Source: Natronosalvus caseinilyticus
GTDB lineage: Archaea > Halobacteriota > Halobacteria > Halobacteriales > Natrialbaceae
Assembly: GCF_017357105.1 (NCBI RefSeq)
Contig: NZ_CP071596.1
Location: forward strand, 2,790,001-2,854,000
Length of the DNA stretch: 64,000 nt
Direction: 5' to 3'
The first letter of the stretch is position 1. Every line of letters begins with the position of its first letter. A program made the translations under genes and the position numbers. The notes beneath the pieces were generated by a model, which was not told the DNA's origin, did no database searches, and worked only from the letters and a program-made list of their open reading frames with translations. Shown here in pieces: positions 1 to 64,000 of this stretch.

Positions 1-797
1 TAGGCGGACTCGCCGCTCTCGACGACGCCGTTCATCACGGTGGGATCGGGACGCTCGTGGACGACGTGGGTGTCGGTCGCACCCGCGACACCCGCGACGA
101 CGGCGTACTCGTCGACGTACTCCTTCGCCACGGACTCCGGACAGAACACGAGGCCCGCGCTGCCGTCGGTGATCGGACAGAAGTCGTAGAGTCTGAGCGG
201 GTCGGCCACGATGGGCGACTCGAGGACGGTCTCTAAGCCCACTTCCTTCCGGAACTGGGCGTGGGGGTTGTCGACGCCGTTTTTGTGATTCTTGACGGCG
301 ACCTTCCCGAGGCTCTCCCGAGGCGCGTCGAAGCGCTCGAGGTAGTGACGGGCGGTCATCCCGGCGAAGGAGGGCAGGGTGACGCCGTGTTTGTACTCCT
401 CGGGGTGGGTGATCGAAGCGATGATGTCGGTCGACTCCCCGGTCGTGCGGTGGGTCATCTTCTCGCCGCCGACAAGGAGCGTCATCTCGCTGGCCCCGCT
501 GGCGACGGACTGCCAGGCGGCGTAGATGCCGGCCCCGCCGCTCGAGGAGGTCTGATCGACCCGCTGGGCGTACGCCGGCAGGAGGTCGAGGTCGTGAGCG
601 AGCATGTTCATGATGCCGCCCTGGCCCTCGAACTCGCCACTGGACATGTTCGCGACGTAGCAGTGCTCGACGTCGTCCGAGGCGACGCCGGCGTCCTCGA
701 GGGCGGCGATGCCGGCTTCGGCGAGGAGGTCGCGGATCCACGCCTCGCGCTGGCCGAACTGGGTCATCGACGCGCCGATGATCGCAACGCGTTCCAT
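1..797 (-). CDS. Thiolase-like protein (3' end beyond the window)
   Basis: This is the N-terminal ~265 residues of a thiolase-fold protein; the start is the ATG at 797 (MERVAIIGASMTQFG) and the rest runs off the left edge. Family features are the N-terminal IIGASMTQFG strand, the GGEKM segment and the DPLRLYDFCPITDGSAGLVF region typical of archaeal SCP2-type thiolases. Where thiolases carry the nucleophilic cysteine (CxSGG) this protein reads SSSGG, with Ser84 in the Cys position. Classical acetyl-CoA acetyltransferase activity is therefore doubtful. Cys-less thiolase-fold proteins are known that act as aldolases or acyl carriers, often with a DUF35 partner, which would lie outside the window if present. 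Confidence 0.8.
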   Translation of the reverse strand, partial: MERVAIIGASMTQFGQREAWIRDLLAEAGIAALEDAGVASDDVEHCYVANMSSGEFEGQGGIMNMLAHDLDLLPAYAQRVDQTSSSGGAGIYAAWQSVASGASEMTLLVGGEKMTHRTTGESTDIIASITHPEEYKHGVTLPSFAGMTARHYLERFDAPRESLGKVAVKNHKNGVDNPHAQFRKEVGLETVLESPIVADPLRLYDFCPITDGSAGLVFCPESVAKEYVDEYAVVAGVAGATDTHVVHERPDPTVMNGVVESGESA

Positions 798-924
798 GCT
801 CACACTGAGTCAGGTCACGCATTTATAGGGTGAGGATGTTGGCAGAATCGGTGTGAGTCGTTTCTGGATCAGCTGTCTATCTCCCCAGGCGGTGTTAGGA
901 TTGGTGTGCGAATTCGGCTATCGA

Positions 925-933
925 CTATAATTT
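925..933 (+). promoter_or_regulatory. TATA element of mgtE
   Basis: The sequence TATAATTTA is centred about 28 nt before the A of the mgtE start codon at 959. That spacing fits a haloarchaeal promoter making a leaderless transcript. No Shine-Dalgarno-like sequence precedes the ATG, which agrees. Confidence 0.55.
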
Positions 934-958
934 AGGGGTTGATCTGTACGCTCCGTGT

Positions 959-2218
959 ATGTCCCAGCAATCGACAGACGTTCAGGAGACGATTGCGATG
1001 TCTTCTTCGCCGTCTAATCCCTTTACCGCTCTGCCACGGACGGAGTGGCGGGACGTCTTCTTTGGACTTCCGGACGAGGTACAAGAAGTCCTCGTCGTGG
1101 ATATGAGTCGGTCGGAACTGGAGGCCTTTATCGACCGACTCGACCCAGACGAGGTGACCGAGGTTCTCAGATTCACCGATGAAGAGACGCGTGAGGCACT
1201 CCTCGCTACGCTCGATAACCAGCGCCGCGAGAAAATCGACTTTTTACTCTCGTTCGACCCAGAAAGTGCAGCTGGGCTGATGAGCCTCGATTACGTTACC
1301 GTCGACGAAACACGGCAATTCCCCGAAGTGACCGAGCGAGTTCGTCGATTCGAAGAGCGAACGGGACGTGTTCCGACGATTTTCGTTACCGCTGATGGTG
1401 AATTACAAGGTGAACTCCCCGGCGCGGCACTGTCGATAGCCGATACCGCCACCGAAACGGTTAGTGACTACGTACAGGAGACGCCGCACGTCCGCTACGA
1501 CCGCGATGACGAAGAGGTGATCGAGGTTTTCAAGCAAAACCGCGAGCGCGCCGTCGCCGTGCTCGATGAAGAGAACGACATTCTCGGAGTGATACACGCC
1601 GAGGACTTGTTGCAACTGCTCGAAGAGGCTCGAGGGGAAACGCTCTACGACTTCACTGGCGTCGCAGAAGAGGAGAGCGTCCTCGACGGTCCAGGAGCGA
1701 AGATACGGAGGCGGTACAAGTGGTTGATCCTCAACCTTGGAACCGCATTTATGGCTGCAGCGGTCGTTGGACTGTTCGAGTCCACCATTGCCGCCGTCGC
1801 TATTCTGGCAGCGTACATGCCAGTCGTTGCCGGGATGGGCGGGAACGCTGGGACGCAGGCGATGGCAGTCACCGTTCGCGGAATTTCACTCGGTGAGGTG
1901 TCACTCAACACCGGCAAGCGGGTGATCTTCAACGAAGTCGTTGCTGGTGCGGCCAACGGGTTCATTACCGGTGTGCTCGTGGCCGTGATCGCTATCGCCT
2001 TCTCGTTTGGCGAGTTCGGGCTCTTACTCGGGGCCGTCATTGGTGTCTCGATGGTGGCGAATCTCGTCATCGCGGGGTTTTTCGGAGCGTTAACCCCGCT
2101 GTTACTCGACCGAATCGGATACGATCCGGCCACGTCGGCGACGATCTTCATCACCACGGCAACCGACGTACTGGGCTTTTTCGTGTTCCTCGGATTGGCC
2201 CGAGCAATCCTATTATAA
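959..2218 (+). CDS. mgtE: MgtE-family magnesium transporter
   Basis: 419 aa, near the normal MgtE length. Residues ~25-105 form the N-terminal helical domain (EVLRFTDEETREALL, FDPESAAGLM). Residues ~108-230 form a CBS pair ending in IHAEDLLQLLEEA. Five hydrophobic segments follow from ~250. The family signature PVVAGMGGNAGTQ lies at 288-300 in the ion-pore region. MgtE is an inner-membrane Mg2+ channel whose cytosolic N and CBS domains sense Mg2+ and close the pore. The gene stands alone between an oppositely oriented thiolase-like gene and a degraded region, so it is probably expressed from its own promoter. Many haloarchaea have two adjacent MgtE halves; only one is here. Confidence 0.93.
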   Translation: MSQQSTDVQETIAMSSSPSNPFTALPRTEWRDVFFGLPDEVQEVLVVDMSRSELEAFIDRLDPDEVTEVLRFTDEETREALLATLDNQRREKIDFLLSFDPESAAGLMSLDYVTVDETRQFPEVTERVRRFEERTGRVPTIFVTADGELQGELPGAALSIADTATETVSDYVQETPHVRYDRDDEEVIEVFKQNRERAVAVLDEENDILGVIHAEDLLQLLEEARGETLYDFTGVAEEESVLDGPGAKIRRRYKWLILNLGTAFMAAAVVGLFESTIAAVAILAAYMPVVAGMGGNAGTQAMAVTVRGISLGEVSLNTGKRVIFNEVVAGAANGFITGVLVAVIAIAFSFGEFGLLLGAVIGVSMVANLVIAGFFGALTPLLLDRIGYDPATSATIFITTATDVLGFFVFLGLARAILL

Positions 2219-2269
2219 CTGCAGCCGAGTGAGCCCAAATCGGTGTTCCTGTAACCCACACCGAACCAA

Positions 2270-2500
2270 CCAATCGACGAGGAACTTGAGGCGTACCGCG
2301 ATGCACTCGTCGTCGACGGCATCCCCGAGATTGTGTTTGGATGTGAGGATGTGAGGATGTGAGGATATCGAGGCCGAATACGAACGCTCGAGCGAGCAGG
2401 ACATCGAGTGTACCCGGGAGCCGATGACCGCGGGAGACGTTACGATGTCGTCTTCGACGACACGTACGAGACCTCACACAGATCGTGCAGCAACGAGGTG
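2270..2500 (+). pseudogene. Remnant of a glyoxalase/VOC-superfamily gene
   Basis: The stretch reads as the C-terminal half of a VOC protein in broken frames. First comes ELEAYRDALVVDGIPEIVFG, then a stop inside a GGATGTGA tandem repeat (about 2338-2363). DIEAEYERSSEQDIECTREP follows, then a shift to VFDDT, then another to LTQIVQQ. Intact haloarchaeal VOC proteins have the same order (DALVDEGIPATVFGVDD, DIEAEYERL, VFDDTCGNLIQI). There is no start and several shifts, so no product is expected. The N-terminal half is missing; it may have been lost when the region downstream of mgtE rearranged. Confidence 0.6.
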
Positions 2501-2668
2501 AACGACGAGGCCAGGCTGACCACCGAAACCGAATACGGGACCTTCGCTCGGTAATAGTGAGCGCGTATTCCGCACTACAACGGTACAATACCGAACGCAG
2601 AAATTCGACCGGGCGAACGTTTCGTCTCGAGCCCGTGGCCGACGAGGATCTGTGCCGAACGGGGTCAG

Positions 2669-4009
2669 TCAGACCTCCGCCGCCTGGAGGTCGCTCGCTC
2701 GAGACCGGGCCTGGTCGATCACCGCGGGTCGGGCCAGGAAGGAGATCACGACGTCGTCGTCGCCGTAGGTCACGTCGTCGACGCTGGCGTGATCGTGGAT
2801 CCAGGAGACGAGGCTCATCGTGTCGTCGGTCATCGGCACGACGAGGCGCTCGCGTTCCCAGTCGGGGAGTTCTTCGTCGATCCGCTCGAGCAGGGCGTCC
2901 ACGTTGCTCCCCTCCTGGGCGCTGACGGCGACCGGGTTCGGCGCCAGTGCCGAGAGCGCCTCGCGTTTCTCGGCGAGTTCCTCGTCGCTCACGCGGTCGA
3001 TCTTGTTGAGGACGGTGACGATGGGCGCCTCGTTGCGCTCGTAGAGTGTGTCGTGGCTGGTGACGAGCTTCTCGTGAATCTCCTCGACGGGTTCGCTCAC
3101 GTCGACGACCAGTAAGACGAGGTCGGCCCGGTAGACCGAGTCCAGCGTCGACTTGAACGATTCGACGAGCCAGTGGGGGAGGTCGCTGATGAACCCGACC
3201 GTGTCGGTCACGAGCACGTTCCGGGGTTCGATGTCCGCCCGTCGGGTCGTCGTCCCGAGGGTCGTAAAGAGCTTGTCCTGGGACTCCGCCGTCGCGTCGA
3301 GGTCCGGGTGGAGGTCCTCGTTCTCCTCGACCTCGAGATCCCGCGCCAGGCGCCGGAGCAGGGTCGACTTCCCGGCGTTGGTGTACCCCGCCAGAGCGAC
3401 GAGGTCGAATCCGGAGTCGCGGCGGCGTTCGCGGCGCTGTTCCTCGGTCTGCTCGATCTGGTCCAGTTCGTCCCTGATCCGGCTGATCTGGTCTTTGATG
3501 TCCTGTTCGCGGCTCTCGTCGTACTCACCGAGCCCCATGAAGCCGGGGTGTTCGTCCCGTTTGGCGAGACTCGCCTTCGCCTCGACGCGCGGGAGTTCGT
3601 ACCGGAGTTCGGCGAGTTCGACCTGGAGCTGGGCCTTCCGGGTCTGAGCGCGCTGGCCGAAGATCTCGAGAATCAGGGTGAACCGGTCCATGACCGTGAC
3701 GCCTTCAGGCAGGAGCTGTCCGAGGTTGTACGTCTGGTAGGGCCCGAGCCGGTTGTCGAAGATGACCGTCTCGACGTCGGTTCGCCGGACCGCCTCCGCC
3801 AGCTCGTTCGCCTTCCCCTCGCCCAGCTGGAGAGCGGCATCCGCCGTCCTGGTCTGGGTGATTTCGTCGACGACGGTGTACCCGGCTGCGCGGGCGAGGT
3901 CCGAAATCTCCTCGGTGTCGGCCACGCCGGAGTCGACGCGTTTGGCGACGATCGCTCGTCCGCCCGTCGACGCGTCCGCACTCGTCCGTTCGTGTGTGCG
4001 TTCGTTCAT
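2669..4009 (-). CDS. hflX: HflX-type ribosome-associated GTPase
   Basis: 446 aa from the ATG at 4009 (MNERTHERTS). A more upstream start would add 32 low-complexity residues and is not favoured. The N-terminal HflX domain contains RLGPYQTYNLGQLLPEG and ILEIFGQRAQTRKAQLQVEL, the family hallmark, followed by a coiled region (REQDIKDQISRIRDELDQIE). The GTPase domain has G1 GYTNAGKSTL near residue 208, G3 DTVGF near 267 and G4 NKID near 333. HflX binds the 50S subunit and can split stalled or heat-damaged ribosomes. Divergent from the amidohydrolase gene across ~340 bp in which I see only CGAGCGAG-rich sequence. Confidence 0.93.
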   Translation of the reverse strand: MNERTHERTSADASTGGRAIVAKRVDSGVADTEEISDLARAAGYTVVDEITQTRTADAALQLGEGKANELAEAVRRTDVETVIFDNRLGPYQTYNLGQLLPEGVTVMDRFTLILEIFGQRAQTRKAQLQVELAELRYELPRVEAKASLAKRDEHPGFMGLGEYDESREQDIKDQISRIRDELDQIEQTEEQRRERRRDSGFDLVALAGYTNAGKSTLLRRLARDLEVEENEDLHPDLDATAESQDKLFTTLGTTTRRADIEPRNVLVTDTVGFISDLPHWLVESFKSTLDSVYRADLVLLVVDVSEPVEEIHEKLVTSHDTLYERNEAPIVTVLNKIDRVSDEELAEKREALSALAPNPVAVSAQEGSNVDALLERIDEELPDWERERLVVPMTDDTMSLVSWIHDHASVDDVTYGDDDVVISFLARPAVIDQARSRASDLQAAEV

Positions 4010-4350
4010 ACAAGTAGCTGATCGTGGTCGATAGGGGTGTCGACGCGCTTTGAGCGGTCGATCGGTTGCTCGGACGGACGCAGGAATGAGCGCTCGGACT
4101 GACACTCGAGCGAGCAGTCGAGCGAGCGCGCAAGAGAACGCTCACGAACGCTGGCGACGGAGGCGTGCCTCGAGGCGCCGTCTCTCGAATCCGCCCAGTA
4201 TCTGACCACGTCAGGGATGCCGGCCGGTCACCTCGGTTAGCTGGTCGCGAATCATACCTCACCTACGTCGGGAAGGGTCTTGAATGCGGTGGCGCTCGCC
4301 CGTCAGCGCGAACCGGCGTCGTTTTTACGGCCGCGGGCGGAAAGTCGGGT

Positions 4351-5232
4351 ATGACGCTTCCGGCAGTACTCGAGGCCGCCGACGGGCCGCGAGCGATCGA
4401 CACCCACGCCCACCAGCCGACCAGCGAGTTCCTCCACGACGCGGGCGGGGAGATGATGCGCGACGCGGCCGACCGCTTCGGAGCCGACCTCGAGACCGAC
4501 ACCTACGAGCACATGGTCGAGGAGTACCGCGAGGCGGGCGTCGGACGGACGGTCCTCCTCGGGTGGGACGCCGAGACCAACACCGGCAATCCGCCGGTGC
4601 CCAACGACTACGTCGCCGAGGTTCGGGACACGTACTCGGACTTCTTCGTCGGGTTCGGCTCGGTCGACCCGCTCAAGGACGACTGCGTCGAGGAGTCGAT
4701 CCGCTGCGTCGAGGACCTCGACCTCTCCGGATTCAAGTTCCAGCAGATCGCCCAGGGCTTCGACCCCTCCGACCCCGAACACGAGGAGCTGTGGGCGACC
4801 ATCGAGGACCTGGGCGTGCCGGTGGTCTTCCACGGCGGAAACTCGACGCTGGGGGCCTGTTCGCCTGGCGGCCGCGGCCTCAAGATCAAGTACGGCAACC
4901 CCATGCTGATCGACGACGTGGCGGCGAACTACCCCGACCTCCAGATCCTGATTGCCCACCCGGCGTTCCCCTGGGAACAGGAACAACTGGCTATCTGCCA
5001 GCAGAAGGGCAACGTCTACATGGACCTCTCGGGGTGGATGCCTCGCTACATCGACGACCAGGTGCTCCACTACGCGAAGTCCCTGCTGAAGGACAAGGTT
5101 ATGTTCGGCACCGACTACCCGATGCTCGAGCCCAAGCCCTGGCTCGAGCAGTTCGCCGAACTCGACTTCCCCGAAGACGTGCAGCGAAAACTCCTCTGGG
5201 AGAACGCCGAGTCGTTCCTGGGTCTCGAGTGA
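4351..5232 (+). CDS. Amidohydrolase-family (TIM-barrel) metal-dependent hydrolase
   Basis: 293 aa. The ATG at 4351 is chosen because the first metal-binding motif AIDTHAHQP lies ~15 residues in, as usual for amidohydrolase_2 (ACMSD-like) proteins, and upstream in-frame sequence is not family-like. Other metal or active-site motifs are VVFHGGN (~160), IAHPAFPWEQEQ (~202) and MFGTDYPML (~251), which supplies the C-terminal Asp. This subclass includes decarboxylases and hydrolases of aromatic or cyclic acids; the substrate cannot be read from sequence. No operon partner is evident. Confidence 0.85.
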   Translation: MTLPAVLEAADGPRAIDTHAHQPTSEFLHDAGGEMMRDAADRFGADLETDTYEHMVEEYREAGVGRTVLLGWDAETNTGNPPVPNDYVAEVRDTYSDFFVGFGSVDPLKDDCVEESIRCVEDLDLSGFKFQQIAQGFDPSDPEHEELWATIEDLGVPVVFHGGNSTLGACSPGGRGLKIKYGNPMLIDDVAANYPDLQILIAHPAFPWEQEQLAICQQKGNVYMDLSGWMPRYIDDQVLHYAKSLLKDKVMFGTDYPMLEPKPWLEQFAELDFPEDVQRKLLWENAESFLGLE

Positions 5233-5296
5233 GCGACCGGAGTCTCGAACTGAGAACGAAGGCAACTGTTGTATGTGCGTCTCGAGTACGTGTGCT

Positions 5297-5587
5297 ATGT
5301 CCGTGTCGTACCGCTCGTTCAGCCGTTCGGTCGACCCCTCGTTCGGCCATCCGGTCGGCCGCTGGCTCGAGCACGCCCCCGCGACCATCCCCGGCCCGCC
5401 GGAACTCGAGATCGCCCTCTTCGTCCTGGTGGCAATGGTCGTTATTCCGGCGATCATGCTCGGCCTCGTTCTGTTGATCGTCCGACGACGAGCCCCGGGA
5501 CTCGAGGAGATTCAGGCGTCGATCGACGCCGAATCAGACCACTCCGAGAGCGATACTGACAGCGAACGGGAGTACGAACGGGAGTAG
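5297..5587 (+). CDS. Small single-span membrane protein
   Basis: 96 aa from the ATG at 5297; an in-frame ATG at 5273 is possible. The central residues ~38-65 are strongly hydrophobic (IALFVLVAMVVIPAIMLGLV) and are followed by RRR, implying a cytosolic C-terminus by the positive-inside rule. The tail is acidic and serine-rich (SDHSESDTDSERE), typical of a soluble haloarchaeal tail. I do not recognise the family. It follows the amidohydrolase by 64 bp in the same direction and could be read through from it. Confidence 0.6.
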   Translation: MSVSYRSFSRSVDPSFGHPVGRWLEHAPATIPGPPELEIALFVLVAMVVIPAIMLGLVLLIVRRRAPGLEEIQASIDAESDHSESDTDSEREYERE

Positions 5588-5671
5588 TCCCGGGATGGGG
5601 GCGTCGGCGTAGTCACCCCTCCGATTCGTCCCCGACGTATTCGTCCTCGTCGTAGCGGAGTTCGGACGGGA

Positions 5672-6487
5672 TCACACCGCCAGGACGGTATCGACGACCA
5701 GCATCACCGAAAATCCGGCGAGAAACGCCATCGTCGCCGTATCCGCGTAGCCGTGGCCGTGACTCGAGGGGATGAGTTCGCGGAACACGACCGCGATCAT
5801 CGCGCCAGCGGCGAAGCCCGCTGCGATCGGGAAGATACCAGTGACGAACGCCACGAGGGCGAAGCCGACCGCGGCTGCGATCGGTTCGGGGAGGCCGCCC
5901 GAGAGCGTGGTGTAGAGAATCGTCTTCGGCGTGGAGACGCCGGCTCTGATGGCCGGAATCGCCATCGCGAATCCGTCGGGGACATTCTGGACGGCGATGG
6001 CCGTGGCGATTGCGAGACCGAGTCCCGCCTCGCCGCTGGCGAAGGCGATGCCCACGGCGAGTCCTTCGGGGACGTTGTGGATCGTGACGGTGGCGCCGAC
6101 GAGCAATGCCCGCCGCCGGTTGTCGTCCATCGCCGCCCGTTCGGCCGCGGCCTCGTCGCTCTGGAGCAGGGCGATTCCCTCCATTCCGCTGGCTTCGTCC
6201 CGGAACCCAGTGTTTACGTGGAGGTGGGGAAGTGCGGCATTGACGGCGAGCAAGAAGACCCCGCCGGCGACGATGCCGGTGACGACCTCGAGCGGCGAAC
6301 CGAGGTTGAGGCCGGGGATGATCAGCGCGAAGACGGCCGCGCCGACCATGACGCCGGCGGCGAATCCCAGCGAACTGTCGTAGACGCTGTGGCTCACCCG
6401 GTCAGTGTAGATCGTCGGCAGGGCACCGATTCCGGTCGCACAGCCGGCGAGCGTTGCGATTACGAGGACCTCGGAGAGCGTCGACAT
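5672..6487 (-). CDS. ZIP-family divalent metal (zinc) transporter
   Basis: 271 aa with about eight hydrophobic helices. The ZIP metal-binding helices are explicit: HNVPEGLAVG near residue 136, QNVPDGFAMA near 166 and GGLPEPIAAA near 196. The latter two carry the N/D/E ligands of the M1/M2 sites. A loop (~78-110) holds HLHVN and an acidic stretch, often a metal-sensing loop. ZIP proteins import Zn2+ (also Fe2+ or Mn2+) down a gradient. The downstream DUF502 gene is in the same direction, 30 bp upstream of this start, so the two may be cotranscribed. Confidence 0.9.
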   Translation of the reverse strand: MSTLSEVLVIATLAGCATGIGALPTIYTDRVSHSVYDSSLGFAAGVMVGAAVFALIIPGLNLGSPLEVVTGIVAGGVFLLAVNAALPHLHVNTGFRDEASGMEGIALLQSDEAAAERAAMDDNRRRALLVGATVTIHNVPEGLAVGIAFASGEAGLGLAIATAIAVQNVPDGFAMAIPAIRAGVSTPKTILYTTLSGGLPEPIAAAVGFALVAFVTGIFPIAAGFAAGAMIAVVFRELIPSSHGHGYADTATMAFLAGFSVMLVVDTVLAV

Positions 6488-6517
6488 AGGTGTGATCTGT
6501 CCGGAATCGGCTCGGTT

Positions 6518-7234
6518 TCAGTCGTTCGCCTCGGACGGTTGGTCGGAGTCGGGCTCGAAGTGCTGTGCGACGCGCTCGTCGACGACGTCGATGGAGATGC
6601 CGGCGTCCATGCCTCGATCAGCGTCGCCGAACCCGGCGCTGAGCACCCGGGTCAGGGCGTCTTCGACGTCCTCGTCGAGTTCGGTGATACGGTCTGTTTC
6701 GACCTCGATGACGAATCCCGTCGTGATGTTTGGCGACGTCGGCAAGAAGAGTACTTCGCGGCCGTCGTCGGCCGTTTTTCCGGTCTTGAACGCCGTCATT
6801 CGCGCCCCGTTCCAGGTCTCGATCTTGACAGGCTTTTGCAGCGATTCCTGCTCCCCGAAGGCGGTTTCGGCAGCCATCTTGGAAGCGTTGTAGACGACCC
6901 GGAGGCCAGGCACGCGGTTGGCGACGTTGTCCAGGACGCGTTCGACCAGGCCGCCGATCGTCGTTCGCATCAGGTACCCCATCGAGAGCGTGAGGATGAT
7001 GAGCACCGTGAGGACGATGACGACCCGCAGGAACTGTGCGACCTGTTCGCGGGTTCGGGCCGCACCCTCGAACGCGCCGTCCGGAATGAGCCATCGGAGC
7101 ACGTTGGCGTCCAGGATCAACTCCGGGGTGACCCCCGCGATGATCCCGTAGAGCCAGTAGAGGAGGTAGAGGGTGATGAGAATGGGACCGAGAACGACGA
7201 GGCCGCTCGCAAAGTCCCGCTTCCACGAGGTCAT
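6518..7234 (-). CDS. DUF502-family membrane protein
   Basis: 238 aa. Two transmembrane segments lie at ~14-38 (GLVVLGPILITLYLLYWLYG) and ~62-86 (LRVVIVLTVLIILTLSMGYL). They are followed by a soluble domain with the DUF502 pattern: VERVLDNVANRVPGLRVVYN, ASKMAAETAFG, then VLFLPTSPNITTGFVIEV. The family is widespread and of unknown molecular function. The very short TAT-rich gap to the ZIP gene suggests cotranscription with it (DUF502 first). Confidence 0.88.
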   Translation of the reverse strand: MTSWKRDFASGLVVLGPILITLYLLYWLYGIIAGVTPELILDANVLRWLIPDGAFEGAARTREQVAQFLRVVIVLTVLIILTLSMGYLMRTTIGGLVERVLDNVANRVPGLRVVYNASKMAAETAFGEQESLQKPVKIETWNGARMTAFKTGKTADDGREVLFLPTSPNITTGFVIEVETDRITELDEDVEDALTRVLSAGFGDADRGMDAGISIDVVDERVAQHFEPDSDQPSEAND

Positions 7235-7273
7235 GTGCTGTGGGTCACACTACGGGGTTATCAGCCCTTCCCT

Positions 7274-8110
7274 TTACCGGTCGAGGATCGCCCGCAGGGC
7301 GAAAAACAGGTTCTCCTTGCGTTCCATGACCCGTCGGTAGAAGTACGATTTCCACCGGCCGCCGTAGGGAACGTACTGCCACATCTCGTACTCTGCGGCG
7401 AGTTCCTCCTGGGCATCCTCGCGAACGCCCATGAGCATCTGGAGTTCGAAGTCGGTCCCGTACTCCTCGTGGAGGTCGATGGCGTAGTCGATCATCTCGG
7501 GGTCGTGACTGCCGACGGCGACCCCGTCCTCGAAGTGCTCGAAGGCGTACTCGAGCAACTCTCGGTAGGCGCGGTTGACGGCCGCTTTATCTTTGTAGGC
7601 GATTTCGGCCGGTTCGTCGTAAGCCCCCTTGACGAACCGGACCTTGCCTGGCAAGTCGGCGAGTCGCTCGACGTCCTCGCGAGTCCGTCTGAGGTTGGCT
7701 TGCACGCAGACACCGACGTTGCCGTCGTAGGTCGTCGTCATCGCCTCGAAGGCGTCGAGGGTGACGTCGGTCGTCGTGTGATCTTCCATGTCGATCCAGA
7801 CGAACACGTCTCGATCTGTGGCCTCCGCGACGATTTCCTCGAGGAGGTCGCGAAAGACGTCTTCGCCCACGTCGAGGCCGATCTGGGAGGGTTTCACCGA
7901 GATGCAGGCCTCGAGGTTCGAGTCGCCGATGTCCGCGACGAGCGATCGGTATTCGGCCGCGTCGGCCGCCGCCGGCGACCGGGAGTCGTAGTGTTCGCCG
8001 AGCAGGTTGACGATAGCGTTGATGTTCCGGTCGTTCAGGGTCCGTACGTGCTCGAGGGCCGTCGCGGGTGACTCCCCGGCGACGAACCGATTTGCGATGG
8101 GCGGGATCAT
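7274..8110 (-). CDS. Proline dehydrogenase
   Basis: 278 aa, the size of monofunctional PutA/PRODH TIM barrels of archaea. Diagnostic segments are NLLGEHY (~36), ISVKPSQIG (~72), FVWIDMEDHTTTDVTLDAF (~105), VQANLRRTREDVERL (~136), VRFVKGAYDEP (~157), GSHDPEMI (~203) and FELQMLMGVR (~222). The C-terminal YVPYGGRWKSYFYRRVMER binds FAD and substrate in this family. The enzyme oxidises L-proline to pyrroline-5-carboxylate with FAD, passing electrons to the quinone pool at the membrane. It stands alone; the P5C dehydrogenase is not in the window. Confidence 0.92.
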   Translation of the reverse strand: MIPPIANRFVAGESPATALEHVRTLNDRNINAIVNLLGEHYDSRSPAAADAAEYRSLVADIGDSNLEACISVKPSQIGLDVGEDVFRDLLEEIVAEATDRDVFVWIDMEDHTTTDVTLDAFEAMTTTYDGNVGVCVQANLRRTREDVERLADLPGKVRFVKGAYDEPAEIAYKDKAAVNRAYRELLEYAFEHFEDGVAVGSHDPEMIDYAIDLHEEYGTDFELQMLMGVREDAQEELAAEYEMWQYVPYGGRWKSYFYRRVMERKENLFFALRAILDR

Positions 8111-8280
8111 AATCGAACGTGGGTCCCCCTCTTATTTGGCAGTTTGTGATTCGTCTTCGTTGAGGAATCGTCGTCCGCGACCGTTATCGACGTGTCTTCG
8201 ACCGTCATCGGTCATCGACGCCTCCAATCGACGGTCGAGAACCACCAGCGGTTAAGAGCCACCGGCACATCGAGGGTGAC

Positions 8281-8826
8281 ATGGCAGTACTCGAGACGGT
8301 CGTCGTCGCGTTCTGGGCGATGGTGCCCGCCTACGTGCCGAACAACGCGGCGGTGCTCGCAGGCGGCGGTCGGCCGATCGACGGCGGTCGAACTCTCAAC
8401 AGTAAGCGACTACTGGGCGACGGCAAGACCTGGCGGGGAACGGCAGTGGGGACGACGATTGGCCTGATCCTGGCGGCGGTGTTGACGCTATTCGCCGGTG
8501 ACGCGAGCGATGCTCTCGGCTTCGAGGTGCCGACGTTCACGCCGCTCGCGGCGCTCGGGCTCGCCGGCGGGGCGATGCTCGGGGACATTCTCGCGTCGTT
8601 TCTCAAGCGGCGAACCGGCCGCGACCGTGGGGCGATGTTTCCCGTCCTCGACCAGCTCGACTTCGTCGTCGTCTCGCTTCCGGTGACGGCCCTGCTCGCG
8701 ACCGACTGGTTTCTGACCTGGTTCACCGGGGAGGTCATCCTCGTCGTCGTCGTCATCACGCCGCTGTTGCACGTCTCGACGAACATGATCGCGTACAGGC
8801 TCGGGTTAAAGGACGAGCCCTGGTAG
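8281..8826 (+). CDS. carS: CDP-archaeol synthase CarS
   Basis: 181 aa integral membrane protein. The family motifs are [15 protein letters not shown] (~17-31), [15 protein letters not shown] (~45-59), [21 protein letters not shown] (~97-117, the catalytic loop) and PVLDQLDF (~120). CarS transfers CMP from CTP to unsaturated archaetidic acid, giving CDP-archaeol, the activated precursor for archaeal phospholipid head groups. Its presence is firm evidence that the host is archaeal. Confidence 0.96.
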
Positions 8827-9017
8827 GGTCGCGTCTCGCTCTGCGAGTCGGCCGCTCGAGTGCTGGCCTCGAGTTTCGACCCCGCGAGCCGACGTCGGGT
8901 ACCAACCTCGAACACGCTCCCCAGTCTCCGGACGCGCATCCGAATTCGAGTCCCAGTTCCTTCGACGCCGAGCGCGCATCACATCGTTTATCTCGATTCG
9001 CCGCCCCACTGTCGCCA

Positions 9018-9551
9018 ATGACGAACCAGGCACTCATCGACGCCCTTCGTGACGCCGACGCGGTTCGATACGGCGAGTTCGAACTCTCCCACGGCGGCAC
9101 CAGCGACTACTACGTCGACAAGTACCTCTTCGAGACCGACCCGCGCTGTCTCGAGTTGATCGCCGAGGCATTCGCCGAGCGACTCGAGGCCAGGGCCGAC
9201 GCGAAACTCGGCGGGGTCGCCCTCGGCGGGGTCCCGCTAGCGGCCGCGACGAGCGTCGCCGCGAACGTTCCCTACGTCATCGCCCGGAAACAGCGCAAGG
9301 ACTACGGGACGACGAACCTGATCGAGGGCCGACTCGAGGAGGGTGAGGAAGTCGTCGTCGTCGAGGACATCGTCACGACGGGCACGAGCCTGGTGGACGC
9401 GGTCGAGGCGCTACGCGATGCGGGTGCGACGGTCGAGCGCGCCCTGGTCGTCGTGGACCGGCAGGAGGGTGGCCGCGAGAACGTCGAAGCCGCGGGCCTC
9501 GAGATGGAGGCGCTGGTGACGGCGGAGGAGTTGCTGGCCGGACGCGACTGA
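9018..9551 (+). CDS. pyrE: Orotate phosphoribosyltransferase
   Basis: 177 aa, the full length of archaeal PyrE. It has the substrate strand [22 protein letters not shown] (~23), KQRKDYGT (~93-100, flexible catalytic loop) and the PRPP-binding signature [17 protein letters not shown] (~113-129). It converts orotate and PRPP to OMP in pyrimidine synthesis. A TATA-like TTTATC lies ~30 nt before the ATG, consistent with a leaderless transcript. It follows carS by 190 bp with no further gene between them. Confidence 0.96.
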
Positions 9552-10013
9552 CTCGTCCGGGCGTTCCTCGCGTGCGATCCACGCTGTTATTCCATCGGTT
9601 CGATTCCGGCATCCGTGAAGGGTCGGACTATACCGTTCCCGTCGAAAAGGGGGCGACCGTCCACCAGCTTATGGCCTGCCCTCCCCCGGGTCGCAGGGCT
9701 CTCACTCGTGTTCGAGCCCTGCTCCCGGCCGGTGGCGCGCGCTGCTGGAGTGACCGAGCATTGCGAGGGGGACTCCAGCACATCGTGCGAGGGACGGCGC
9801 GAGCGTAGCGAGCGCCGAGGCTGGGGAGGAACGAGGTGCGGTTGTGGAGATGCGGTCGGAGTGGGTTTCAGTCTCGGCACTGCCACGGGTGATTTAGTTC
9901 GAGCTCTCGGCTGCTCGAGGTCGCCGTTCCGATGGATGAACTGGCGACAGTTCCGCCGCGAACGGTCCCAGCCACTGTCGGTACGGCCCCAGCCACTGTC
10001 GGTGTGGCCCTAT
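9552..10013. other. Gene-free spacer with repeat-like GC-rich block and a short direct repeat
   Basis: No convincing gene is seen. Position ~9740-9900 is a G-rich block with GGCGCGAGCGTAGCGAGCGC and a following purine-rich stretch; it stays open in several frames but has no domain or codon signal. Positions 9968-10008 hold a direct repeat of CCAGCCACTGTCGGT separated by a few bases. Similar AGCGTAGCGAGCG blocks are common between haloarchaeal genes, so this may be a decayed repeat element. Confidence 0.4.
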
Positions 10014-10664
10014 CTACTGCCCATACGATTCGAACTTCGCAAGCACCATCTCCAGTTGCTCGTCGGAGAGTCGCTGGGGCTCGAGGCCGGCCGAACGCGC
10101 TTCCAGGTAGATCCGGGCGAGGCTCTCGACGTGGGCCGTGTTCTCGAGGGCCGTCTCGAGGTCCGGCGCGGTGACGACGAGGCCGTGATTTTCGATGAGG
10201 CTCGCGGTGGCGTCGGCCTCGCGCATCGCGGTGACGATGTTCTCGGCCAGCGCGTCGGTGCCGTAGGGGGCGTACTCAGCGACCGGTACCCGCTTGCCGA
10301 CGGCGACGATCATGTAGTGAATCGGCGGCAAGGGTTCGTCGGCGATCGCCAGCGTCGTCGACCACGGCGAGTGGGTGTGCACGATGGCGCCCACGTCCTC
10401 CCGGCGGTAGATGGCGCTATGCATCGGCACCTCGCTGCTGGGTTTCATGGCGCCGTCGCGGTGCTCGCCGTCGACGCCGACGACCGGTACGTCCTCGACG
10501 TCGAACGCGTCGTAGGGGACGCCTGTCGGCGTGATCGCGAAGGCGTCGCCGTCGCCGCCGCGGACGCTCAGGTTGCCGGTACGGCCAGGAGTGAGCGACG
10601 CGAGGTCGCTCGCGTGCTCGACCACCTGCTCGCGCTGGGTCTCGAGGATCAGGTTCACAGTCAC
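10014..10664 (-). CDS. Class II aldolase/adducin-family protein (fuculose-phosphate aldolase-like)
   Basis: 216 aa, the size of L-fuculose-1-phosphate aldolases. It has the phosphate-binding [13 protein letters not shown] (~27-39), the glutamate region [11 protein letters not shown] (~76), metal histidines in IVHTHSPW (~93-100), and [18 protein letters not shown] (~155-172). The family cleaves sugar phosphates to DHAP and an aldehyde, or does related epimerase or dehydratase chemistry, with Zn2+. The ATG overlaps the TGA of the upstream HAD gene by 4 nt (ATGA), so the two are translationally coupled. A HAD phosphatase plus class II aldolase suggests sugar or 5'-deoxynucleoside salvage. Confidence 0.87.
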
Positions 10665-11395
10665 AGTATCAGCTCCGTTAGGTCGCCGAAGTGATCTATC
10701 CTGTGGTCGGGGATGCGGTCGTCCTTCGTTCGATCATCGACTTCAGAGGGATCGGGGTCGTCCGGCTCCTCGCCCGCAGCGTCGAACAGCACCGTCTCGA
10801 GGCCAATCGCGTTTCCGCCGACGACGTCCGAACGGATCGAATCGCCGACCATCACCGCATCGCTCGGGTGACACTCGAGTCGCGCGAGCGGGTAGGTGAA
10901 CATGACCGAGGCGGGTTTCTCCTGGCCGACCTCTTCTGAGGTCACGAACAGGTCGATGGCGTCCGCCAGGTCCAGGTGCTCAACTTTGCGGAGCTGAATC
11001 CGGGTGGTGAGGTTCGTGACGATTGCCACGTCGATTCCGGACTCGCGCAATGCCGAGAGCGCCTCCTGGACGCCGGGGTGGAGCGACATCGCCTCGAGGT
11101 AGCCCTCCCAGTAGGCGTCGCCCAGTGCCAGCGCGTCCGACGGTCGGGGCTCGCCCGAGCGGCGCTCGAGCGCGCGCTTGAAGTACAGGAGGCGGTCGTG
11201 GGAGGCGGCGGTCCCCTCGAGGTCGCGTTTCACGTCGCGGCGGCCGGTCTGGTAGAACGCCTCGAACTCCCCGGTGTCGAGGTCGTAGCCGCGCTCGAGG
11301 GCGGCCTCGTGGGCGGCGGTCTTTCCCGCCTCGTTGCACGGCGCGTACGGGTAGAACGTGTCGTCGAAGTCGAAGAGTACGGCGTCGACGGTCAT
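10661..11395 (-). CDS. HAD-superfamily hydrolase
   Basis: 244 aa. Motif I is DFDDTFYPY (~8-16; nucleophile and acid/base Asp), motif II VTNLTT (~127), motif III Lys in QEKPASVMF (~155) and motif [16 protein letters not shown] (~178-191). A helical cap lies between I and II. It is likely a small-molecule phosphatase (haloacid dehalogenase IA type). The C-terminus has an acidic insertion ([13 protein letters not shown]). It is the first gene of a two-gene operon with the class II aldolase. Confidence 0.88.
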
Positions 11396-11492
11396 AGGTG
11401 ACCTGCTCGCGCATCGGTAAAACGCGTGTCGGTCCGATCGACTCGCTTCGAGTGTCGATTCTCGAGTCGCTCGAGTCGACGTCGAGTGCCAG

Positions 11493-11945
11493 TTAATCGT
11501 TCGGGAACTCCTTCTGGAACCCGCGGAACTCCGTCCGGTGGGCCTCCTCGTCGGCCAGGATCGTCACGGCGACGTCCTCCGTGACCGGATCGTTCGCCTC
11601 CCCCGCTGCCTCGAACAGCGCGCGATAGGTATCGATAGCGTCCTCCTCGGCCTCGAGCACGCCCTCGATGACGGACTGGACGTCGGTCGTGTCCTCTGGC
11701 GGCTGGAGACTCGACTGGCGGGCCTCGAACTCCATCGATCCCGGCGGGGACTCGTCGAGTTGTTTCAGCCGGTTGCCGAGCATCCGCGCGTGCTCGAGTT
11801 CCTCCTCCACGTCCGCCTCGAGGCTCTCTTTGACCTCCTCGGCGTGGACGCCATCGAGGACGATCGCGTTCGTCAGGTAGTTCATCACGGTCTCGAGTTC
11901 GTCGATGTACGCCTTCGTCAGTATGTCGGTGACCTCGTCTGCCAT
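11493..11945 (-). CDS. Ferritin-like/rubrerythrin-family di-iron protein
   Basis: 150 aa from the ATG at 11945 (MADEVTDILTKAYIDELETV). A four-helix bundle is predicted with metal ligands spaced as in ferritin-like proteins: YIDELETVMNY (~14-24), EEELEHARMLGNRLKQLDE (~50-68), VLEAEEDAIDTYRALFE (~96-112) and ILADEEAHRTEFRGFQKE (~129-146). The paired ExxH motifs could bind iron. The family serves iron storage, peroxide scavenging or Dps-like roles; the exact role is unclear. It is divergent from the aldolase gene at 12083. Confidence 0.78.
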   Translation of the reverse strand: MADEVTDILTKAYIDELETVMNYLTNAIVLDGVHAEEVKESLEADVEEELEHARMLGNRLKQLDESPPGSMEFEARQSSLQPPEDTTDVQSVIEGVLEAEEDAIDTYRALFEAAGEANDPVTEDVAVTILADEEAHRTEFRGFQKEFPND

Positions 11946-12082
11946 GATCGGTTCTATCACGAACGCTCGTATAAAGCTGACACCGGCATCGCTCGCGGTC
12001 CAGCGTGCGGCCAGCATCGCTCGCGCCGGAAGCACTGCCGGCACCGCCGTCCTTTATAGCCGTGCCAGACTGAGTTGCGGGT

Positions 12083-12994
12083 ATGTCGAATCACGATCCT
12101 GGAACGGCGGACCCGCTCTCGGTCCACGGCGTCGTTCCCCCGACGGTCACGGCGTTTCACGAGGACGAGTCGGTCGACTACGAGACCACGGCGGCCCACG
12201 CCCGGTTCGTCGTCGACGGTGGCGCCCACGGCGTGTTCCCGCTCGGGACGAACGGCGAGTTCCCCCTGCTGACCGCCGACGAACAGCGAGGCGTGGTCGA
12301 GGCGGTGGTCGAGGAGATCGACGGTGAGGTACCCGTCATCGCGGGCGTCGGCGCACCGAGCACCCACGAGACGGTCCAGCACGCGACCCACGCCGAGCGC
12401 GTCGGCGTCGACGGCCTGGTCGTCGTGACACCGTACTACTACCCCGTCGACCACGATGCCGCCCTCCAGCACTACCGCCGGGTGGCAGAGGCGACTGACC
12501 TCCCGATCTACATCTATCACATTCCGAGCAAGACCGGGAACTCGATCGCCCGGTCGACGCTCGACGAACTGGCGAAGATCGACGGTATCGCCGGCCTCAA
12601 GGACTCGAGCAAGGACGTGCCCTGGCTCGCCCAGTCGATCGATGCCCACCCCGAACTGACCTTCCTCTCCGGATCGGACTCGCTGCTCTTCCCCGGCCTC
12701 GAGATCGGTTGTTCGGGCATGGTCAGCGCGGTCGCGAACGTCTTCCCCGAACTCGTGGTCGACCTCTACGAGGCCTACGACGCGGGCGAGGAAGACCGCG
12801 CCCGTGAACTCCAGAGCCGGGTCTACGACGTTCGAGACGCACTCAAGACCGGCGGCGCGTACATGTCGGGCGTCAAGACCGCGCTCCGTCTTCGCGGGTT
12901 CGACGCGGGACCGCTCCGGAGTCCGCTGCGGCTGAAAGACGAGGCGAGTACGGCGGCGCTCGAGGCCGAACTCGAGGCGCTGGACCTGCTGTAG
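12083..12994 (+). CDS. DapA/KDG-aldolase family class I aldolase
   Basis: 303 aa TIM barrel of the DHDPS/N-acetylneuraminate lyase family. Substrate carboxylate loop GTNGEFPLL (~53-61), VTPYYYPVD (~114-122), catalytic Tyr in IYIYHIPSKTG (~138-148) and Schiff-base Lys in IAGLKDSSKD (~169-178) are all present. The KDSSKD context and GSDSLLFPGLEIGCSGMVSA resemble 2-keto-3-deoxygluconate or related aldolases at least as much as DapA, so no symbol is given. A TTTATA box 27 nt before the ATG supports this start and a leaderless transcript. Confidence 0.85.
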   Translation: MSNHDPGTADPLSVHGVVPPTVTAFHEDESVDYETTAAHARFVVDGGAHGVFPLGTNGEFPLLTADEQRGVVEAVVEEIDGEVPVIAGVGAPSTHETVQHATHAERVGVDGLVVVTPYYYPVDHDAALQHYRRVAEATDLPIYIYHIPSKTGNSIARSTLDELAKIDGIAGLKDSSKDVPWLAQSIDAHPELTFLSGSDSLLFPGLEIGCSGMVSAVANVFPELVVDLYEAYDAGEEDRARELQSRVYDVRDALKTGGAYMSGVKTALRLRGFDAGPLRSPLRLKDEASTAALEAELEALDLL

Positions 12995-13123
12995 CGAACT
13001 CGCCGGGTTCGTCGTCGATCGCGTTCGTCGGAGGCTGGTTCGCTGCCGATCGACGGGAAGAGGAGAAAAAAGCGAGGAACGCAAACCGGTGGCATTTTTT
13101 GCCGTTGCCGCGGAGTTCGAGGC

Positions 13124-14254
13124 ATGGAACTCACGGCCGAGCAGGAGGCGGTCAGGGACGTGGTGCACGAGTTCGCCCTCGAGGAGATCCGGCCGACGGC
13201 GCTCGAGGCCGACGAGACGGAGACGTTCCCAGAGGAGGTCTGGGACGGCCTCGCGGAGATGGACCTGACGAGTCTGACGGTTCCGGAGAAATACGGCGGG
13301 TACGACGCCGATCCAATCACCTACGCGATCGTCAACGAGGAGGTCGCCTACGGGATGCTGGCAGTGGCGACGGCGCTCTCGGTCCACTGTCTGGCGACCT
13401 CGTGTATCGCCACGTTCGCCGACGACGAGCAGAAGGAGCGCTGGCTGCCGCAGATGGCCACTGGTCGGCCGGTCGGCGCCTTTGCCCTCTCGGAGCCACA
13501 CGCGGGGTCGAATCCGGCCGAGATGACGACGGAAGCCGTCAAGGACGGGGACGAGTACGTCATCAACGGCGACAAGCAATGGATTACGAACGGCCATCGA
13601 GCGGGCGTGATCGTCCTCTTCGCGAAGACCGACCGGGACGACCCCTCGACGGTCACGCAGTTCCTGGTGCCCGCCGACGCGGACGGACTCACCGTCGGCG
13701 AGAAAGAGGACAAACTCGGGCTCAGGGCGAGCGACACGACGGGCCTTCACTTCGACGACGTTCGAATCCCGGCCGAGAACCGACTGACTGAGGAAGGTAG
13801 GGGGCTCTCTGCGGCCTTCGAAATCCTGACCGGCGGTCGCGTCGCCATCGCCGCCCAGTCGGTCGGACTCGCCCAGAGCGCCCTCGACGAGGCCATCGCC
13901 TACAGCCAGGAGCGCGAGCAGTTCGACCAGCCGATCGGCGACATCCAGTCGATCAGGCACAAGCTTGCGGAGATGGCGACCCGGATCGAGGCCTCGCGCC
14001 TGCTCACACGGGAAGCGGCCCGCAAGCGAGCGGCGAACGAGGGCGACGCCGCGATGTTCGCGAGCATGGCGAAGTACTTCGCCAGCGAGTCGGCGATGTT
14101 CGTCACCAACGAGGCCGTCCAGATCCACGGCGGCTACGGCTACGTCACCGAAGGCGAAGTCGAGCGTCTCTACCGGGACGCCAAAATCACCGAGATCTAC
14201 GAGGGGACGACCGAGATTCAAAAGAAGATCATCGCTCGTCACCTGCTCGAGTAG
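13124..14254 (+). CDS. Acyl-CoA dehydrogenase
   Basis: 376 aa, the standard short/medium-chain size. It has the FAD motifs FALSEPHAGSNPAEMTTEAV (~125-144) and QWITNGHRAG (~152), the mid-domain LGLRASDTTGLHF, and the C-terminal signature QIHGGYGYVTEGEVERLYRD followed by ITEIYEGTTEIQ. The last supplies the catalytic Glu of the EGT motif. It oxidises an acyl-CoA to the enoyl-CoA and reduces an electron-transfer flavoprotein. A TTTTTT tract precedes the gene at 13095-13100. No ETF genes are adjacent. Confidence 0.94.
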   Translation: MELTAEQEAVRDVVHEFALEEIRPTALEADETETFPEEVWDGLAEMDLTSLTVPEKYGGYDADPITYAIVNEEVAYGMLAVATALSVHCLATSCIATFADDEQKERWLPQMATGRPVGAFALSEPHAGSNPAEMTTEAVKDGDEYVINGDKQWITNGHRAGVIVLFAKTDRDDPSTVTQFLVPADADGLTVGEKEDKLGLRASDTTGLHFDDVRIPAENRLTEEGRGLSAAFEILTGGRVAIAAQSVGLAQSALDEAIAYSQEREQFDQPIGDIQSIRHKLAEMATRIEASRLLTREAARKRAANEGDAAMFASMAKYFASESAMFVTNEAVQIHGGYGYVTEGEVERLYRDAKITEIYEGTTEIQKKIIARHLLE

Positions 14255-14354
14255 CCTACGAATAGTCCTCGAGCATCCCTCGAACCACCGTTCTCGATCC
14301 AGAACGCCGGCGGCTACCGAAGCCACTATCCCCTTCTCGTTCCTCTCGTCGTTC

Positions 14355-14894
14355 GTGAACGCCGACGGATACGATGCGATTGTCTACGACCTCGACGGGA
14401 CGCTCGTCGACCTCCCCGTCGACTGGGCTGCCGTCACCAGCGACGTCCGCGAGGTGTACCGCGCGGCAGACGTCGACCCGCCGAATTCAAGTCTGTGGTC
14501 GCTGTTGGCCAGCGCACCCGACGTCGGACTCGCGGCCGAAGTCGAGGCGACGATCGCCGGCCACGAACGCGAGGGTGCACGGCGGTCGACGCGACTGACT
14601 CACGCCGACGACCTCGAGAAGCAGGCTGAGCGAATGCCGGTCGGCGTCTGCTCGCTCAACTGCGAGGCAGCGTGTCGGATCGCCCTCGAGGAACACGCGC
14701 TCGCGTCGGTTGTCGGCGCCGTGGTCGGACGGGACTCCGTCGAGACGCAAAAACCCCACCCGGGCCCGTTGCTCGCGGTGATCGACACGCTCGATGCAGT
14801 CCCGTCGCAAACCCTCTTCATCGGCGACTCTCCACGCGACGAAGAGACGGCGAAACGAGCGGGCGCGAGATTCCAGTACGTCGACGGACAGTAG
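14355..14894 (+). CDS. HAD-superfamily phosphatase (phosphoglycolate phosphatase-like)
   Basis: 179 aa from the GTG at 14355, chosen because motif I (IVYDLDGTLVDLP) then lies at ~9-21. Motif II is VCSLNC near 97, motif III Lys in VETQKPHPGPL near 131 and motif IV LFIGDSPRDEETAKRAG near 154. The cap is small. It is probably a small-molecule phosphatase; the substrate is unknown. It follows the acyl-CoA dehydrogenase by 100 bp. The 3' end, including the stop codon, is tandemly duplicated (see the repeat at 14880). Confidence 0.82.
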   Translation: MNADGYDAIVYDLDGTLVDLPVDWAAVTSDVREVYRAADVDPPNSSLWSLLASAPDVGLAAEVEATIAGHEREGARRSTRLTHADDLEKQAERMPVGVCSLNCEAACRIALEEHALASVVGAVVGRDSVETQKPHPGPLLAVIDTLDAVPSQTLFIGDSPRDEETAKRAGARFQYVDGQ

Positions 14895-14927
14895 ACTCTC
14901 GAGGTCGACGGTCAGTAGACCCTCGAG
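14880..14927 (+). repeat. 24-bp tandem duplication over the HAD stop codon
   Basis: Two adjacent copies (14880-14903 and 14904-14927) of GTCGACGG(A/T)CAGTAGAC then (T/C)CTCGAG differ at two positions. The first copy encodes the C-terminal VDGQ and the TAG stop; the second lies wholly downstream and carries the same CAGTAG. A run of ten G follows at 14945-14954. It looks like a recent slippage duplication at the gene end. Confidence 0.85.
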
Positions 14928-14988
14928 ACGGCGGATTGCACAGAGGGGGGGGGGTTAGCAAAATACGGACGAGAGAGGTCCCGGCAGT

Positions 14989-15225
14989 CTACCGACCCTG
15001 CACCCGCTTCGCGTACGCGAAGACGGTGAGCGCCGTGAGGACCCAGATGACGGCGCCGACCCGGATGGCGAACTCGGCTCGAGCGTTCCACGTCGGCAGG
15101 TCGACGGTCGTGGACGCGAGGGCGACGAGCGGAGCGCCGACCACGATCGTCGTGACGAACGTGACCTGCATCACCCAGCCGTAATCGACGCCCTCCGGGG
15201 AACTCGTCTCGACGCGTTGAGGCAC
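14989..15225 (-). CDS. Small two-span membrane protein
   Basis: 78 aa. Two hydrophobic segments: VTFVTTIVVGAPLVALASTT (~21-40) and AIRVGAVIWVLTALTVFAYA (~52-71), ending in a basic KRVQGR tail. It resembles small conserved haloarchaeal membrane proteins of unknown function (a DUF5822-like size and layout), but I cannot name it firmly. It is divergent from the histidine kinase gene. Confidence 0.6.
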   Translation of the reverse strand: MPQRVETSSPEGVDYGWVMQVTFVTTIVVGAPLVALASTTVDLPTWNARAEFAIRVGAVIWVLTALTVFAYAKRVQGR

Positions 15226-15367
15226 ACGCGGACGTCTCGAGTGAGCGGGCTTAACGATACTGGCTTTAGCGTCGTTCCTGGTCCTGGCCCGTGAGAGTGG
15301 GCCAACGGCTTCATGTACTGGTAGAAGAGTGACTCCTGTATGGAACAGTGCTGCCGCCGGAGGACGG

Positions 15368-17089
15368 ATGACTGACCTCCGTTCCGTCTTCGTCGGGGCA
15401 TTGCTCGTTGCAGCGGTACTCTCGATGGGGGTCGTCGTCTACGCCCTTCGGAAACGGCGCAATCGTCAGGATCGACTGACGACGATTCTAGCAGTCATGA
15501 TGGCGATCACCTGTGCCTGGAGCGTCGGATCGCTGGGGGCGCACCTGAGTGCCAGCGCGACAGCGACGTGGTTCTGGTTCGGACTGATCAACGTCGCGAC
15601 GTTCGCGTTGCCCGTCTCTTGGCTCGTCTTCGCTGCTCACTACGCGAACTACGACCGACATATCACTCGAGGAACGATCGGGCTGTTGGCCGTCGTTCCC
15701 ACTCTCACGTTTCTCACGATGGTGACGAACGGGTTTCACGGCTGGTTCCTGGCCGATGCCAGGTTCGTCGATGAACGCGCGCTCATCACCTACACGACCG
15801 GCTGGGCGTACGACCTTCACCTGATTTACGCCTACACCCTGATTCTCGCCGGCATCGCGCTGATCGGGCACGTCGCATACACCTCCCGTCGCGTTTATCG
15901 AAAACAGGCGATTGCGATCGCTGCCGCCGTCGTCGTCCCCCTCCTCGCGAACGTCTTTTACGTCCGAATGGGTGGAATCGAATCGTTCAACTGGACGCCC
16001 GTCGCGTTCGCAATTACCGGCGTTGCCATCGCCGCGGCTATCTTCCGCTATCAATTGCTCGAGATCGTGCCGGTCGCCCGGGAATCCGTCGTCGAGACGA
16101 TGCGCGACGGCGTGATCGTGCTCGACGGACAGGGGCGAATCGTCGACGTGAACGCGACAGCCGAATCCGTACTCGAGGGGTCGGATTCCGATGCCTCCGC
16201 TGATCTCGTCGGTGCCCCCACCGATCGAGTCCGGATCGGGACCGAAACCGTCGAATCCATCGTCGAGACCGGCCGTGACGAACTCGCCATCGAACGGGCG
16301 GGGACCACACAGCACCTGGCCATCCGAAGCGAACCGATCACGGCCGAGTCGGACGCCACGCTGGTGATGATCCGGGACGTAACCCAGCGGCGCGAACACG
16401 AACGCGAACTCGAGCGGACGAACGCTCGCCTCGACGAGTTCGCGAGCGTCGTCAGTCACGACCTCCGGAACCCGCTGAACGTCGCGGCCGGGTACCTCGA
16501 CATTCTCGAAACGTCCGTCGACGAGGATGGTCGAGAGACACTCGACGTCGTTCGAACGCAACACGATCGAATGCAGGCGATCATCGACGACGCGCTGACC
16601 CTGGCGCGGGAGGGATCGACCGTCGACGAAACCGAGACCGAGGCCCTGTCGCTCGAGGCCGTCGCTCGCGAGGCCTGGGACGGCGTCGACACGGGCGAGG
16701 CGACGCTGACGGTCGTCGACGATCGATCGCTCGAGGCCGATCGGGATCGGTTGCTTCGGGTTCTCGAGAACCTCTTTCGAAATTGTGTCGAACACGCAGG
16801 ACCAGCAGTCGCCGTCGCTGTGGGCTCGAGCGACGAGGGCTTCTACGTCGTCGACGACGGACCCGGAATACCACCGGAGGAACGGGAACGCGTGTTCGAT
16901 TCGGGGTACTCGACCGGAGCAGATGGAACGGGTTTCGGGCTCTCGATCGTCACCCAGATCGCCGACGCACACGGCTGGACCGTCGAGTGCAGCGAACGCG
17001 GGCGAAACGGATTCGACGGCGCCTGCTTCGAATTCTCGATTCGGAACTCGGCCGACCGTCTCGGGCCCGCTCTGGCCCAGAAACAGTGA
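15368..17089 (+). CDS. Sensor histidine kinase with 7TM N-terminus and PAS domain
   Basis: 573 aa from the ATG at 15368, which has a clear Shine-Dalgarno GGAGG (15359-15363) four bases upstream; an in-frame GTG at 15329 lacks one. Residues 1-220 form seven hydrophobic helices of the HisKA_7TM type (LINVATFALPVSWLVFAAHY). A PAS domain follows (~228-350, VIVLDGQGRIVDVNATAESV). The H-box VVSHDLRNPLNVAAGYL holds His364, then the N-box LFRNCVEHAG, G1 YVVDDGPGIPPEERERVFDS and G2 GTGFGLSIV. It likely signals from the membrane by autophosphorylation to an unlinked response regulator. Confidence 0.93.
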   Translation: MTDLRSVFVGALLVAAVLSMGVVVYALRKRRNRQDRLTTILAVMMAITCAWSVGSLGAHLSASATATWFWFGLINVATFALPVSWLVFAAHYANYDRHITRGTIGLLAVVPTLTFLTMVTNGFHGWFLADARFVDERALITYTTGWAYDLHLIYAYTLILAGIALIGHVAYTSRRVYRKQAIAIAAAVVVPLLANVFYVRMGGIESFNWTPVAFAITGVAIAAAIFRYQLLEIVPVARESVVETMRDGVIVLDGQGRIVDVNATAESVLEGSDSDASADLVGAPTDRVRIGTETVESIVETGRDELAIERAGTTQHLAIRSEPITAESDATLVMIRDVTQRREHERELERTNARLDEFASVVSHDLRNPLNVAAGYLDILETSVDEDGRETLDVVRTQHDRMQAIIDDALTLAREGSTVDETETEALSLEAVAREAWDGVDTGEATLTVVDDRSLEADRDRLLRVLENLFRNCVEHAGPAVAVAVGSSDEGFYVVDDGPGIPPEERERVFDSGYSTGADGTGFGLSIVTQIADAHGWTVECSERGRNGFDGACFEFSIRNSADRLGPALAQKQ

Positions 17090-17120
17090 CGTTTACTCGC
17101 TCGAGGGCGACCGTCGTGGT

Positions 17121-17933
17121 ATGCCAACGGTTCGTGACGTTCGCGAGAAGGCCGGAACGGAACCGATCACGATGCTCACTGCCTACGACGCGCCCACCGC
17201 CCGCATCGTCGATCGAGCCGGCGTCGACGTGATTCTCGTCGGCGACAGCGTCGGCAACACGACCCTCGGGTACGAGACGACGCTCCCGGTGAGCGTCGAT
17301 CAGATGGCCAGCCACGTCGGCGCTGTCTCCCGGGCAACCGAGGACGCCCTCGTCGTCGCCGACATGCCGTTTCTCTCCTTCGGCGTCGACGAGAAAGAGA
17401 GCCTCGAAAACGCCGGACGCATGCTCAAAGAGGAGGGCGCCGAAGCGGTCAAACTCGAGTCGGGCCCACACACCGTCGACCTCACCGAGAAGATGGTCCA
17501 GCTCGGCATCCCGGTGATGGCCCACCTCGGGCTGACCCCCCAGCACGTCAACCAGTACGGTGGCTTCCCCCGCCAGGGAACCGACGAGGAGTCCGCCCGA
17601 GCAATCGTCGACCTGGCCCAGGCCCACGAGGACGCTGGCGCGTTCTCGCTCGTCCTCGAGCACGTTCCCTCGAACGTCGCGTCGCAGGTCACGGAGGCAA
17701 TCGACATCCCGACGATCGGGATCGGTGCGGGGCCAGATTGTGACGGACAGGTGCTCGTGTTCCACGACGCGGTGGGGATCAGCGAGTGGAGTCCCTCGTT
17801 CTCGAAGCAGTTCGGAAACGTCCGCGAGGAGATGGAGTCGGCCGCCGAGGGCTACGTCGACGCCGTCGAGGGCGGGGCGTTCCCCGCGGAAGAACACAGC
17901 TACGAGCAGTCTGACCTGGATCGGATCTACTGA
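17121..17933 (+). CDS. panB: 3-methyl-2-oxobutanoate hydroxymethyltransferase
   Basis: 270 aa, full PanB length. Motifs: MLTAYDAPTARIVDRAGVDV (~16-35), ILVGDSVGNTTLGYETTLPV (~36-55) with the metal Asp, VVADMPFLSFG (~83), VKLESG (~115), VMAHLGLTPQHVN (~133-145) and PTIGIGAGPDCDGQVLVFHD (~195-214). PanB transfers a hydroxymethyl group from methylene-THF (or the archaeal equivalent) to ketoisovalerate, giving ketopantoate for coenzyme A. It follows the histidine kinase by 31 bp but is functionally unrelated to it. Confidence 0.96.
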   Translation: MPTVRDVREKAGTEPITMLTAYDAPTARIVDRAGVDVILVGDSVGNTTLGYETTLPVSVDQMASHVGAVSRATEDALVVADMPFLSFGVDEKESLENAGRMLKEEGAEAVKLESGPHTVDLTEKMVQLGIPVMAHLGLTPQHVNQYGGFPRQGTDEESARAIVDLAQAHEDAGAFSLVLEHVPSNVASQVTEAIDIPTIGIGAGPDCDGQVLVFHDAVGISEWSPSFSKQFGNVREEMESAAEGYVDAVEGGAFPAEEHSYEQSDLDRIY

Positions 17934-17980
17934 GTTCGTACTCGAGTCACTCGGCGTCCCCTTCGTTCTGCAGCGAACGA

Positions 17981-19507
17981 TCAGTCGTCCGCCGACGCCA
18001 CTACCTGCCGTTCGTCCTCGTCCTCGAGCAACCGGTCGAGCGCGTCGACCATCGCCTCGACGCTCGCGCGGGTGATGTCGGCCTCGCTCCTGGCGACCGT
18101 CACGCTGCGGTCGTCTCGAGCCATCGTGACCTCGACGGTGACGACCGCGTCCGTACCGCCGGTGACGGCGTCGACGTGGTAGGCCTCGAGGTCGGCGTCC
18201 GCAGCGGACCCGATCGCTTCGCGAACGGCGGAGACGGCGGCGTCGACGGGGCCTGAGCCAGTCCCCGAAGCAATTCGTTCCTCGCCGGCGACCGAGAGGC
18301 GAACGCTCGCCGTGGGCACCTCGCCGCCGCTGGTCGCGTTCAGGTCGAGCAGTTCGACCGTCCGGTCGCGGTCGGCGCCGGTGACGTCCTCGGCGATCGT
18401 GAGGAGGTCGGCGTCGGTCACCCGCCGCCCGCGGTCGCCGAGTTCGGTGACTCGAGTAGCGATCGTCCCGACCTGTTCGTCGGTCGCGTCGACGCCGTGT
18501 TCCTCGAGCGCGGCCCTGACGCCGGCCCGGCCGGTGTGCTTGCCGAGCGCGAGTCGTCGCTCCCGCCCGACCGTCTCGGGCGGGTAGGGCTCGTACATCC
18601 TGTCGTCCTTCAGGGTGCCGTCGGTGTGGATGCCGCTCTCGTGGGTGAACGCGTTCTGCCCGACGACGGCCTTGTTCGGCGCCAGTTCGACGCCCGTCGC
18701 CCTGGCGACGCGCTGGGCGAGGTCGTAGAGTTCCTCGAGTTCGACCGTCTCGACGCCGTAGACGTGCTCGAGCGAGATGGCAACCTCTTCGAGGGCGACG
18801 TTCCCGGCGCGTTCGCCCAGTCCGTTGACCGTGCAGTGGACCAGGTCGGCCCCCGCGGAGACGGCGGCGAGGGCGTTCGTCACGCCGAGGCCGAGGTCAT
18901 CGTGCGTGTGGGCGCTGACTGGCCCGAGTTCGGCCAGCCGGGAGACCGCCTCCGCCGTTCGCTCCGGGCCCGTGTGGCCGACCGTGTCGGCGAAGCAGGT
19001 CCGGTCGGCGCCGGCCTCGAGGGCGGCTTCCATCAGGGTCTCGAGGTAGTCCAGGTCGGCCCGCGAGCCGTCCTCGCCGATCACCTCGACCCAGAGGCCG
19101 TGATCCGCGGCGTAGCCGACCAGGTCTGCGGTCGTCTCGAGGACGTCCTCGCGGGTGCTGCCGACTTTCCCCTCGACGTGGCGGTCGCTCGCGGGGACGA
19201 CGAGGTGGACGCCGTCGACGTCACAGTCCAGGGCGAGGTCGACGTCGTTCCTGACGCCGCGGCAGAAGCTCGTCACGCGAGCCTCGAGGTCGAGGTCGGT
19301 CACGCGGGAGATGGCTTTGCGCTCGCCTGCACCAGTACACGCGCTCCCGGCCTCGATGACGGCGACGCCGGCGCGCTCGAGGGCGCGGGCGATCTCGACT
19401 TTTTCGTCTGGCGAGAGCGAGACGCCGGGCGCCTGTTCGCCGTCTCGGAGGGTCGTATCCAGCAGTTCGACGGACGTATCCGTAAGCGGGGTGGGTGGGC
19501 GAGTCAT
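17981..19507 (-). CDS. Citramalate synthase / 2-isopropylmalate synthase family
   Basis: 508 aa. The HMGL-like barrel starts with LLDTTLRDGEQAPGVSLSPD (~15-34) and has the divalent-metal HTHDDLGLGVTNALAA (~198) and NGLGERAGNVALEE (~222-235). The 'GIHTDGTLKDDRMYEPYPPE' region (~293) and the C-terminal LeuA dimer/allosteric domain (~390-490) follow. The enzyme condenses acetyl-CoA with pyruvate (CimA, isoleucine route) or 2-oxoisovalerate (LeuA). I cannot separate these safely from sequence, so no symbol is given. It is convergent with panB, 47 bp apart. Confidence 0.9.
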   Translation of the reverse strand: MTRPPTPLTDTSVELLDTTLRDGEQAPGVSLSPDEKVEIARALERAGVAVIEAGSACTGAGERKAISRVTDLDLEARVTSFCRGVRNDVDLALDCDVDGVHLVVPASDRHVEGKVGSTREDVLETTADLVGYAADHGLWVEVIGEDGSRADLDYLETLMEAALEAGADRTCFADTVGHTGPERTAEAVSRLAELGPVSAHTHDDLGLGVTNALAAVSAGADLVHCTVNGLGERAGNVALEEVAISLEHVYGVETVELEELYDLAQRVARATGVELAPNKAVVGQNAFTHESGIHTDGTLKDDRMYEPYPPETVGRERRLALGKHTGRAGVRAALEEHGVDATDEQVGTIATRVTELGDRGRRVTDADLLTIAEDVTGADRDRTVELLDLNATSGGEVPTASVRLSVAGEERIASGTGSGPVDAAVSAVREAIGSAADADLEAYHVDAVTGGTDAVVTVEVTMARDDRSVTVARSEADITRASVEAMVDALDRLLEDEDERQVVASADD

Positions 19508-19694
19508 AGAATCGGTGGAAAAGGCGTTATCGACGAATTTCGCGGCCAGCCGGGTCGCCCCGACTTCCTCTATCCTCTGACGGTGAGAACGAGTCTCGTG
19601 TCATTGTATCTCAGCCGTGGCCCCGTCGATGGTTAAAGGCGCCGGTCACGGCACTACCTGCCACGCGTCACAGGCGGGCTGACACGATGGCGGA

Positions 19695-20057
19695 TCAGTT
19701 TCGTCGGGAATCGCCCTCGAGAACGAGCCGCTCACCAGGTTCGACGCCGTCGGCGGCACCCGCCGGCAACTCGAGGATGAGGTCGGCCCGACCTCTGGCG
19801 AATCCTCGCCAGGGTCGGAGGGTTTCCACCCGCTGGACGACGCCATCTTCGACCCAGAGTACGTCGAGCGGAACGAACACGAACAGCATGTGGATGTCGC
19901 GGGTTTTCGCCCGCTCGAACTGAAAGGCGAGCGCGTAGTCGTCGGGGAGCGACCGACGAAACATCAACCCGCGAGTCTGCTGGAGGAGGGAGTCGGCGGT
20001 GTCGACGGTCGTCGCAAGCGTCCGCGCCGCACCGTCTGGGTCGTACACGACTGGCAC
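19695..20057 (-). CDS. DUF192-family protein
   Basis: 120 aa. The hallmark DUF192 pattern is present: QQTRGLMFRRSLPDDYALAF, HMLFVFVPLDVLWVEDGVVQ, LRPWRGFARGRADLILELPAG and GVEPGERL. The fold is a small beta barrel of unknown biochemical role; bacterial members are often secreted, but no signal peptide is seen here. It is divergent from the zinc-site protein at 20149. Confidence 0.88.
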   Translation of the reverse strand: MPVVYDPDGAARTLATTVDTADSLLQQTRGLMFRRSLPDDYALAFQFERAKTRDIHMLFVFVPLDVLWVEDGVVQRVETLRPWRGFARGRADLILELPAGAADGVEPGERLVLEGDSRRN

Positions 20058-20148
20058 GGCCTCGAGTGGCGGCGGCAGGGTAAAAGGCGTATCGGCACCG
20101 AGCGGGCACAGACCACAGATTCAACTTCGCTCGAGCGTACACAGTGGT

Positions 20149-20793
20149 ATGGAGAAGACGCCACGGGGAACGTCGGTCGGCGTCGACGACCCCTACGCGT
20201 TCGCCGGCGTCTGCGATCACCTCACCAGCGACGGGAAGTGCCGATACGCCTTCGATCACTACCAGCACGACCCCGAGTTCGCCCGCGAGCGAGCCGAGGC
20301 CGACTACGCGTGCGTGGTCGTCGACGCGGAAGGCGACTGTAACGGATGTCACGGTGCGAGCGAGTCGGCGTCGGACGCGAGCGACGGGAGCAACGGAAGC
20401 GACGAGAGTAACGCAAATGAACCCTCACCCTGGGCCGCATGCCCCCACTTCCGGTCCCGGACGACTGAACGCGAGTGCGCTCGCTGCGGGCTCGAGGAAC
20501 GCCGACTCGGCCAGCTTCCCCAGGAGTCGGCCATCTCCGGCGAGCGCCCACTACTCGAGGAACACCACCTGTCCTACGCTCGTGACGGCGAGACCGTCGG
20601 TCACGAGATCACGATCTATCTCTGTCGGTGGTGTCACGCGAAGGTGCACAACTCGTGGGCGCGGATCACCGACGACGTCGCCCCCGATCCGGAGGCGCTC
20701 GCCGAACGCGAGGGTCGCCGGTCGCTCGAGCAGTCCGAACTCGGATTCGAGACCGCGGCGGATCGGGCCGGCCGCTCGAACGAAGAGCGCTAG
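20149..20793 (+). CDS. Haloarchaeal HNH-like/zinc-binding protein
   Basis: 214 aa from the ATG at 20149. It carries three cysteine clusters: CDHLTSDGKCRYAFDH (~22-37) with CNGCHG (~65), CPHF...CARCGLEER (~95-118), and HHLSYARDGETVGHEI followed by LCRWCHAKVHN (~142-170). The last pair is the layout of an HNH nuclease fold (HH...CxxCH..VH). A serine/asparagine-rich linker (~70-90) separates the halves. It may bind nucleic acid or be a degenerate HNH endonuclease; the active residues cannot be judged without alignment. Confidence 0.7.
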   Translation: MEKTPRGTSVGVDDPYAFAGVCDHLTSDGKCRYAFDHYQHDPEFARERAEADYACVVVDAEGDCNGCHGASESASDASDGSNGSDESNANEPSPWAACPHFRSRTTERECARCGLEERRLGQLPQESAISGERPLLEEHHLSYARDGETVGHEITIYLCRWCHAKVHNSWARITDDVAPDPEALAEREGRRSLEQSELGFETAADRAGRSNEER

Positions 20794-20868
20794 AATTCTA
20801 GAATTGCTCGCCGTCCGTGACCCACTGCCGGAGTAACGGTTTTCCCCCTTCGCGTGCCATGGTGTGGT

Positions 20869-21003
20869 ATGGTGGTCACAACCCAGCGCGACGACGCCAC
20901 CTGGTACGAGTGCGAGGAGTGCGGCCTGTTGTTCGATCTTCAAGACGATGCCGAGGAACACGAACGACACTGCGACGCCGAAGGCCCGTCGTACATCCAG
21001 TGA
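20869..21003 (+). CDS. 44-aa C2H2 zinc-finger microprotein
   Basis: ATG at 20869 to TGA at 21001-21003. The peptide contains WYECEECGLLFDLQDDAEEH then ERHCD, i.e. CxxC-(12)-H-(3)-H, a classical C2H2 finger. Its tidy motif, acidic composition and correct size match the very short zinc-finger proteins common in haloarchaea. These are thought to be regulators or protein-interaction modules. It follows the HNH-like gene by 75 bp in the same direction. Confidence 0.8.
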   Translation: MVVTTQRDDATWYECEECGLLFDLQDDAEEHERHCDAEGPSYIQ

Positions 21004-21044
21004 GTCTGGCACGAGTCACCCTCGGCCAGCAGCGACGCCGTCGC

Positions 21045-21299
21045 CTACTCCTCGAGACCCGCTCGAGCACGGTGCTCGACGGCTCGGTTCTCGGCTTCCT
21101 CGAGCGTGTGCGTCGCCTCCCAGCGCACCCGGTCGGCGCTCTCGTAGGCGAGCGCCGTCTTGAGTTCGTCCCGGAGGACGCCCGAGTCGATCGTTCGGAC
21201 CTCACCGTCTGCATCGCCGAGTTCGTAAACCCCCGGACGATCCGGCGCCTGCGCGACGGTCGAACGCTCGAGGGGTCGCCACTGTTTTTGAAGCGGCAT
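21045..21299 (-). CDS. Small conserved haloarchaeal protein (DUF7508-like)
   Basis: 84 aa from the ATG at 21299, which overlaps the upstream gene's stop as TGATG; a GTG one codon earlier is possible. The pattern APDRPGVYELGDADGEVRTI resembles the N-terminal beta-hairpin of GIY-YIG-like or UvrC-like folds, but the rest of that domain (LKTALAYESADRVRWEATHT, then LEEAENRAVEHRA) is short. The family is known in haloarchaea without function. It is translationally coupled to the DUF5796 gene. Confidence 0.75.
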   Translation of the reverse strand: MPLQKQWRPLERSTVAQAPDRPGVYELGDADGEVRTIDSGVLRDELKTALAYESADRVRWEATHTLEEAENRAVEHRARAGLEE

Positions 21300-21799
21300 C
21301 ACTCGGACCTGTCTCGTTCGTCCCGTTTGTCCCGTTCGTCTCGCACCTCTTCCTGGTCCCGCTCGTCTCCTCCCTCACCCTCGACCAGTTCGTACGCGTG
21401 CTCGCTCATCTCGTCCTCGGCGAAGACGAACACCCGGCCGTCGACGACAGCGTGATCCGCCTCGACGCGAACGGAGTACCCCTCGGTCGTTACGGTAACT
21501 CCGGGAAACAACTCCTCCTCGTCCGTCGCCTCGAGCATGACTCGCCCGACGCCCGTCGCCTCGAGGATGTCCTCGTGGGTATTTCGATCGTTGACGTAGG
21601 TCATCACGCCCTCGACGCCGTCGGGATCGGTGACCAGGACGTGGACCTCCTTTCCCGGCGGGGACCGAACGCTTCCCGCCTTCGGTTCCGGAACGCCGTT
21701 GTAGAACGTCTCCCGTCCGTCGAGGTAGCGAACGACGACGCCGCCGTCGACCAGTTCGACCGGCAGCGTGCTCGGGGCGACGTTGCTTCGCGTGCTCAT
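21299..21799 (-). CDS. DUF5796-like haloarchaeal protein
   Basis: 166 aa from the ATG at 21799. Residues ~10-145 look like a compact beta-rich domain (LPVELVDGGVVVRYLDGRET, EVHVLVTDPDGVEGVMTYVN). The tail (~145-166) is extreme charged repeat, DERDQEEVRDERDKRDERDR, typical of halophilic low-complexity ends. No catalytic motif is evident. It is the first gene of the pair with the DUF7508-like gene. Confidence 0.75.
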   Translation of the reverse strand: MSTRSNVAPSTLPVELVDGGVVVRYLDGRETFYNGVPEPKAGSVRSPPGKEVHVLVTDPDGVEGVMTYVNDRNTHEDILEATGVGRVMLEATDEEELFPGVTVTTEGYSVRVEADHAVVDGRVFVFAEDEMSEHAYELVEGEGGDERDQEEVRDERDKRDERDRSE

Positions 21800-21985
21800 A
21801 CGCACCTCTTGGGGGCGGGCGGCAAAAGCACCACGGACTGCCCGTGGCCCTCGAGGGTGGTGCGATGGCGCTGCTACTGGTGACGCACGATGGTACTGAT
21901 ACCGACCGATACCGGCGACTCGGCGAATGCGGCCAGAACCGCACCGACCATCAGCCGTAAATAGCCCGTACAAGAGAGACACCGT

Positions 21986-22870
21986 ATGGACGGTCGGGCG
22001 ACCGCACCCGCTGCTGGCACGATACTCAACGCTCTGGCGACCGGCACGGGCGCCGCGTTCGCGATCGACCTCGAGACGACCGCGACGGTCGAACTCGACG
22101 GTTCGGAAGGCGTCTCCGGGACGGTCGAGAACGCTCCCGACGCCGACACCACGCTGATCGAACGCTGCGTCGAGCGCACGCTCGAGCACTACCGCGACGA
22201 CGCTGGCTTCGAGGACTCGATCCAGGGCGGAACGGTCGCGACCAAAAGCGACGTCCCCCTCGCCTCGGGGCTCAAGAGCTCGAGCGCCGCCGCCAACGCG
22301 TCCGTACTCGCGACGCTCGACGCCCTCGGCTCCGGACTCGCCGACGACGTGGACCGACTCGAGGCCTGCCTGGTCGGCGTCGAGGCCGCCAGGGACGCGG
22401 GCGTCACCGTCACCGGCGCGCTCGACGACGCGAGCGCGAGCATGCTCGGGGGCGTCACGATCACCGACAACACGGAGGACCGGTTGCTCGAGCACGACCG
22501 ATCGGACTTCGCACGGCACGCCGCCATCTACACCCCACCGGAACAGTCGTTCAGCGCCGACGCCGACGTAGACGCCTGCAAACGGATCGACTCGATGGCC
22601 GACCTCGTCGCCGAACTCGCCCTCGACGGACGCTACGCCGAAGCGATGACCGTCAACGGCTTCGCCTTCTGTGGCGCCCTCGAGTGTGCGACCAAACCGA
22701 TGCTCGAGGCGCTTCCGGACGCTGCAGGCGTCTCGCTCTCCGGGACGGGCCCGAGTTACGTGGCCGTTGGTAATCGAGACGCACTCGAGACGGTGTGTGG
22801 GCGGTGGCGAGACAGACCGGGGACGACGCGATTGGTTCGAACGCGGACCGAGGGAGCCACAACGTTATGA
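21986..22870 (+). CDS. Shikimate kinase, archaeal GHMP type
   Basis: 294 aa GHMP kinase. N-terminal TAPAAGTILNALATGTGAAF, the ATP loop PLASGLKSSSAAANASVLA (~90-108), and the C-terminal GVSLSGTGPSYVAVG (~252-266) are the three GHMP motifs. Archaea use this fold, unrelated to bacterial AroK, for ATP-dependent phosphorylation of shikimate in aromatic amino-acid synthesis. The identity is supported by the downstream chorismate mutase, whose ATG overlaps this TGA by 4 nt. A TAAATA-like TATA lies ~27 nt upstream. Confidence 0.93.
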   Translation: MDGRATAPAAGTILNALATGTGAAFAIDLETTATVELDGSEGVSGTVENAPDADTTLIERCVERTLEHYRDDAGFEDSIQGGTVATKSDVPLASGLKSSSAAANASVLATLDALGSGLADDVDRLEACLVGVEAARDAGVTVTGALDDASASMLGGVTITDNTEDRLLEHDRSDFARHAAIYTPPEQSFSADADVDACKRIDSMADLVAELALDGRYAEAMTVNGFAFCGALECATKPMLEALPDAAGVSLSGTGPSYVAVGNRDALETVCGRWRDRPGTTRLVRTRTEGATTL

Positions 22871-23229
22871 CGAACGATTCAGAGACCACGACCGACGAAC
22901 CGAACGACGAAGGACGGGCGCCCGAGGAGATGGACCTCGAGGAACTACGCGAGGAGATCCAGGAGATCGACCAGGACCTCGTCGAACTGATCGCGCGCCG
23001 AACCTACGTCGCAGACACCATTGCGAAGGTGAAAGCCGCCGAGGACTTACCCACGACGGACGAAACGCAGGAGGCTCGAGTGATGGAGCGAGCGGGCGAG
23101 AACGCGGATCGATTCGACGTCGATGCGAACCTCGTTAAGGCAATCTTTCGGCTTCTGATAGAGCTGAACAAGATAGAGCAAAATTACCATATTCGGGACG
23201 AAAACGACACACAGTGGGACGATAACTAA
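22867..23229 (+). CDS. Chorismate mutase (AroQ type)
   Basis: 120 aa. The AroQ helix 1 signature is LEELREEIQEIDQDLVELIA followed by RRTYVADTIAKVKAAEDLP; helix 3 has VKAIFRLLIELNKIEQNYHI. The acidic N-terminal extension (1-22) is a haloarchaeal add-on. It converts chorismate to prephenate for Phe/Tyr. It is coupled to shikimate kinase by an ATGA overlap. It is the last clearly chromosomal gene; accessory DNA begins within about 100 bp of its stop. Confidence 0.93.
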   Translation: MTNDSETTTDEPNDEGRAPEEMDLEELREEIQEIDQDLVELIARRTYVADTIAKVKAAEDLPTTDETQEARVMERAGENADRFDVDANLVKAIFRLLIELNKIEQNYHIRDENDTQWDDN

Positions 23230-23338
23230 CGCGAACACGCCGAGTCTTTATAAGCAAAATCAGCACTAACTAGCAGCACTTCTTCCAACACAAGACACAC
23301 GAATAGAAAGAGACCGCTCGACCGACGCCCAGTCTCGA

Positions 23339-24460
23339 CTACACCTTGTCCAACCGCAGCTGGAAAATACCCTCCCGATACACGGGTTCGATGTTCTCGA
23401 AGTACTCGTGCATATAGGCGTCCATCGCTGACCGCCGGCGATTGTACTCGTCAGTCCGGTCACCACGCATATACTTCCGTTGCACCCTCGGGATACCTTG
23501 GGTACTCCACCACGACGTGAAGTGGTGTCGACACCAATGCGGCGTGATTGAATCGTAGTACTCATCCTCACCGAACTTGTACTCCGGCCACCAGTACTTC
23601 TTCCAAAAGTGCGCGATGTCGTTGTGCGCGGGACGTTTCCCTTTGTCCGTGAAGAACAACGCATCCTTCGAATTATCCGGACGAATCAACAACCAATCCA
23701 CGATCGCCTGCCGAGTCTCTTCGTCAAGCGGCAATATCGTATCTACCTCACGCTTGTTCCCATCCCGCTCAGACGGGATATACACTACATTCTCGTACTG
23801 CTCGATTTTCGGGTGCGTTCCCATCTCAGTGTAGTGCTCACGCAGTTCATCGTGCTCGATGCTGATGTCGGCCAGGTTAATGTTCGCAAGCTCACTCGAG
23901 CGACACCCGAGTTTCAAATGCGTGACGGTGAGAGCCCGTTCCCGAATGTTTGTGATGTCATTGACCCTCTCTCGAAGCTCATCCAACGAGATTCTCGGAT
24001 ACGAGCGTTCACTGTCTGTCGATAACCGACCCTTCTTCAACCACTTCTTGTACGGATTGTAATCTGTCGGTGCTGGGATTTGCCCGTCTTCCTGCATCCA
24101 CTCATATGCAGCATTCACCCGGAAGAGCTTGCTCTTCACGTCTCCCTCGCTGTTCTCCAATTCCTCGGTTTGGAATCTAACGAACTTCGAAACGTGCACG
24201 CTTGACGGGCACGCCGGATGGCGTCCCTGGGCTTCCATGAAGTTACGCCACTGGTCGAAGGTTCTCGTCCACTGATTATAGGTCGCGTCAGTGATCTCCT
24301 GATGCCGGTCTTCGAGCATGAACAGATCAAACGGGTCTTCATCAACGGCCAAAAATTCCGGCTCAACTTCAGCAAGCCGGTCTTTCGGATTCCCCGATAC
24401 CTCACCGTAGGCGTTCTTCCCCGCTTCGAGTTTGTCAAGTCGATCTTTATTATCAGTCAT
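23339..24460 (-). CDS. Tyrosine recombinase (integrase)
   Basis: 373 aa. Residues ~50-130 are a SAM-like core-binding domain (TYNQWTRTFDQWRNFMEAQG). The catalytic domain has Arg187 (KLGCRSSELANI), His308 and Arg311 (HWCRHHFTSWW) and the likely nucleophile Tyr349 (DAYMHEY). The gene lies at the left end of the accessory region and points towards chorismate mutase, the usual place for an integrase next to its attachment site. Its ATG overlaps the stop of the next upstream gene by 4 nt. The three-gene layout recalls the SNJ2-type haloarchaeal integrase operons, where small upstream proteins assist recombination. Confidence 0.92.
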   Translation of the reverse strand: MTDNKDRLDKLEAGKNAYGEVSGNPKDRLAEVEPEFLAVDEDPFDLFMLEDRHQEITDATYNQWTRTFDQWRNFMEAQGRHPACPSSVHVSKFVRFQTEELENSEGDVKSKLFRVNAAYEWMQEDGQIPAPTDYNPYKKWLKKGRLSTDSERSYPRISLDELRERVNDITNIRERALTVTHLKLGCRSSELANINLADISIEHDELREHYTEMGTHPKIEQYENVVYIPSERDGNKREVDTILPLDEETRQAIVDWLLIRPDNSKDALFFTDKGKRPAHNDIAHFWKKYWWPEYKFGEDEYYDSITPHWCRHHFTSWWSTQGIPRVQRKYMRGDRTDEYNRRRSAMDAYMHEYFENIEPVYREGIFQLRLDKV

Positions 24461-24981
24461 TCAGCATCCTCTGTCCAATATTTGTCTCGACGGAACACAC
24501 GTTCCGCCCACAGTTCCTCCGTAGCTCCTTCAAGCAACACCGCTTGCAGAACCGGGTTGTATCGGTGTGGATAGTCGGTGTGCTCAGTCACCCACGAGAA
24601 CACCGCAATCAGCACTCTGAAGTGAATGTCGTGGGCGGTCTGAACGGATTTCGAATCCTCAATCGTCACACTGAACCAGTCCTCGAGGTCTTCTGCCGTG
24701 GGCGTAACCGAATTCACACCGCGCTCGCGTGCGAACGCGCACCACTTGTTCCACGGCGACTCATACCGGTACTTCAGCGTGTGCTCGCTCCAATTCTTGT
24801 CTCTTGATTCAACGAACGCATCCCACACAGTGTCGGGATCGAGGCCGGATGCGAAGTTGTCGAGTCGATACCTGGTCGGCACGTCAACTGTGCGTTTGAA
24901 CACGCCGAGTTCTGCCTTCGCTTCCTGCACCGGGATCGACCCAGAATGGTAGTTCGAGTCCGGGTCGTAGTCGGCCTCCAT
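24457..24981 (-). CDS. Integrase-like core-binding protein without a catalytic domain
   Basis: 174 aa. Residues ~60-150 read as an integrase N-terminal SAM-like domain: WSEHTLKYRYESPWNKWCAF, SVTPTAEDLEDWF and LIAVFSWVTEHTDYPHRYNP. No Arg/HxxR/Tyr catalytic residues follow; the protein ends 30 residues later. It overlaps the integrase start (ATGA) and begins directly next to the stop of the upstream gene. I infer an accessory DNA-binding partner of the integrase, for example an architectural or directionality factor, rather than a decayed integrase, because the frame and coupling are intact. Confidence 0.75.
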   Translation of the reverse strand: MEADYDPDSNYHSGSIPVQEAKAELGVFKRTVDVPTRYRLDNFASGLDPDTVWDAFVESRDKNWSEHTLKYRYESPWNKWCAFARERGVNSVTPTAEDLEDWFSVTIEDSKSVQTAHDIHFRVLIAVFSWVTEHTDYPHRYNPVLQAVLLEGATEELWAERVFRRDKYWTEDAE

Positions 24982-25434
24982 CTACTCAACCCCACCATCG
25001 TCGTCGTTGTCTTCGACGACAAAGTACTGCTCCGAGGTGTTCGACTCTATTTCTCCTTCGATGGTGAGGAAGTCCAGGTGATCGGTGAGACGCTTCCCGG
25101 CAGTTTGTTGAATACGCGACAAGATTTCGTGGTATTCCGCAGCCGGGTTATCCTCGATGAAATCAAGAATGGCCTGGCGCTCCCCACGGTACACTTGCTG
25201 CTCAAGCTTTTGAATACGCTCGCGCGACTGATTCAGTTCCTCCAGCAGGTCGGCGCGTTGCTCGCGCAGCTCTGCTTTCGTAAAATCGGGTTCAACGTCT
25301 CTCTCGAACTTCTTAATGCCAGCTTCAGTCATCGATGCCAGAAACTCTGACATTGACATGTCCAGTTCGTCCGCTCGTTTCTTCCACCGTTCGCGTTGTT
25401 CCTCGGGCGGATAGGTGGACGCCTGTTTTCCCAT
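24982..25434 (-). CDS. DNA-binding accessory protein of the integrase operon (RHH/coiled-coil)
   Basis: 150 aa from the ATG at 25434 (MGKQASTYPPEEQRERWKKR). Residues ~12-40 resemble a ribbon-helix-helix or CopG-like segment (ADELDMSMSEFLASMTEAGI). Then comes a coiled coil (~60-85, LREQRADLLEELNQSRERIQ) and a winged-helix-like C-terminus (LDFIEDNPAAEYHEILSRIQ, RLTDHLDFLTIEGEIESN). Its stop abuts the next gene's ATG without a gap. It is probably the first gene of the integrase operon and may regulate it or act as a recombination directionality factor. Confidence 0.7.
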   Translation of the reverse strand: MGKQASTYPPEEQRERWKKRADELDMSMSEFLASMTEAGIKKFERDVEPDFTKAELREQRADLLEELNQSRERIQKLEQQVYRGERQAILDFIEDNPAAEYHEILSRIQQTAGKRLTDHLDFLTIEGEIESNTSEQYFVVEDNDDDGGVE

Positions 25435-25483
25435 GGTCAATCAATCAGGATGACGCACATTATAATTCCGCTATTGTACCACG

Positions 25484-25714
25484 TCAGGCGGGTTCGATGT
25501 GGATCGATCCGTTCCGAACGACTGGCCGAACGGTGTCCACAGAATCGCCAATGTCGAGGGCGGCGATCTGGTCGGGAGAGAGCACGATTGAGAGCGCCAG
25601 CGCGTCACCGTCGTCATTGCGGTGCATAGGGGCGGAGAGCCCTTCGATTTCGTCGTTCGAGGGGTCTTCGTGTTCGGGCGCGTTCGCGTGCGCAGTCGAT
25701 GCATCAGTACTCAT
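25484..25714 (-). CDS. Small acidic orphan protein
   Basis: 76 aa from the ATG at 25714 (MSTDASTAHANAP). The C-terminal half (~40-76) alternates short strands, ALALSIVLSPDQIAALDIGD then TVRPVVRNGSIHIEPA. It resembles an AbrB/SpoVT-like swapped hairpin seen in antitoxins and small regulators, but this is only a shape argument. It lies 49 bp upstream of the integrase operon in the same direction and could control or precede it. Confidence 0.5.
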   Translation of the reverse strand: MSTDASTAHANAPEHEDPSNDEIEGLSAPMHRNDDGDALALSIVLSPDQIAALDIGDSVDTVRPVVRNGSIHIEPA

Positions 25715-25995
25715 AGGTCGATACCTCCGCAGGCGGGCGGGCGAGAGCAGCAGATCGTCTCGTTCATATATGGTTGTTACTCGTTGTGTCGCGTTTGCCA
25801 GAGCAACCGCCACAGCGGGCGTTACGGTCGCTTCCGGGCAGTCTCTGCAACCTCGTTGGTTGCTCCAACTAGCTCAAAACAACCATCTATATTAAAACTA
25901 TGGACTAGCGTTGGGCCGACTCAGCGAGCGTACAACCGGAGGCACAACACGGGAGACTATACGACGCCTACATCCATATCAGCGTACAGAAATCT

Positions 25996-26301
25996 ATGAT
26001 AGAACCACCAGCAGTACCTGACAATTGGTCGAAAATGTACACTGACCCGTTGGCCTCAACAGAACATGGTTGGGTGACTGTCTACGACTGCACAAGAAAT
26101 GGTCAGCTTGCACAAATGGAGGTATTCTGGAAGGGCTCCAGCCACGATACTGTCGATATTCACGTCTACGAATTCCCGAGTACAGAGCCTGACCATGAAG
26201 AATCTGAAGCAGTAATCAAAATAACGGTTCCTGTGAACGAAGCAAAACAGAAAATCGACGAAACAGCTGAGGCCTGGATTACAGCAATCGACAACGAGTA
26301 A
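25996..26301 (+). CDS. Small hypothetical protein
   Basis: 101 aa. The sequence is a plausible compact alpha/beta protein (WVTVYDCTRNGQLAQMEVFW, VDIHVYEFPSTEPDHEESEA, then an amphipathic helix EAKQKIDETAEAWITAID). No motif is recognised. Its stop is 4 bp from the convergent stop of the 326-aa gene. It is typical of haloarchaeal plasmid or virus orphan genes. Confidence 0.55.
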   Translation: MIEPPAVPDNWSKMYTDPLASTEHGWVTVYDCTRNGQLAQMEVFWKGSSHDTVDIHVYEFPSTEPDHEESEAVIKITVPVNEAKQKIDETAEAWITAIDNE

Positions 26302-26305
26302 CTCG

Positions 26306-27286
26306 CTACTCGGCTTGCTCGAGAAGATCGTCTATCCACTGGAGACCTTTTCTGGCCACGAACTCCGCATCTTCATCACCAGTGTATTCGGCCTGTTCGA
26401 GAAGCAGTTCGATCTTGTCGCGCACGTCCGCGATCTCCGAAGCGGGAACCATCCCTTCTACCTGCGCCGAAGACACTGCCTCACGCGACGCGGCCTCACT
26501 CCGTTCCTCGCGCTCGCCGGCTAGCGCGCCCGCCTCACGCAAACGCTGTTCAACAGCGTCCTTCAGCTCAGGATCTGGATCTTCCTCGAGATCTCCCTCA
26601 CGCAGCTTCTGCCACTCGTCAGGTTCTCTATCCTCGATATCGTTGAAAATTTGCCTGACGTACTCGTAGCTGACACCTAGCGCGTCTGCAACCGCGTTTT
26701 TCTCCGCCGAGGGACTGACTCTGTGCGCTGCGATGATTCGTTCTTTCTTCGTCGAGTTGTCGATGATGTCTTCTGGTGTTGCCGTTGTTTGTGCACTCAT
26801 GGATGTGTTCTCCGTGTCTTCTGGGTCGTATTCTTCGAGTCGTTCTTCCAACTCGTTCTTGAGGCCGTAGTCCAGCACTTCGATGTAGGTCTCGCGTGGT
26901 ATTTCTCCGGACTCAAGGTCGTTCAGCAGTTTGGAAACGTATTGCTGGGTGGAGCCTGAAATTGCTTCGACCGCTTTTCGATCCGGGTCTCGGTCGGCAG
27001 CTAACCAACTATTGATGATGATTTCCTGCTTTGAATAGGATTCTAGTGGGTCGGCAGGTTCGGTCGGCACTCCTTCGATACGTTCGACCTCCTCACCATC
27101 AGTACCGTACGCAACGATATCCCGGGTGGGCTTCAAGCCGTCAACCCCTCGGTGTTCTCCTTCCGTTGACTCGGTAATGTGATCTCGAATTTCCGGGAGG
27201 AATTGGCGGGTCTGCTCGCAGTACGGACATGCCCATTCCTGTATGTCAGAGTTTTCTGGGGCGGCGGATAGAGGGTTGTTGCTCAT
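26306..27286 (-). CDS. Multi-HTH zinc-finger protein next to the origin
   Basis: 326 aa. The N-terminus has a C2H2-like finger (WACPYCEQTRQFLPEIRDHI...H). Two homologous HTH units follow: residues ~83-120 (YSKQEIIINSWLAADRDPDR, AISGSTQQYVSKLLNDLESG) and ~182-222 (TKKERIIAAHRVSPSAEKNA, ALGVSYEYVRQIFNDIEDRE). Internal duplication is clear from I-I-A/N-x(8)-[DE]..A-[VI]-x(5)-YV-[SR]. The C-terminus is charged and helical. Position beside the iteron region and divergent from orc1 suggests a replication, copy-control or repressor protein of the element. Confidence 0.68.
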   Translation of the reverse strand: MSNNPLSAAPENSDIQEWACPYCEQTRQFLPEIRDHITESTEGEHRGVDGLKPTRDIVAYGTDGEEVERIEGVPTEPADPLESYSKQEIIINSWLAADRDPDRKAVEAISGSTQQYVSKLLNDLESGEIPRETYIEVLDYGLKNELEERLEEYDPEDTENTSMSAQTTATPEDIIDNSTKKERIIAAHRVSPSAEKNAVADALGVSYEYVRQIFNDIEDREPDEWQKLREGDLEEDPDPELKDAVEQRLREAGALAGEREERSEAASREAVSSAQVEGMVPASEIADVRDKIELLLEQAEYTGDEDAEFVARKGLQWIDDLLEQAE

Positions 27287-27939
27287 GGTTTCTCCGGTGC
27301 AATACCCGGAGTATGACGCCCGTCTTCACTCCTCCAGGTGTTGCTTATGCACAACATCTGGTGCAACACGTATAATGGTTGCCTTCAGTTGCCCCAGAGA
27401 AAACGTCTTCATCCATATCAATACCAGCTGGGCGTTGTCGATCTCGACCCGATAAAACGCTGGCGCGCACCTACAGTTACAGAACAAGACCGCACCAAAC
27501 AGCAGTAGACCTCAGAAATGACTGCGACAATACCGCAATCACCACCGCGGTAAGTGCGGTTGGTGCGGTATGTGCAGGCTGTTTTTCAGTATCTCGTATA
27601 TACCCCCGACACACCGTACGGTGAGTGCGGAGCCAGTAGAGAAGGGGTGGGGGTCGCGCGGGGTCTATCTCGGAGTACACAGTACTCTCTCAATTTACCC
27701 TTGGGTCTACTACGGAAGCCTATGATTCATACACTAATAAACCTTTCTCAAATACAACCAACTAATAAAATGTCTCCAACTCTACCCCCCACCGTTTTCT
27801 TACGATGCACTCACTGTGCGGTGTCTCCGGGTATATAAGTAAATAGGGTCACTCACCACACTACCCACATTCACCCAAACACTTATGCAACCAACCAACC
27901 AACGGAAGTACGCAGGCACAAACAAGACCCTCTCCAACC
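27287..27939. other. Candidate replication origin with iterons and palindromes
   Basis: This 650-bp gene-free, AT-rich region lies between the HTH gene and orc1/cdc6. TGCGGT (or ACCGCA) recurs at 27489, 27532, 27555, 27564 and 27816. ACCGCACCAA (27489-27498) is the exact inverse of TTGGTGCGGT (27560-27569). ATACCGCA (27530-27537) is inverse to TGCGGTAT (27564-27571). CACCGTACGGTG (27612-27623) is a perfect 12-bp palindrome. AT-rich tracts follow (27700-27770). Haloarchaeal origins usually sit beside their orc1/cdc6 gene and contain inverted ORB repeats, so this is the likely origin. A TATATAAG promoter at ~27830 precedes orc1 by ~105 nt. Confidence 0.7.
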
Positions 27940-29250
27940 ATGTCTATATTCGAATCAAACGGAATCTTCGACAATGATCGAGTACTCCGCCACGACTCAT
28001 ACACACCAGACGAATTCCTTGCACGCGAAACTCAAGAACAAGAACTCGTCAGTGCCCTCAAAAGCGTATACCGAGGCTCACCACCCAAAAACATCGTTCT
28101 GCGCGGCAAGAACGGCACCGGCAAAACCTCGCTAACAAAATCCATCCTGGAGACCCTTACCGAGGATTGCGCCGAAAAGGGCATCAACGTCACTACTGTC
28201 TACGTCAACTGTTCTGACTCCCACAACGACAAAAGCAGCTACGATACCACCCGAGAAATCACGAACTCCCTCCGGGAAATCCGAAATCCGTCCGGCTACG
28301 ACAAAATCGGGAGCGGCTATAGCCAAGGCGAACTATACGAGAAAATGTTCGACGAACTCGAAAGCTCCGGAGATACCAACATCATCGTCCTTGACGAACT
28401 CGACGGTCTAGGTGAAGACGAGATCCTCTATAAAATCTCACGTGCAACCACAAACGGAGATCTTCCGATGGACACCGACGTCGGACTCATCGGGATCACT
28501 AACGACCCAGGCTGCATCAAAAATTTCTCACCAACCGTCAAAGACAGTCTCTGCGAGGAATTCATTGAATTTAGCCCATACAAAGCTACCGAACTCGAAG
28601 CTATCCTGGGTGCCCGCAAAGAAGAAGCATTCGTAGATGGTGTCCTCAACGATGACGTCATTCCACTCTGCTCGGCCATCACCGCTCGAGACAGCGGCAG
28701 TGCCCGGCAAGCCCTCAAACTCTTGGAGAAATCGGGTGAAATTGCGGATGATGAAAATGCTGACAATGTCTCAGTTGAGCATGTCCGTGAAGCCGACACC
28801 CAGATAGACAAAGACGACGTGAAAAATTCTCTGAAAGGCCTTACGACCCAAGAGCGACTGGCCTTACTCTCCGTTGCCATCAAAAGTATCGATCCGTCGA
28901 GTTCGTCGAATAAAGTACCAACTTCCGACCTCTTTGAAGCATACGAAACCATCGCAACAAGACATGGTCATTCTGCACGGTCATACAACCGGTTCAGCGA
29001 CCGGCTCAAAGCTCTTGAACAGCAAAACCTCATCAGTCTCACGCCTACCCAGAAGTCGGGCTATCAAAACACGTTCGACCTGGAGGTCAACGCCGCGCTC
29101 CTTATCGAAGCATTCGATGAAATCGTCTCTAACGGGATGGCTGGGGAATCAAGCGGTCTCCAAAGGACAGTGGAAGCAATCATGAAACGAGCTAATGATG
29201 CAGGTGAAGTCAGCCGAAGAGACCTTACCCTCGAGACGTGCAGTTTTTGA
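27940..29250 (+). CDS. Orc1/Cdc6-family replication initiator
   Basis: 436 aa, AAA+ plus winged-helix. Walker A is RGKNGTGKTSL (Lys62) and Walker B IIVLDELDGLG (Asp152, Glu153). Sensor 1 is GITNDPG (~185), and the AAA+ lid has ARDSGSARQALKLLEKSGEI (~247-266). The C-terminal winged helix (~300-400) has RLALLSVAIK and YNRFSDRLKALEQQNLISL. It binds the adjacent origin and loads MCM. The product ends in RRDLTLETCSF, immediately followed by decayed sequence. The last residues may have been replaced by a rearrangement, although the wH domain is complete. Confidence 0.93.
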   Translation: MSIFESNGIFDNDRVLRHDSYTPDEFLARETQEQELVSALKSVYRGSPPKNIVLRGKNGTGKTSLTKSILETLTEDCAEKGINVTTVYVNCSDSHNDKSSYDTTREITNSLREIRNPSGYDKIGSGYSQGELYEKMFDELESSGDTNIIVLDELDGLGEDEILYKISRATTNGDLPMDTDVGLIGITNDPGCIKNFSPTVKDSLCEEFIEFSPYKATELEAILGARKEEAFVDGVLNDDVIPLCSAITARDSGSARQALKLLEKSGEIADDENADNVSVEHVREADTQIDKDDVKNSLKGLTTQERLALLSVAIKSIDPSSSSNKVPTSDLFEAYETIATRHGHSARSYNRFSDRLKALEQQNLISLTPTQKSGYQNTFDLEVNAALLIEAFDEIVSNGMAGESSGLQRTVEAIMKRANDAGEVSRRDLTLETCSF

Positions 29251-29267
29251 GCTGTTTCTCCACATTT

Positions 29268-29790
29268 GCGCAGCCGTGTTAAGGCGACCGCTGCCGACGA
29301 GACTGTCGAGTTGCACTTCGTGGTCTGGGAGTCGAGTGGCGGCGACGTTTCCCTCAAGGACGGAGACCACTACAGGCTCACGAACGTCGACATCTCTGAG
29401 TCCGATGGCATACTTAACTCCCCGTCCAGGAGGACACCGAGTTCGAATCCATCGGACAGGGCGTCAGTCACACAGAGCCCGCCAACGGCGGCGGCAACAC
29501 CGCGCTGGACGGCAAGCACACAGCTGACGAGGAGGCCGCTACAGACGTCGGTGAGCCTCCGACTGGCGGTGGTAGTGTCCAGACCAGACGCCGAAGGTAT
29601 GCTCGCCGACGCTCGCCGCATGGTGGAGCTGCTCGAGCAACGTGGCGTCGCGATGGACGAGAACGAGGACGCCCTTGAGTACGTCGTCAGCGATAAGGGC
29701 GGATTATGGAGGCCGAAGATGGCTGCATACCGGTCTGAGAAGCATATAACTGGGGAGAACGGCGGCGTCTCGGCTTCGTTCGTGGCCCTC
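29268..29790 (+). pseudogene. Frameshifted remnant of an OB-fold (RPA-like) DNA-binding gene
   Basis: The first part reads VKATAADETVELHFVVWESS then DVSLKDGDHYRLTNVDISES, the layout of an RPA/OB-fold. A one-base shift gives QEDTEFESIGQGVSHTEPAN then GGNTALDGKHTADEEAATDV, and a shift back gives RPDAEGMLADARRMVELLEQ, RGVAMDENEDALEYVVSDKG and GLWRPKMAAYRSEKHITGE. Coding quality is high in each part but the frame changes at least twice and there is no start. I infer a decayed replication-associated gene, or two joined fragments. Confidence 0.6.
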
Positions 29791-30168
29791 TGATTGGCCT
29801 ACGACTCTTTCTTCGAAGCAACAGCACCGTTCCCAACGACCAGTCCCTTGCAGCAGAGGAAGTCTATCGTATCCTCGCAGCGCGCCGTCGGCGGCAGCTG
29901 CTGGTCGTTCTAGACGAACACGAGGCCGACGAGGTTCACCGTAACGAGCTGGCCGACCGACTCGCCACCGAGGAGAACGGCACCGGGCCGGACGGCGAGT
30001 CCGCAGCCGGCTATAAACCGGTGTATACTGAGGTCTACCAGTCGCACCCGCCGGTTCTGGAAGAAACACGGCGTGGTTGAGTGGAACCCCGCCGCCGGCC
30101 TCGTGCGCCCAACAAACGCGGTGGTAGAGTTGATCGAGACCATCCGCCACGTCCAGCAGCAGTCATAG
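29790..30168 (+). pseudogene. Frameshifted DUF7344-type winged-helix gene
   Basis: The reading frame gives VPNDQSLAAEEVYRILAARR, RRQLLVVLDEHEADEVHRNE, LADRLATEENG and VYTEVYQSHPPVLEE, then stops. A +1 frame continues WKKHGVVEWNPAAGLVRPTN then LIETIRHVQQQS to the TAG at 30166. This is the order of the haloarchaeal DUF7344 wHTH family (VYxxLxxxRRRxLLxxL, LAxxxA, Y..L.Q.HLP.L...GVVE). There is one frameshift near 30055 and no clear start codon. Such proteins are usually transcription regulators of mobile elements. Confidence 0.65.
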
Positions 30169-30824
30169 GACACCGCCGACTGAGAGTGACCTCGGCGAAC
30201 TGTGAGTCGGCGACTGTGCTTCGTCAATGGCGACTGAGAGTTGCCACCTTCCCTAGCGCATATGACAGCATAGTTTAGTATCAGTATCTTCTCGTCATTA
30301 GCCGATTCTCGCCACTACCAAAGTGAGGGGGGTTTCGAGGTGTTATCCTTCCAGATACGACTGTTTCAGCGTCGTTCTCGGGAGATTCGTCGCTACATTC
30401 GTAATCGATGTTGTTCTGACACTAGAGCAACCCGCGAAACAAAATACATATTCCCCGTATTTCGACTCTAATGCCCAGATAGGGCACTACCCGGCCCGCT
30501 ACTTTTGTTACCGATTCTCGTATAACGGCATCGAAGCAATATATTCGCTGTAAACCATCGAGAGAGCGAATATATTCCTTCAACGGCGATGCATGATAGG
30601 CAAAATGGAACCAAGGTAATGGGTACTATACAGAGAAAAAAGGGGGGCCGACTCTCATCGGGGGAATAATGTATGGAATTTGGTATAAAAACCGAGGAGA
30701 CGGGCATCGATTCCACCAGGTGAGCGGCGGTGATCTCGACGTCCTTTCCCCCGGTTCGAGCGGAAAAGATGGCCCTCCAAAACGGAGGGCCGTAACGTTA
30801 CGGGCAGTTCGGTAGTTTTGAGAG
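30169..30824. other. AT-rich spacer, no gene seen
   Basis: About 650 bp without a supportable gene. Composition is mixed, with AT-rich blocks near 30420-30560 and the sequence AGAAAAAAGGGGGGCC near 30631. Short frames exist on both strands but none shows codon bias or motifs. The right part is the downstream flank of vapC. Confidence 0.5.
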
Positions 30825-31223
30825 TTAGTAGGTTTCGACGTCGACGCCGAGGCGGTCGAAGTCGTCGACGTTCCGAGTGAGCACGGGTTCATCGACGACA
30901 TCGGCAGTCGCACCAATAATGACGTCACCATCGTCGACGGTGTTGCCCTCGTTCACAAGTTGCCCTGACAGTCGCCCGGCCTTCCGCATGACTGCTGTGT
31001 CGGCTGGATGGACTGGCTTCGAGGAGAGAACGTTCTCCACCTTTTCTCGCTCCGCTTTGGACTGATTCGATCGCTCGATCCCGTAGTAGAGCTCGAACAG
31101 CGTCATTGAGGACAGCCGCTGCTGGATGAGGTTCGTCTCCAGCTCGCGAGCCTTCTCAATGGCGTCTTCGTCGCCGTTCATCAGGTCGATGAGAAAAGAC
31201 GTGTCCAGCAACACTCTATGCAC
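30825..31223 (-). CDS. vapC: VapC-type PIN-domain toxin
   Basis: 132 aa PIN domain. The acidic triad and fourth residue are visible: Asp7 (VLLDTSFLIDL), Glu44 (TLFELYYGIE), Asp98/Asp100 (DDGDVIIGATA) and Asp120 (LTRNVDDFDRLG). VapC toxins are Mg2+-dependent RNases, often cutting tRNA. The start overlaps the antitoxin gene by 8 nt, the usual TA arrangement. It may stabilise the integrated element. Confidence 0.92.
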   Translation of the reverse strand: MHRVLLDTSFLIDLMNGDEDAIEKARELETNLIQQRLSSMTLFELYYGIERSNQSKAEREKVENVLSSKPVHPADTAVMRKAGRLSGQLVNEGNTVDDGDVIIGATADVVDEPVLTRNVDDFDRLGVDVETY

Positions 31224-31452
31224 CCTGCATCTCGTCGGCGACGTCTTCTAACTCGCCGCGGCGCCGTTCTCGTCGCTCCTCGATCGCCTCTTCTAGGGCC
31301 GCGGTCTCCTCGTCGGTGAAGATCCCGGCTAGTTCGAGGAGGGAGCGCTCGCCGGCGAGTCGGAGAACCACGTCGGTGAACGTCTCTTCCTCCTTCTTGT
31401 GGGCCTCCAACCGCTCGTAGGCTTCCTCGGAAAGCCTGATACTTTTAGACAT
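31216..31452 (-). CDS. vapB: VapB-type antitoxin
   Basis: 78 aa from the ATG at 31452 (MSKSIRLSEEAYERLEAHKK); an ATG two codons upstream is also in frame. The N-terminus is the short DNA-binding segment of archaeal VapB (DUF7557-like). The helical middle TFTDVVLRLAGERSLLELAG is typical, and the C-terminus (EEAIEERRERRRGELEDVAD) should wrap the toxin. It precedes vapC. A perfect inverted repeat at the start codon suggests autoregulation. Confidence 0.88.
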   Translation of the reverse strand: MSKSIRLSEEAYERLEAHKKEEETFTDVVLRLAGERSLLELAGIFTDEETAALEEAIEERRERRRGELEDVADEMQGA

Positions 31453-31454
31453 CT

Positions 31455-31470
31455 GCATACAGGTGTATGC
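31455..31470. promoter_or_regulatory. Probable VapBC operator
   Basis: GCATACAGGTGTATGC is a perfect 7-bp inverted repeat with a 2-bp centre, placed immediately upstream of (and touching) the vapB start. VapBC complexes commonly repress their own promoter through such palindromes. Confidence 0.6.
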
Positions 31471-31666
31471 AGCCCACCGACTCAAATGTTACCCTGCTAC
31501 CGTCCGGGGAGGTAGGTTCGCCTCACCCGTCTCTTTGAGTAAATGAGAGACAACGCTCGGTGAAACGAGAGATGTGAGTTGTAGACCAACTCAAGTCTCT
31601 CTTTTCAACTCCTTTCGGCAAACAAGGATAGTGGTGCAGGAAGACCAAAGGGAGATTGAATAGCGG

Positions 31667-32725
31667 TCAGTTACTGTTGCCGTTGGCGAATGCTGATCGC
31701 TCTTCAGGGTCGAAATTGCAAACGATTCTCTCGCTGACCTCGTCTGAACTTCGCGTCATTCGATGGCGACTCTGCTGCTCTACAATGGTGAATTCCGAAA
31801 GTCCATCGGGAATCGTAGAACACGAAACCATCCAGTCATTCTCGATATCACGGAGACAGTCGACAAAGACGTCATGGTCGAATTCCCCATTGTATTGGTC
31901 TTCTCCACCAACATAAGGGGGGTCAGCGTAGTAGAGGACATCTACAGCGGAATCATCGTATTTCTCGAGGATTGCTTGGAAGTCCTGACTCTCGATGGTG
32001 ACTTGATCGAACCGGCGAGCAAGCGAGTGGATTCTTTTTCGAGCATTGTCGAACGTACGTGCGGGTGACCGGCGTGCGCGTGTTTTGAAACCATTTGGTG
32101 ACGACGCGATGCCGAGAAACTGCATGTAGCGAAGTGAGAAGAACCGGCCTGCACGTGCGATGGGATCGTCTGGACGCACCCCGTTATAAAATTCTGCTAC
32201 CCATTGCTCGTACTGCGCTCGTGAATAGGGGACTGACTCGAGCCACTCAGATAGTTCGTCAGGTCGGTCTCGGAGGACTGTAAAGAATTGCGTCAGATCC
32301 TCGTTGTGGTCGTTGTAGATCTCGTACTTCGATCGGGGTTTATTGTACATGACGCCTGCTGCACCACCAAATACCTCGATATACGTATCGTGGGCCGGCA
32401 TCGTATCGACAATCCAATCGGAGAGCCCTCCCTTCGCGCCGGGATACGGAAACGTACCTGATTGGGTACTTTCCCGAGGGGTATAGCCCGAGGACATTTT
32501 GGGTGGGCCAGGATTTTGAGGATAGTATTGGCGTGGAGCACTTCCAGTTCCGCCTTCGCTCTCGAGTAGATCCAGGGTTTCCATCGCATCGAGAGTGTTC
32601 CGAACTGTCCGTTCAGTGGGTGGTTCGCCATCGATGGCGTCCCGAACATCAGACGCAGTGAACGATCGTTGGAACTCAATCTGCTGTAGCGTCGTAGACC
32701 AGATTCTGTCACGGTGTGTTGGCAA
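31667..32725 (-). CDS. Dam-like adenine-N6 DNA methyltransferase with N-terminal wHTH
   Basis: 352 aa if started at the TTG 32725, which overlaps the upstream gene's 3' end by 17 nt; there is no nearby in-frame ATG. Residues ~15-55 form a winged helix (FTASDVRDAIDGEPPTERTV). The D12 methylase core has FPYPGAKGGLSDWI (~92-105), VFGGAAGVM (SAM loop, ~118-126) and YYADPPYVGG (DPPY at ~267). D12/Dam enzymes methylate adenine, usually in a GATC-like site. Pairing with the upstream predicted nuclease suggests a Type II restriction-modification system, or an orphan methylase now that the nuclease is frameshifted. Confidence 0.88.
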   Translation of the reverse strand: MPTHRDRIWSTTLQQIEFQRSFTASDVRDAIDGEPPTERTVRNTLDAMETLDLLESEGGTGSAPRQYYPQNPGPPKMSSGYTPRESTQSGTFPYPGAKGGLSDWIVDTMPAHDTYIEVFGGAAGVMYNKPRSKYEIYNDHNEDLTQFFTVLRDRPDELSEWLESVPYSRAQYEQWVAEFYNGVRPDDPIARAGRFFSLRYMQFLGIASSPNGFKTRARRSPARTFDNARKRIHSLARRFDQVTIESQDFQAILEKYDDSAVDVLYYADPPYVGGEDQYNGEFDHDVFVDCLRDIENDWMVSCSTIPDGLSEFTIVEQQSRHRMTRSSDEVSERIVCNFDPEERSAFANGNSN

Positions 32726-33558
32726 CTTGTGAGAAGATATATTCCGACAAGTAGGCTGTTTCGGTCGCCACTAATTCTTGGCAGATATCTATGGAATCGC
32801 GGACGATCACCTCTGTAGCTTCGTCCAACTCATGGGGGGCCCCGAACCGGGGATACCCGTTCAACCTCGCCCTCTCGAATACTCTCTTGAAATTGATCCT
32901 TTTTCCAAGGAGAATGCCTAGGAAGCGTTTGCTGACCGTTTTCAAGATACCGGCTCGCATACAGTACTCCGCTGCCGGGCTGGCGATAGATTGCCACACG
33001 GTCACCATCGACCGCGAAGTCCCCATGGTCAAAGCAGCTGCCCCATCGGTTGTAGGTCGGAATATAGAGCTCGTGCTGCCCCAGCCATGGATCTGGAGGA
33101 GAGAATTCATCCCAGACAATGGGAGTGCCCAAAGCAAGCTCGCCGTCCGCAAGTGAGGCAACACCCAGTGATGGCGTCGAAGTCATAAATTCGTCCAACA
33201 GATCCTCTGTTTCCCGCCGGGCCTCGTGAGCATCCACAGTAAATACCCAGTAAACGGCGTAGCCAAATCGGAGATGGTCAATAGTTGCTCGTAGCCGATC
33301 TTTGTTCGATGCGGCAGTCTCGATCTCGACGACAGATCGCTGTGGCATATCGGGTGGAGAGTCGGAAAGGTGACAGCGAATATCTCCAATCAAATCGGAC
33401 GTTTTCTTCTCTGTTTCTATCGCCCCCACGCAACTAGGGTCTGCATGTAGTTTGTCGCTAATTGCAGCTTTGATTGCCCAGTGTTGTTGTGACTCGTTTT
33501 TCCTCTCGACTGTATGATCCAGCCGTATCGTTGGGTGGATGTCGACCAGGGCAGACAT
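32709..33558 (-). pseudogene. Frameshifted CoiA-like PD-(D/E)XK nuclease next to the methylase
   Basis: From the ATG at 33558 the frame reads a plausible nuclease. DLIGDIRCHL has Asp59 and SVVEIETAASNKD has Glu78-x-Glu80, followed by RLRATIDHLRFGYAVYWVFT, the layout of CoiA-like PD-(D/E)XK proteins. Near 32890 the frame degenerates (ESIREGEVERVSPVRGPP, stop at 32830). The -1/+1 frame continues sensibly as FKRVFERARLNGYPRFGAPH, ELDEATEVIVRDSIDICQEL to a stop at 32709, just inside the methylase start. One indel therefore splits the gene. It could be real inactivation, programmed slippage or an assembly error. Confidence 0.65.
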
Positions 33559-33664
33559 CTTATCAATTCTTGACCATCGCCCGGTATAACTAGACCTCAA
33601 CAAAACAATACTATGTCACGTTTAAGCCCATCGTATAGAAATGTCATCGAGATGTTCTACGTGT

Positions 33665-33994
33665 ATGCCTTCAGCACCGAAACCAGCAGAACGAGTGATG
33701 CTTGAGCTCGTTGCCTACCACGATCCAGTCGACTATCACAAACTCAAACGCCTTGTCGATGAGCGCCTCGAGTGTGAGTACGATTCCGAGATACATAGAA
33801 TGGTGCTGAAAAATCTGAAAGAGTTGGATTTGATTGAACAGCCTGGGATGGCCCACGAATATGTCCACGTCACCGAGCAGGGTTGGTCATATCTCGGTGG
33901 TAAGACTCCTCGACACTCCACTGATGTCGAGACACGGGAAGCAGCGGTTTGTGAGGTGTGCGCGACAGATGAGTTGGTCGAGTCTGGTTGGTGA
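33665..33994 (+). CDS. Small winged-helix regulator
   Basis: 109 aa from the ATG at 33665; an ATG at 33641 is in frame. Residues ~8-75 have the wHTH pattern AERVMLELVAYHDPVDYHKL, VLKNLKELDLIEQ, YVHVTEQGWSYLGG. The C-terminus has a CEVCATDELVESGW tail with CxxC but no second pair. It is likely a DNA-binding regulator of the neighbouring defence genes and is divergent from the nuclease-methylase pair. Confidence 0.65.
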   Translation: MPSAPKPAERVMLELVAYHDPVDYHKLKRLVDERLECEYDSEIHRMVLKNLKELDLIEQPGMAHEYVHVTEQGWSYLGGKTPRHSTDVETREAAVCEVCATDELVESGW

Positions 33995-34057
33995 AAAGAG
34001 CCTCCTAGTCTTCGCTTTTATACCAACGCATTGAGCAGTTGCGGATAGAATCGTTTG

Positions 34058-34429
34058 ATGCAACTGCTCCAACGCATCCGAGACGTTATCGAACCGCAGC
34101 CTAACCAGTCGACTAATAAAATCGATCCTGCCTATGCCTACGATCTCCTTTCAAACGAGAGGAGGCGGCGCATCATCGAGTTTCTCGTTGAATTCGAACC
34201 TGGTACCATAGTCGATGTCAGGGACATCGCAGACGCCATTTCGCAGGGCGACAGAAATGCCTGTTACGTGTCTCTCATTCAGTCACACCTGACCAAATTC
34301 GACAATAGCGAGGATGACAACAGAAATTATCTCCTTGAGTATGATGAACGGGCGAAAACAGTGAAAATCAGGCCTGAACTGCATGCAGTGTACCGGGCTC
34401 ACGAAGCGTTCGCCAACGAATTGGATTAG
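34058..34429 (+). CDS. DUF7344-like winged-helix protein
   Basis: 123 aa from the ATG at 34058. Core: AYAYDLLSNERRRRIIEFLV, VDVRDIADAISQGDRNACYV, SLIQSHLTKFDNSEDDNRNY then LLEYDERAKTVKI. This follows the same plan as the decayed copy at 29.8-30.2 kb (RRRxxIxxL, DIAxxI, Y.SLIQ.HL.K.D). It probably regulates the following defence cluster, whose first gene starts 118 bp downstream. Confidence 0.7.
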   Translation: MQLLQRIRDVIEPQPNQSTNKIDPAYAYDLLSNERRRRIIEFLVEFEPGTIVDVRDIADAISQGDRNACYVSLIQSHLTKFDNSEDDNRNYLLEYDERAKTVKIRPELHAVYRAHEAFANELD

Positions 34430-34547
34430 TACTTGTGGTCTATCGAATTCAAGACACATATTATCTGAAACATTATTTTCCCACGATGATGTACCACCAG
34501 CATCCCAGTGTGTCTAGTTTTATGTATCCCTGGTAGAAGTTTAGCCC

Positions 34548-37500
34548 ATGGATACACTCCAGCAGATCACAGCGAAGGACATCGCTGGCTGGGATTCGCT
34601 CTCCGATGTCGCCTCTACCTTCGAAAAACGCGGTCTGAAAGTCCGTGAAAACCTCGGTGAAGACAACGAACTCGTCCTCCAGCTGACCGACCGAGAGTTC
34701 ATCGTGCTCATTGAGGCGGGTGCGGGCGAATCTGCCTCAGATTTCAAACCAGACGACCGACGCCGTCGAACTAACCTCGTCGCCACCAACGACTACGAGG
34801 AGTTCACATTCCTCACTCGCATTCGAGCGCTCGACGGGCAACAACACGGACGCATCAAGCATCAAAAACTCTCCTTCACCAAGGAGCAGATGACCAGCGA
34901 AGGCGGCGAGAAGAACACGATCCTCCAAAAGCTCAACAGCCTTGAGTACGGCTCAGCAGCTGCGATATACGACGATCTCTACGACACGAAGCAGGTCGTC
35001 AAGGAATTCTACCAGCAGTTCGAGACCCTTCGAACCGATCTCGTGCAGGAGGTCGCCGGCATCCCGGACGACCGCGGTGACGCCAAGCAGCGGTACGTCC
35101 AGGTCACCCTCGACCGGATGATCTTCCTTTACTTCATCCAAGAAAAACGTCTGCTCGACCGCGACCCGAACTACCTCCACGACCACCACAAACAACACGT
35201 AAACGAGGGCGAGAATGTCTACGAGGAGTTCTACGAGCCGCTGTTCTTCGATTTCCTCGCCGAGAACAAGAAGAGCACCGAGTTCGGGGCACTCCCATAC
35301 CTCAACGGCGGCCTGTTCTCGAAGAACCCAATCGAGGAGGAGTTCGAGGATGCACGACTCGGCGATACGACCGCGCGCACCAACGAACTATTCGGTGACA
35401 TCCTCGACTTCCTCTCAGACTGGAACTGGAACGTCGACGAGCGACTCGACATCGTCGATCCGAAGAACCTCTCGCCAGCCATCCTCGGCCACATTTTCGA
35501 GCAGACGGTCAACCAGAAGGAGATGGGGGCGTACTACACCCCCGAGGAGATCACCGGGTTCATGTCTCGGCGGACGATTCACCCATACCTTCTCGACCAG
35601 CTCAACGAGGAAGTCGGTGCCAATTACGAGGAGATTGACGACGTATTTGGGTTCCCCGCTCCAGACGCTGAGAGCGGCGTGGAAGTACTAGCCGATGGGG
35701 GAGCGGTCACGGCGCAGGTTCCGACCAAAAACGTCGAGACACAGCACGTGGAGACGCTGTATCACGACTTCCTGAAAGAAACTCGAGTCCTTGACCCAGC
35801 GGTTGGGAGCGGGGCCTTCCTGCTCGCTGCTCAGGAAGTACTGCTGGACATCTACATGCAGTGCATCGAGTTCTTCCAGCAGATGGACGGCAAAGGGAAA
35901 ACATGGGAACTGGAGGAGCGCACCGTCGAGGAACTGGAGACGATCAAAGAGGGACGCGGGAGTGCTTCGCTGTACGCGAAGCGGTCGATTATTCTCAACA
36001 ACCTCTACGGGGTAGACATCGACGACGGAGCAGTCGAAATCTGCAAGTTGCGTTTGTGGCTCTCGATGGTAGCTGACATTGAGGATGAGCCCAGTGAGGT
36101 GGAGCCACTGCCCAACATCGACTTCAATATTCGGCAAGGGAACTCACTTGTCGGCTTCACCGACCTAGTCGAATTAACTGATGATGGGGATGCCTCGCTT
36201 AATAATTGGGGAGCCGGCGTTGGGTCTGGGGTACGAGAGCTATATGAAGACGTAATCGAGGCGATTGAGCGCCATCGGGAAGCAACAAGTGCGACTGAGG
36301 CAGCGAATGCACGTCGGATGGCAGAGTCAAAAATCGACACCCATAGTGAGGAACTCAATAAAAAGGTTATTGAGCAGTTCCGCGCTGCCGGGATCGAGTC
36401 AGTCGATCAGGAGTCTGTCAAAGACTTTCACCCGTTCCATTGGGTGCTCGAATTTGCCCCTGTGTACGAGACTGGCGGCTTTGATGTCGTTATTGGAAAT
36501 CCACCATGGGATCGTATTAAGCCACTTCGTGACGATTTCTTCTCGAAATACGACGAAACTTTCCGTTCACGACTTCCGGACGACAAGGACGAGGTGCAAG
36601 AGGAACTCCTCGCTGATGAGGAGATTGCACAGGGTTGGCAGGAGTATCAGGAGGAGATGGAGATACGTGCTGAGTACTTCAAGAATACTCCGGAGTATGA
36701 GCTACAACGTCCAGAGATTGATGGGCGAATCAACCCCAGTACAAACGACCTCTCATCGCTGTTCTTTGAGCGAGTGTTTAGCTTGGCAGGAGACTCCTCT
36801 CGTGTCGCACAAATCCTTCCGGGCGCGATATACAACGGTGCGTCGTGTAAAGACCTAAGAAGCCACTTGCTGGACAATACGCAGCTGGATGTTCTAACCA
36901 TCTTTGAGAATCACGGCATCTTCGAGCAAGTTCACAACCAGTACAAATTCGGAGTGGTCATCTTCAAAAATGGTGGCTCAACTGACCACGTCTCGGGGAG
37001 ATACATGGTAGGCGACCTTTCCATCTTTGAAGATTTCGATGAAAAGGCCATACGTATCCCTCGAGATGTCCTTGAAAAATACTCTCCAGAGGCAGGAATC
37101 TTCCCCTATATTGAGTCGGAACAAAAGTTGGAGGTGCTCAAGACCATCATCAAAAAACCACCAATCGCTCCCAGTGATGCCCCTGCGGGCTATATGGAAC
37201 CATACCAGGGACTCCGACGAACGAGCGACTCAGATCGATTTGTCGATAGGTCGGAAGCTGAGTACCCGGTCTATGGTGGAAAGAACGTCTACCAGTATTC
37301 ATACACTCCAGACTTCATCAACGACGTACATGAACCGGAGTTCTGGAGTGTTGAAGAAGAGACAGACCCAGCTCGAAGCGCAAAGCAACGGATGCGCGAG
37401 AAGACAGTCCGTGACCTCAAGTCCGCAATTTACGAGGCGTTCGACGGTACGGGTTCGCAGAAAGGGTTTGTAGATGACCTGCTAAAGGAACATCGAGGCA

Positions 37501-38159
37501 AGCCTCTCTCCGAGAACGACGTACTCTTGGATTGTACTGAATTCCGTATCGGTCTCCGCAGGATTACCAATTCAACGAACGAGCGGACGCTCATCGCATC
37601 GGTGTTACCGAAAGGCATCATCTGCCACAACACGTTACTAACCATCCCGAGTTACCAGATCACCCCGTATGAGGAGGGGCTATCTGAAGAACCCCTGCAT
37701 AACTTTTACGAGCGGATGTTCACTGATCATGAGCTGTTTGCCAAGCTCGGCCTGCTCAATTCAATTCCGCTTGATTACCTCCTCAGGACAAAGGTGGATA
37801 CAGGCATTGTAATGTACAAATTCAAAGAGTCGCAGATGCCTAACCTCTCTGAAGGTGACAACTGGTTCCACTACATCGCTGAGCGGGCTGCTCAGTTGAA
37901 TTGTTACGGGAATGAGTTCGCGGAGATGCGCGAACGGCTCGGTGGGGTTGAGTCCGCAACTGATCCGCAGAAGCGAAACGAGATACAGGCAGAAATAGAC
38001 GCTGCCGCCTTCCATGCGTATGGGCTTGACCGACGGGAAACCCAATTCATTCTTGACGATTTCCACCGGGTATCGAATCCACGAATTATGACTGAGGAGT
38101 ACTTCGATATGGTGTTTGAGAAATTCGACCAGTTAGAGGCAGAAGGCCCGTTCAAGTAA
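34548..38159 (+). CDS. Large Eco57I/PglX-like DNA adenine methyltransferase (possible Type IIG R-M protein)
   Basis: 1203 aa. A TTTATG box 27 nt upstream supports the ATG at 34548. N-terminal ~1-110 is a region that could be a degenerate nuclease or dimer domain. GAYYTPEEITGFMSRRTIHP lies at ~327, motif I VLDPAVGSGAFLL at ~415-427, KRSIILNNLYGVDIDDGAVE at ~475, and motif IV VVIGNPPWDRI at ~647-657. The last 500 residues are the target-recognition half. It modifies adenine in a specific site; whether it also cuts is unclear. Together with NucS-like and SNF2 partners it forms a defence cluster, but BREX PglZ/BrxC and DISARM DrmA/B are absent. Confidence 0.87.
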   Translation: MDTLQQITAKDIAGWDSLSDVASTFEKRGLKVRENLGEDNELVLQLTDREFIVLIEAGAGESASDFKPDDRRRRTNLVATNDYEEFTFLTRIRALDGQQHGRIKHQKLSFTKEQMTSEGGEKNTILQKLNSLEYGSAAAIYDDLYDTKQVVKEFYQQFETLRTDLVQEVAGIPDDRGDAKQRYVQVTLDRMIFLYFIQEKRLLDRDPNYLHDHHKQHVNEGENVYEEFYEPLFFDFLAENKKSTEFGALPYLNGGLFSKNPIEEEFEDARLGDTTARTNELFGDILDFLSDWNWNVDERLDIVDPKNLSPAILGHIFEQTVNQKEMGAYYTPEEITGFMSRRTIHPYLLDQLNEEVGANYEEIDDVFGFPAPDAESGVEVLADGGAVTAQVPTKNVETQHVETLYHDFLKETRVLDPAVGSGAFLLAAQEVLLDIYMQCIEFFQQMDGKGKTWELEERTVEELETIKEGRGSASLYAKRSIILNNLYGVDIDDGAVEICKLRLWLSMVADIEDEPSEVEPLPNIDFNIRQGNSLVGFTDLVELTDDGDASLNNWGAGVGSGVRELYEDVIEAIERHREATSATEAANARRMAESKIDTHSEELNKKVIEQFRAAGIESVDQESVKDFHPFHWVLEFAPVYETGGFDVVIGNPPWDRIKPLRDDFFSKYDETFRSRLPDDKDEVQEELLADEEIAQGWQEYQEEMEIRAEYFKNTPEYELQRPEIDGRINPSTNDLSSLFFERVFSLAGDSSRVAQILPGAIYNGASCKDLRSHLLDNTQLDVLTIFENHGIFEQVHNQYKFGVVIFKNGGSTDHVSGRYMVGDLSIFEDFDEKAIRIPRDVLEKYSPEAGIFPYIESEQKLEVLKTIIKKPPIAPSDAPAGYMEPYQGLRRTSDSDRFVDRSEAEYPVYGGKNVYQYSYTPDFINDVHEPEFWSVEEETDPARSAKQRMREKTVRDLKSAIYEAFDGTGSQKGFVDDLLKEHRGKPLSENDVLLDCTEFRIGLRRITNSTNERTLIASVLPKGIICHNTLLTIPSYQITPYEEGLSEEPLHNFYERMFTDHELFAKLGLLNSIPLDYLLRTKVDTGIVMYKFKESQMPNLSEGDNWFHYIAERAAQLNCYGNEFAEMRERLGGVESATDPQKRNEIQAEIDAAAFHAYGLDRRETQFILDDFHRVSNPRIMTEEYFDMVFEKFDQLEAEGPFK

Positions 38160-38186
38160 CACCAACAGCGATACTGCTAACAAACG

Positions 38187-39218
38187 ATGGTCTATCACGT
38201 CGACAACGAAGGCGTCACAGCACTTGAGCCCACCAGCTTCGATGCTCTCCACCTAACCGAGGCAGACATCGAAGAGTGGATAATCGAGACGCCCTCGATA
38301 CTCGGTGAAGACTTACTCGTGGTCGCCTCCCAGTATGCCAAATTTGACCGGACTGCCGAACGTCCTGACGTGTTGGCACTCGACCCAGACGGGAAGCTCG
38401 TGGTCATCGAACTGAAGCGAGACAGCGCCGACAAGACGACTGACCTCCAGGCGATTAAGTACGCGAGCTATTGCTCGACCATCAGCGCAGAGGAACTCCA
38501 GCAGGATCACCGGGCGTTCTGGAACAACCGCCGCGACGAAGACGACCAACTCACGCCTGAAGCTGTCGGCGAGCTATTCAGTGAATTCCTCGGTGAGGAC
38601 GTCGCCACCACAGAGGACGGCTATGCGGACTTCGTCCTGGACGACCGACCACGGATATTGCTTGTCGCGGGCAGCTTCGGCCCGGAGATCACAACCCCTG
38701 TCGTGTGGCTCGAACGTGAGTACGGGATGGACATCACCTGCATCGAACTGGACGTTCACCAGCGCCACGAAGAGGTGTTCGTCAGCGCTCGGCAAGTGCT
38801 CCCCATACCAGAAGCTGAGGAATACATGGCCAAGCGCCGGCAGAAGGAACGTCAGCAGAGTCGGTCGTCGAGTCGGGCAGACAGGGCGATCACCGTCTTA
38901 CTGGAGGCGGGGCTCGTCGAGGAAGGGGACATCGTCCTGTTCGACGAGGAAAGCCTACCAGACGATGCTGAGCGCGTGTACGACCCGGCGGACGACTTCT
39001 GGCGCGGTCGAATCACGGGAAAGACTGGTCGGAGTGACAACGTCGAGTGGCTGGAGAACGGTGCAGAGTACTCGTTCACTGCTCTGGCTCAAGAGATACT
39101 CGAACAAGCGACCGGTCGTGAATTCAACGTCAATGGATACCCGTACTGGCTGCATCCAGAGCACGAGATGAGTCTATCTGAACTCCGACGTTCGAAGGTC
39201 GGCGATATTGACTGGTGA
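38187..39218 (+). CDS. NucS/DUF91-like PD-(D/E)XK endonuclease
   Basis: 343 aa, 27 bp after the methylase. Residues ~25-140 hold the nuclease core: ADIEEWIIETPSILGEDLLV, then RPDVLALDPDGKLVVIELKR. Asp61 and Glu75-x-Lys77 are the catalytic triad, and TTDLQAIKYASYCS follows. It resembles the NucS/DUF91 nuclease domain. The C-terminus (~230-340) has no clear domain; it contains RADRAITVLLEAGLVEEGDI and TGREFNVNGYPYWLHPEHEM. It is probably the cutting subunit paired with the methylase. Confidence 0.8.
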   Translation: MVYHVDNEGVTALEPTSFDALHLTEADIEEWIIETPSILGEDLLVVASQYAKFDRTAERPDVLALDPDGKLVVIELKRDSADKTTDLQAIKYASYCSTISAEELQQDHRAFWNNRRDEDDQLTPEAVGELFSEFLGEDVATTEDGYADFVLDDRPRILLVAGSFGPEITTPVVWLEREYGMDITCIELDVHQRHEEVFVSARQVLPIPEAEEYMAKRRQKERQQSRSSSRADRAITVLLEAGLVEEGDIVLFDEESLPDDAERVYDPADDFWRGRITGKTGRSDNVEWLENGAEYSFTALAQEILEQATGREFNVNGYPYWLHPEHEMSLSELRRSKVGDIDW

Positions 39219-39451
39219 ATCTGTTAATGAAGAGCGTTGAACCGGGTGACTGTGTCCGAATCGACATCCCCAATCGAGGCGACCCGGACTTCCAATACCA
39301 TGGCGAGCACGGAGAGGTTATCGAGATACTTCAGGACGATGCGGGTGCATCTACTGGTGACGAGCGGGACTCCTACATCTACCGTGTACGGTTGGCCTCA
39401 GGTACTCAGGTGGATATGAGGTGGCGTGACCTACGGCCATCCCTCGAATAG
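39215..39451 (+). CDS. Small SH3/KOW-like barrel protein
   Basis: 78 aa from the GTG at 39215, which overlaps the nuclease TGA (GTGA); an ATG at 39227 is in frame. The pattern PGDCVRIDIPNRGDPDFQYH, HGEVIEILQDDAG, YRVRLASGTQVDMRWRDLRP is a small beta barrel of the SH3/L21e kind. It was probably made with the nuclease as a DNA/RNA-binding accessory of the system. It is the last gene of the three-gene rightward operon. Confidence 0.65.
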   Translation: MNLLMKSVEPGDCVRIDIPNRGDPDFQYHGEHGEVIEILQDDAGASTGDERDSYIYRVRLASGTQVDMRWRDLRPSLE

Positions 39452-39600
39452 AACGGTGTCGTTCGGTGGAAACCCCCAAAACCTGACCGGGAATATCGGC
39501 TGTACTCGCATAGTGAGCGCGTCTTAGCCTCGGAGCGATAGATTGCGATGACCTACCAGAATAACCACGATTTTAACGATATCACTCAATGATATAGACC

Positions 39601-40129
39601 ATGGTAGAAGTCGTGAAAGAGGGGTTTCTGAATAAGGACATTCGAGAACGGAAGAAATCGAGGATGTTTCCTGAGGACGATTTTGAACGAATTCTTGCAG
39701 CCGTCAAGGACACACCAAACAGTGTATTCGAGAAGAGTCAACAAGATCTGGACAGTTATGTGGCGAAGGCACTCCCAGACTACCACTTCGAACAGGATTC
39801 AGATATAGGACTGAATCCGAAGTGCAAATTATGGACACCGGAATTCAACCAGCGTAGACCTGTATCACCCAGGAGAACGGATTGCTATTGAGATTGAGAA
39901 GAGCCAACAGAAACGCGTGAGCGATGACATACTAAAGTTCGTCAAGGGCGGGAAGACACAACGAAGCAACCGCAAGAAAATCGAATTTGGATGTCTGATT
40001 GTTCCGGTGAATTGGGGTGAGAGGAACAACGATCTCTACAACGAAGCCATGCGGTGTATGAAGTTCATTAGGAGCGTGTTGCACGTTGAGGATATCGCAG
40101 TAATCGGATATCGAGAACGATCAGTGTGA
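39601..40129 (+). pseudogene. Frameshifted PD-(D/E)XK restriction-nuclease-like gene
   Basis: The ATG at 39601 opens a frame (MVEVVKEGFLNKDIRERKKS...). It loses sense after KLWTPEFNQR near 39852 and stops at 39891. In the next frame the sequence continues VDLYHPGERIAIEIEKSQQK then DDILKFVKGGKTQRSNRKKI to the TGA at 40127. Joined, it gives a ~175-aa protein with a catalytic D-x(11)-E-x-E-K motif. One extra base near 39852 accounts for the break. It is convergent with the SNF2 gene, 1 bp apart, so the locus is compact and the indel may be recent. Confidence 0.7.
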
Positions 40130-40130
40130 A

Positions 40131-43100
40131 CTACTGACCGATAACTCCCCAACAAATGAGCCGAGCTTGCACGGCACTCTCGCCAACGAGCGTCGTCTGG
40201 TACTCGGCAGAAGCTTCGATATTGTCCTCGATGAATGCCTCCAGTTCGACGAGGAATTCCTCGACTGGCCAATCGCCGAGCGAAGTGTAGTCCGGGTGTT
40301 CCCGGAAGGTCTCCCGCAATACTCTGTCTTCATCCGTGTGCTCCAGCTTAACTCGATCAAGCTGGTCGAACAGCTCATTCGTCCACTCCCCGACCGTATC
40401 GTGCCCATCTACGGGTGCGGGTTGATCACCGTACTGTGGCAGGATTCGCATCTGCATCATATCGAGGAGCATCTCCTGCGTGGCCGACTGGCCACCGCCA
40501 CTGAACACCTCCTCGACCTGGCCTTCACGTATCTCTTCTAACCGCTGGGAGAGATGCTCCTCGACCGACTCTCTGTTCGCAATTACTCTGTCGGTGTTCC
40601 CGGAAAGCTGCTCTCCTTGGGTTTCCGGTTTGATGGCCAATGCACCAACTGGTCGCTCCTTCAGATCACCACTGAACGGCTTGTAATACAACGCCCGCCG
40701 TACACGCCCGAGCGGCGCATCTTCGGGTTCCCCAGTCTCTTCGTTCTCGAACCACAGGTGGACAAGGCCGAACACACCTGGACGTGGCCCACTATCGTGG
40801 CCAATGGCGTTCGTGTAGAGAAACTCTCGCTCGTCGGTCTGCTCTTCGAAATAGTCCTCTGCAAACTCGAAGTCTTCTGAAGAGAGTCCATATTCGTCGT
40901 TGAGCTCTTCTTTGAGTAGCACGCGCTCGAATGCCGCGTTTTCGTCACTTCCTGCGTTCCGTAGCAGCGGATTCTTCGAGGTGTCGTCGAGTTCGTTGTA
41001 GTCGGTCACCTCACGGGATTCCCGAATCGACGATTCGATCTCTTCAATCTCCAGTTCTCCAATCGTCTTTTCTGTCTCGACTCCTGCTTTTTCCAGCACT
41101 GCATCTTCGTTCGGGTCGAGGATGTTGTTCTCCTTCCCAACGATCAGCGCGATGTCGTTGATCTTCGCCTGCAAGCGCTGAAGGAGCTGGATTGCCGCCT
41201 CGATGTCACCGTCAGGGTAGAAATTGTGCACGTATTTGTCCGCCGTCGAACCAATGCGATCGACACGACCAACACGCTGAACAATTCGCATGGGATTCCA
41301 CGGTAGATCATAATTTACGACCACCGAGATGTCTTGAAGATTCACACCCTCGCTGAGGGTATCCGTGGCGACGACGTACTGCAACTCTGTCTCGTCACTC
41401 TCAGCCAGGGTCTGCTGGTATCCTGACGCCTCTGGAGCGAACCGTTTGATGATGTCTTGCTTGTTCTCGTCACCGCCCTTCACCACGGCACTGTTCTCCA
41501 TCGTCATCGGTGATGACTCGTTGTCGACGAGTGTTCGGTGAACGTAGTCCGCAGTCGCGCGGTACTGGGTGAAGATGAGTACCTTCTGATCGTACCCGTT
41601 CAGGACGTCGGCTAACCGGTCAATTTTGGGGTCACGGAACTCGCGGAGCGTGAATACGGCTTCGTAGAAGTCCAGTGTGGCACTGTCGGCTTCGCTCAAA
41701 TCATGCCGGGGATAGAGGATCGGGTTTGGGTCGTCCTCAGGCACGTCTGGAAGAACCGCGGCACCATGGTCAGCAAGCCACTGTTCCAACTCGACCTCCA
41801 TGTCCGCTATCGCCCCGGAGTCACGGGCCACACGACCGATGAATCGGGAAAGGAAGTACGCGAGGAGTGTCAGGTCTTCGCGAATGTACGTTTTCACCTC
41901 TCCCACCGTAGCATCGGCTAGTTCGTCGTTTGCATCGCCCCCATCTGCCTGAAGGGCTCCACTATCGAAGCCGAACTCCTCAAGCGTTTGCTCCAGATCT
42001 TCAGCTGCGTCAGCTCCTTCAACGAAATCCTCTAGCGTCGATCCAGGCTCGTCGGTGCCAAACGTACGTAGGACGTCGATATCTTCGTCCTCCGGTAACC
42101 CATCTAGGAACCCAAGGAGCGCCCGTTCACTCTCGTGGAGGGTCTGCACCGATTGGACGAACGCGTAGGTAGACGACTCAAGGCGTTTCAAGAGATTGAG
42201 TTTGTAGAGTGCTTTCAGTGTACCCCCTGCTTGTGGGTTCTTGATGGTGATGTGTGGGAGGTGGAGGGCGTCCATCACGTCCGGCAACATTCGGTAAATG
42301 GGCTGGTATGCGGGAGGAAGCGAGTACTGTTCCTTGTGGAGTTCTGGCGGCTTGAAGCTCATATCGAACTCGTCTTGATCGGTCAGCGTCTCTTTGACGT
42401 GCTTTCGAGTTCGGAGCACCATCACCTCGTTTAGTATCTCGGAGATCTCATCCGAGTGGCGCTTCAGTTGCTCTGTCATCTGGCGCTGTTTCTCCTCGGA
42501 GGCCTCCTCTTTGCCGGCAGCAACTCGCTTACGCTCCGCAGCGAGGTCGATATAGTCGTCGAAAGCACTGAATTTCAGCGACGCCTTGTTCATCAGCTCG
42601 TTTTCGTCGGTGAACAATCCAATGAGGTTCTTGAGGTCGCTAGCCGAGTTGTTGATCGGCGTCGCAGTCAGCATGATCATCGTGTTGTTCCGGAGAAGTC
42701 GCACGTTCGCATGCCGACGAGTTCCCTTGTAATCGTCGTCGTCAACCGGGTTTGGTCGCCACTTCCCGTGGTTCCGGAATCGGTGTGCCTCGTCGATGAG
42801 CACTACATCGAATCGGTCGTCGAGAGCGGTCACTTCTTCATGGGTGAGGTTCTGGAATTTGCTGATGCTCATGACCTGCAAGTGTTTTCCGTCAACCTCG
42901 AGTCCGAAGAACGGGTCTCCGTCTTCGTCTGTCGCGTCTTGAAGAAGATCACGCCACTGGTCGGTCAGGTTGGCCGGGACGATAAGGAGACAATGATCAC
43001 CTTGTTCCCGGTAGTCGTAGAGGAGTTCGCTTCCGATAAACGACTTCCCTAGGCCGACTGAATCGGAAATAATGCAGCCGTCATATTGTGATAGCTTGGT

Positions 43101-43940
43101 CTTGGCACTCTCGTATCCGAGCGTCTGGAAGTAGTAGAGTGGGCTGTCGCGGACACTGACGTTGCCGTTCAGCTCGTCGTACGCAAGGAGCTTGTACATC
43201 TCGAACGGTTCGAGATACGTTCCGAGATTTGCTTCATCTTCGACTTCATCATCGTCCTCTTCCTGCTGTTCCTTCCACTGTTGGTAGCGATCGGTCTCCT
43301 CAATGATATTGATAATCTCTTCCGAGAATTCCTCGCCGTTGGCCCATTGGTTGTCGTACCATTCCTCGAACGCTTCTGCATCACTCCCGTTCTGACTGGT
43401 CAGATTGAGCTCGACGTTGTGACGGTGGCCTGACTGTGAGAAGTTCGATGATCCGACGATAGTCACCGCGCCTCGCTGGTCGCGGTCACCGTTGCGTAGA
43501 CTCGGGTCATCCGTCGCACCGCGGAAGCAGGCGCCTTTCGCATGAAAATATCCCGAGTCGGGATTTCGAACGCGAACATCAACGAGCCCCTCTGCAATGA
43601 AATCGCGCAATCGGTCAAGTCGTTCAATCTGCGCGTTGTTCAGCTCTGCAACATCTTCCTTAACTTCCTGCTCGAACTGCTCGCGTAGCGTTTGGCCTTC
43701 GCTGACTTCGTCGACGGTACGTTGGTCAGTCTTTCGCCCCATGAGGATACGAAATGGGGCTTGTTCGAGTTCTTCCGGATCACGGAGATTTTCAAGATCT
43801 TCTTTGAAGAGATCGAAGCCAGATAAGTAGAAGTAGCCCGTTGCGATGCGGATTTCCTCGCATTCGGGGACGACGGTCTTGTAAACGTCTTCGAGCGTGT
43901 TGTTCGAGTTATCTACAAGCGCGTCAAGCGAGGGTAACAT
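40131..43940 (-). CDS. PLD-nuclease/SNF2 helicase fusion protein
   Basis: 1269 aa. Residues ~30-180 are a phospholipase-D-type nuclease with one HKD motif (GYFHAKGACF, His133/Lys135; IVGSSNFSQSGHRHN, ~161). SNF2 ATPase: DSVGLGKSFIG (Walker A, ~292), VVLIDEAHRFRN (~378), MLTATPINNSASDL. The helicase C half has KVLIFTQYRATADYVHRTLV and VQRVGRVDRIGS (~888). The last ~300 residues are unassigned. Such fusions act in defence by translocating on and cutting DNA. It converges with the methylase/nuclease operon, and its own promoter would lie near 43990. DISARM DrmD is an SNF2 protein but lacks this PLD head. Confidence 0.9.
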   Translation of the reverse strand: MLPSLDALVDNSNNTLEDVYKTVVPECEEIRIATGYFYLSGFDLFKEDLENLRDPEELEQAPFRILMGRKTDQRTVDEVSEGQTLREQFEQEVKEDVAELNNAQIERLDRLRDFIAEGLVDVRVRNPDSGYFHAKGACFRGATDDPSLRNGDRDQRGAVTIVGSSNFSQSGHRHNVELNLTSQNGSDAEAFEEWYDNQWANGEEFSEEIINIIEETDRYQQWKEQQEEDDDEVEDEANLGTYLEPFEMYKLLAYDELNGNVSVRDSPLYYFQTLGYESAKTKLSQYDGCIISDSVGLGKSFIGSELLYDYREQGDHCLLIVPANLTDQWRDLLQDATDEDGDPFFGLEVDGKHLQVMSISKFQNLTHEEVTALDDRFDVVLIDEAHRFRNHGKWRPNPVDDDDYKGTRRHANVRLLRNNTMIMLTATPINNSASDLKNLIGLFTDENELMNKASLKFSAFDDYIDLAAERKRVAAGKEEASEEKQRQMTEQLKRHSDEISEILNEVMVLRTRKHVKETLTDQDEFDMSFKPPELHKEQYSLPPAYQPIYRMLPDVMDALHLPHITIKNPQAGGTLKALYKLNLLKRLESSTYAFVQSVQTLHESERALLGFLDGLPEDEDIDVLRTFGTDEPGSTLEDFVEGADAAEDLEQTLEEFGFDSGALQADGGDANDELADATVGEVKTYIREDLTLLAYFLSRFIGRVARDSGAIADMEVELEQWLADHGAAVLPDVPEDDPNPILYPRHDLSEADSATLDFYEAVFTLREFRDPKIDRLADVLNGYDQKVLIFTQYRATADYVHRTLVDNESSPMTMENSAVVKGGDENKQDIIKRFAPEASGYQQTLAESDETELQYVVATDTLSEGVNLQDISVVVNYDLPWNPMRIVQRVGRVDRIGSTADKYVHNFYPDGDIEAAIQLLQRLQAKINDIALIVGKENNILDPNEDAVLEKAGVETEKTIGELEIEEIESSIRESREVTDYNELDDTSKNPLLRNAGSDENAAFERVLLKEELNDEYGLSSEDFEFAEDYFEEQTDEREFLYTNAIGHDSGPRPGVFGLVHLWFENEETGEPEDAPLGRVRRALYYKPFSGDLKERPVGALAIKPETQGEQLSGNTDRVIANRESVEEHLSQRLEEIREGQVEEVFSGGGQSATQEMLLDMMQMRILPQYGDQPAPVDGHDTVGEWTNELFDQLDRVKLEHTDEDRVLRETFREHPDYTSLGDWPVEEFLVELEAFIEDNIEASAEYQTTLVGESAVQARLICWGVIGQ

Positions 43941-44158
43941 CAGTTGAATAGTCTCTCTAATTAAGATGTCTTCATACTTTCCCTATTTCAGCACTATGTA
44001 CGTGGTGTAGTTTCTGCATTTCATTACAGAAGCACAGGCAGCATAGCGAGTGTCTCTGACGAGCCATCAAAACCCTGTTTAAAATACATACAGGGGTAAC
44101 CGTCTACGCGTCACCCCAGTGCGTCCGGATAACCATAATCTCAACCACCAGAAAGATT

Positions 44159-44650
44159 ATGGCAAATGAATTCCTCCTGCGGGCTATGCGGCGTAGAGAC
44201 GTCCTTGCCACCATCACCGGCGTTGGCACGGCCCTCGTCGCTGGTTGCTCGGGAAGAGACGAAAATCCTGACACCGACATCGAGGCGCCGGACATCGAAA
44301 AGCCCGATTTCGAGATTCTGAGCAAGGAAACTGGCAAAGATCCTCAACTAAGCGATGTCATCGTCTCGCCAGTAGGCATCATTAAGAAAAATCATCTCTC
44401 AGTCATCTTCTACTACGACGTGGCCGATCATTCCAAAGAATATACTGCCCACATACGAGTCGATTCCGACGAAGACACGAACGAGACTTCGAAACAACTC
44501 AAACAAGTCCGTGATTGGTATCCTGGCCTCGATGGGTTGGGAATCGAGCTCCCCAAGGGTGCAGAGGATACCTTCATGCCTACTTTATCAGTTACCCTTC
44601 TTGAGGACGGCGAAGAAGTGGACGTAGAGGAGGAACGGATTCGACTCTAA
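44159..44650 (+). CDS. Tat-exported lipoprotein of unknown function
   Basis: 163 aa from the ATG at 44159, or 154 aa from 44186, which puts the twin-arginine motif first (MRRRDVLATITGVGTALVAG). A lipobox LVAGC follows, so the mature protein should be anchored by Cys after Tat export, as for most haloarchaeal lipoproteins. The mature part is a beta-rich domain (LSVIFYYDVADHSKEYTAHI, LSVTLLEDGEEVDVEEERI). I do not recognise the family. It is divergent from the SNF2 gene; a TATA is not obvious. Confidence 0.72.
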   Translation: MANEFLLRAMRRRDVLATITGVGTALVAGCSGRDENPDTDIEAPDIEKPDFEILSKETGKDPQLSDVIVSPVGIIKKNHLSVIFYYDVADHSKEYTAHIRVDSDEDTNETSKQLKQVRDWYPGLDGLGIELPKGAEDTFMPTLSVTLLEDGEEVDVEEERIRL

Positions 44651-44976
44651 CCCTGCTCGAGCGGCAACACGGCCTCCTCCTCAGAAGGACACCCGCGCAC
44701 TGTTGCCGCCTGATCGACTCCTCGGGAGAACATCGGTTCCAGTGGAAGTCATGAGAACAGGCGGTACAGCAGGAGAAATCTGGGGTAGTCAACAACCGCC
44801 ATAGCAGTTCGCGTATCAAGTGCCATTCACATCAACCATCCAACAAACACACACAGAGTGTCACTTCCAGTCTGAGCCTTCTGAGAGGGGGCGGGGGTGA
44901 GCCACGGTGAGCTTCACGCGCAAAGACCTTATTACAAACTAGAACTGAACATTACCGTAGTGGGCAGAAACAAGCA

Positions 44977-45365
44977 TTAATTACGTGGTTCGGTGCGTAG
45001 GTTGTTGTCATTGTCTTTCCTGAGAAAAACTACGTGCCCCCGGCCCCCTTCTGAAACTCCGCAGACTGGAACTGATACACTGTGTGTGTCTCGTGATCCC
45101 CAATCAACATAACAGAAAGAAATAATGTCACAATAGCAACCAAATATCTTGATTACCCACGCCTTGAAATTCGTTGACGACAAACCGCCCTCGCCGGGAG
45201 AGAGCGTCTTTGCCCAGTGACCGATGGCGGGCAGTCGAGACTCCAGAAAATCGTTCTTACTCAGGGCGTTGATCGACCAGCGATTCTCAGGGTTCGTGAC
45301 GTATTCGACACCAAGGAACCGCTCACAATGACCTACTGGAGGACTTTCTAAATCCGACTGTCCTC
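44977..45365 (-). pseudogene. 5'-truncated gene fragment
   Basis: One frame stays open over ~125 codons: DLESPPVGHCERFLGVEYVT, NPENRWSINALSKNDFLESR, LPAIGHWAKTLSPGEGGLSS, then a less protein-like tail. It stops at 44977. No ATG, GTG or in-frame start precedes the good part, and the last third contains cysteine-rich low-quality sequence. I infer a decayed gene of unknown family. Confidence 0.3.
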
Positions 45366-45454
45366 AGAGTCGCGCACATTGGTGACAATGGTCAACTATC
45401 TAAATATTGTCTGACAACGGTTTAAACCAGGTGAGTGGGCCTATAGGCACACCA

Positions 45455-46150
45455 ATGCACTACCCACCTGCAAAAAAACGTGACTCGCCAACCGTCGAAG
45501 ATCACCTCACTGACCTTGTCGGTCTCGGGGCTACATCGCTCGCTGATCTGAATCATCGCGGGTTCCACAATGGCTCCGAACCGTTACGAGTGGCTGACAT
45601 ACTTCGAGAACGAAACGATGGGACGATTGCTCTGGAACCACACGTACGTCGGCATGCCTCGAACCGCTACGTCGACCGACTCCTTGATGACGCTCTTGCG
45701 CTACTCGCCGACCAATCTACCAACCGAGGTTACTTCTACGCACCGTACAACCTCCGAGGGCGACAGCATGGCGGTGCCTGTGGCATCGAAGCAATCAAAC
45801 CGGCCCACCACTATCCCCGCGCACTTCTCGACGCACTAGCCGACCTCAGAGGCGAATACGTTATTACCAATATCGGACAGTCTGGATGCTTTACCTGTGG
45901 TTGTGCCGCCATCGACATGCTCCATCAAACCCTAGAAGCCGAAAACACCTCTGTCAGGGGTCGAGCTGGATTTTCAGCACAGACCAACTCAGAGAGTCCG
46001 ACCCTTCGCTATGAGAGTTTCGACGACGAACGGCTAACTACGAGAGAACTTGGAAAACTCATTGCCGCAAGACTCGATGCCCATAACGTGCCCTTTAACT
46101 GGGATGGCGATCCAGACTCCACGATCCAGACCTACTCGGACGCTGTCTAA
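45455..46150 (+). CDS. SGCxxCG protein, paralogue of the gene at 61096
   Basis: 231 aa from the ATG at 45455 (MHYPPAKKRDSP), preceded by TTTAAA at a promoter-like distance; a TTG at 45407 is possible. The C-terminal half has ALADLRGEYVITNIGQSGCF, TCGCAAIDMLHQTLEAEN, RGRAGFSAQ then LRYESFDDERLTTRELGKLI. The gene at 61096 has the matching order VVTNLAKSGCEACG, YAGIAAS, SVQGFDE. Both resemble DUF6891-like bacterial proteins (SGCxxCG) of unknown function. The CxxC may be a metal or redox site. An upstream helical region (DHLTDLVGLGATSLADLNHR) differs more between the two. Confidence 0.65.
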   Translation: MHYPPAKKRDSPTVEDHLTDLVGLGATSLADLNHRGFHNGSEPLRVADILRERNDGTIALEPHVRRHASNRYVDRLLDDALALLADQSTNRGYFYAPYNLRGRQHGGACGIEAIKPAHHYPRALLDALADLRGEYVITNIGQSGCFTCGCAAIDMLHQTLEAENTSVRGRAGFSAQTNSESPTLRYESFDDERLTTRELGKLIAARLDAHNVPFNWDGDPDSTIQTYSDAV

Positions 46151-46288
46151 GCCGTTCACCGGTAAGGACATATCGTGGAATGACAGCTGTGAACATGGAA
46201 TCAAAACCAAGTCAAAACCCCCGCGTCAAATCTAGCCCCGAAAACACGCCTTAGCTTGGCTTTCTGTTACCAGACTCCTACACTAACC

Positions 46289-46386
46289 TTACTCCTCAAA
46301 ATCTTCTTCGATCAAAATAGCAATATCGGGAATATCTTCTGCTACAAATCCCTGGAATCGTCGTCGTTCAGGGTGGATGAGCGATC
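46289..46386 (-). pseudogene. Short C-terminal gene fragment
   Basis: Directly after the stop of the 183-aa gene, another frame reads SLIHPERRRFQGFVAEDIPD then IAILIEEDFEE and stops at 46289. It looks like a genuine acidic haloarchaeal C-terminus without its start. Confidence is low because it is only ~32 codons. Confidence 0.25.
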
Positions 46387-46938
46387 TTAGTGATCGTTAA
46401 CAAGTTCTCGAAGTTCGTCTCTGGGCTTTCCAATCTTCGTTCGCAATTGATCAAGTCCTTCATCAAGCGAAACCGGCTCCATCCCGAGAATGCTATCGGT
46501 CGCATAGACGGGTGTTGTACTCATCGTCTCTCTCTTTGGCCCGTCACATGTTGCGATGATGTCGAACGGCAGGTAGAATTGTTCACCGACTTTAGATTCG
46601 ATCATGGCGCGGGATTCTTTCCCTGCGTAGAGAGAAACGTTTTCTTCAAACGATACTTCTCCGGTATGCACCGAGATAATCAACATTCCTGGATTCTTGT
46701 ATCGGGATGATAGATCAACATCGATGCTTACAGCGTCCTCGAACTGACTGAGAAGATCTCGCAGAATTTCTTCGATTGGTACGTTTTGAACCGCGTTATC
46801 CAGTAGCCGAGTGAGAACATCATCACAGTTTTCGTCGTCTTTTCGGATCGATTCGAGCCGCCGAAGTGTCTGTGCTTCCAATACGATATCTTCGTCCGCG
46901 TGCACTGACCGATCAGCGCCTTCCTTGTTTTGTTTCAT
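46387..46938 (-). CDS. Hypothetical protein with RHH-like N-terminus
   Basis: 183 aa. Residues ~15-50 (VLEAQTLRRLESIRKDDENC, DDVLTRLLDNA) resemble the ribbon-helix-helix dimers of VapB-like antitoxins. The rest (~60-165) is a beta-rich domain (AVSIDVDLSSRYKNPGMLII, LYAGKESRAMIESKVGEQFY) without known motifs. No toxin-like partner is adjacent. It could be a regulator with a sensing domain. Confidence 0.6.
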   Translation of the reverse strand: MKQNKEGADRSVHADEDIVLEAQTLRRLESIRKDDENCDDVLTRLLDNAVQNVPIEEILRDLLSQFEDAVSIDVDLSSRYKNPGMLIISVHTGEVSFEENVSLYAGKESRAMIESKVGEQFYLPFDIIATCDGPKRETMSTTPVYATDSILGMEPVSLDEGLDQLRTKIGKPRDELRELVNDH

Positions 46939-47047
46939 AACAGCACCCTGATCAACCCATCAGTCACTTTTAAAGCCTTGCCCCGGAGATTTTTAAGTCC
47001 ATGATGGGTATATCCTGACCAATTTACCAAACAGGATTCTCAGCTTC

Positions 47048-47245
47048 TTACAGGCCACGGAACTGCACGCACCAAAATTGTCGTGACTGGTGTACAGTTT
47101 CTCGATTCCCCACGTAGACTTGTCGATGTCGACGAAGATCTTGAGTTACACTCGGTTCATGGATCTCCAGAAGATCGAATGAGTCGAAAAACTCGCGGTT
47201 GATGCGATTCTTTTCCTCTTCGCTGAGTGCATAACTGATCGTCAT
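47048..47245 (-). CDS. Small orphan ORF
   Basis: 65 aa, MTISYALSEEEKNRINREFF then LLEIHEPSVTQDLRRHRQ. The N-terminal half is a plausible acidic helix; the C-terminal half (RQFWCVQFRGL) looks unlike haloarchaeal protein and may be read-through. It is divergent from the 47323 operon with a short shared upstream region. Confidence 0.35.
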   Translation of the reverse strand: MTISYALSEEEKNRINREFFDSFDLLEIHEPSVTQDLRRHRQVYVGNRETVHQSRQFWCVQFRGL

Positions 47246-47322
47246 ACCTGCACAACATGCAGACTAACATCTAAGTGCTCTCCAGAGCAGGGACTCGACG
47301 AGTTCGCAACAAGTAACTCCCG

Positions 47323-47556
47323 ATGAGTGACGAGGAGATCGTCGATAAACTCGACGACATCGTGGACGAACACCGGGAACAGCAACGTGCCCTTCTCGAA
47401 TTCGATACACTTGAATTGCAATCGATGTCGTGTGGGTTCCTTGCAAATGTCGCCCGTCTCAAAGCAGAGAAGGGCGTGCTTGAAGCTCGGGTGCAGGAAC
47501 TCGAAGATCTTGAGCAGCAACGACGTTTCGATGACTTTGCAAGTAATTCCCAGTGA
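47323..47556 (+). CDS. Small coiled-coil protein (first of a virus-like trio)
   Basis: 77 aa, almost entirely helical (IVDKLDDIVDEHREQQRALL, VARLKAEKGVLEARVQELED), suggesting a dimeric coiled coil. Its TGA overlaps the next GTG start (GTGA). No family recognised. Tightly overlapping tiny acidic genes of this kind are typical of haloviruses. Confidence 0.6.
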   Translation: MSDEEIVDKLDDIVDEHREQQRALLEFDTLELQSMSCGFLANVARLKAEKGVLEARVQELEDLEQQRRFDDFASNSQ

Positions 47557-47843
47557 CGTACGTGGTTCAGCGGTCTGTGAGCGTCGATATCCCGGGTGAA
47601 GGTGTGCAGTCGGCCTATTCCAGCGGTCGGTTGGTCGTCACTGCGGGTGGTCGGTCGGTCTCGTTCGCTATCGACTCCTCTGCTGGGGTTGCTCGAGTCG
47701 TTGAGGATACCTACCAGCAGTCGGTATCAGTTACAGAGATTCCGGAGGACGTGGTCGCGCACGTCCTCTACGTTGGCTATCGAATCCACGGAGACAACAT
47801 CGATGATGGTGGGTTCACGCTCCTGCGAGGTGACGAACGATGA
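47553..47843 (+). CDS. Small beta-rich protein (second of the trio)
   Basis: 96 aa from the GTG at 47553 (MTYVVQRSVSVDIPGEGVQS). The predicted strands GRLVVTAGGRSVSFAIDSSA, QSVSVTEIPEDVVAHVLYVG suggest a small all-beta domain. No motif recognised. It is coupled to both neighbours by 4-nt overlaps, so the three are likely made in fixed proportion. Confidence 0.6.
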   Translation: MTYVVQRSVSVDIPGEGVQSAYSSGRLVVTAGGRSVSFAIDSSAGVARVVEDTYQQSVSVTEIPEDVVAHVLYVGYRIHGDNIDDGGFTLLRGDER

Positions 47844-48145
47844 GCACCTCAATCCCTCGTAGCGTACGGATGGAATCGATGCTCGCCGACCGCTCGACTC
47901 TGTTCACGCCTGGTCAGAAGAAGGCAGTGAGGCAAGCCATCAACTACTGCTCAGTCGTCGATTCGGGTATTGCCGACCTCGAGAAGCTCCTCCAGAAAGT
48001 CGAGAACGACCACGTGCTCGCGAAGAAAGAACGGCGGGCACTCCAGAACGTGTTGAATAAGCACGGCACCCAGTGCCTGTCGTCCGGCGAGCGCCGATTG
48101 AATGCATGGGATCGCAGTGACCTGTGGGACACACACCGACCATAG
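47840..48145 (+). CDS. Small helical protein (third of the trio)
   Basis: 101 aa, ATGA overlap with the preceding gene. Helical and basic-acidic mixed (FTPGQKKAVRQAINYCSVVD, DLEKLLQKVENDHVLAKKER). No recognised domain. Convergent with the 68-aa gene at 48158. Confidence 0.6.
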   Translation: MSTSIPRSVRMESMLADRSTLFTPGQKKAVRQAINYCSVVDSGIADLEKLLQKVENDHVLAKKERRALQNVLNKHGTQCLSSGERRLNAWDRSDLWDTHRP

Positions 48146-48157
48146 CGGATACGATGC

Positions 48158-48364
48158 TTATTCGATGAGATCGGCTAATTCATCGGGAGAAAACTCGTTC
48201 TCTTCGTTAGATTCCTGAGCATTCTTGATAGACACCGCTTGAGCGACGGTCTCCCAATCATCACCAATCAATTTCCTTGCACGGGATCGTGGGATATCCC
48301 CGCGGACAAACCGTTGGTAGACCTCTTCGTCGCTGGCAGAGACCCCCGGAGCGTCATCGGTCAT
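48158..48364 (-). CDS. Small antitoxin-like helical protein
   Basis: 68 aa. Pattern SDEEVYQRFVRGDIPRSRAR then KLIGDDWETVAQAVSI resembles short DNA-binding or antitoxin proteins in which the helix ends in PRSRARKLIGDDW. A VapC partner is not adjacent. It lies downstream of the repressor-like gene in the same direction. Confidence 0.5.
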   Translation of the reverse strand: MTDDAPGVSASDEEVYQRFVRGDIPRSRARKLIGDDWETVAQAVSIKNAQESNEENEFSPDELADLIE

Positions 48365-48411
48365 ATGTGAATAGAACCGTCAGCGATATTTAACGGTCTG
48401 GGTGGACGTGC

Positions 48412-48693
48412 TCACTCTGTTTGCTCGTAGTAGTGCTTCAGCGTGGATTCAGCCTCGAACAATCTTGTTCCTTCCAGTTCGTCGTGGCCATCGTCGGTCA
48501 GTCGATACCGCATCATCCCGTCCACGTCCATTCTCTCGACAACACCGTGACCGGCGAGTTCCCGCAGTTCCTCCTGAATCGTTTCAGAGTCGAGACTCGG
48601 ATTCATCTCTTCCAGCTCACCGAACGATGGTTGTCCCTCCGGGTGAGCGACGATGCACTGCACAAGCGTGAATTGAGCGTTATTGGTGTCCAT
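48412..48693 (-). CDS. PhiH1-repressor-like winged-helix protein
   Basis: 93 aa wHTH: TLVQCIVAHPEGQPSFGELE, PSLDSETIQEELRELAGHGV, VERMDVDGMMRYRLTDDGHD. This matches the small haloarchaeal wHTH family related to the phage PhiH1 repressor. It is divergent from the zinc-finger gene 48732 across 38 bp, a compact repressor switch. It may keep the virus-like genes silent. Confidence 0.72.
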   Translation of the reverse strand: MDTNNAQFTLVQCIVAHPEGQPSFGELEEMNPSLDSETIQEELRELAGHGVVERMDVDGMMRYRLTDDGHDELEGTRLFEAESTLKHYYEQTE

Positions 48694-48731
48694 ACCCGAG
48701 TTTCATTCTGTCCTGCTGCGAGTTAACATGT

Positions 48732-48938
48732 ATGACCGATATGACGGACGAGGAGGTCGAAACTGAAGCCGCGAAGATCGTCCGAGAGTCGTTAGAGATG
48801 GACGACAAAGGGCCTGTCGAGACAGTAGACGGCGAATGCAGTCGTTGTGATCGCGACGCGACGTGGCAAGACCCCGTGCATGGACATCTGTTTTGCGAGG
48901 AGCACGCGAAAGAATTTTTCCGAGAACGGCACGGATAA
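48732..48938 (+). CDS. Small zinc-finger protein
   Basis: 68 aa. CSRCDRDATWQDPVHGHLFC then EEHAKEFFRERHG gives CxxC...CxxH, a treble-clef-like zinc site. The N-terminal 30 residues are an acidic helix. Many haloviruses carry such proteins as transcription modulators. It is transcribed away from the repressor gene and ends 5 bp before the convergent membrane-protein gene. Confidence 0.65.
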   Translation: MTDMTDEEVETEAAKIVRESLEMDDKGPVETVDGECSRCDRDATWQDPVHGHLFCEEHAKEFFRERHG

Positions 48939-48943
48939 CATCG

Positions 48944-49318
48944 CTACCGATCCTTCCAGACCCCTTCGCCTGCATCGTAGAGAGAGGTGGCACTATCCAC
49001 AGCCCTGAGTGGCATTGAACCCTTCTTCACGTACGGGAACCACACCGGCGCTTCATAGTCACTATGTTCATCAAGGATCGAAACAGCACCAATTGCAATC
49101 CCGCCGATTTTCATAAACAGGTACCCGAGCACGATCCCAGCAGCTATCGTGAATGGGACTAGTAGGTAAAGAGCGAGTGGGAGAAGCAGAATTCCAGCAC
49201 ATATGCTAACCACGACTTGACGCGGTGGAGCGTGAGAGAGCCAGTGACGTAAGTCGAACCGTCGTCTCTGTCTATGTCGCCCAGGTTGATACCGTCCGTT
49301 CTTCACACGTTTCCTCAT
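48944..49318 (-). CDS. Small membrane protein
   Basis: 124 aa from the ATG at 49318 (MRKRVKNGRYQPGRHRQRRR); upstream extension looks unlikely. A highly basic N-terminus is followed by two hydrophobic spans (VVVSICAGILLLPLALYLLV, PFTIAAGIVLGYLFMKIGGI). The C-terminal ~45 residues are soluble (VWFPYVKKGSMPLRAVDSAT). The basic head plus two spans is similar to halovirus membrane proteins. Family unknown. Confidence 0.6.
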   Translation of the reverse strand: MRKRVKNGRYQPGRHRQRRRFDLRHWLSHAPPRQVVVSICAGILLLPLALYLLVPFTIAAGIVLGYLFMKIGGIAIGAVSILDEHSDYEAPVWFPYVKKGSMPLRAVDSATSLYDAGEGVWKDR

Positions 49319-49322
49319 TGTG

Positions 49323-49481
49323 TTAGCACCACGGCCAGTAGTTTTTGTACGGGCCCGAATCCGGACAGAATGCTTGACCAGCCTCACCGAACGCTCCAAG
49401 CACCTCTCCTAACATTCCCATTGATAGGAGAAGCAAAACGAGTACGATGAGTCCAATGATCGGCCCGACATCTCCTGACAT
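49323..49481 (-). CDS. 52-aa single-span peptide
   Basis: ATG at 49481, TAA at 49323-49325. The peptide starts MSGDVGPIIGLIVLVLLLLS, a clean membrane span. It ends EAGQAFCPDSGPYKNYWPWC, an aromatic tail with two cysteines that would be outside the cell. It lies 4 bp upstream of the 124-aa membrane gene in the same direction, so both are likely in one operon. It could be a virion or pseudopilus-like minor protein. Confidence 0.6.
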   Translation of the reverse strand: MSGDVGPIIGLIVLVLLLLSMGMLGEVLGAFGEAGQAFCPDSGPYKNYWPWC

Positions 49482-49572
49482 TTATATGGTTAGTCATCGT
49501 TTCGATACAAAAAACTATCTCTGAAGGTAGCTATCCGGTTACTTTTTGATATTCTATAACAAACACCCAATC

Positions 49573-49788
49573 ATGCTATCGAAAGCACTTCGGCGCATCA
49601 AATCTGGTGCTGCAAAAATCAAACCATTGATTCTCGAACGAGTCGGTTGGCGAAAGTACGTCGCTGGACTCATCGCCACTATTGTTGTTGGCCTTGTTCC
49701 AGTTTCTTGGGTCATTCCACCAGCAGGCGCTTTCTATACAATCGTCTTCCTAGTATCCTTATACTTCCTCGGTGATGTAGAACCATAG
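49573..49788 (+). CDS. Small two-span membrane protein
   Basis: 71 aa from the ATG at 49573. A basic N-terminus (LSKALRRIKSGAAKIKPLIL) is followed by hydrophobic spans (YVAGLIATIVVGLVPVSWVI, FYTIVFLVSLYFLGDVEP). No family recognised. It is divergent from the 52-aa peptide gene; TATATGG near 49484 could serve the peptide gene. Confidence 0.55.
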   Translation: MLSKALRRIKSGAAKIKPLILERVGWRKYVAGLIATIVVGLVPVSWVIPPAGAFYTIVFLVSLYFLGDVEP

Positions 49789-49861
49789 TACTCCTTCAAT
49801 AATCCCTGGCTGAGCGATGGGGAATGCTCCAACGTGCACTGCCAGAATGGTGGTCACTCAC

Positions 49862-49889
49862 CTTCTTGAAGACGAATTACCCTGGTAGA
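49862..49889 (+). repeat. CTTCTTGAAG-N8-CCCTGGTAGA repeat, copy 1
   Basis: CTTCTTGAAG (49862-49871), 8 nt, then CCCTGGTAGA (49880-49889). An identical two-block arrangement occurs at 50409-50436. It lies just beyond the stop of the 146-aa membrane gene. Confidence 0.7.
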
Positions 49890-49926
49890 GTCCGTTGAAG
49901 AGGTAACGGGCAGTGTCGGTCAACTA

Positions 49927-50367
49927 TTAGCGATACATTCCGCCACGTCCCCTACGTCGGCGGCCCCCACTGCTTATTGCTACTTTCAACGCTAGGAATA
50001 CGAACAGACCCAGCACCAGGCCGACGATCGTTAAGACTGCGAGGAGTGGTTGGCCGAATAGTGACTGACCCGCAATCACCATTAGAACGTATGCGACACC
50101 ACCAACAGCACCAGCCTCCACTGCTGCTTGTGCTATCCCAGCGATGAACAGAAGTGGCGGGAGGATTCCAAGAACGGCGATGAACATCCAGGCATTCGGT
50201 GGTTGTGAGAGAACTTCCGACGTAGATGGAGCGTCGATGAGTATCAACCAGAGGATGTGCTGAAGCAGTGGGAGCATCAGACCGGTGAAAATTGCTCCCT
50301 GAAGTGCGCGGCCACCGAGGTCTCCTGCGGTGCTGGGATGTGGCGTTGGTGTGGTTCGTGACGCCAT
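49927..50367 (-). CDS. Four-span membrane protein
   Basis: 146 aa. About four hydrophobic segments (GAIFTGLMLPLLQHILWLIL, AWMFIAVLGILPPLLFIAGI, AVGGVAYVLMVIAGQSLF, LLAVLTIVGLVLGLFVFLAL). The tail is very basic (GGRRRRGRGGMYR), fitting a cytosolic, possibly nucleic-acid-contacting end. No family recognised. Bracketed by the two CTTCTTGAAG-N8-CCCTGGTAGA repeats. Confidence 0.62.
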   Translation of the reverse strand: MASRTTPTPHPSTAGDLGGRALQGAIFTGLMLPLLQHILWLILIDAPSTSEVLSQPPNAWMFIAVLGILPPLLFIAGIAQAAVEAGAVGGVAYVLMVIAGQSLFGQPLLAVLTIVGLVLGLFVFLALKVAISSGGRRRRGRGGMYR

Positions 50368-50408
50368 ACATTCTGATATGTCGTCTTTTGGTAAGAATCT
50401 ATGGCTGT

Positions 50409-50436
50409 CTTCTTGAAGTTAGGTTCCCCTGGTAGA
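50409..50436 (+). repeat. CTTCTTGAAG-N8-CCCTGGTAGA repeat, copy 2
   Basis: CTTCTTGAAG (50409-50418), 8 nt, then CCCTGGTAGA (50427-50436), ending 2 bp before the recombinase stop codon. It is identical to copy 1 in all 20 defined bases. CCCTGGTAGA alone also occurs at 34528-34537, upstream of the large methylase. Confidence 0.7.
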
Positions 50437-50438
50437 AT

Positions 50439-51077
50439 TCAGCGCCGCTGAAAGTGATCGTAAACGCGTTCTGTCGTCGATACGCTGCGGTGGCGGAGTC
50501 TGTTCCTCACATCGACAAGCCGAGTTTCTGGGTCACCCAACATATAGTTCGACAGCGAGTGTCTGAGTGCATGTGGGTGGAATTCTGACGGGTCAGCTGG
50601 CTCTCCGTCGCTTCGGTGAACCGTGATGTCTGCGTGAATTGCGAGATCTTCGACGACGTTGCGCATTGACTCCGTCGTCATTTGGTCTGACTGCCGTGAT
50701 GGGAAGATGTAGTCGCTGTCTCGCTCCTGGTACCATTCACTGTTGAAGTACGACCGGAGAAGACGGACGGTTCCGAAGTGGCCGAACGGATCGAGTCGCA
50801 TCGTGACGCTCCCCGGTGAGAGGTCTTCGTTGGGGTAATCTTTCTGCACGTGTCCGGGAATGGTCACCTCTCCTTCAGAGAGTCGGAACATTGACTGCTT
50901 GAGTCCACGCAGTTCGTTGGCGCGCGCGCCGAGGTCGATTCCGAGGACGATGAGTAGTTCGTCGCGCAGGCGGCGACCGAGGTTGTCGTAGCGGAGGGGG
51001 CGGTCGTGTGCTGCGTCGCGGAGTGGGTCTACTTGTGTGAGGTCAATGTACCGGTGTACTGTTTCTTGTTTGCTCAT
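50439..51077 (-). CDS. Minimal tyrosine recombinase (catalytic domain only)
   Basis: 212 aa. All key residues are visible: Arg52 (LGARANELRGL), His169-x-x-Arg172 (PHALRHSLSNYML), His196 (RLRHRSVSTTERV) and Tyr206 (VYDHF). The usual SAM-like core-binding domain is absent; the protein begins ~35 residues before the catalytic fold. It could be a provirus or integron-like minimal integrase, or use a separate DNA-binding partner. The repeat at 50409 lies at its 3' end. It may mark a second, nested element. Confidence 0.88.
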   Translation of the reverse strand: MSKQETVHRYIDLTQVDPLRDAAHDRPLRYDNLGRRLRDELLIVLGIDLGARANELRGLKQSMFRLSEGEVTIPGHVQKDYPNEDLSPGSVTMRLDPFGHFGTVRLLRSYFNSEWYQERDSDYIFPSRQSDQMTTESMRNVVEDLAIHADITVHRSDGEPADPSEFHPHALRHSLSNYMLGDPETRLVDVRNRLRHRSVSTTERVYDHFQRR

Positions 51078-51233
51078 ACGATATGTTGTCTCTGGAACAA
51101 CTTAACTAGTGGGGTCAGCTTTGGAATCCGTGAAATGGGGTGTTTGACCCCCTGGTTTGACTGGATATAGGCCCGAATTCGGCGTTCAGTTTTGGATTCT
51201 GATAACAGACTCCCAAACTCAGACAGCCTCGGA

Positions 51234-52127
51234 TTAGAACTCGCCCAACGTCTTTTGAGCCAAATCCTTCTCAAGATCTGCAATAAATTCATCTGCCTTG
51301 TTCCGCAGAGCTTGGAACGAACTCGATTTGTGGAACCACGCCGGCTGATCGTCCTTCTGCACCTTCCGCAAATGCTCATCTAACCCCTTCTGATTGTACT
51401 TGTCAAGGAACTTCTCACCCCACGTCCGCAACTCCTTCTTTTTCTCCTCACTCATTGAATCCCAGAGCTTGTGCGACTCGGCCAATAACTCGTCTACGTT
51501 GAACGGGTCTGAGTCGTAGTCATTCGCCAGCTGAATCGCAGCATTCAGCATATAGATACAGAACTGAGTCTGATCCTCATCCTCAGCATCAAATGGGTAG
51601 TAATCCGTAGGGATATCCTTTCCATGGGGTACCTCAACCGGGAACGCATCATCAAGGTCGGGCTCCCCAAAGCCTTCTGACCCAACAATCTCTATACGAA
51701 GATTCGCATCCCCAATGTGTGCCTCGAACTGTACTGTTGTGAAATCGAACTCACTCAGGTCATGGGCATCGGCCAAGTCACGGAACGAAGAGTACGAAAA
51801 GTCGGCACTCAACTCATCGGGAGGAACACCTTGGACAGCCCCTCGAAGCACTAGTTGGTCGGGATTCTGAACGGCAGTTTCGTACCGCTCATTCTGGTGG
51901 TCTTTCAGTTGATATGACTTGAAATCCAATAGCAAACTATGCTTGCGCCGATGTGCCGTTAGAATCAAATCCGGCTGAATATAGTCCCCTTTGATCATGA
52001 ACTCTGGCTCAATGATGTCCACAGTATATCCTAACTTAGCTAGCGTGTCTGGGAACCGATCGTCCAATTGGCACAAACCAATCCACGCATTCATCTGTAT
52101 CGTGTGGGGCGACAGATAGTACGTCAT
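51234..52127 (-). CDS. PD-(D/E)XK-nuclease-like protein of a two-gene module
   Basis: 297 aa. The N-terminal half has EPEFMIKGDYIQPDLILTAH then SLLLDFKSYQLKD. Asp53 (QPDLIL) and Asp68-x-Lys70 (DFK) form a PD-(D/E)XK-type site, followed by an amphipathic helix (HQNERYETAVQN). The C-terminal ~80 residues are helical (MSEEKKKELRTWGEKFLDKY). The start is shared with the upstream stop (TAATG), so it is coupled to the 389-aa gene. I infer a nuclease effector. Confidence 0.7.
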   Translation of the reverse strand: MTYYLSPHTIQMNAWIGLCQLDDRFPDTLAKLGYTVDIIEPEFMIKGDYIQPDLILTAHRRKHSLLLDFKSYQLKDHQNERYETAVQNPDQLVLRGAVQGVPPDELSADFSYSSFRDLADAHDLSEFDFTTVQFEAHIGDANLRIEIVGSEGFGEPDLDDAFPVEVPHGKDIPTDYYPFDAEDEDQTQFCIYMLNAAIQLANDYDSDPFNVDELLAESHKLWDSMSEEKKKELRTWGEKFLDKYNQKGLDEHLRKVQKDDQPAWFHKSSSFQALRNKADEFIADLEKDLAQKTLGEF

Positions 52128-53296
52128 TATGCAGTCAGACCAACCTTCGAGTTCTTCGGGTCACTGCGCTCACCAAAGGAAGCCTCTGCATCGTAGTACC
52201 GCTGGATATTCGAGAAAATTCGCAAGGCAGTATTCCCGCAAGCGTCATCCGGGAGATAGAGGCGAATCCAATCTCGCTTGATTTCCAGTGTGAAACTATC
52301 GTTGTTGTGGAGATCCGTCCCGCGAACCTTGTAGTAGTCGTCTGCAATCCAGGTACCAACCCCCCAGAGTCGGAGTGGTTTCGTGGCGGACGTGAAGCTG
52401 TCAGCGAACTCTTTCAGGTTCTCAACCGTGTTGGCGAGGTTGATTACTATCGGCGTTCCCTCGATAGATTGTCCTGATGAATGGCGTTCGCCTTCCTCAG
52501 CCTCTATTTCTCGAACCGGATATCCAATCCGGCCTTCTTCTTCGATTCCTCGGATGAGGTCTGCATAGAGCTCACGGATGATTTCGACAAACGACAGATG
52601 CGCTTGGATGTCATCGCCGCCTCTGGTGGTTATACGGCCATTGTTGTCGATCCGCTCAATCACGACCCCTTCCTCCATTTCCCGGCGAATCTTCACCGAA
52701 GACAAAGACATGAACCGCTTCAGGTCAGCATCATTCAACGCATCCAGCAGCCAGCTCGTTCCCTGGCCTGAACTCTGAATCGACAGCTCACCAAATGGGA
52801 GATACTGGTCAATATACTCCTCAGAGAACACATCCTCAGCATCGTAATTGATGCCTGCCCCTTGGAACTCACCAAGTTTAGTGAAGTACCGCTGTAGCTG
52901 CGCCGGGAACCAGAGATAGTCGAGCCCGCTTCGCTCCGCCATAATCAAGTCCTCCATCGCATCCTTCGCTGGTCGAGACTTCTCGATCGAATAGAACGTC
53001 CAGAATCGCTCATTCTGGCTATCCAAGTAGAACGTCAGAATTTCTTCCTCGTCTTCGTCGCTCGAAGTGTCGATGAGCACTTCGAACAGGCTGTAATCCA
53101 CCTTCTCGACATTTACATGCTCGAACTGTTCCTCAAGAGAGGTGGCCTCAATGTTGGTTTCGACGAGGAACGATTTGAGCATGTTCTGTTTGTAGTTCAG
53201 TTTCTGATCTTCCAGCAGCTGGTCATAGGTTCCTTCGATGACGTGCTGAAAGTGTTCGTATAGTTCCCGTCGATCCGTCGGGTTTAGAGGTGGCAT
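52127..53296 (-). CDS. Unknown 389-aa partner of the nuclease-like gene
   Basis: No known domain recognised. N-terminal ~1-90 is helical (RELYEHFQHVIEGTYDQLLE), the middle includes EYIDQYLPFGELSIQSSGQG and LKRFMSLSSVKIRREMEEGV, and the C-terminal ~90 residues are beta-rich (LRLWGVGTWIADDYYKVRGT, SFTLEIKRDWIRLYLPDDAC). It may be a sensor or recognition subunit. It is the first gene of the coupled pair and its promoter would lie near 53330. Confidence 0.65.
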   Translation of the reverse strand: MPPLNPTDRRELYEHFQHVIEGTYDQLLEDQKLNYKQNMLKSFLVETNIEATSLEEQFEHVNVEKVDYSLFEVLIDTSSDEDEEEILTFYLDSQNERFWTFYSIEKSRPAKDAMEDLIMAERSGLDYLWFPAQLQRYFTKLGEFQGAGINYDAEDVFSEEYIDQYLPFGELSIQSSGQGTSWLLDALNDADLKRFMSLSSVKIRREMEEGVVIERIDNNGRITTRGGDDIQAHLSFVEIIRELYADLIRGIEEEGRIGYPVREIEAEEGERHSSGQSIEGTPIVINLANTVENLKEFADSFTSATKPLRLWGVGTWIADDYYKVRGTDLHNNDSFTLEIKRDWIRLYLPDDACGNTALRIFSNIQRYYDAEASFGERSDPKNSKVGLTA

Positions 53297-53688
53297 AGGT
53301 GAATCACGAAGTCGTCTCTAGGTTGGACATTGGCGTATAACGGTTGAAAGGATTTGGCATCGACTGTAAGTAAAACTCTCTGGGGTCGGATGTTCCCTAT
53401 CTCAGGGAATCCGCAGACGTCTATTTCTGCGATATCGGCGGAATATACGACACACACGATGTCTTTCTTCGTTTCAATTCAGATTCATCCCCGTTTTGAA
53501 TCCGTAACTAGGGTTCTTTGTGAGGGATACAGGGGTATACGACATCCAAAACGGGTTGGTAAGACCGTCAGTCCTCGTTGACGTTGTCGATGTCCGCCAG
53601 AAGCTCCACAGGATACTCGTCTTTGCCAGCCTCACCACCCACCACAGCGTCTTCGTGTGCCGGTTCCTCCGGCCATCTTGTCGTCGTT

Positions 53689-53720
53689 TCACAGTCTCGA
53701 TTCACACCCACACCTCACAG
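53689..53720 (+). repeat. TCACAG-rich 32-bp repeat, copy 1
   Basis: TCACAGTCTCGATTCACACC then CACACCTCACAG; 30 of 32 bases match the copy at 54461. It lies 38 bp upstream of the gene at 53759. Confidence 0.75.
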
Positions 53721-53758
53721 TGGATATCTTGATATACTCGCGATAAAAACGCCGAGGC

Positions 53759-54430
53759 GTGCAAGAACAGCAAGAACCGCCTCTGAAAGAATCACTCGTC
53801 TATCTCTTCTTTCGGTACCACGCGTACATCTTTCTCGCAGTATTCCTGCTCGCCCCGGTCGCAATCGCGGGCGCGAACGCCGCCACAGACCTCACTATCT
53901 ACCAAAACATGATGCTGGGTGTCGGGTGGACACAAGCGGTCATCACCGGATATCTGTCATTCAAAATCTTCGAGGTCAGCAAACGCGACTCCGAACTCCC
54001 AGACCTCACCTACAGAATCGAGGACGTCGAAGATGTCGGGTCTCCCTTCGAGAACCACAAGGTGGTTCGTTGCACGATTCGATTCACAAACCGGTCGTAC
54101 GGTCGGGCGAAAATCACGGACATCGACCTCAACGCAGACTTCGACGAACGATTTCTCGAGCGACACAAAGACCCAGGCGAAGGAAATATCGTACACGGGT
54201 TCCCCGAGGGTCGGCCAATCCCGACAATTCTCGATAAGGGAGACTACGTCGATGTGATGTTCCAAATTAACGGGTTCAACTACCTTGACAGCGTCAGCCT
54301 GGAGATTACAGATGAGAAGATGGGGACGCGAGAGTGCCAGTTGTTGGTGTCGGAGATAAGTAACCGGTTGACGATGCAGCGATGGGCCCAGAAAGAGCGT
54401 GAGGAAGAAGCTGTGGAAGCATCCCAGTGA
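53759..54430 (+). CDS. Two-span membrane protein of unknown function
   Basis: 223 aa from the GTG at 53759. Two hydrophobic spans (YIFLAVFLLAPVAIAGANAA, ~20-42; NMMLGVGWTQAVITGYLSFK, ~50-72). A soluble beta-rich domain follows (VVRCTIRFTNRSYGRAKITD, GDYVDVMFQINGFNYLDSVS, LEITDEKMGTRECQLLVSEI). The soluble part resembles an immunoglobulin-like or adhesion fold by shape only. Flanked on both sides by the 32-bp TCACAG repeats. Confidence 0.6.
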   Translation: MQEQQEPPLKESLVYLFFRYHAYIFLAVFLLAPVAIAGANAATDLTIYQNMMLGVGWTQAVITGYLSFKIFEVSKRDSELPDLTYRIEDVEDVGSPFENHKVVRCTIRFTNRSYGRAKITDIDLNADFDERFLERHKDPGEGNIVHGFPEGRPIPTILDKGDYVDVMFQINGFNYLDSVSLEITDEKMGTRECQLLVSEISNRLTMQRWAQKEREEEAVEASQ

Positions 54431-54460
54431 GACATCACAGTCACGTGTGACTCGACCAAG

Positions 54461-54492
54461 TCACAGTCTCGACTCACACGCACACCTCACAG
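54461..54492 (+). repeat. TCACAG-rich 32-bp repeat, copy 2
   Basis: TCACAGTCTCGACTCACACG then CACACCTCACAG. GTCACGTGTGAC, a perfect inverted repeat, precedes it at 54440-54451. It lies 58 bp upstream of the gene at 54551. Confidence 0.75.
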
Positions 54493-54550
54493 ACGGAGGA
54501 ACTCTCTGAGGGGAAAATTATTAACCATACTCTTTGACAGAAAGAATTGC

Positions 54551-55042
54551 ATGCTGGAAGACCCCCGCACTGATCCCGTATCGTTCGCGAACGTGATGGT
54601 CGGACTCGATAAGGCGGGCATCTCAGATGATGCGCGCCTCGAGATGTACAAACAACGGCGATTCGGCATCGACTGGGGTGTCGGGGCATCCGTGTCTACC
54701 GCAGCAAGCCCCGAGGATGACTGGGAAACATCGATGGACAATATGTACGACCTGTGTCGAGACGGCGGGCTCGTGTTCATTCCGGCCACAAATACGCCGA
54801 AAATCGAAGGTGGGCTCCTTGGCCAGGTACCTGCACATAGCGACATCGAACTGCGTGATTACGAAGCCCGAAAAGCGAGTGGGGAGAAGACGATGAAAAC
54901 TCTCCAACTCCGCCGAGTACGAGAGGTTCATCCGAACGACGGAACGGGCGTATTCGACGAAGTGAACTGGGGGCAATACACCGTACACGGGCTTGACACG
55001 CACCGAGACAAGGTCGTGGACGCCTACAAGCAACTCTACTGA
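54551..55042 (+). CDS. Hypothetical protein
   Basis: 163 aa. Acidic, mixed alpha/beta (RLEMYKQRRFGIDWGVGASV, MDNMYDLCRDGGLVFIPATN, PKIEGGLLGQVPAHSDIELR). The central DLCRDGGLVFIPATNTPK could be a small enzyme or phage-type protein, but nothing is recognised. Clean ATG with a TTGACAG upstream. Confidence 0.55.
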   Translation: MLEDPRTDPVSFANVMVGLDKAGISDDARLEMYKQRRFGIDWGVGASVSTAASPEDDWETSMDNMYDLCRDGGLVFIPATNTPKIEGGLLGQVPAHSDIELRDYEARKASGEKTMKTLQLRRVREVHPNDGTGVFDEVNWGQYTVHGLDTHRDKVVDAYKQLY

Positions 55043-55423
55043 CCTCCCTCCCGGGACTGACTTCGCTGTAGACGGACACATGGGGCAGCTCGCTTCGTCG
55101 CTGTCCGCTCACACTCTTGGATCACAGTCTCAAGTCACAGTCAGGCGTGGCTCTCACGTGTCACAGTCTCGGCTCACAGACAAAGATCACACTCACTCGT
55201 GATACTCCCACCTCACACTCTCAGGACACAGTCTCTCGCCACCGACCAGCGGCGCGCGCAACAGCGCCTCACCGCGCCGACGCTCGCCGGCTAGAACTAC
55301 CGACAAAAAACCTCAAAAAAGAGGATTCGTACCAAAATGGGTATAGTCCCGGGCGAACCCTACCGTACAGTCACCAACCTAACCGTATGACTAAGTAGAC
55401 GAGCCCCCGGAATTCAACCATCC
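55043..55423. other. Regulatory spacer with TCACAG repeats and a 53-bp repeat
   Basis: No gene. It holds TCACAGTCTCAAGTCACAG (55122-55140), TCACAGTCTCGGCTCACAG (55161-55179) and further TCACAC/TCACAG blocks to ~55235. A 53-bp sequence (55303-55355) is nearly repeated at 60809. It also has a CCTC-A6-GAGG inverted repeat (55311-55324). It probably controls the zinc-ribbon gene 55424. Confidence 0.6.
55303..55355 (+). repeat. 53-bp repeat, copy 1
   Basis: Runs from ACAAAAAACCTC to AGTCCCGGGCG. Matches 60809-60860 in 46 of 52 aligned bases with one gap; all six mismatches are transitions. Contains CCAAAATGGGTATAGT. Confidence 0.8.
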
Positions 55424-56452
55424 ATGACTCCCTCAAGCGAACTTAGTGCAGGAAACACGAATCTGACATGCCCGCAGTGCGACGATCGAATAGACACGCT
55501 TCATCTCCAACCATCAGGGGAGAACATCAATCCTGACGCGTACCTTGTCTGCCCTTATTGCGGGACATGGTTCTTTCCTGAGAATGGTCTACTCTACACG
55601 CTTCACAACTTGGACGGGGATGCCTATTTCGGCTTCCCGTTTGCTCTCGCCGGTAGCAAGATGCGAAATCTCACCACTGTGACGGTCGGCGAGACGCACA
55701 GCCATATCGTCAACGACCTCTTCTCGGGGGATGAATTCGAAACTGTCCAACTCCTTGGTGCCGAGCGTAAAGATGCAAGCGGCGACAATCGACTCCCGAT
55801 AGAGCGACTTGACGACTCGTACACGCGTGCTTCTCTAGGCGAGTCCGTCCTGGTCGCCCTCCATCCCATCGGGCCACAAGAGATAGTCGTGACCGCCAAT
55901 CTTCAGGAGAAAGCTGATTCGGTGGTTGAGACTGGCGACGAACTGGAAGTAGTGTACGATGCGAAGCTCTCGCGGGCAAATGCGACGAACCCGGCGTGGG
56001 TTGATCTCCTTCGTGAGGCGGAGCAGGCAATCCTTCGCGGTAATCTTATCTCGGCTGTCCCCCTGCTTACCTCCGCAGTAGATGGTGGTCTCTTCCGGTT
56101 GATTTCCCTGTACTATGTGTTGAACGGCTATGATAGAGATGAGGCGGGAGATCGAATCAGAGACAAGTTTGGGGACAAATACGACAACGTCTACTCCACG
56201 GATCTCGCAAAGGACGCCCTGAACGAGATTACTGGTTCATCTCTCACCGACGCGCACGGCCCGTACGGAGAGTTGTGGCACGAGTTCCACGGTGAACACG
56301 GCAACCGAGGATTCAGGAACGCGGTGATTCATCCGGGTGACGAGTCACTAGAGGAGATCGACCGAGAGACCGTTATTGAGTGGTTCAATATCTCAGTTTC
56401 TCTCATCATTGGCGGTTTTGAACTGCTTTGGGAAGTGGAATCCGACAATTGA
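55424..56452 (+). CDS. Zinc-ribbon protein with HEPN-like C-terminus
   Basis: 342 aa. N-terminal zinc ribbon (~15-50): LTCPQCDDRID...YLVCPYCGTWFFPENG. A middle beta-rich region (~60-180) follows. The C-terminal helical domain (~185-340) holds REAEQAILRGNLISAVPLLT and RGFRNAVIHPGDES. RNAVIH is an R-x4-H motif as found in HEPN RNases. Such a layout suggests a stress or defence effector, but the catalytic role is inferred from one motif. It lies 68 bp after the 53-bp repeat. Confidence 0.65.
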   Translation: MTPSSELSAGNTNLTCPQCDDRIDTLHLQPSGENINPDAYLVCPYCGTWFFPENGLLYTLHNLDGDAYFGFPFALAGSKMRNLTTVTVGETHSHIVNDLFSGDEFETVQLLGAERKDASGDNRLPIERLDDSYTRASLGESVLVALHPIGPQEIVVTANLQEKADSVVETGDELEVVYDAKLSRANATNPAWVDLLREAEQAILRGNLISAVPLLTSAVDGGLFRLISLYYVLNGYDRDEAGDRIRDKFGDKYDNVYSTDLAKDALNEITGSSLTDAHGPYGELWHEFHGEHGNRGFRNAVIHPGDESLEEIDRETVIEWFNISVSLIIGGFELLWEVESDN

Positions 56453-56631
56453 ATGCTTCGAGGTGCCGGGAATTTTGACGCGATTATACCTGTCTACCGG
56501 ATAACCTACCCCTTTCTGCACCACGCCCCATCTGAGACATACAGAGACGGTACTCATCGGCTATTTACTCCTCAACCCTTTTATTCCGGAACTGTGGAAA
56601 GATTGAATTGTTCGTCAATCAACTTGGGTGT

Positions 56632-56943
56632 ATGGTGAGCTCAAACAGTGATAGCGATTTGACGGAATTGACAGAGAATATGAAAGGGATACTGAAAGTA
56701 TTAGCAGACGCAGACGGTGAGGCTCTTCGTGGTGTTGAGGTACGTCGTCGGTTACGAGAGGACTACGGTATAGAACTCTCAAAAAGGGCAATGAACGGTG
56801 TAATAGCCAGAACCACAAGGTATCCACGGCACATGGTGAATATCGAGTGGGTCGATGAGAGTGATATTGACGGGAACACTAGACACGCTTCGCACCAGCT
56901 CAAGCCCGATTATATTGACGAAGTACGCGAGCAACTGCAATAA
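56632..56943 (+). CDS. Small winged-helix-like protein
   Basis: 103 aa from the ATG at 56632 (MVSSNSDSDLTEL). MKGILKVLADADGEALRGVE then VRRRLREDYGIELSKRAMNG reads as an HTH. No further domains. Probably a regulator of this block; it is convergent with the phosphoesterase gene. Confidence 0.6.
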   Translation: MVSSNSDSDLTELTENMKGILKVLADADGEALRGVEVRRRLREDYGIELSKRAMNGVIARTTRYPRHMVNIEWVDESDIDGNTRHASHQLKPDYIDEVREQLQ

Positions 56944-57045
56944 CTCTCTCACTGGTGGAGTCTCCAATGGTACGTTCGCACGTCTACCAACCGGCTGTTT
57001 CGGATAAAAGTATATCCGGAGAATAGGATTTCAAAAGAGTCGAGA

Positions 57046-58206
57046 CTACAGGAATTCTCTTTTTAAGGAAACTTTCTTCCCCTGTACACTGATTAGCTCG
57101 ATGCTGGGGAGGAGGTCATCTTTGGTTTCACCTACTCGTGTAGTTGCCCCTCCAGATAGTCCCCGGGACTCACCATGATGATGCTCTGAACGTGAATGAG
57201 TATGGCCAGTGATAACAAGATCGAGTGGAATATTGGAAGTGTCCAGAAGTCCGTTTAGTGAGCAATCGGGGCTGCCACTTGCTGTAAATGGTGCTATCGA
57301 TTGATGGAGACAGAGCATCGTTGCTAGATTCTCTGGTGCACGTTCAAGATCAAGAACAAAATCAGTCCAGTCAGACTGGTGATCAACCCCATAGAATGCT
57401 ACTGCGTCCCCGATTACTTCGTAACGAGAGCCCAAATGTACAGCAAGACCATCATCGGTAAACCGTTCCATGATTCGTCGGCCAGCTTGTCGTTCGTGGT
57501 TCCCATAGACGAAGTAGAACGGAATTCCATGTTCTGCTAACTCGGTCAAAACTCTACGACATACAGCAGTATCCTCTTCTTCAATTCCACTCCCTGGGTT
57601 GTGGAATAGATCTCCTCCATGGACGACTGCATCTACATTTTTGTGAATCGCATATTCTATTGCAGCACGGAGCCCCTCTTCCGGGTTCACTGACCAAGAC
57701 AGTCCACCATAGCTGTGGGTTGTCTTTCCTAGGTGACTGTCGGTCAGAAATAGTATGTCAGATGAGTTTTCGCTTTGAAATGTGCCAAGCTTTTCGATTT
57801 TGAGAGAAGAGGTGCCGTGAAGGACTTTTCCAGAAGGCCACGAATTTACTGAAACACCACTTAATCGATACCAGCAACCAATCTCCCAATCAAAGCTCCT
57901 GCCCTCCTCTGATTTCTCCCAAACAACGAACGGGAATCGCGTTCCATTGGAATCCTCCAAGCTCAACTCAAAAGCGCGATTCTCCTTTTCTGCGAGAGAG
58001 CAATCACGAACACGAACATCAATTTCGTGTTGGGAATCCTCCTCGAGATCCTCGTATAGCGTCTCCACAGAGAGACTCGACCGTACACGGTAATAAATCG
58101 GATTGGTTACCTTATCAGATGGAGTGACAACCCTCTCACCGCTCCAAACAGCAACAAGGCAGGTAGAGAGATTTGATTCTGGCTTACTTATCCCAGTAAT
58201 CGACAT
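57046..58206 (-). CDS. OB-fold plus Mre11-like calcineurin phosphoesterase
   Basis: 386 aa from the ATG at 58206, which overlaps the 3' end of the DUF262 gene by 23 nt. Residues ~45-140 resemble an OB-fold (EIDVRVRDCSLAEKENRAFE, WYRLSGVSVNSWPSGKVLHG). The phosphoesterase domain has the metal motifs ILFLTDSHLG (Asp156, His158), VHGGDLFHN (Asp199, His202), YGNHER (Asn236, His237) and TGHTHS (~330). These five motifs are those of Mre11/SbcD-type nucleases. It may cut or process DNA bound by the OB-fold, after or with the GmrSD-like partner. Confidence 0.85.
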   Translation of the reverse strand: MSITGISKPESNLSTCLVAVWSGERVVTPSDKVTNPIYYRVRSSLSVETLYEDLEEDSQHEIDVRVRDCSLAEKENRAFELSLEDSNGTRFPFVVWEKSEEGRSFDWEIGCWYRLSGVSVNSWPSGKVLHGTSSLKIEKLGTFQSENSSDILFLTDSHLGKTTHSYGGLSWSVNPEEGLRAAIEYAIHKNVDAVVHGGDLFHNPGSGIEEEDTAVCRRVLTELAEHGIPFYFVYGNHERQAGRRIMERFTDDGLAVHLGSRYEVIGDAVAFYGVDHQSDWTDFVLDLERAPENLATMLCLHQSIAPFTASGSPDCSLNGLLDTSNIPLDLVITGHTHSRSEHHHGESRGLSGGATTRVGETKDDLLPSIELISVQGKKVSLKREFL

Positions 58207-60022
58207 CTGGCTCCGGCCAGACTTCGCTCGCTCGTTCCGAAAGCCACTCCCCACGCTCTGCTATTGTTTCCTCGTTCCATTCGTCTGGCCAACTTGTGAC
58301 AAGGTGCTTATTCAAACGTAGAACTGTGTGATCTTGAATCGCATCGCGCTTATCATCCCATGCTGCATTGGATATCGACGGATTCAGCTTATCAGTGAGG
58401 ATTGTGAGATTCCCTACCCTATCCTTCGCATCGTCACGCTCCATACGTTCTACTTCAGCAGGCCGTTCACCGGGGAGCGACCAATGTGCAGACCACTTCT
58501 GAGGGAGGATATGCTCAATTTCCAAGTCCTGCGTAAACTCTAGCGTCTCGCTGTATCCAGTGTCACGTAACTCCCGTTCAATAGCTGCGAACACCATCTT
58601 AAGCCGTCGCTGATTGATGACTGCCCAGTACTCCAGATTCACCATCGAATCAGTCAACTTCTCATCGCTGGGCCAATAATCGCTTTCGCCCTCTTTGCTG
58701 CGGAAGAACTCGACGACAGTATCTCCGACACGACCATCGTCGCTCGTTTTGAGTTCGTCTAGAAGCTCGATGAAGATTTTATTGTAGTTCTTTGAGGTCA
58801 ATCGTGACAGCATCCGACGCATCAACCAACTCTCGATAGCTTCAATGGCTTTCACTCGTTGGGGCTTTGGGACGCTTTCTTCACCGAAAATCCAGAGGAG
58901 AACCGGGTATGGTGTCGTCGTATCCAGCACGTCCAATCGGCGGAAGAAGATTCCTTCTCGTGAGCCCCGATCCGGTTCAGAGATAGTTTCGTAAATGGAT
59001 GCGTAGTAGTCAATGTCCTTTACAATCTCCTCAACGGACTGTTCAGACCTGTCCAAGTACTTCCGAAACGCTGGGAATAGCTTCTTTGCACGTACTTGCT
59101 GGCTCATCTGCATCGTGAGCCAGTGCATGATGAACACATCTATCCTTGGACGATCCAAGCGGCCCTGAGAGACATCTACCCGCCATTCGTCCTCGTCGAA
59201 CTGCTTCCAGTACTTGTCGTGCAGTTCGCCGGGATCGTTGTGTTGGAGGGTCGCCTCTCGAAAGAGGTAGTTCTTAATCAGATCTGCGGCGAGCAACGGT
59301 GTCCCACGCGCATTCAGCGTCTCGAAAATCACTTGCGCGTCGTCGCTTGATTCAAGATCAATTACGACGACACGGAGAAGGTGCCACATCGTCGTGACGA
59401 GTGCATCAAGATGTTCTTCGGTGGATTCATCACCTGATTCCGCCCACTCTCGAATCTCATCACTGAAGTACTGGAAACATTCTTCCAGGTTTTCGTCATC
59501 ATCAAGCTCCGTATGATCCGACTCCGGGTCTGAGAACGTCATCACGTCAATGAACGCATCCTGATCAGCTTCGATTGGCCATACTTTCAGCCGGTCTGTC
59601 TCGGTGGAGGTCAGATCCTTATCGTTAAACATCAGCTTCTCCACCAGGGATGCGGGCTCCTTATGATCGAGATCAGTCGCTACGGAGTGTACCGCAGACA
59701 GGAGCACTTGGAGCGTTATAAGCCGCTGTTGACCGTCGATGATCTCTCGCGTCTCTAGTTTTTGTGTTGGTGTCGATTGCTGGTCGAGAACGATTGCTCC
59801 CAAGAAGTGTGGAGATGTGTTTTGTTGGGCTTCTTGGCGTTCAATACTGGTATTTGCCCCTGCTTGCCGATCCATCAGTTCGTCCACAACGAGCTGGAGA
59901 TCCCCCCAAAGAGGCTGCCAGTGTTCTTCCTCCTTCCATACGTAGGGACGTTGAAACCGAGGAACGACGTACCGAGTGTCCTTTCGAAAAATATCCTTCA
60001 AATCGAGGGTATCCGCTTTCAT
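58184..60022 (-). CDS. GmrSD-like Type IV restriction protein (DUF262-DUF1524)
   Basis: 612 aa from the ATG at 60022 (MKADTLDLKDIFRKDTRYVV). DUF262 N-terminus: YVVPRFQRPYVWKEEEHW (~17-34), HFLGAIVLDQQ (~72) and EIIDGQQRLITLQVLLSA (DGQQR at 96-100), the GmrS NTP-binding signature. C-terminal DUF1524 HNH-like nuclease: DLEIEHILPQKWSAHW (~497), with GNLTILTDKLNPSISN later. GmrSD proteins hydrolyse NTP and cut modified (glucosylated hydroxymethyl-C) DNA. It is the first gene of the pair with the Mre11-like gene. Modified halovirus DNA is a plausible target, inferred only. Confidence 0.88.
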   Translation of the reverse strand: MKADTLDLKDIFRKDTRYVVPRFQRPYVWKEEEHWQPLWGDLQLVVDELMDRQAGANTSIERQEAQQNTSPHFLGAIVLDQQSTPTQKLETREIIDGQQRLITLQVLLSAVHSVATDLDHKEPASLVEKLMFNDKDLTSTETDRLKVWPIEADQDAFIDVMTFSDPESDHTELDDDENLEECFQYFSDEIREWAESGDESTEEHLDALVTTMWHLLRVVVIDLESSDDAQVIFETLNARGTPLLAADLIKNYLFREATLQHNDPGELHDKYWKQFDEDEWRVDVSQGRLDRPRIDVFIMHWLTMQMSQQVRAKKLFPAFRKYLDRSEQSVEEIVKDIDYYASIYETISEPDRGSREGIFFRRLDVLDTTTPYPVLLWIFGEESVPKPQRVKAIEAIESWLMRRMLSRLTSKNYNKIFIELLDELKTSDDGRVGDTVVEFFRSKEGESDYWPSDEKLTDSMVNLEYWAVINQRRLKMVFAAIERELRDTGYSETLEFTQDLEIEHILPQKWSAHWSLPGERPAEVERMERDDAKDRVGNLTILTDKLNPSISNAAWDDKRDAIQDHTVLRLNKHLVTSWPDEWNEETIAERGEWLSERASEVWPEPDVDYWDK

Positions 60023-60266
60023 TGATGATTCACCATTCCGGTGACTTCCGTATAAGTCGTTCCCACGAACGTATTTCGTGGCCGAACCGCAGCAGAGATA
60101 TGAACTGTTGTTTACTTCGGTTCCTGACGACATTTACCCCACCTTCGGGAGGGAAAGGCTCGACTTTGCAACGACTTCCTGCCTTCTACAACACAGCAGC
60201 GATGCTACTTGCGGGAGTTGTCCTGAATGGCGAATCTACCTTTGAAAACGTATATTGGGCGACGTG

Positions 60267-60521
60267 CTATTGGACGTCGTCGGCCAGGCCGGACATCTCT
60301 GCACTACGGTTTGTTACTTCGAGGTCTTCAAGACTCCAGCCTTGGTCAATATGCCATTCAATGAGTCCGGCAATTGCAGCACTATCCAACTTGCTCAGGT
60401 CGATATTCACGCGCATATAGTCACCACTGTGGTAAGTCAGTTCTGTGTCACTAAACGTCCATTCGTCGAGTTCATTAAGAACGGTCAAAACGTTCTCGTT
60501 TGGGGCTGATTCTGTTGTCAT
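60267..60521 (-). CDS. Small orphan protein
   Basis: 84 aa from the ATG at 60521 (MTTESAPNENVLTVLNELDE); a start at 60572 would add 17 residues. HalX-like size, with YHSGDYMRVNIDLSKLDSAA and LIEWHIDQGWSLEDLEVTNR. No recognised domain. It lies upstream of the DUF262 gene in the same direction but separated by 244 bp. Confidence 0.55.
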   Translation of the reverse strand: MTTESAPNENVLTVLNELDEWTFSDTELTYHSGDYMRVNIDLSKLDSAAIAGLIEWHIDQGWSLEDLEVTNRSAEMSGLADDVQ

Positions 60522-60572
60522 TAGCTTAGACTGTTTGGTATTATCGACTGCCAGAGAACCTTCCACGCTCAT

Positions 60573-61095
60573 ACCCGGGGTTTCAAAGGTAGAGGGCGGG
60601 CATATTCAGTCACGAATGGAAGGCGCGTTCTGCTTTCCAACCTGACTTGACCCTCAGCGACTTAAAAGGGTTTGTAATGACACAAGTTAACAATGTGCAG
60701 GAATCCTAATACGAGTATCGAGACTTCCCTCCGAATCCTTCACAATGGACTCCATCGCGCACGCCGCAATATTACCAGAACCGGTTTCACCACCGGCAAG
60801 TGGCGCCAACAAAAACCCCGAAAAGGAGGATTCACACCAAAATGGGTATAGTTCCGGGCGGATTGAACCATTCAAGTTCCTCTAGTTAGTGCCCAAGACT
60901 CACCATTATTCTTGATGTGGTACTGGTAGTAGTGCAGTTCACGTATGATGTTGTCGGTGAAAATTTAACAGGGGAACTCGATTACGTCCACCCACCCCGT
61001 GAACACAGAAACATCCCGGTTGAAGCAAACTACTGCCTGCTGTATTCTCGATCCAACCCCAGAGCCTTATAAGTGACAAATGACCTTATTCCCAT
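60573..61095. other. Spacer with the second 53-bp repeat copy
   Basis: No gene seen. It contains an inverted CCGGT/ACCGG (60781-60796), the 52-bp repeat copy at 60809-60860, and a CTTATAAG promoter at ~61066-61073, 27 nt before the ATG at 61096. Confidence 0.5.
60809..60860 (+). repeat. 53-bp repeat, copy 2
   Basis: Matches 55303-55355 as described there. In one frame both copies encode KEDS(Y/H)QNGYS(P/S)GR, so they may be remnants of a shared coding sequence, although both lie in non-coding gaps. Confidence 0.8.
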
Positions 61096-61920
61096 ATGTC
61101 GAAAGGCCAACTGACTCTTCCACCGAACGCAGAGCCACTACTGCCGTCTCAAAACCGTACAGCAATCAACCACCACATCGAGACGAATATTGATTCTCTC
61201 TCAGGGGTTCATTCTGCGGAAGCTGGCAGGCTCTTCGATCGAGCGAATATGAATAGCTTGGAACTGCAAAATCGTTTTGATGTTGATCCAGTACTCGTGG
61301 CAGACTATCTGCGTGTACGCGAAGACGATACGCTCGCGCTGCACCCCATCGTCTGCCAAGTTGTCAAAGAAGAACACCACGATCAACTGCTTGATGATCT
61401 CGTTCGGACATACCATGACCGTTTGATTCAAGAAAGTGGCACTTCACGGAACCTAGAACCGGTGCCAGGATTTCCTGAACCAGCTCTGGACGGATTGAAC
61501 GAAGGGATTGACCTGAGTCATCGTCGTCCCGAGTTCGCAATCAATGCTGTTGAGGACATGGACTGCGACGGGCGCGATATACGTCCAGCGACTGATTATC
61601 CCATTCAGGTGCACGACATATTCGCAGACCTTCGCAAGAAAGGTGTTGTCACGAATCTAGCAAAGTCAGGTTGTGAGGCTTGTGGACACAAGGCGGGGCA
61701 CAAACTCGCCACCCGATTACGGAGTGAAGAGTACACAGTTCACGGCTACGCAGGCATTGCTGCAAGTGCTCATCCAGAAAGACCCTTGATTTCCGTCCAA
61801 GGTTTCGACGAGAGTTCTTGGGAGTCTGTAGATGTTGTCGATCTTGTTTTGGATCGCGCTCGGGAGCATAGCTTCCAATCGGATATCAAAGTCCAGAAAG
61901 CGGGAATCTTGAAACAGTAA
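61096..61920 (+). CDS. SGCxxCG protein, paralogue of the gene at 45455
   Basis: 274 aa. C-terminal region: VHDIFADLRKKGVVTNLAKS, GCEACGHKAGHKLATRLRSE, YTVHGYAGIAASAHPERPLI and SVQGFDESSWESVDVVDLVL. Order and spacing match 45455 (VITNIGQSGCFTCGCAA, RGRAGFSAQ, YESFDDERL). N-terminal ~1-110 is helical and more diverged (VLVADYLRVREDDTLALHPI, against DILRERNDGTIALEPHV). Two diverged copies in one mobile region suggest a functional family rather than noise. The role is unknown; Cys-rich pairs could bind metal. The promoter is CTTATAAG, leaderless. Confidence 0.75.
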   Translation: MSKGQLTLPPNAEPLLPSQNRTAINHHIETNIDSLSGVHSAEAGRLFDRANMNSLELQNRFDVDPVLVADYLRVREDDTLALHPIVCQVVKEEHHDQLLDDLVRTYHDRLIQESGTSRNLEPVPGFPEPALDGLNEGIDLSHRRPEFAINAVEDMDCDGRDIRPATDYPIQVHDIFADLRKKGVVTNLAKSGCEACGHKAGHKLATRLRSEEYTVHGYAGIAASAHPERPLISVQGFDESSWESVDVVDLVLDRAREHSFQSDIKVQKAGILKQ

Positions 61921-62111
61921 TTTCGGCACTCAGCGAGAACAACATCTAAACAGGGACTGCTGACCTCATGAACAGTAAACGGCCCCATAACACAGTTAGA
62001 GGTCGCGGGCCACAGGCACCGACCACAGCCACAGAAAACCTGTCGAGACACCCAAACTGGGAATAGGTAGATTCACCCTGCATGAACCAGAGCAAATGCC
62101 CTATGGGAAAC

Positions 62112-62130
62112 CCTATAGGAATTGCTATAG
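62112..62130 (+). repeat. CCTATAGG...CTATAG site beyond the par operon
   Basis: CCTATAGGAATTGCTATAG resembles the left arm of the palindrome at 63368 (CCTATAGGATTCACTGTAG). It overlaps the end of the ParA partner gene. It may be a second partition or operator site. Confidence 0.55.
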
Positions 62131-62508
62131 TCGCTGACTGGCGTGTTCTTCGACCGCACCGCGGGTGGCATCGAGTTTGTCAGGTGCCGCGGTCTCGAAG
62201 CCGAGGCGAAGGGCCAGCCGGAGCACCTCGCTCCGGTCGGGCTCACTCTCGTCCTCGATTCCCAGTGCGTCACGCAACTGTTCACCCGTCTCAACCAAAT
62301 CATCCTCGTGGGCTTCAAGCGCACCGAGTAGCGCAGCCATCGGCCCGTCCCACACACTCACTGTCTTCTGTTTCCCACCAGCGTCAATCACCTCCAGTTC
62401 ATCGAGGATTGCTTCCTGGAGTTCGTGCTGTTCCTGTTTACTACTCGCTTCGTCGAGGCGGTCGCCAGAACTGGTCTGTTCGCGTAGTTGTTCGAGGTCT
62501 TCGTCCAT
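62125..62508 (-). CDS. ParA partner protein (partition adaptor/centromere-binding candidate)
   Basis: 127 aa, 2 bp after parA. Acidic N-terminus (MDEDLEQLREQTSSGDRLDE), middle WDGPMAALLGALEAHEDDLV, C-terminus ESEPDRSEVLRLALRLGFET. SEVLRLALRLG is RHH-like (as in CopG/ParG partners). It is not homologous to ParB by eye. It probably binds the CTATAG sites and activates ParA. Confidence 0.65.
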   Translation of the reverse strand: MDEDLEQLREQTSSGDRLDEASSKQEQHELQEAILDELEVIDAGGKQKTVSVWDGPMAALLGALEAHEDDLVETGEQLRDALGIEDESEPDRSEVLRLALRLGFETAAPDKLDATRGAVEEHASQRL

Positions 62509-62510
62509 GG

Positions 62511-63359
62511 TTAGTCCTCCACGCGTTCGATGAGTGCCTCTGCGTCAGCGAGGAACGCCTCACGCGCGCGCTGTGCAGTCGTGCTCGGATTCTCCAGCTC
62601 GAAGGCAGTCATACCCTGCTGGGTGGCGTTACGGATGTCCTGTGAGTACGGGACGTACTCAGGTGCAATTGTGTCGGGGTATTCCTCGTGGAACGCCTCC
62701 AAGTACTCGGTGGCGAGGTTGGTGCGGTCGTCAACCTTGTTTGGAAGTACCATCACGAGTTCGACGTCGATCCCGAAGCTCGACCGAATCTTCTCAAGGT
62801 CTTCGCGGAGTGCGCCAGCCTGCTCGGCTTCAAACGGCCCCATCTCAACCGGAGCGAGGACACGCCGGGCTGCCCAGAGACCATTGTAGGTGACGTTGTT
62901 CGACATCCCGGGAAGATCGATGAGAACAATGTCGTAGGGGAGACCCTCCACATAGTCATCGAGGAACGCCTCCAGGCGCGCGTAGCGTTCGCCAGCATCA
63001 TCGATATTTCCCAGCTCGGAGTCCAGCGTATCGAGGCCCGGGTGGGCGGGGATGAGATCGACGTCTTCGTCGGTCTCGTAGACGAGGTCGTGGACGGCGT
63101 CGTCGCCAAGCTTCCCCGCGATGGTCGGCCAAGCGTCGTCGAAGACAGTGCTAATGTTGGGCCACGCTTCGTCGGCCTCAATGGCGTCCTGGACGTCGCT
63201 CCAGACGTCGAATGCTTTGGCGAGGTCGCCCTGCTTGCCAGCGAGATCGATTAGCAGGACATCGTGGCCCTGTTGGGTGAGTGCGACGCCGAGGTGTGCG
63301 ATACTGGTGGTTTTGCCTGTCCCTCCTTTATCGAGGAAGCTGGCGATTCGTGTAGTCAT
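62511..63359 (-). CDS. parA: ParA/Soj-family partition ATPase
   Basis: 282 aa. Deviant Walker A KGGTGKTT at 11-18 (Lys11, Lys16), Walker A' DVLLIDLAGKQGDLAKAFDV (~33-52), Walker B PYDIVLIDLPGMSNNV (~140-155). These define ParA-type ATPases that position plasmids on the nucleoid. Upstream of the gene lies the palindrome at 63368. With the partner gene it forms the par operon and supports a plasmid origin for this region. Confidence 0.93.
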   Translation of the reverse strand: MTTRIASFLDKGGTGKTTSIAHLGVALTQQGHDVLLIDLAGKQGDLAKAFDVWSDVQDAIEADEAWPNISTVFDDAWPTIAGKLGDDAVHDLVYETDEDVDLIPAHPGLDTLDSELGNIDDAGERYARLEAFLDDYVEGLPYDIVLIDLPGMSNNVTYNGLWAARRVLAPVEMGPFEAEQAGALREDLEKIRSSFGIDVELVMVLPNKVDDRTNLATEYLEAFHEEYPDTIAPEYVPYSQDIRNATQQGMTAFELENPSTTAQRAREAFLADAEALIERVED

Positions 63360-63367
63360 TCAAGGCC

Positions 63368-63413
63368 ACCTATAGGATTCACTGTAGTAATTCATATAGT
63401 GAGTGCTATAGGT
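63368..63413. promoter_or_regulatory. Palindromic parA operator/centromere
   Basis: ACCTATAGGATTCACT (63368-63383) and AGTGAGTGCTATAGGT (63398-63413) form an imperfect inverted repeat (14 of 16 arm positions) around AT-rich centre, immediately upstream of parA. Likely operator and/or centromere of the par locus. Confidence 0.65.
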
Positions 63414-63936
63414 TTAAAGCTGCGTCAGACGCTGGTTCTGGAAGTCCACAGAAGCCGTACCAGAATCAGGGAGCGACATCTGTTCTCCCCGGGAGTATGG
63501 ATGACTCTGGGGCCGTAGATGTCCTCGTTAACTCCATCGAAAAAGTGCCCAGTGAGGAGTCCGTATCTGTGCTCAAGACACGATAAGTCCTACACACAAG
63601 TTGGTTCGAAGAGGACGCCTGCGCTAGCCGACGCGAGCACGACCTCTCCAGAACTGTCGTCTTTTCTGTAAATAGGGAGATATCGACACATAGAGACACC
63701 GGCCTTGGATTATGAGTACAATCACCCCACCTTTCACCGCATTAGAATCGGATCTGCAACGTCTTCCTGCCTTCGCCGACACCCCTCAGTGTGAGTGGGT
63801 TAGGTGTTCCCAGAGGTTTATCAGTGACTGGTGGGCATTTCACCCAGACCCCACCATTGGCAAGAACACATATAGGCAAATCATCTTTCTTTTCCCCACA
63901 GACTTAACACAACGTGATCATATATACATAAATAAT
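63414..63936. other. Spacer right of the par locus
   Basis: No firm gene. An open frame from the ATG at 63712 runs unbroken into the next gene and contains TPPFTALESDLQRLPAF, which also appears near 60130. It could be a 5' extension or a decayed segment. TATATACATAAATAAT at 63911-63936 is an excellent promoter for the next gene. Confidence 0.45.
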
Positions 63937-64000
63937 ATGTCCAAAACAAATCCACGCTCCATAGCAGAAGAAGCAATCGAAACACTGGATGACTGCAAGC
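63937..64000 (+). CDS. Partial gene at the right edge
   Basis: MSKTNPRSIAEEAIETLDDC is open to the end of the window. The ATG follows a TATATACATA box at ~26 nt. The N-terminus (SIAEEAIETL) is helical. Only 21 codons are visible, so no function is proposed. Confidence 0.5.
   Translation, partial: MSKTNPRSIAEEAIETLDDCK

What the first reader, a model, noticed from the sequence alone, without database searches (positions are those of the whole stretch)
34548..43940. Defence cluster: large methylase, NucS-like nuclease, SH3-like protein, PLD-SNF2 helicase
A GxYYTP/NPPW methylase, a DUF91/NucS-like nuclease and a small barrel protein form a coupled operon converging on a PLD-SNF2 fusion, with wHTH regulators upstream. 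BREX needs PglZ/BrxC and DISARM needs DrmA/DrmB; neither is visible. The set may be a distinct methylation-guided system in which the helicase couples translocation to PLD cutting.
Basis: partly seen in the sequence, partly recalled or inferred. Interest (0 to 1): 0.75.

Follow-up and report, generated by a model that had tools for sequence, protein, structure and literature searches.

The report
Two-gene restriction system with swappable specificity
A salt-loving archaeon carries a two-protein DNA defence: a DNA-marking enzyme paired with a motor-plus-scissors protein. In relatives a linked recombinase gene and flipped gene copies point to a switch that changes which DNA sequence is protected, a type of switch I found described only in bacteria.

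Summary
The unit is not the four-gene operon proposed. The conserved core is the 1203-aa Eco57I-type adenine methylase plus the PLD-SNF2 protein. They are adjacent in 41/41 haloarchaeal loci, and the same pairing occurs in about 15 bacterial or archaeal contigs. The NucS-like protein (NucS nuclease + RAMA domain), the SH3-like protein and a frameshifted nuclease sit in a variable slot that elsewhere holds CBASS, HNH/DUF4268 or TBP genes. No PglZ, DUF499 or YprA/DrmA-type gene lies beside the module. Most likely it is a two-polypeptide ATP-dependent restriction-modification system: the methylase sets specificity and protection, and PLD-SNF2 translocates and cuts. Support: the methylase N-terminal half co-diverges with the helicase (Mantel r 0.93-0.96), while the specificity half does not (r 0.11). 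The window's own gene shows that specificity swap against near-identical siblings. In 14 related loci a divergent, N-terminally truncated copy of the specificity half, perfect 38-80 bp inverted repeats, both orientations and a linked tyrosine integrase (13/13 against 0/27 single-methylase loci) point to a specificity inversion switch, which the window itself lacks. No activity has been tested. Verdict: new variant of a known kind.

The parts
34548..38159 (+). Eco57I/Type IIG-like N6-adenine methylase with specificity region (core gene 1, 1203 aa)
   Evidence: Pfam Eco57I 1.9e-25, PADLOC REase_MTase_IIG 9.9e-70; adjacent to PLD-SNF2 in 41/41 loci
34548..34967 (+). ~140-aa N-terminal domain of the methylase (aa 1-140); co-diverges with the PLD-SNF2; no ExK/ExE nuclease motif
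   Evidence: Mantel r=0.93; AF2 helix-helix then five strands, no PDB match at E<=1e-3; unlike the N-terminus of stand-alone Type IIG relatives
35793..35819 (+). methylase motif I (DPAVGSGAF)
   Evidence: invariant in 18 homologues
35856..35879 (+). MQCIEFFQ coding stretch; in related invertible loci the matching stretch is the perfect inverted repeat at which the cassette flips (single copy here)
36282..37894 (+). exchanged specificity (TRD) segment of the methylase, replaced relative to near-identical sibling loci; contains NPPW (36498-36509)
   Evidence: 85-88% DNA identity before and after, no extended blastn match between, versus Haloarcula CBA1115, L031, L032, L033
38187..39218 (+). NucS_C-type PD-(D/E)XK nuclease with C-terminal RAMA domain (accessory; PADLOC PDC-S11)
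   Evidence: present in 8/41 loci
39215..39451 (+). small SH3-like protein (accessory), GTG start overlapping the preceding stop
39601..40129 (+). frameshifted PD-(D/E)XK-like nuclease gene (2-bp deletion near 39850)
   Evidence: intact homologues in G330 (L033) and Haloarcula sp. CBA1115 (L198)
40131..43940 (-). PLD(HKD)-SNF2 helicase-nuclease (core gene 2, 1269 aa)
   Evidence: Pfam PLDc_2, SNF2-rel_dom, Helicase_C; PADLOC C3a139 'HKD+Snf2' 3e-77; motifs invariant; 49/391 Halobacteria genomes
43341..43940 (-). PLD/HKD nuclease domain (H133, K135, N166, E177 invariant)

Best explanation
The locus is a two-polypeptide, ATP-dependent restriction-modification module. The Eco57I/Type IIG-like methylase recognises a specific sequence through its C-terminal target-recognition region and methylates adenine in host DNA. 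The PLD-SNF2 protein docks on the conserved N-terminal half of the methylase, translocates along unmodified incoming DNA and cuts with its PLD site. It thus plays the HsdR/Res role, while the methylase is a fused modification-and-specificity subunit. Specificity evolves, and in relatives is actively switched, by exchanging only the C-terminal half. The genes between the two core genes, including the NucS-RAMA nuclease and SH3-like protein here, are interchangeable auxiliary defence cargo. Shown here: the conserved pair, intact catalytic motifs, N-half co-divergence, specificity exchange, and inversion with a linked integrase in relatives. Inferred: methylation, protein contact, translocation, cleavage and phage defence.
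For: Pair in 41/41 loci from 27 genera, convergent or co-directional, and in about 15 non-haloarchaeal contigs. All catalytic motifs are conserved. No PglZ, DUF499 or MZB beside the module. The nearest single-methylase relatives are stand-alone Type IIG enzymes with an extra N-terminal nuclease-like domain (D...IEAEP.NK) and no PLD-SNF2 neighbour. The PLD-linked methylases lack that domain and carry a different N-terminus that tracks the helicase (r=0.93-0.96), whereas the specificity region does not (r=0.11, 349/2000 permutations as high). Specificity swap in the window itself. Invertible cassettes with perfect inverted repeats, both orientations, silent-cassette dN/dS 0.05-0.08 and a linked integrase in 13/13.
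Against: No activity is shown. The N-terminal domain has no recognisable fold match, so docking on it is inference. Co-divergence of adjacent genes can arise from joint transfer without physical contact, although the neighbouring specificity half escapes it. The PLD-SNF2 could be a separate restriction module that merely shares the locus. PADLOC already has an 'HKD+Snf2' profile (C3a139) that also hits Type-2 BR-like helicases, so the helicase family itself is not new.
Confidence: 0.74

Rival explanations
1. A four-component system as first proposed: methylase, NucS-like nuclease, SH3-like protein and PLD-SNF2 act together, with the NucS-RAMA protein reading methylation state and the helicase delivering it.
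For: Same order and tight spacing in the window and in Haloarcula sp. CBA1115. NucS-like proteins of >=75% identity occur in 8 genomes, all inside this module (hypergeometric p about 1e-8). The RAMA domain is a predicted modified-base reader.
Against: 33 of 41 loci lack the NucS-like gene and are otherwise intact. It carries a stop codon in G330 and is split in G344 while both core genes stay open. NucS relatives of 48-56% identity occur away from any PLD-SNF2. The SH3-like family is found in 144/391 genomes.
Confidence: 0.12
2. A degenerate or minimal BREX-related (Type-2 BR), DISARM or ARMADA locus that lost its ATPase or YprA component but works with copies elsewhere in the genome.
For: The same HKD-Snf2 helicase architecture is described for Type-2 BR (PMC12839542). 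ARMADA and DISARM pair an SNF2/RapA-like helicase with a PglX-like methylase (PMC12458937). PglZ and DUF499 hits exist elsewhere in this genome.
Against: The pair lacks those partners as a rule, not just here. Most PLD-SNF2 genomes have no DUF499 at all (15/48 do, at other places), and MZB is absent from the window genome. The methylase is Type IIG-like, not the MTase_III-type partner of the Type-2 BR-like locus tested.
Confidence: 0.07
3. Two independent genes sharing a defence island: an orphan (phase-variable) methylase acting mainly in gene regulation, and a separate PLD-SNF2 nuclease.
For: Specificity switching by inversion is typical of phasevarions in bacteria (e.g. PMC4948785). Convergent genes are not co-transcribed.
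Against: Strict 41/41 linkage across 27 genera, co-divergence of the methylase N-half with the helicase, and co-directional operons in L054-L056 and L067-L070.
Confidence: 0.07

Closest known systems
Type-2 BREX-related (BR) system (PMC12839542)
   Same: N-terminal HKD(PLD) nuclease fused to a Swi2/Snf2 helicase, paired with an N6-methylase; same PADLOC helicase profile C3a139
   Different: BR systems are defined by a DUF499 ATPase plus DUF3780; no DUF499 is at these loci and no DUF3780 was seen. The methylase is a ~1200-aa Eco57I/IIG-like protein, not the ~640-aa MTase_III-type partner
Type IIG restriction-modification enzymes (Eco57I-like; haloarchaeal relatives L071-L081)
   Same: Same methylase and specificity regions, 42-62% identical from about residue 140 or 477 to the end
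   Different: Type IIG carries its own N-terminal nuclease and has no helicase; here that domain is replaced and a PLD-SNF2 gene is always adjacent
Type I / Type ISP restriction enzymes
   Same: Predicted logic: fused methylase-specificity part plus an SF2 translocase-nuclease; specificity is changed by swapping recognition domains
   Different: Nuclease is PLD, not PD-(D/E)XK; motor is SNF2-type on a separate polypeptide; no HsdS
DISARM class 1 (DrmMI + DrmD + DrmA/B/C) and ARMADA
   Same: SNF2-type helicase plus PglX/Eco57I-like methylase; DISARM also uses a PLD nuclease (DrmC)
   Different: The YprA-type helicase (DrmA/ArmC) and DUF1998 protein that define them are not at these loci; PLD is fused to the SNF2
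Inverting specificity systems (pneumococcal hsdS; reported bacterial pglX inversions)
   Same: Recombinase-driven inversion joins a constant N-terminal part to alternative recognition halves
   Different: Found here in archaea, on a Type IIG-like methylase of a PLD-SNF2 pair, with a linked 223-aa tyrosine integrase. The window has no second cassette or integrase of this kind

Membership tests
Two-gene PLD-SNF2 / Eco57I-methylase module (the group proposed here) | PLD-SNF2 and large Eco57I-type methylase adjacent | tested here: met
   41/41 loci; Haloarcula CBA1115 and other named plasmids
Type-2 BR system | HKD-Swi2/Snf2 helicase | tested here: met
Type-2 BR system | DUF499 AAA+ ATPase in the locus | tested here: not met
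   PF04465 search of 48 genomes: no hit near any PLD-SNF2 locus; in the window genome at C1:322786, 2.5 Mb away
Type-2 BR system | DUF3780 gene | not tested
   no DUF3780 profile search was run on the neighbours; none of the Pfam-scanned locus proteins hit it
BREX | PglZ in the locus | tested here: not met
   PF08665: only hit in this genome is on contig 2
BREX | BrxC ATPase | not tested
   no BrxC profile was searched; no large ATPase ORF other than the PLD-SNF2 lies near the window pair
DISARM / ARMADA | YprA-type helicase with DUF1998/MZB (DrmA-DrmB, ArmC) | tested here: not met
   PF09369: no match in the window genome; elsewhere not adjacent to the module
Type IIG RM enzyme | nuclease domain fused N-terminally to methylase and specificity regions | tested here: not met
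   N-terminal 140 aa lack the D...IEAEP.NK motif of the stand-alone relatives; hhalign probability 1.4%; no fold match
Type IIG RM enzyme | Eco57I-type methylase with TRD | tested here: met
ATP-dependent RM (Type I/III-like) | SF2 translocase plus nuclease needed for methylation-sensitive cleavage | not testable with these tools
   motifs present; biochemistry needed
PADLOC PDC-S11 | NucS-like/DUF4268 nuclease profile | tested here: met
   window 38187-39218 at 4e-57; another PDC-S11 subfamily sits in the same slot in L059
Phase-variable (inverting) methylase locus | second inverted specificity cassette plus inverted repeats plus recombinase | tested here: not met
   absent in the window; met in 13 related loci

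The most novel reading that the evidence does not exclude
An undescribed class of ATP-dependent restriction-modification, spread across archaea and bacteria, in which a PLD-SNF2 motor-nuclease is the restriction subunit of a Type IIG-derived methylase. In haloarchaea its specificity is actively switched by a dedicated tyrosine integrase that inverts the constant N-terminal half between two recognition halves, which would be a phase-variable restriction system in archaea.
Probability: 0.58. Interest if true: 0.76.

Novelty: new variant of a known kind. Interest (0 to 1): 0.62.

Why it matters
It would add a compact restriction-modification architecture in which the modification and specificity part and the motor-nuclease part are cleanly separated into two proteins, making the coupling between sequence recognition and translocation-driven cutting directly testable. 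The related invertible loci give a ready-made archaeal epigenetic switch: constant half, two recognition halves, defined repeat and linked integrase. That allows tests of whether archaea vary their methylome, and their virus resistance, within a clone. The papers available here describe such switching only in bacteria. The variable slot is also a place to look for further auxiliary defence genes.

Tried and rejected
A decayed Type IIG nuclease at the methylase N-terminus was considered (both share an 'IEA' stretch) and rejected: profile comparison gave 1% probability and Foldseek no usable match. BREX, DISARM, ARMADA and BR membership rejected. A serine recombinase (cluster c2) was first suspected as the invertase; it is not at the invertible loci. 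My ORF filter had hidden the real candidate, a 223-aa tyrosine integrase, which appeared in the RefSeq annotation and was then found in 13/13. The ~288-bp imperfect repeats first taken as recombination arms are just homologous coding sequence; the flip point is the perfect repeat at their inner edge. Phage records gave only weak helicase matches. PADLOC 'C3a139' could not be traced in the paper library. Literature searches found no description of this pair or of an inverting archaeal methylase; subscription journals and REBASE were not available.
Full report
OBSERVATION. The window is haloarchaeal. G+C falls from about 0.65 to about 0.52 at 23 kb and stays low to the end, with tyrosine integrases at 23.3-25 kb, an Orc1/Cdc6 gene at 27.9 kb, a GmrSD restriction gene at 58 kb and ParA at 62.5 kb: an integrated plasmid-like defence island. 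The homologue is intact in G330 and in Haloarcula sp. CBA1115, where all five genes stand in the same order.

WHAT IS CONSERVED. PLD-SNF2 relatives occur in 49 of 391 Halobacteria genomes, 27 of 86 genera. I pulled 40 other loci and mapped them with the window. The large Eco57I-type methylase is beside the PLD-SNF2 in 41 of 41; the pair is convergent in most and co-directional in seven. The NucS-like gene is in 8 of 41 and the SH3-like gene in a minority with shifting position. The slot between or beside the core genes elsewhere holds a CBASS operon (two cyclases plus Cap15), an HNH gene plus a DUF4268 nuclease, a TBP, and others. The NucS-like gene carries a stop codon in G330 and is split in G344 while both core genes stay open. 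The upstream wHTH genes have no counterpart among the predicted genes of the 40 other loci. So the unit is methylase plus PLD-SNF2; the rest is cargo.

BEYOND HALOARCHAEA. A genome-contig scan and motif check found PLD-SNF2 genes with a large N6-methylase nearby in about 15 bacterial or archaeal contigs (e.g. L104, L105, L107, L108, L111, L115, L116, L119, L128, L167, L180), while another block of hits (L121-L165) has the gene sizes of Type-2 BREX-related systems. One of those, L121, has an MTase_III-type partner, whereas L105 and L116 have Type IIG-like partners. Most of this rests on motif patterns and ORF sizes, not on full annotation.

NOT BREX, BR, DISARM OR ARMADA. PglZ, DUF499 and MZB profiles were searched in the carrier genomes. 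None lies beside the module; in the window genome PglZ is on the other contig, DUF499 is 2.5 Mb away and MZB is absent. The definitions were taken from PMC12839542 and PMC12458937. BrxC and DUF3780 were not searched separately.

THE METHYLASE IS A RE-PURPOSED TYPE IIG-LIKE ENZYME. Its closest relatives outside the pair are mostly 1280-1310-aa stand-alone proteins aligned only from about residue 140 or 477 onward. They carry an N-terminal nuclease-like domain (D...IEAEP.NK) and no PLD-SNF2 neighbour. The PLD-linked methylases have a different ~140-aa N-terminus, shared between the two haloarchaeal sub-clades (hhalign 95%, E 3e-8) and not detectably related to the Type IIG nuclease (1.4%). The AF2 model is moderately confident (helix-helix then five strands) and has no PDB match at E<=1e-3.

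CO-DIVERGENCE AND EXCHANGE. Over 30 loci, pairwise identity of the PLD-SNF2 correlates with methylase residues 1-140 (r=0.93) and 141-436 (r=0.955), less with 437-670 (0.71), and not with 671-1080 (0.11; 349 of 2000 permutations as high) or 1081-1203 (0.135). The window shows this directly. Against Haloarcula CBA1115, L031, L032 and L033 the DNA is 85-88% identical up to about 36.15-36.28 kb, has no extended match until about 37.75-38.05 kb depending on the sibling (two short matches inside), and is about 84-87% identical again through the NucS-like gene. The specificity segment alone has been replaced.

A SPECIFICITY SWITCH IN RELATIVES. In 14 loci a methylase gene stands divergently next to an N-terminally truncated copy of its C-terminal half, starting at aa ~437 or ~476-488. 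A perfect 38-80-bp inverted repeat (54 bp in many) marks the inner edge; it encodes MQCIEYFQRLEAEG(K/Q)GWE in one group and GVDI(D/E)..AVEICK in the other. G375 has insertions in its cassette and is less clear. Both orientations occur. In the complete Halorussus vallis plasmid NZ_CP100003 two copies of the module have opposite orientations, with flanks 99.98-100% identical and only the central segment inverted. G148/G197 and the two copies in G293 show the same. Silent cassettes have dN/dS 0.05-0.08, so they are under selection as coding sequence. A 223-aa tyrosine integrase (Phage_integrase E 5.5e-12) lies next to the distal copy in 13 of 13 such loci with flank coverage and in 0 of 27 single-methylase loci; a few of the 27 have short upstream coverage. 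The window has one methylase, no second cassette and no such integrase, so the switch is a property of relatives.

THE NUCS-LIKE PROTEIN. Catalytic residues are invariant in 16 homologues. The best PDB sequence match is NucS 2vld and the best structural matches are EndoMS/NucS. Its C-terminus is a RAMA domain in 11 of 16 members by Pfam, though not in the window's own sequence at E<=1. Copies at >=75% identity occur only inside this module (8 genomes). A modification-reading auxiliary nuclease is the simplest guess.

MECHANISM. Best reading: a two-polypeptide, ATP-dependent restriction-modification system. The methylase recognises and protects; PLD-SNF2 docks on the methylase N-half, translocates on unmodified DNA and cuts. 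Shown: gene pairing, intact motifs, co-divergence, exchange, inversion and integrase linkage in relatives. Inferred: methylation, docking, translocation, cutting, defence, and that the integrase is the invertase.

NOVELTY. HKD-SF2 helicase fusions as restriction effectors are known (Type-2 BR, PMC12839542; PbeA, PMC10853773), PADLOC has an 'HKD+Snf2' profile and NucS-like PDC-S11 profiles, and inverting specificity genes are known in bacteria (e.g. PMC4948785; bacterial pglX inversion is from my own knowledge). The combination as a minimal pair and the archaeal integrase-linked switch were not found in the papers searched, including a survey of archaeal restriction-modification systems (PMC10609329). 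Hence 'new variant of a known kind'. Absence from this open-licence library is not proof of absence.

Noticed in passing
L046, L050, L060, L086-L094, L097, L098; e.g. Halorussus vallis plasmid NZ_CP100003 about 17.4-28.1 kb and 138.7-149.7 kb: Invertible methylase cassettes with perfect 38-80-bp inverted repeats and an adjacent 223-aa tyrosine integrase; both orientations on one complete plasmid.
   Followed up: yes
window 31667-33603 (-): D12-class adenine methylase gene next to a 257-aa ORF with a nuclease-like E-x-E stretch and no family match: possibly a separate Type II restriction-modification pair.
   Followed up: partly
window 30825-31485 (-): PIN-like toxin ORF (132 aa) and overlapping 89-aa ORF: a VapBC-like toxin-antitoxin pair.
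   Followed up: no
window 51234-53296 (-): Two overlapping genes (297 and 389 aa, no Pfam hit); homologues of the first (cluster c15), followed by a similar-looking second gene (c40), lie directly beside the PLD-SNF2 in L048 and L049: a candidate two-gene defence unit.
   Followed up: partly
window 58184-60133 (-): GmrSD-type modification-dependent restriction enzyme (both Pfam domains) in the same island.
   Followed up: no
window 23339-24981 (-) and 27940-29250 (+): Tyrosine recombinase genes at the G+C drop and an Orc1/Cdc6 gene: likely end and replication gene of an integrated plasmid.
   Followed up: partly
window 39601-40129 (+): PD-(D/E)XK-like nuclease gene frameshifted by a 2-bp deletion; intact in Haloarcula sp. 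CBA1115 and G330.
   Followed up: yes
L034, 12.9-15.6 kb: A CBASS operon (two cyclases plus Cap15-type 2TM effector) lies inside the methylase / PLD-SNF2 slot.
   Followed up: partly
L037 7382-7981 (-): A TATA-binding-protein gene sits in the slot between methylase and PLD-SNF2.
   Followed up: no
G296, G338, G375, G383 loci, about 1 kb past the PLD-SNF2 start: A TIR-domain gene (two adjacent ORFs in one Halorussus vallis copy) and a membrane-protein gene recur beside the module on several plasmids: a possible further defence system.
   Followed up: no
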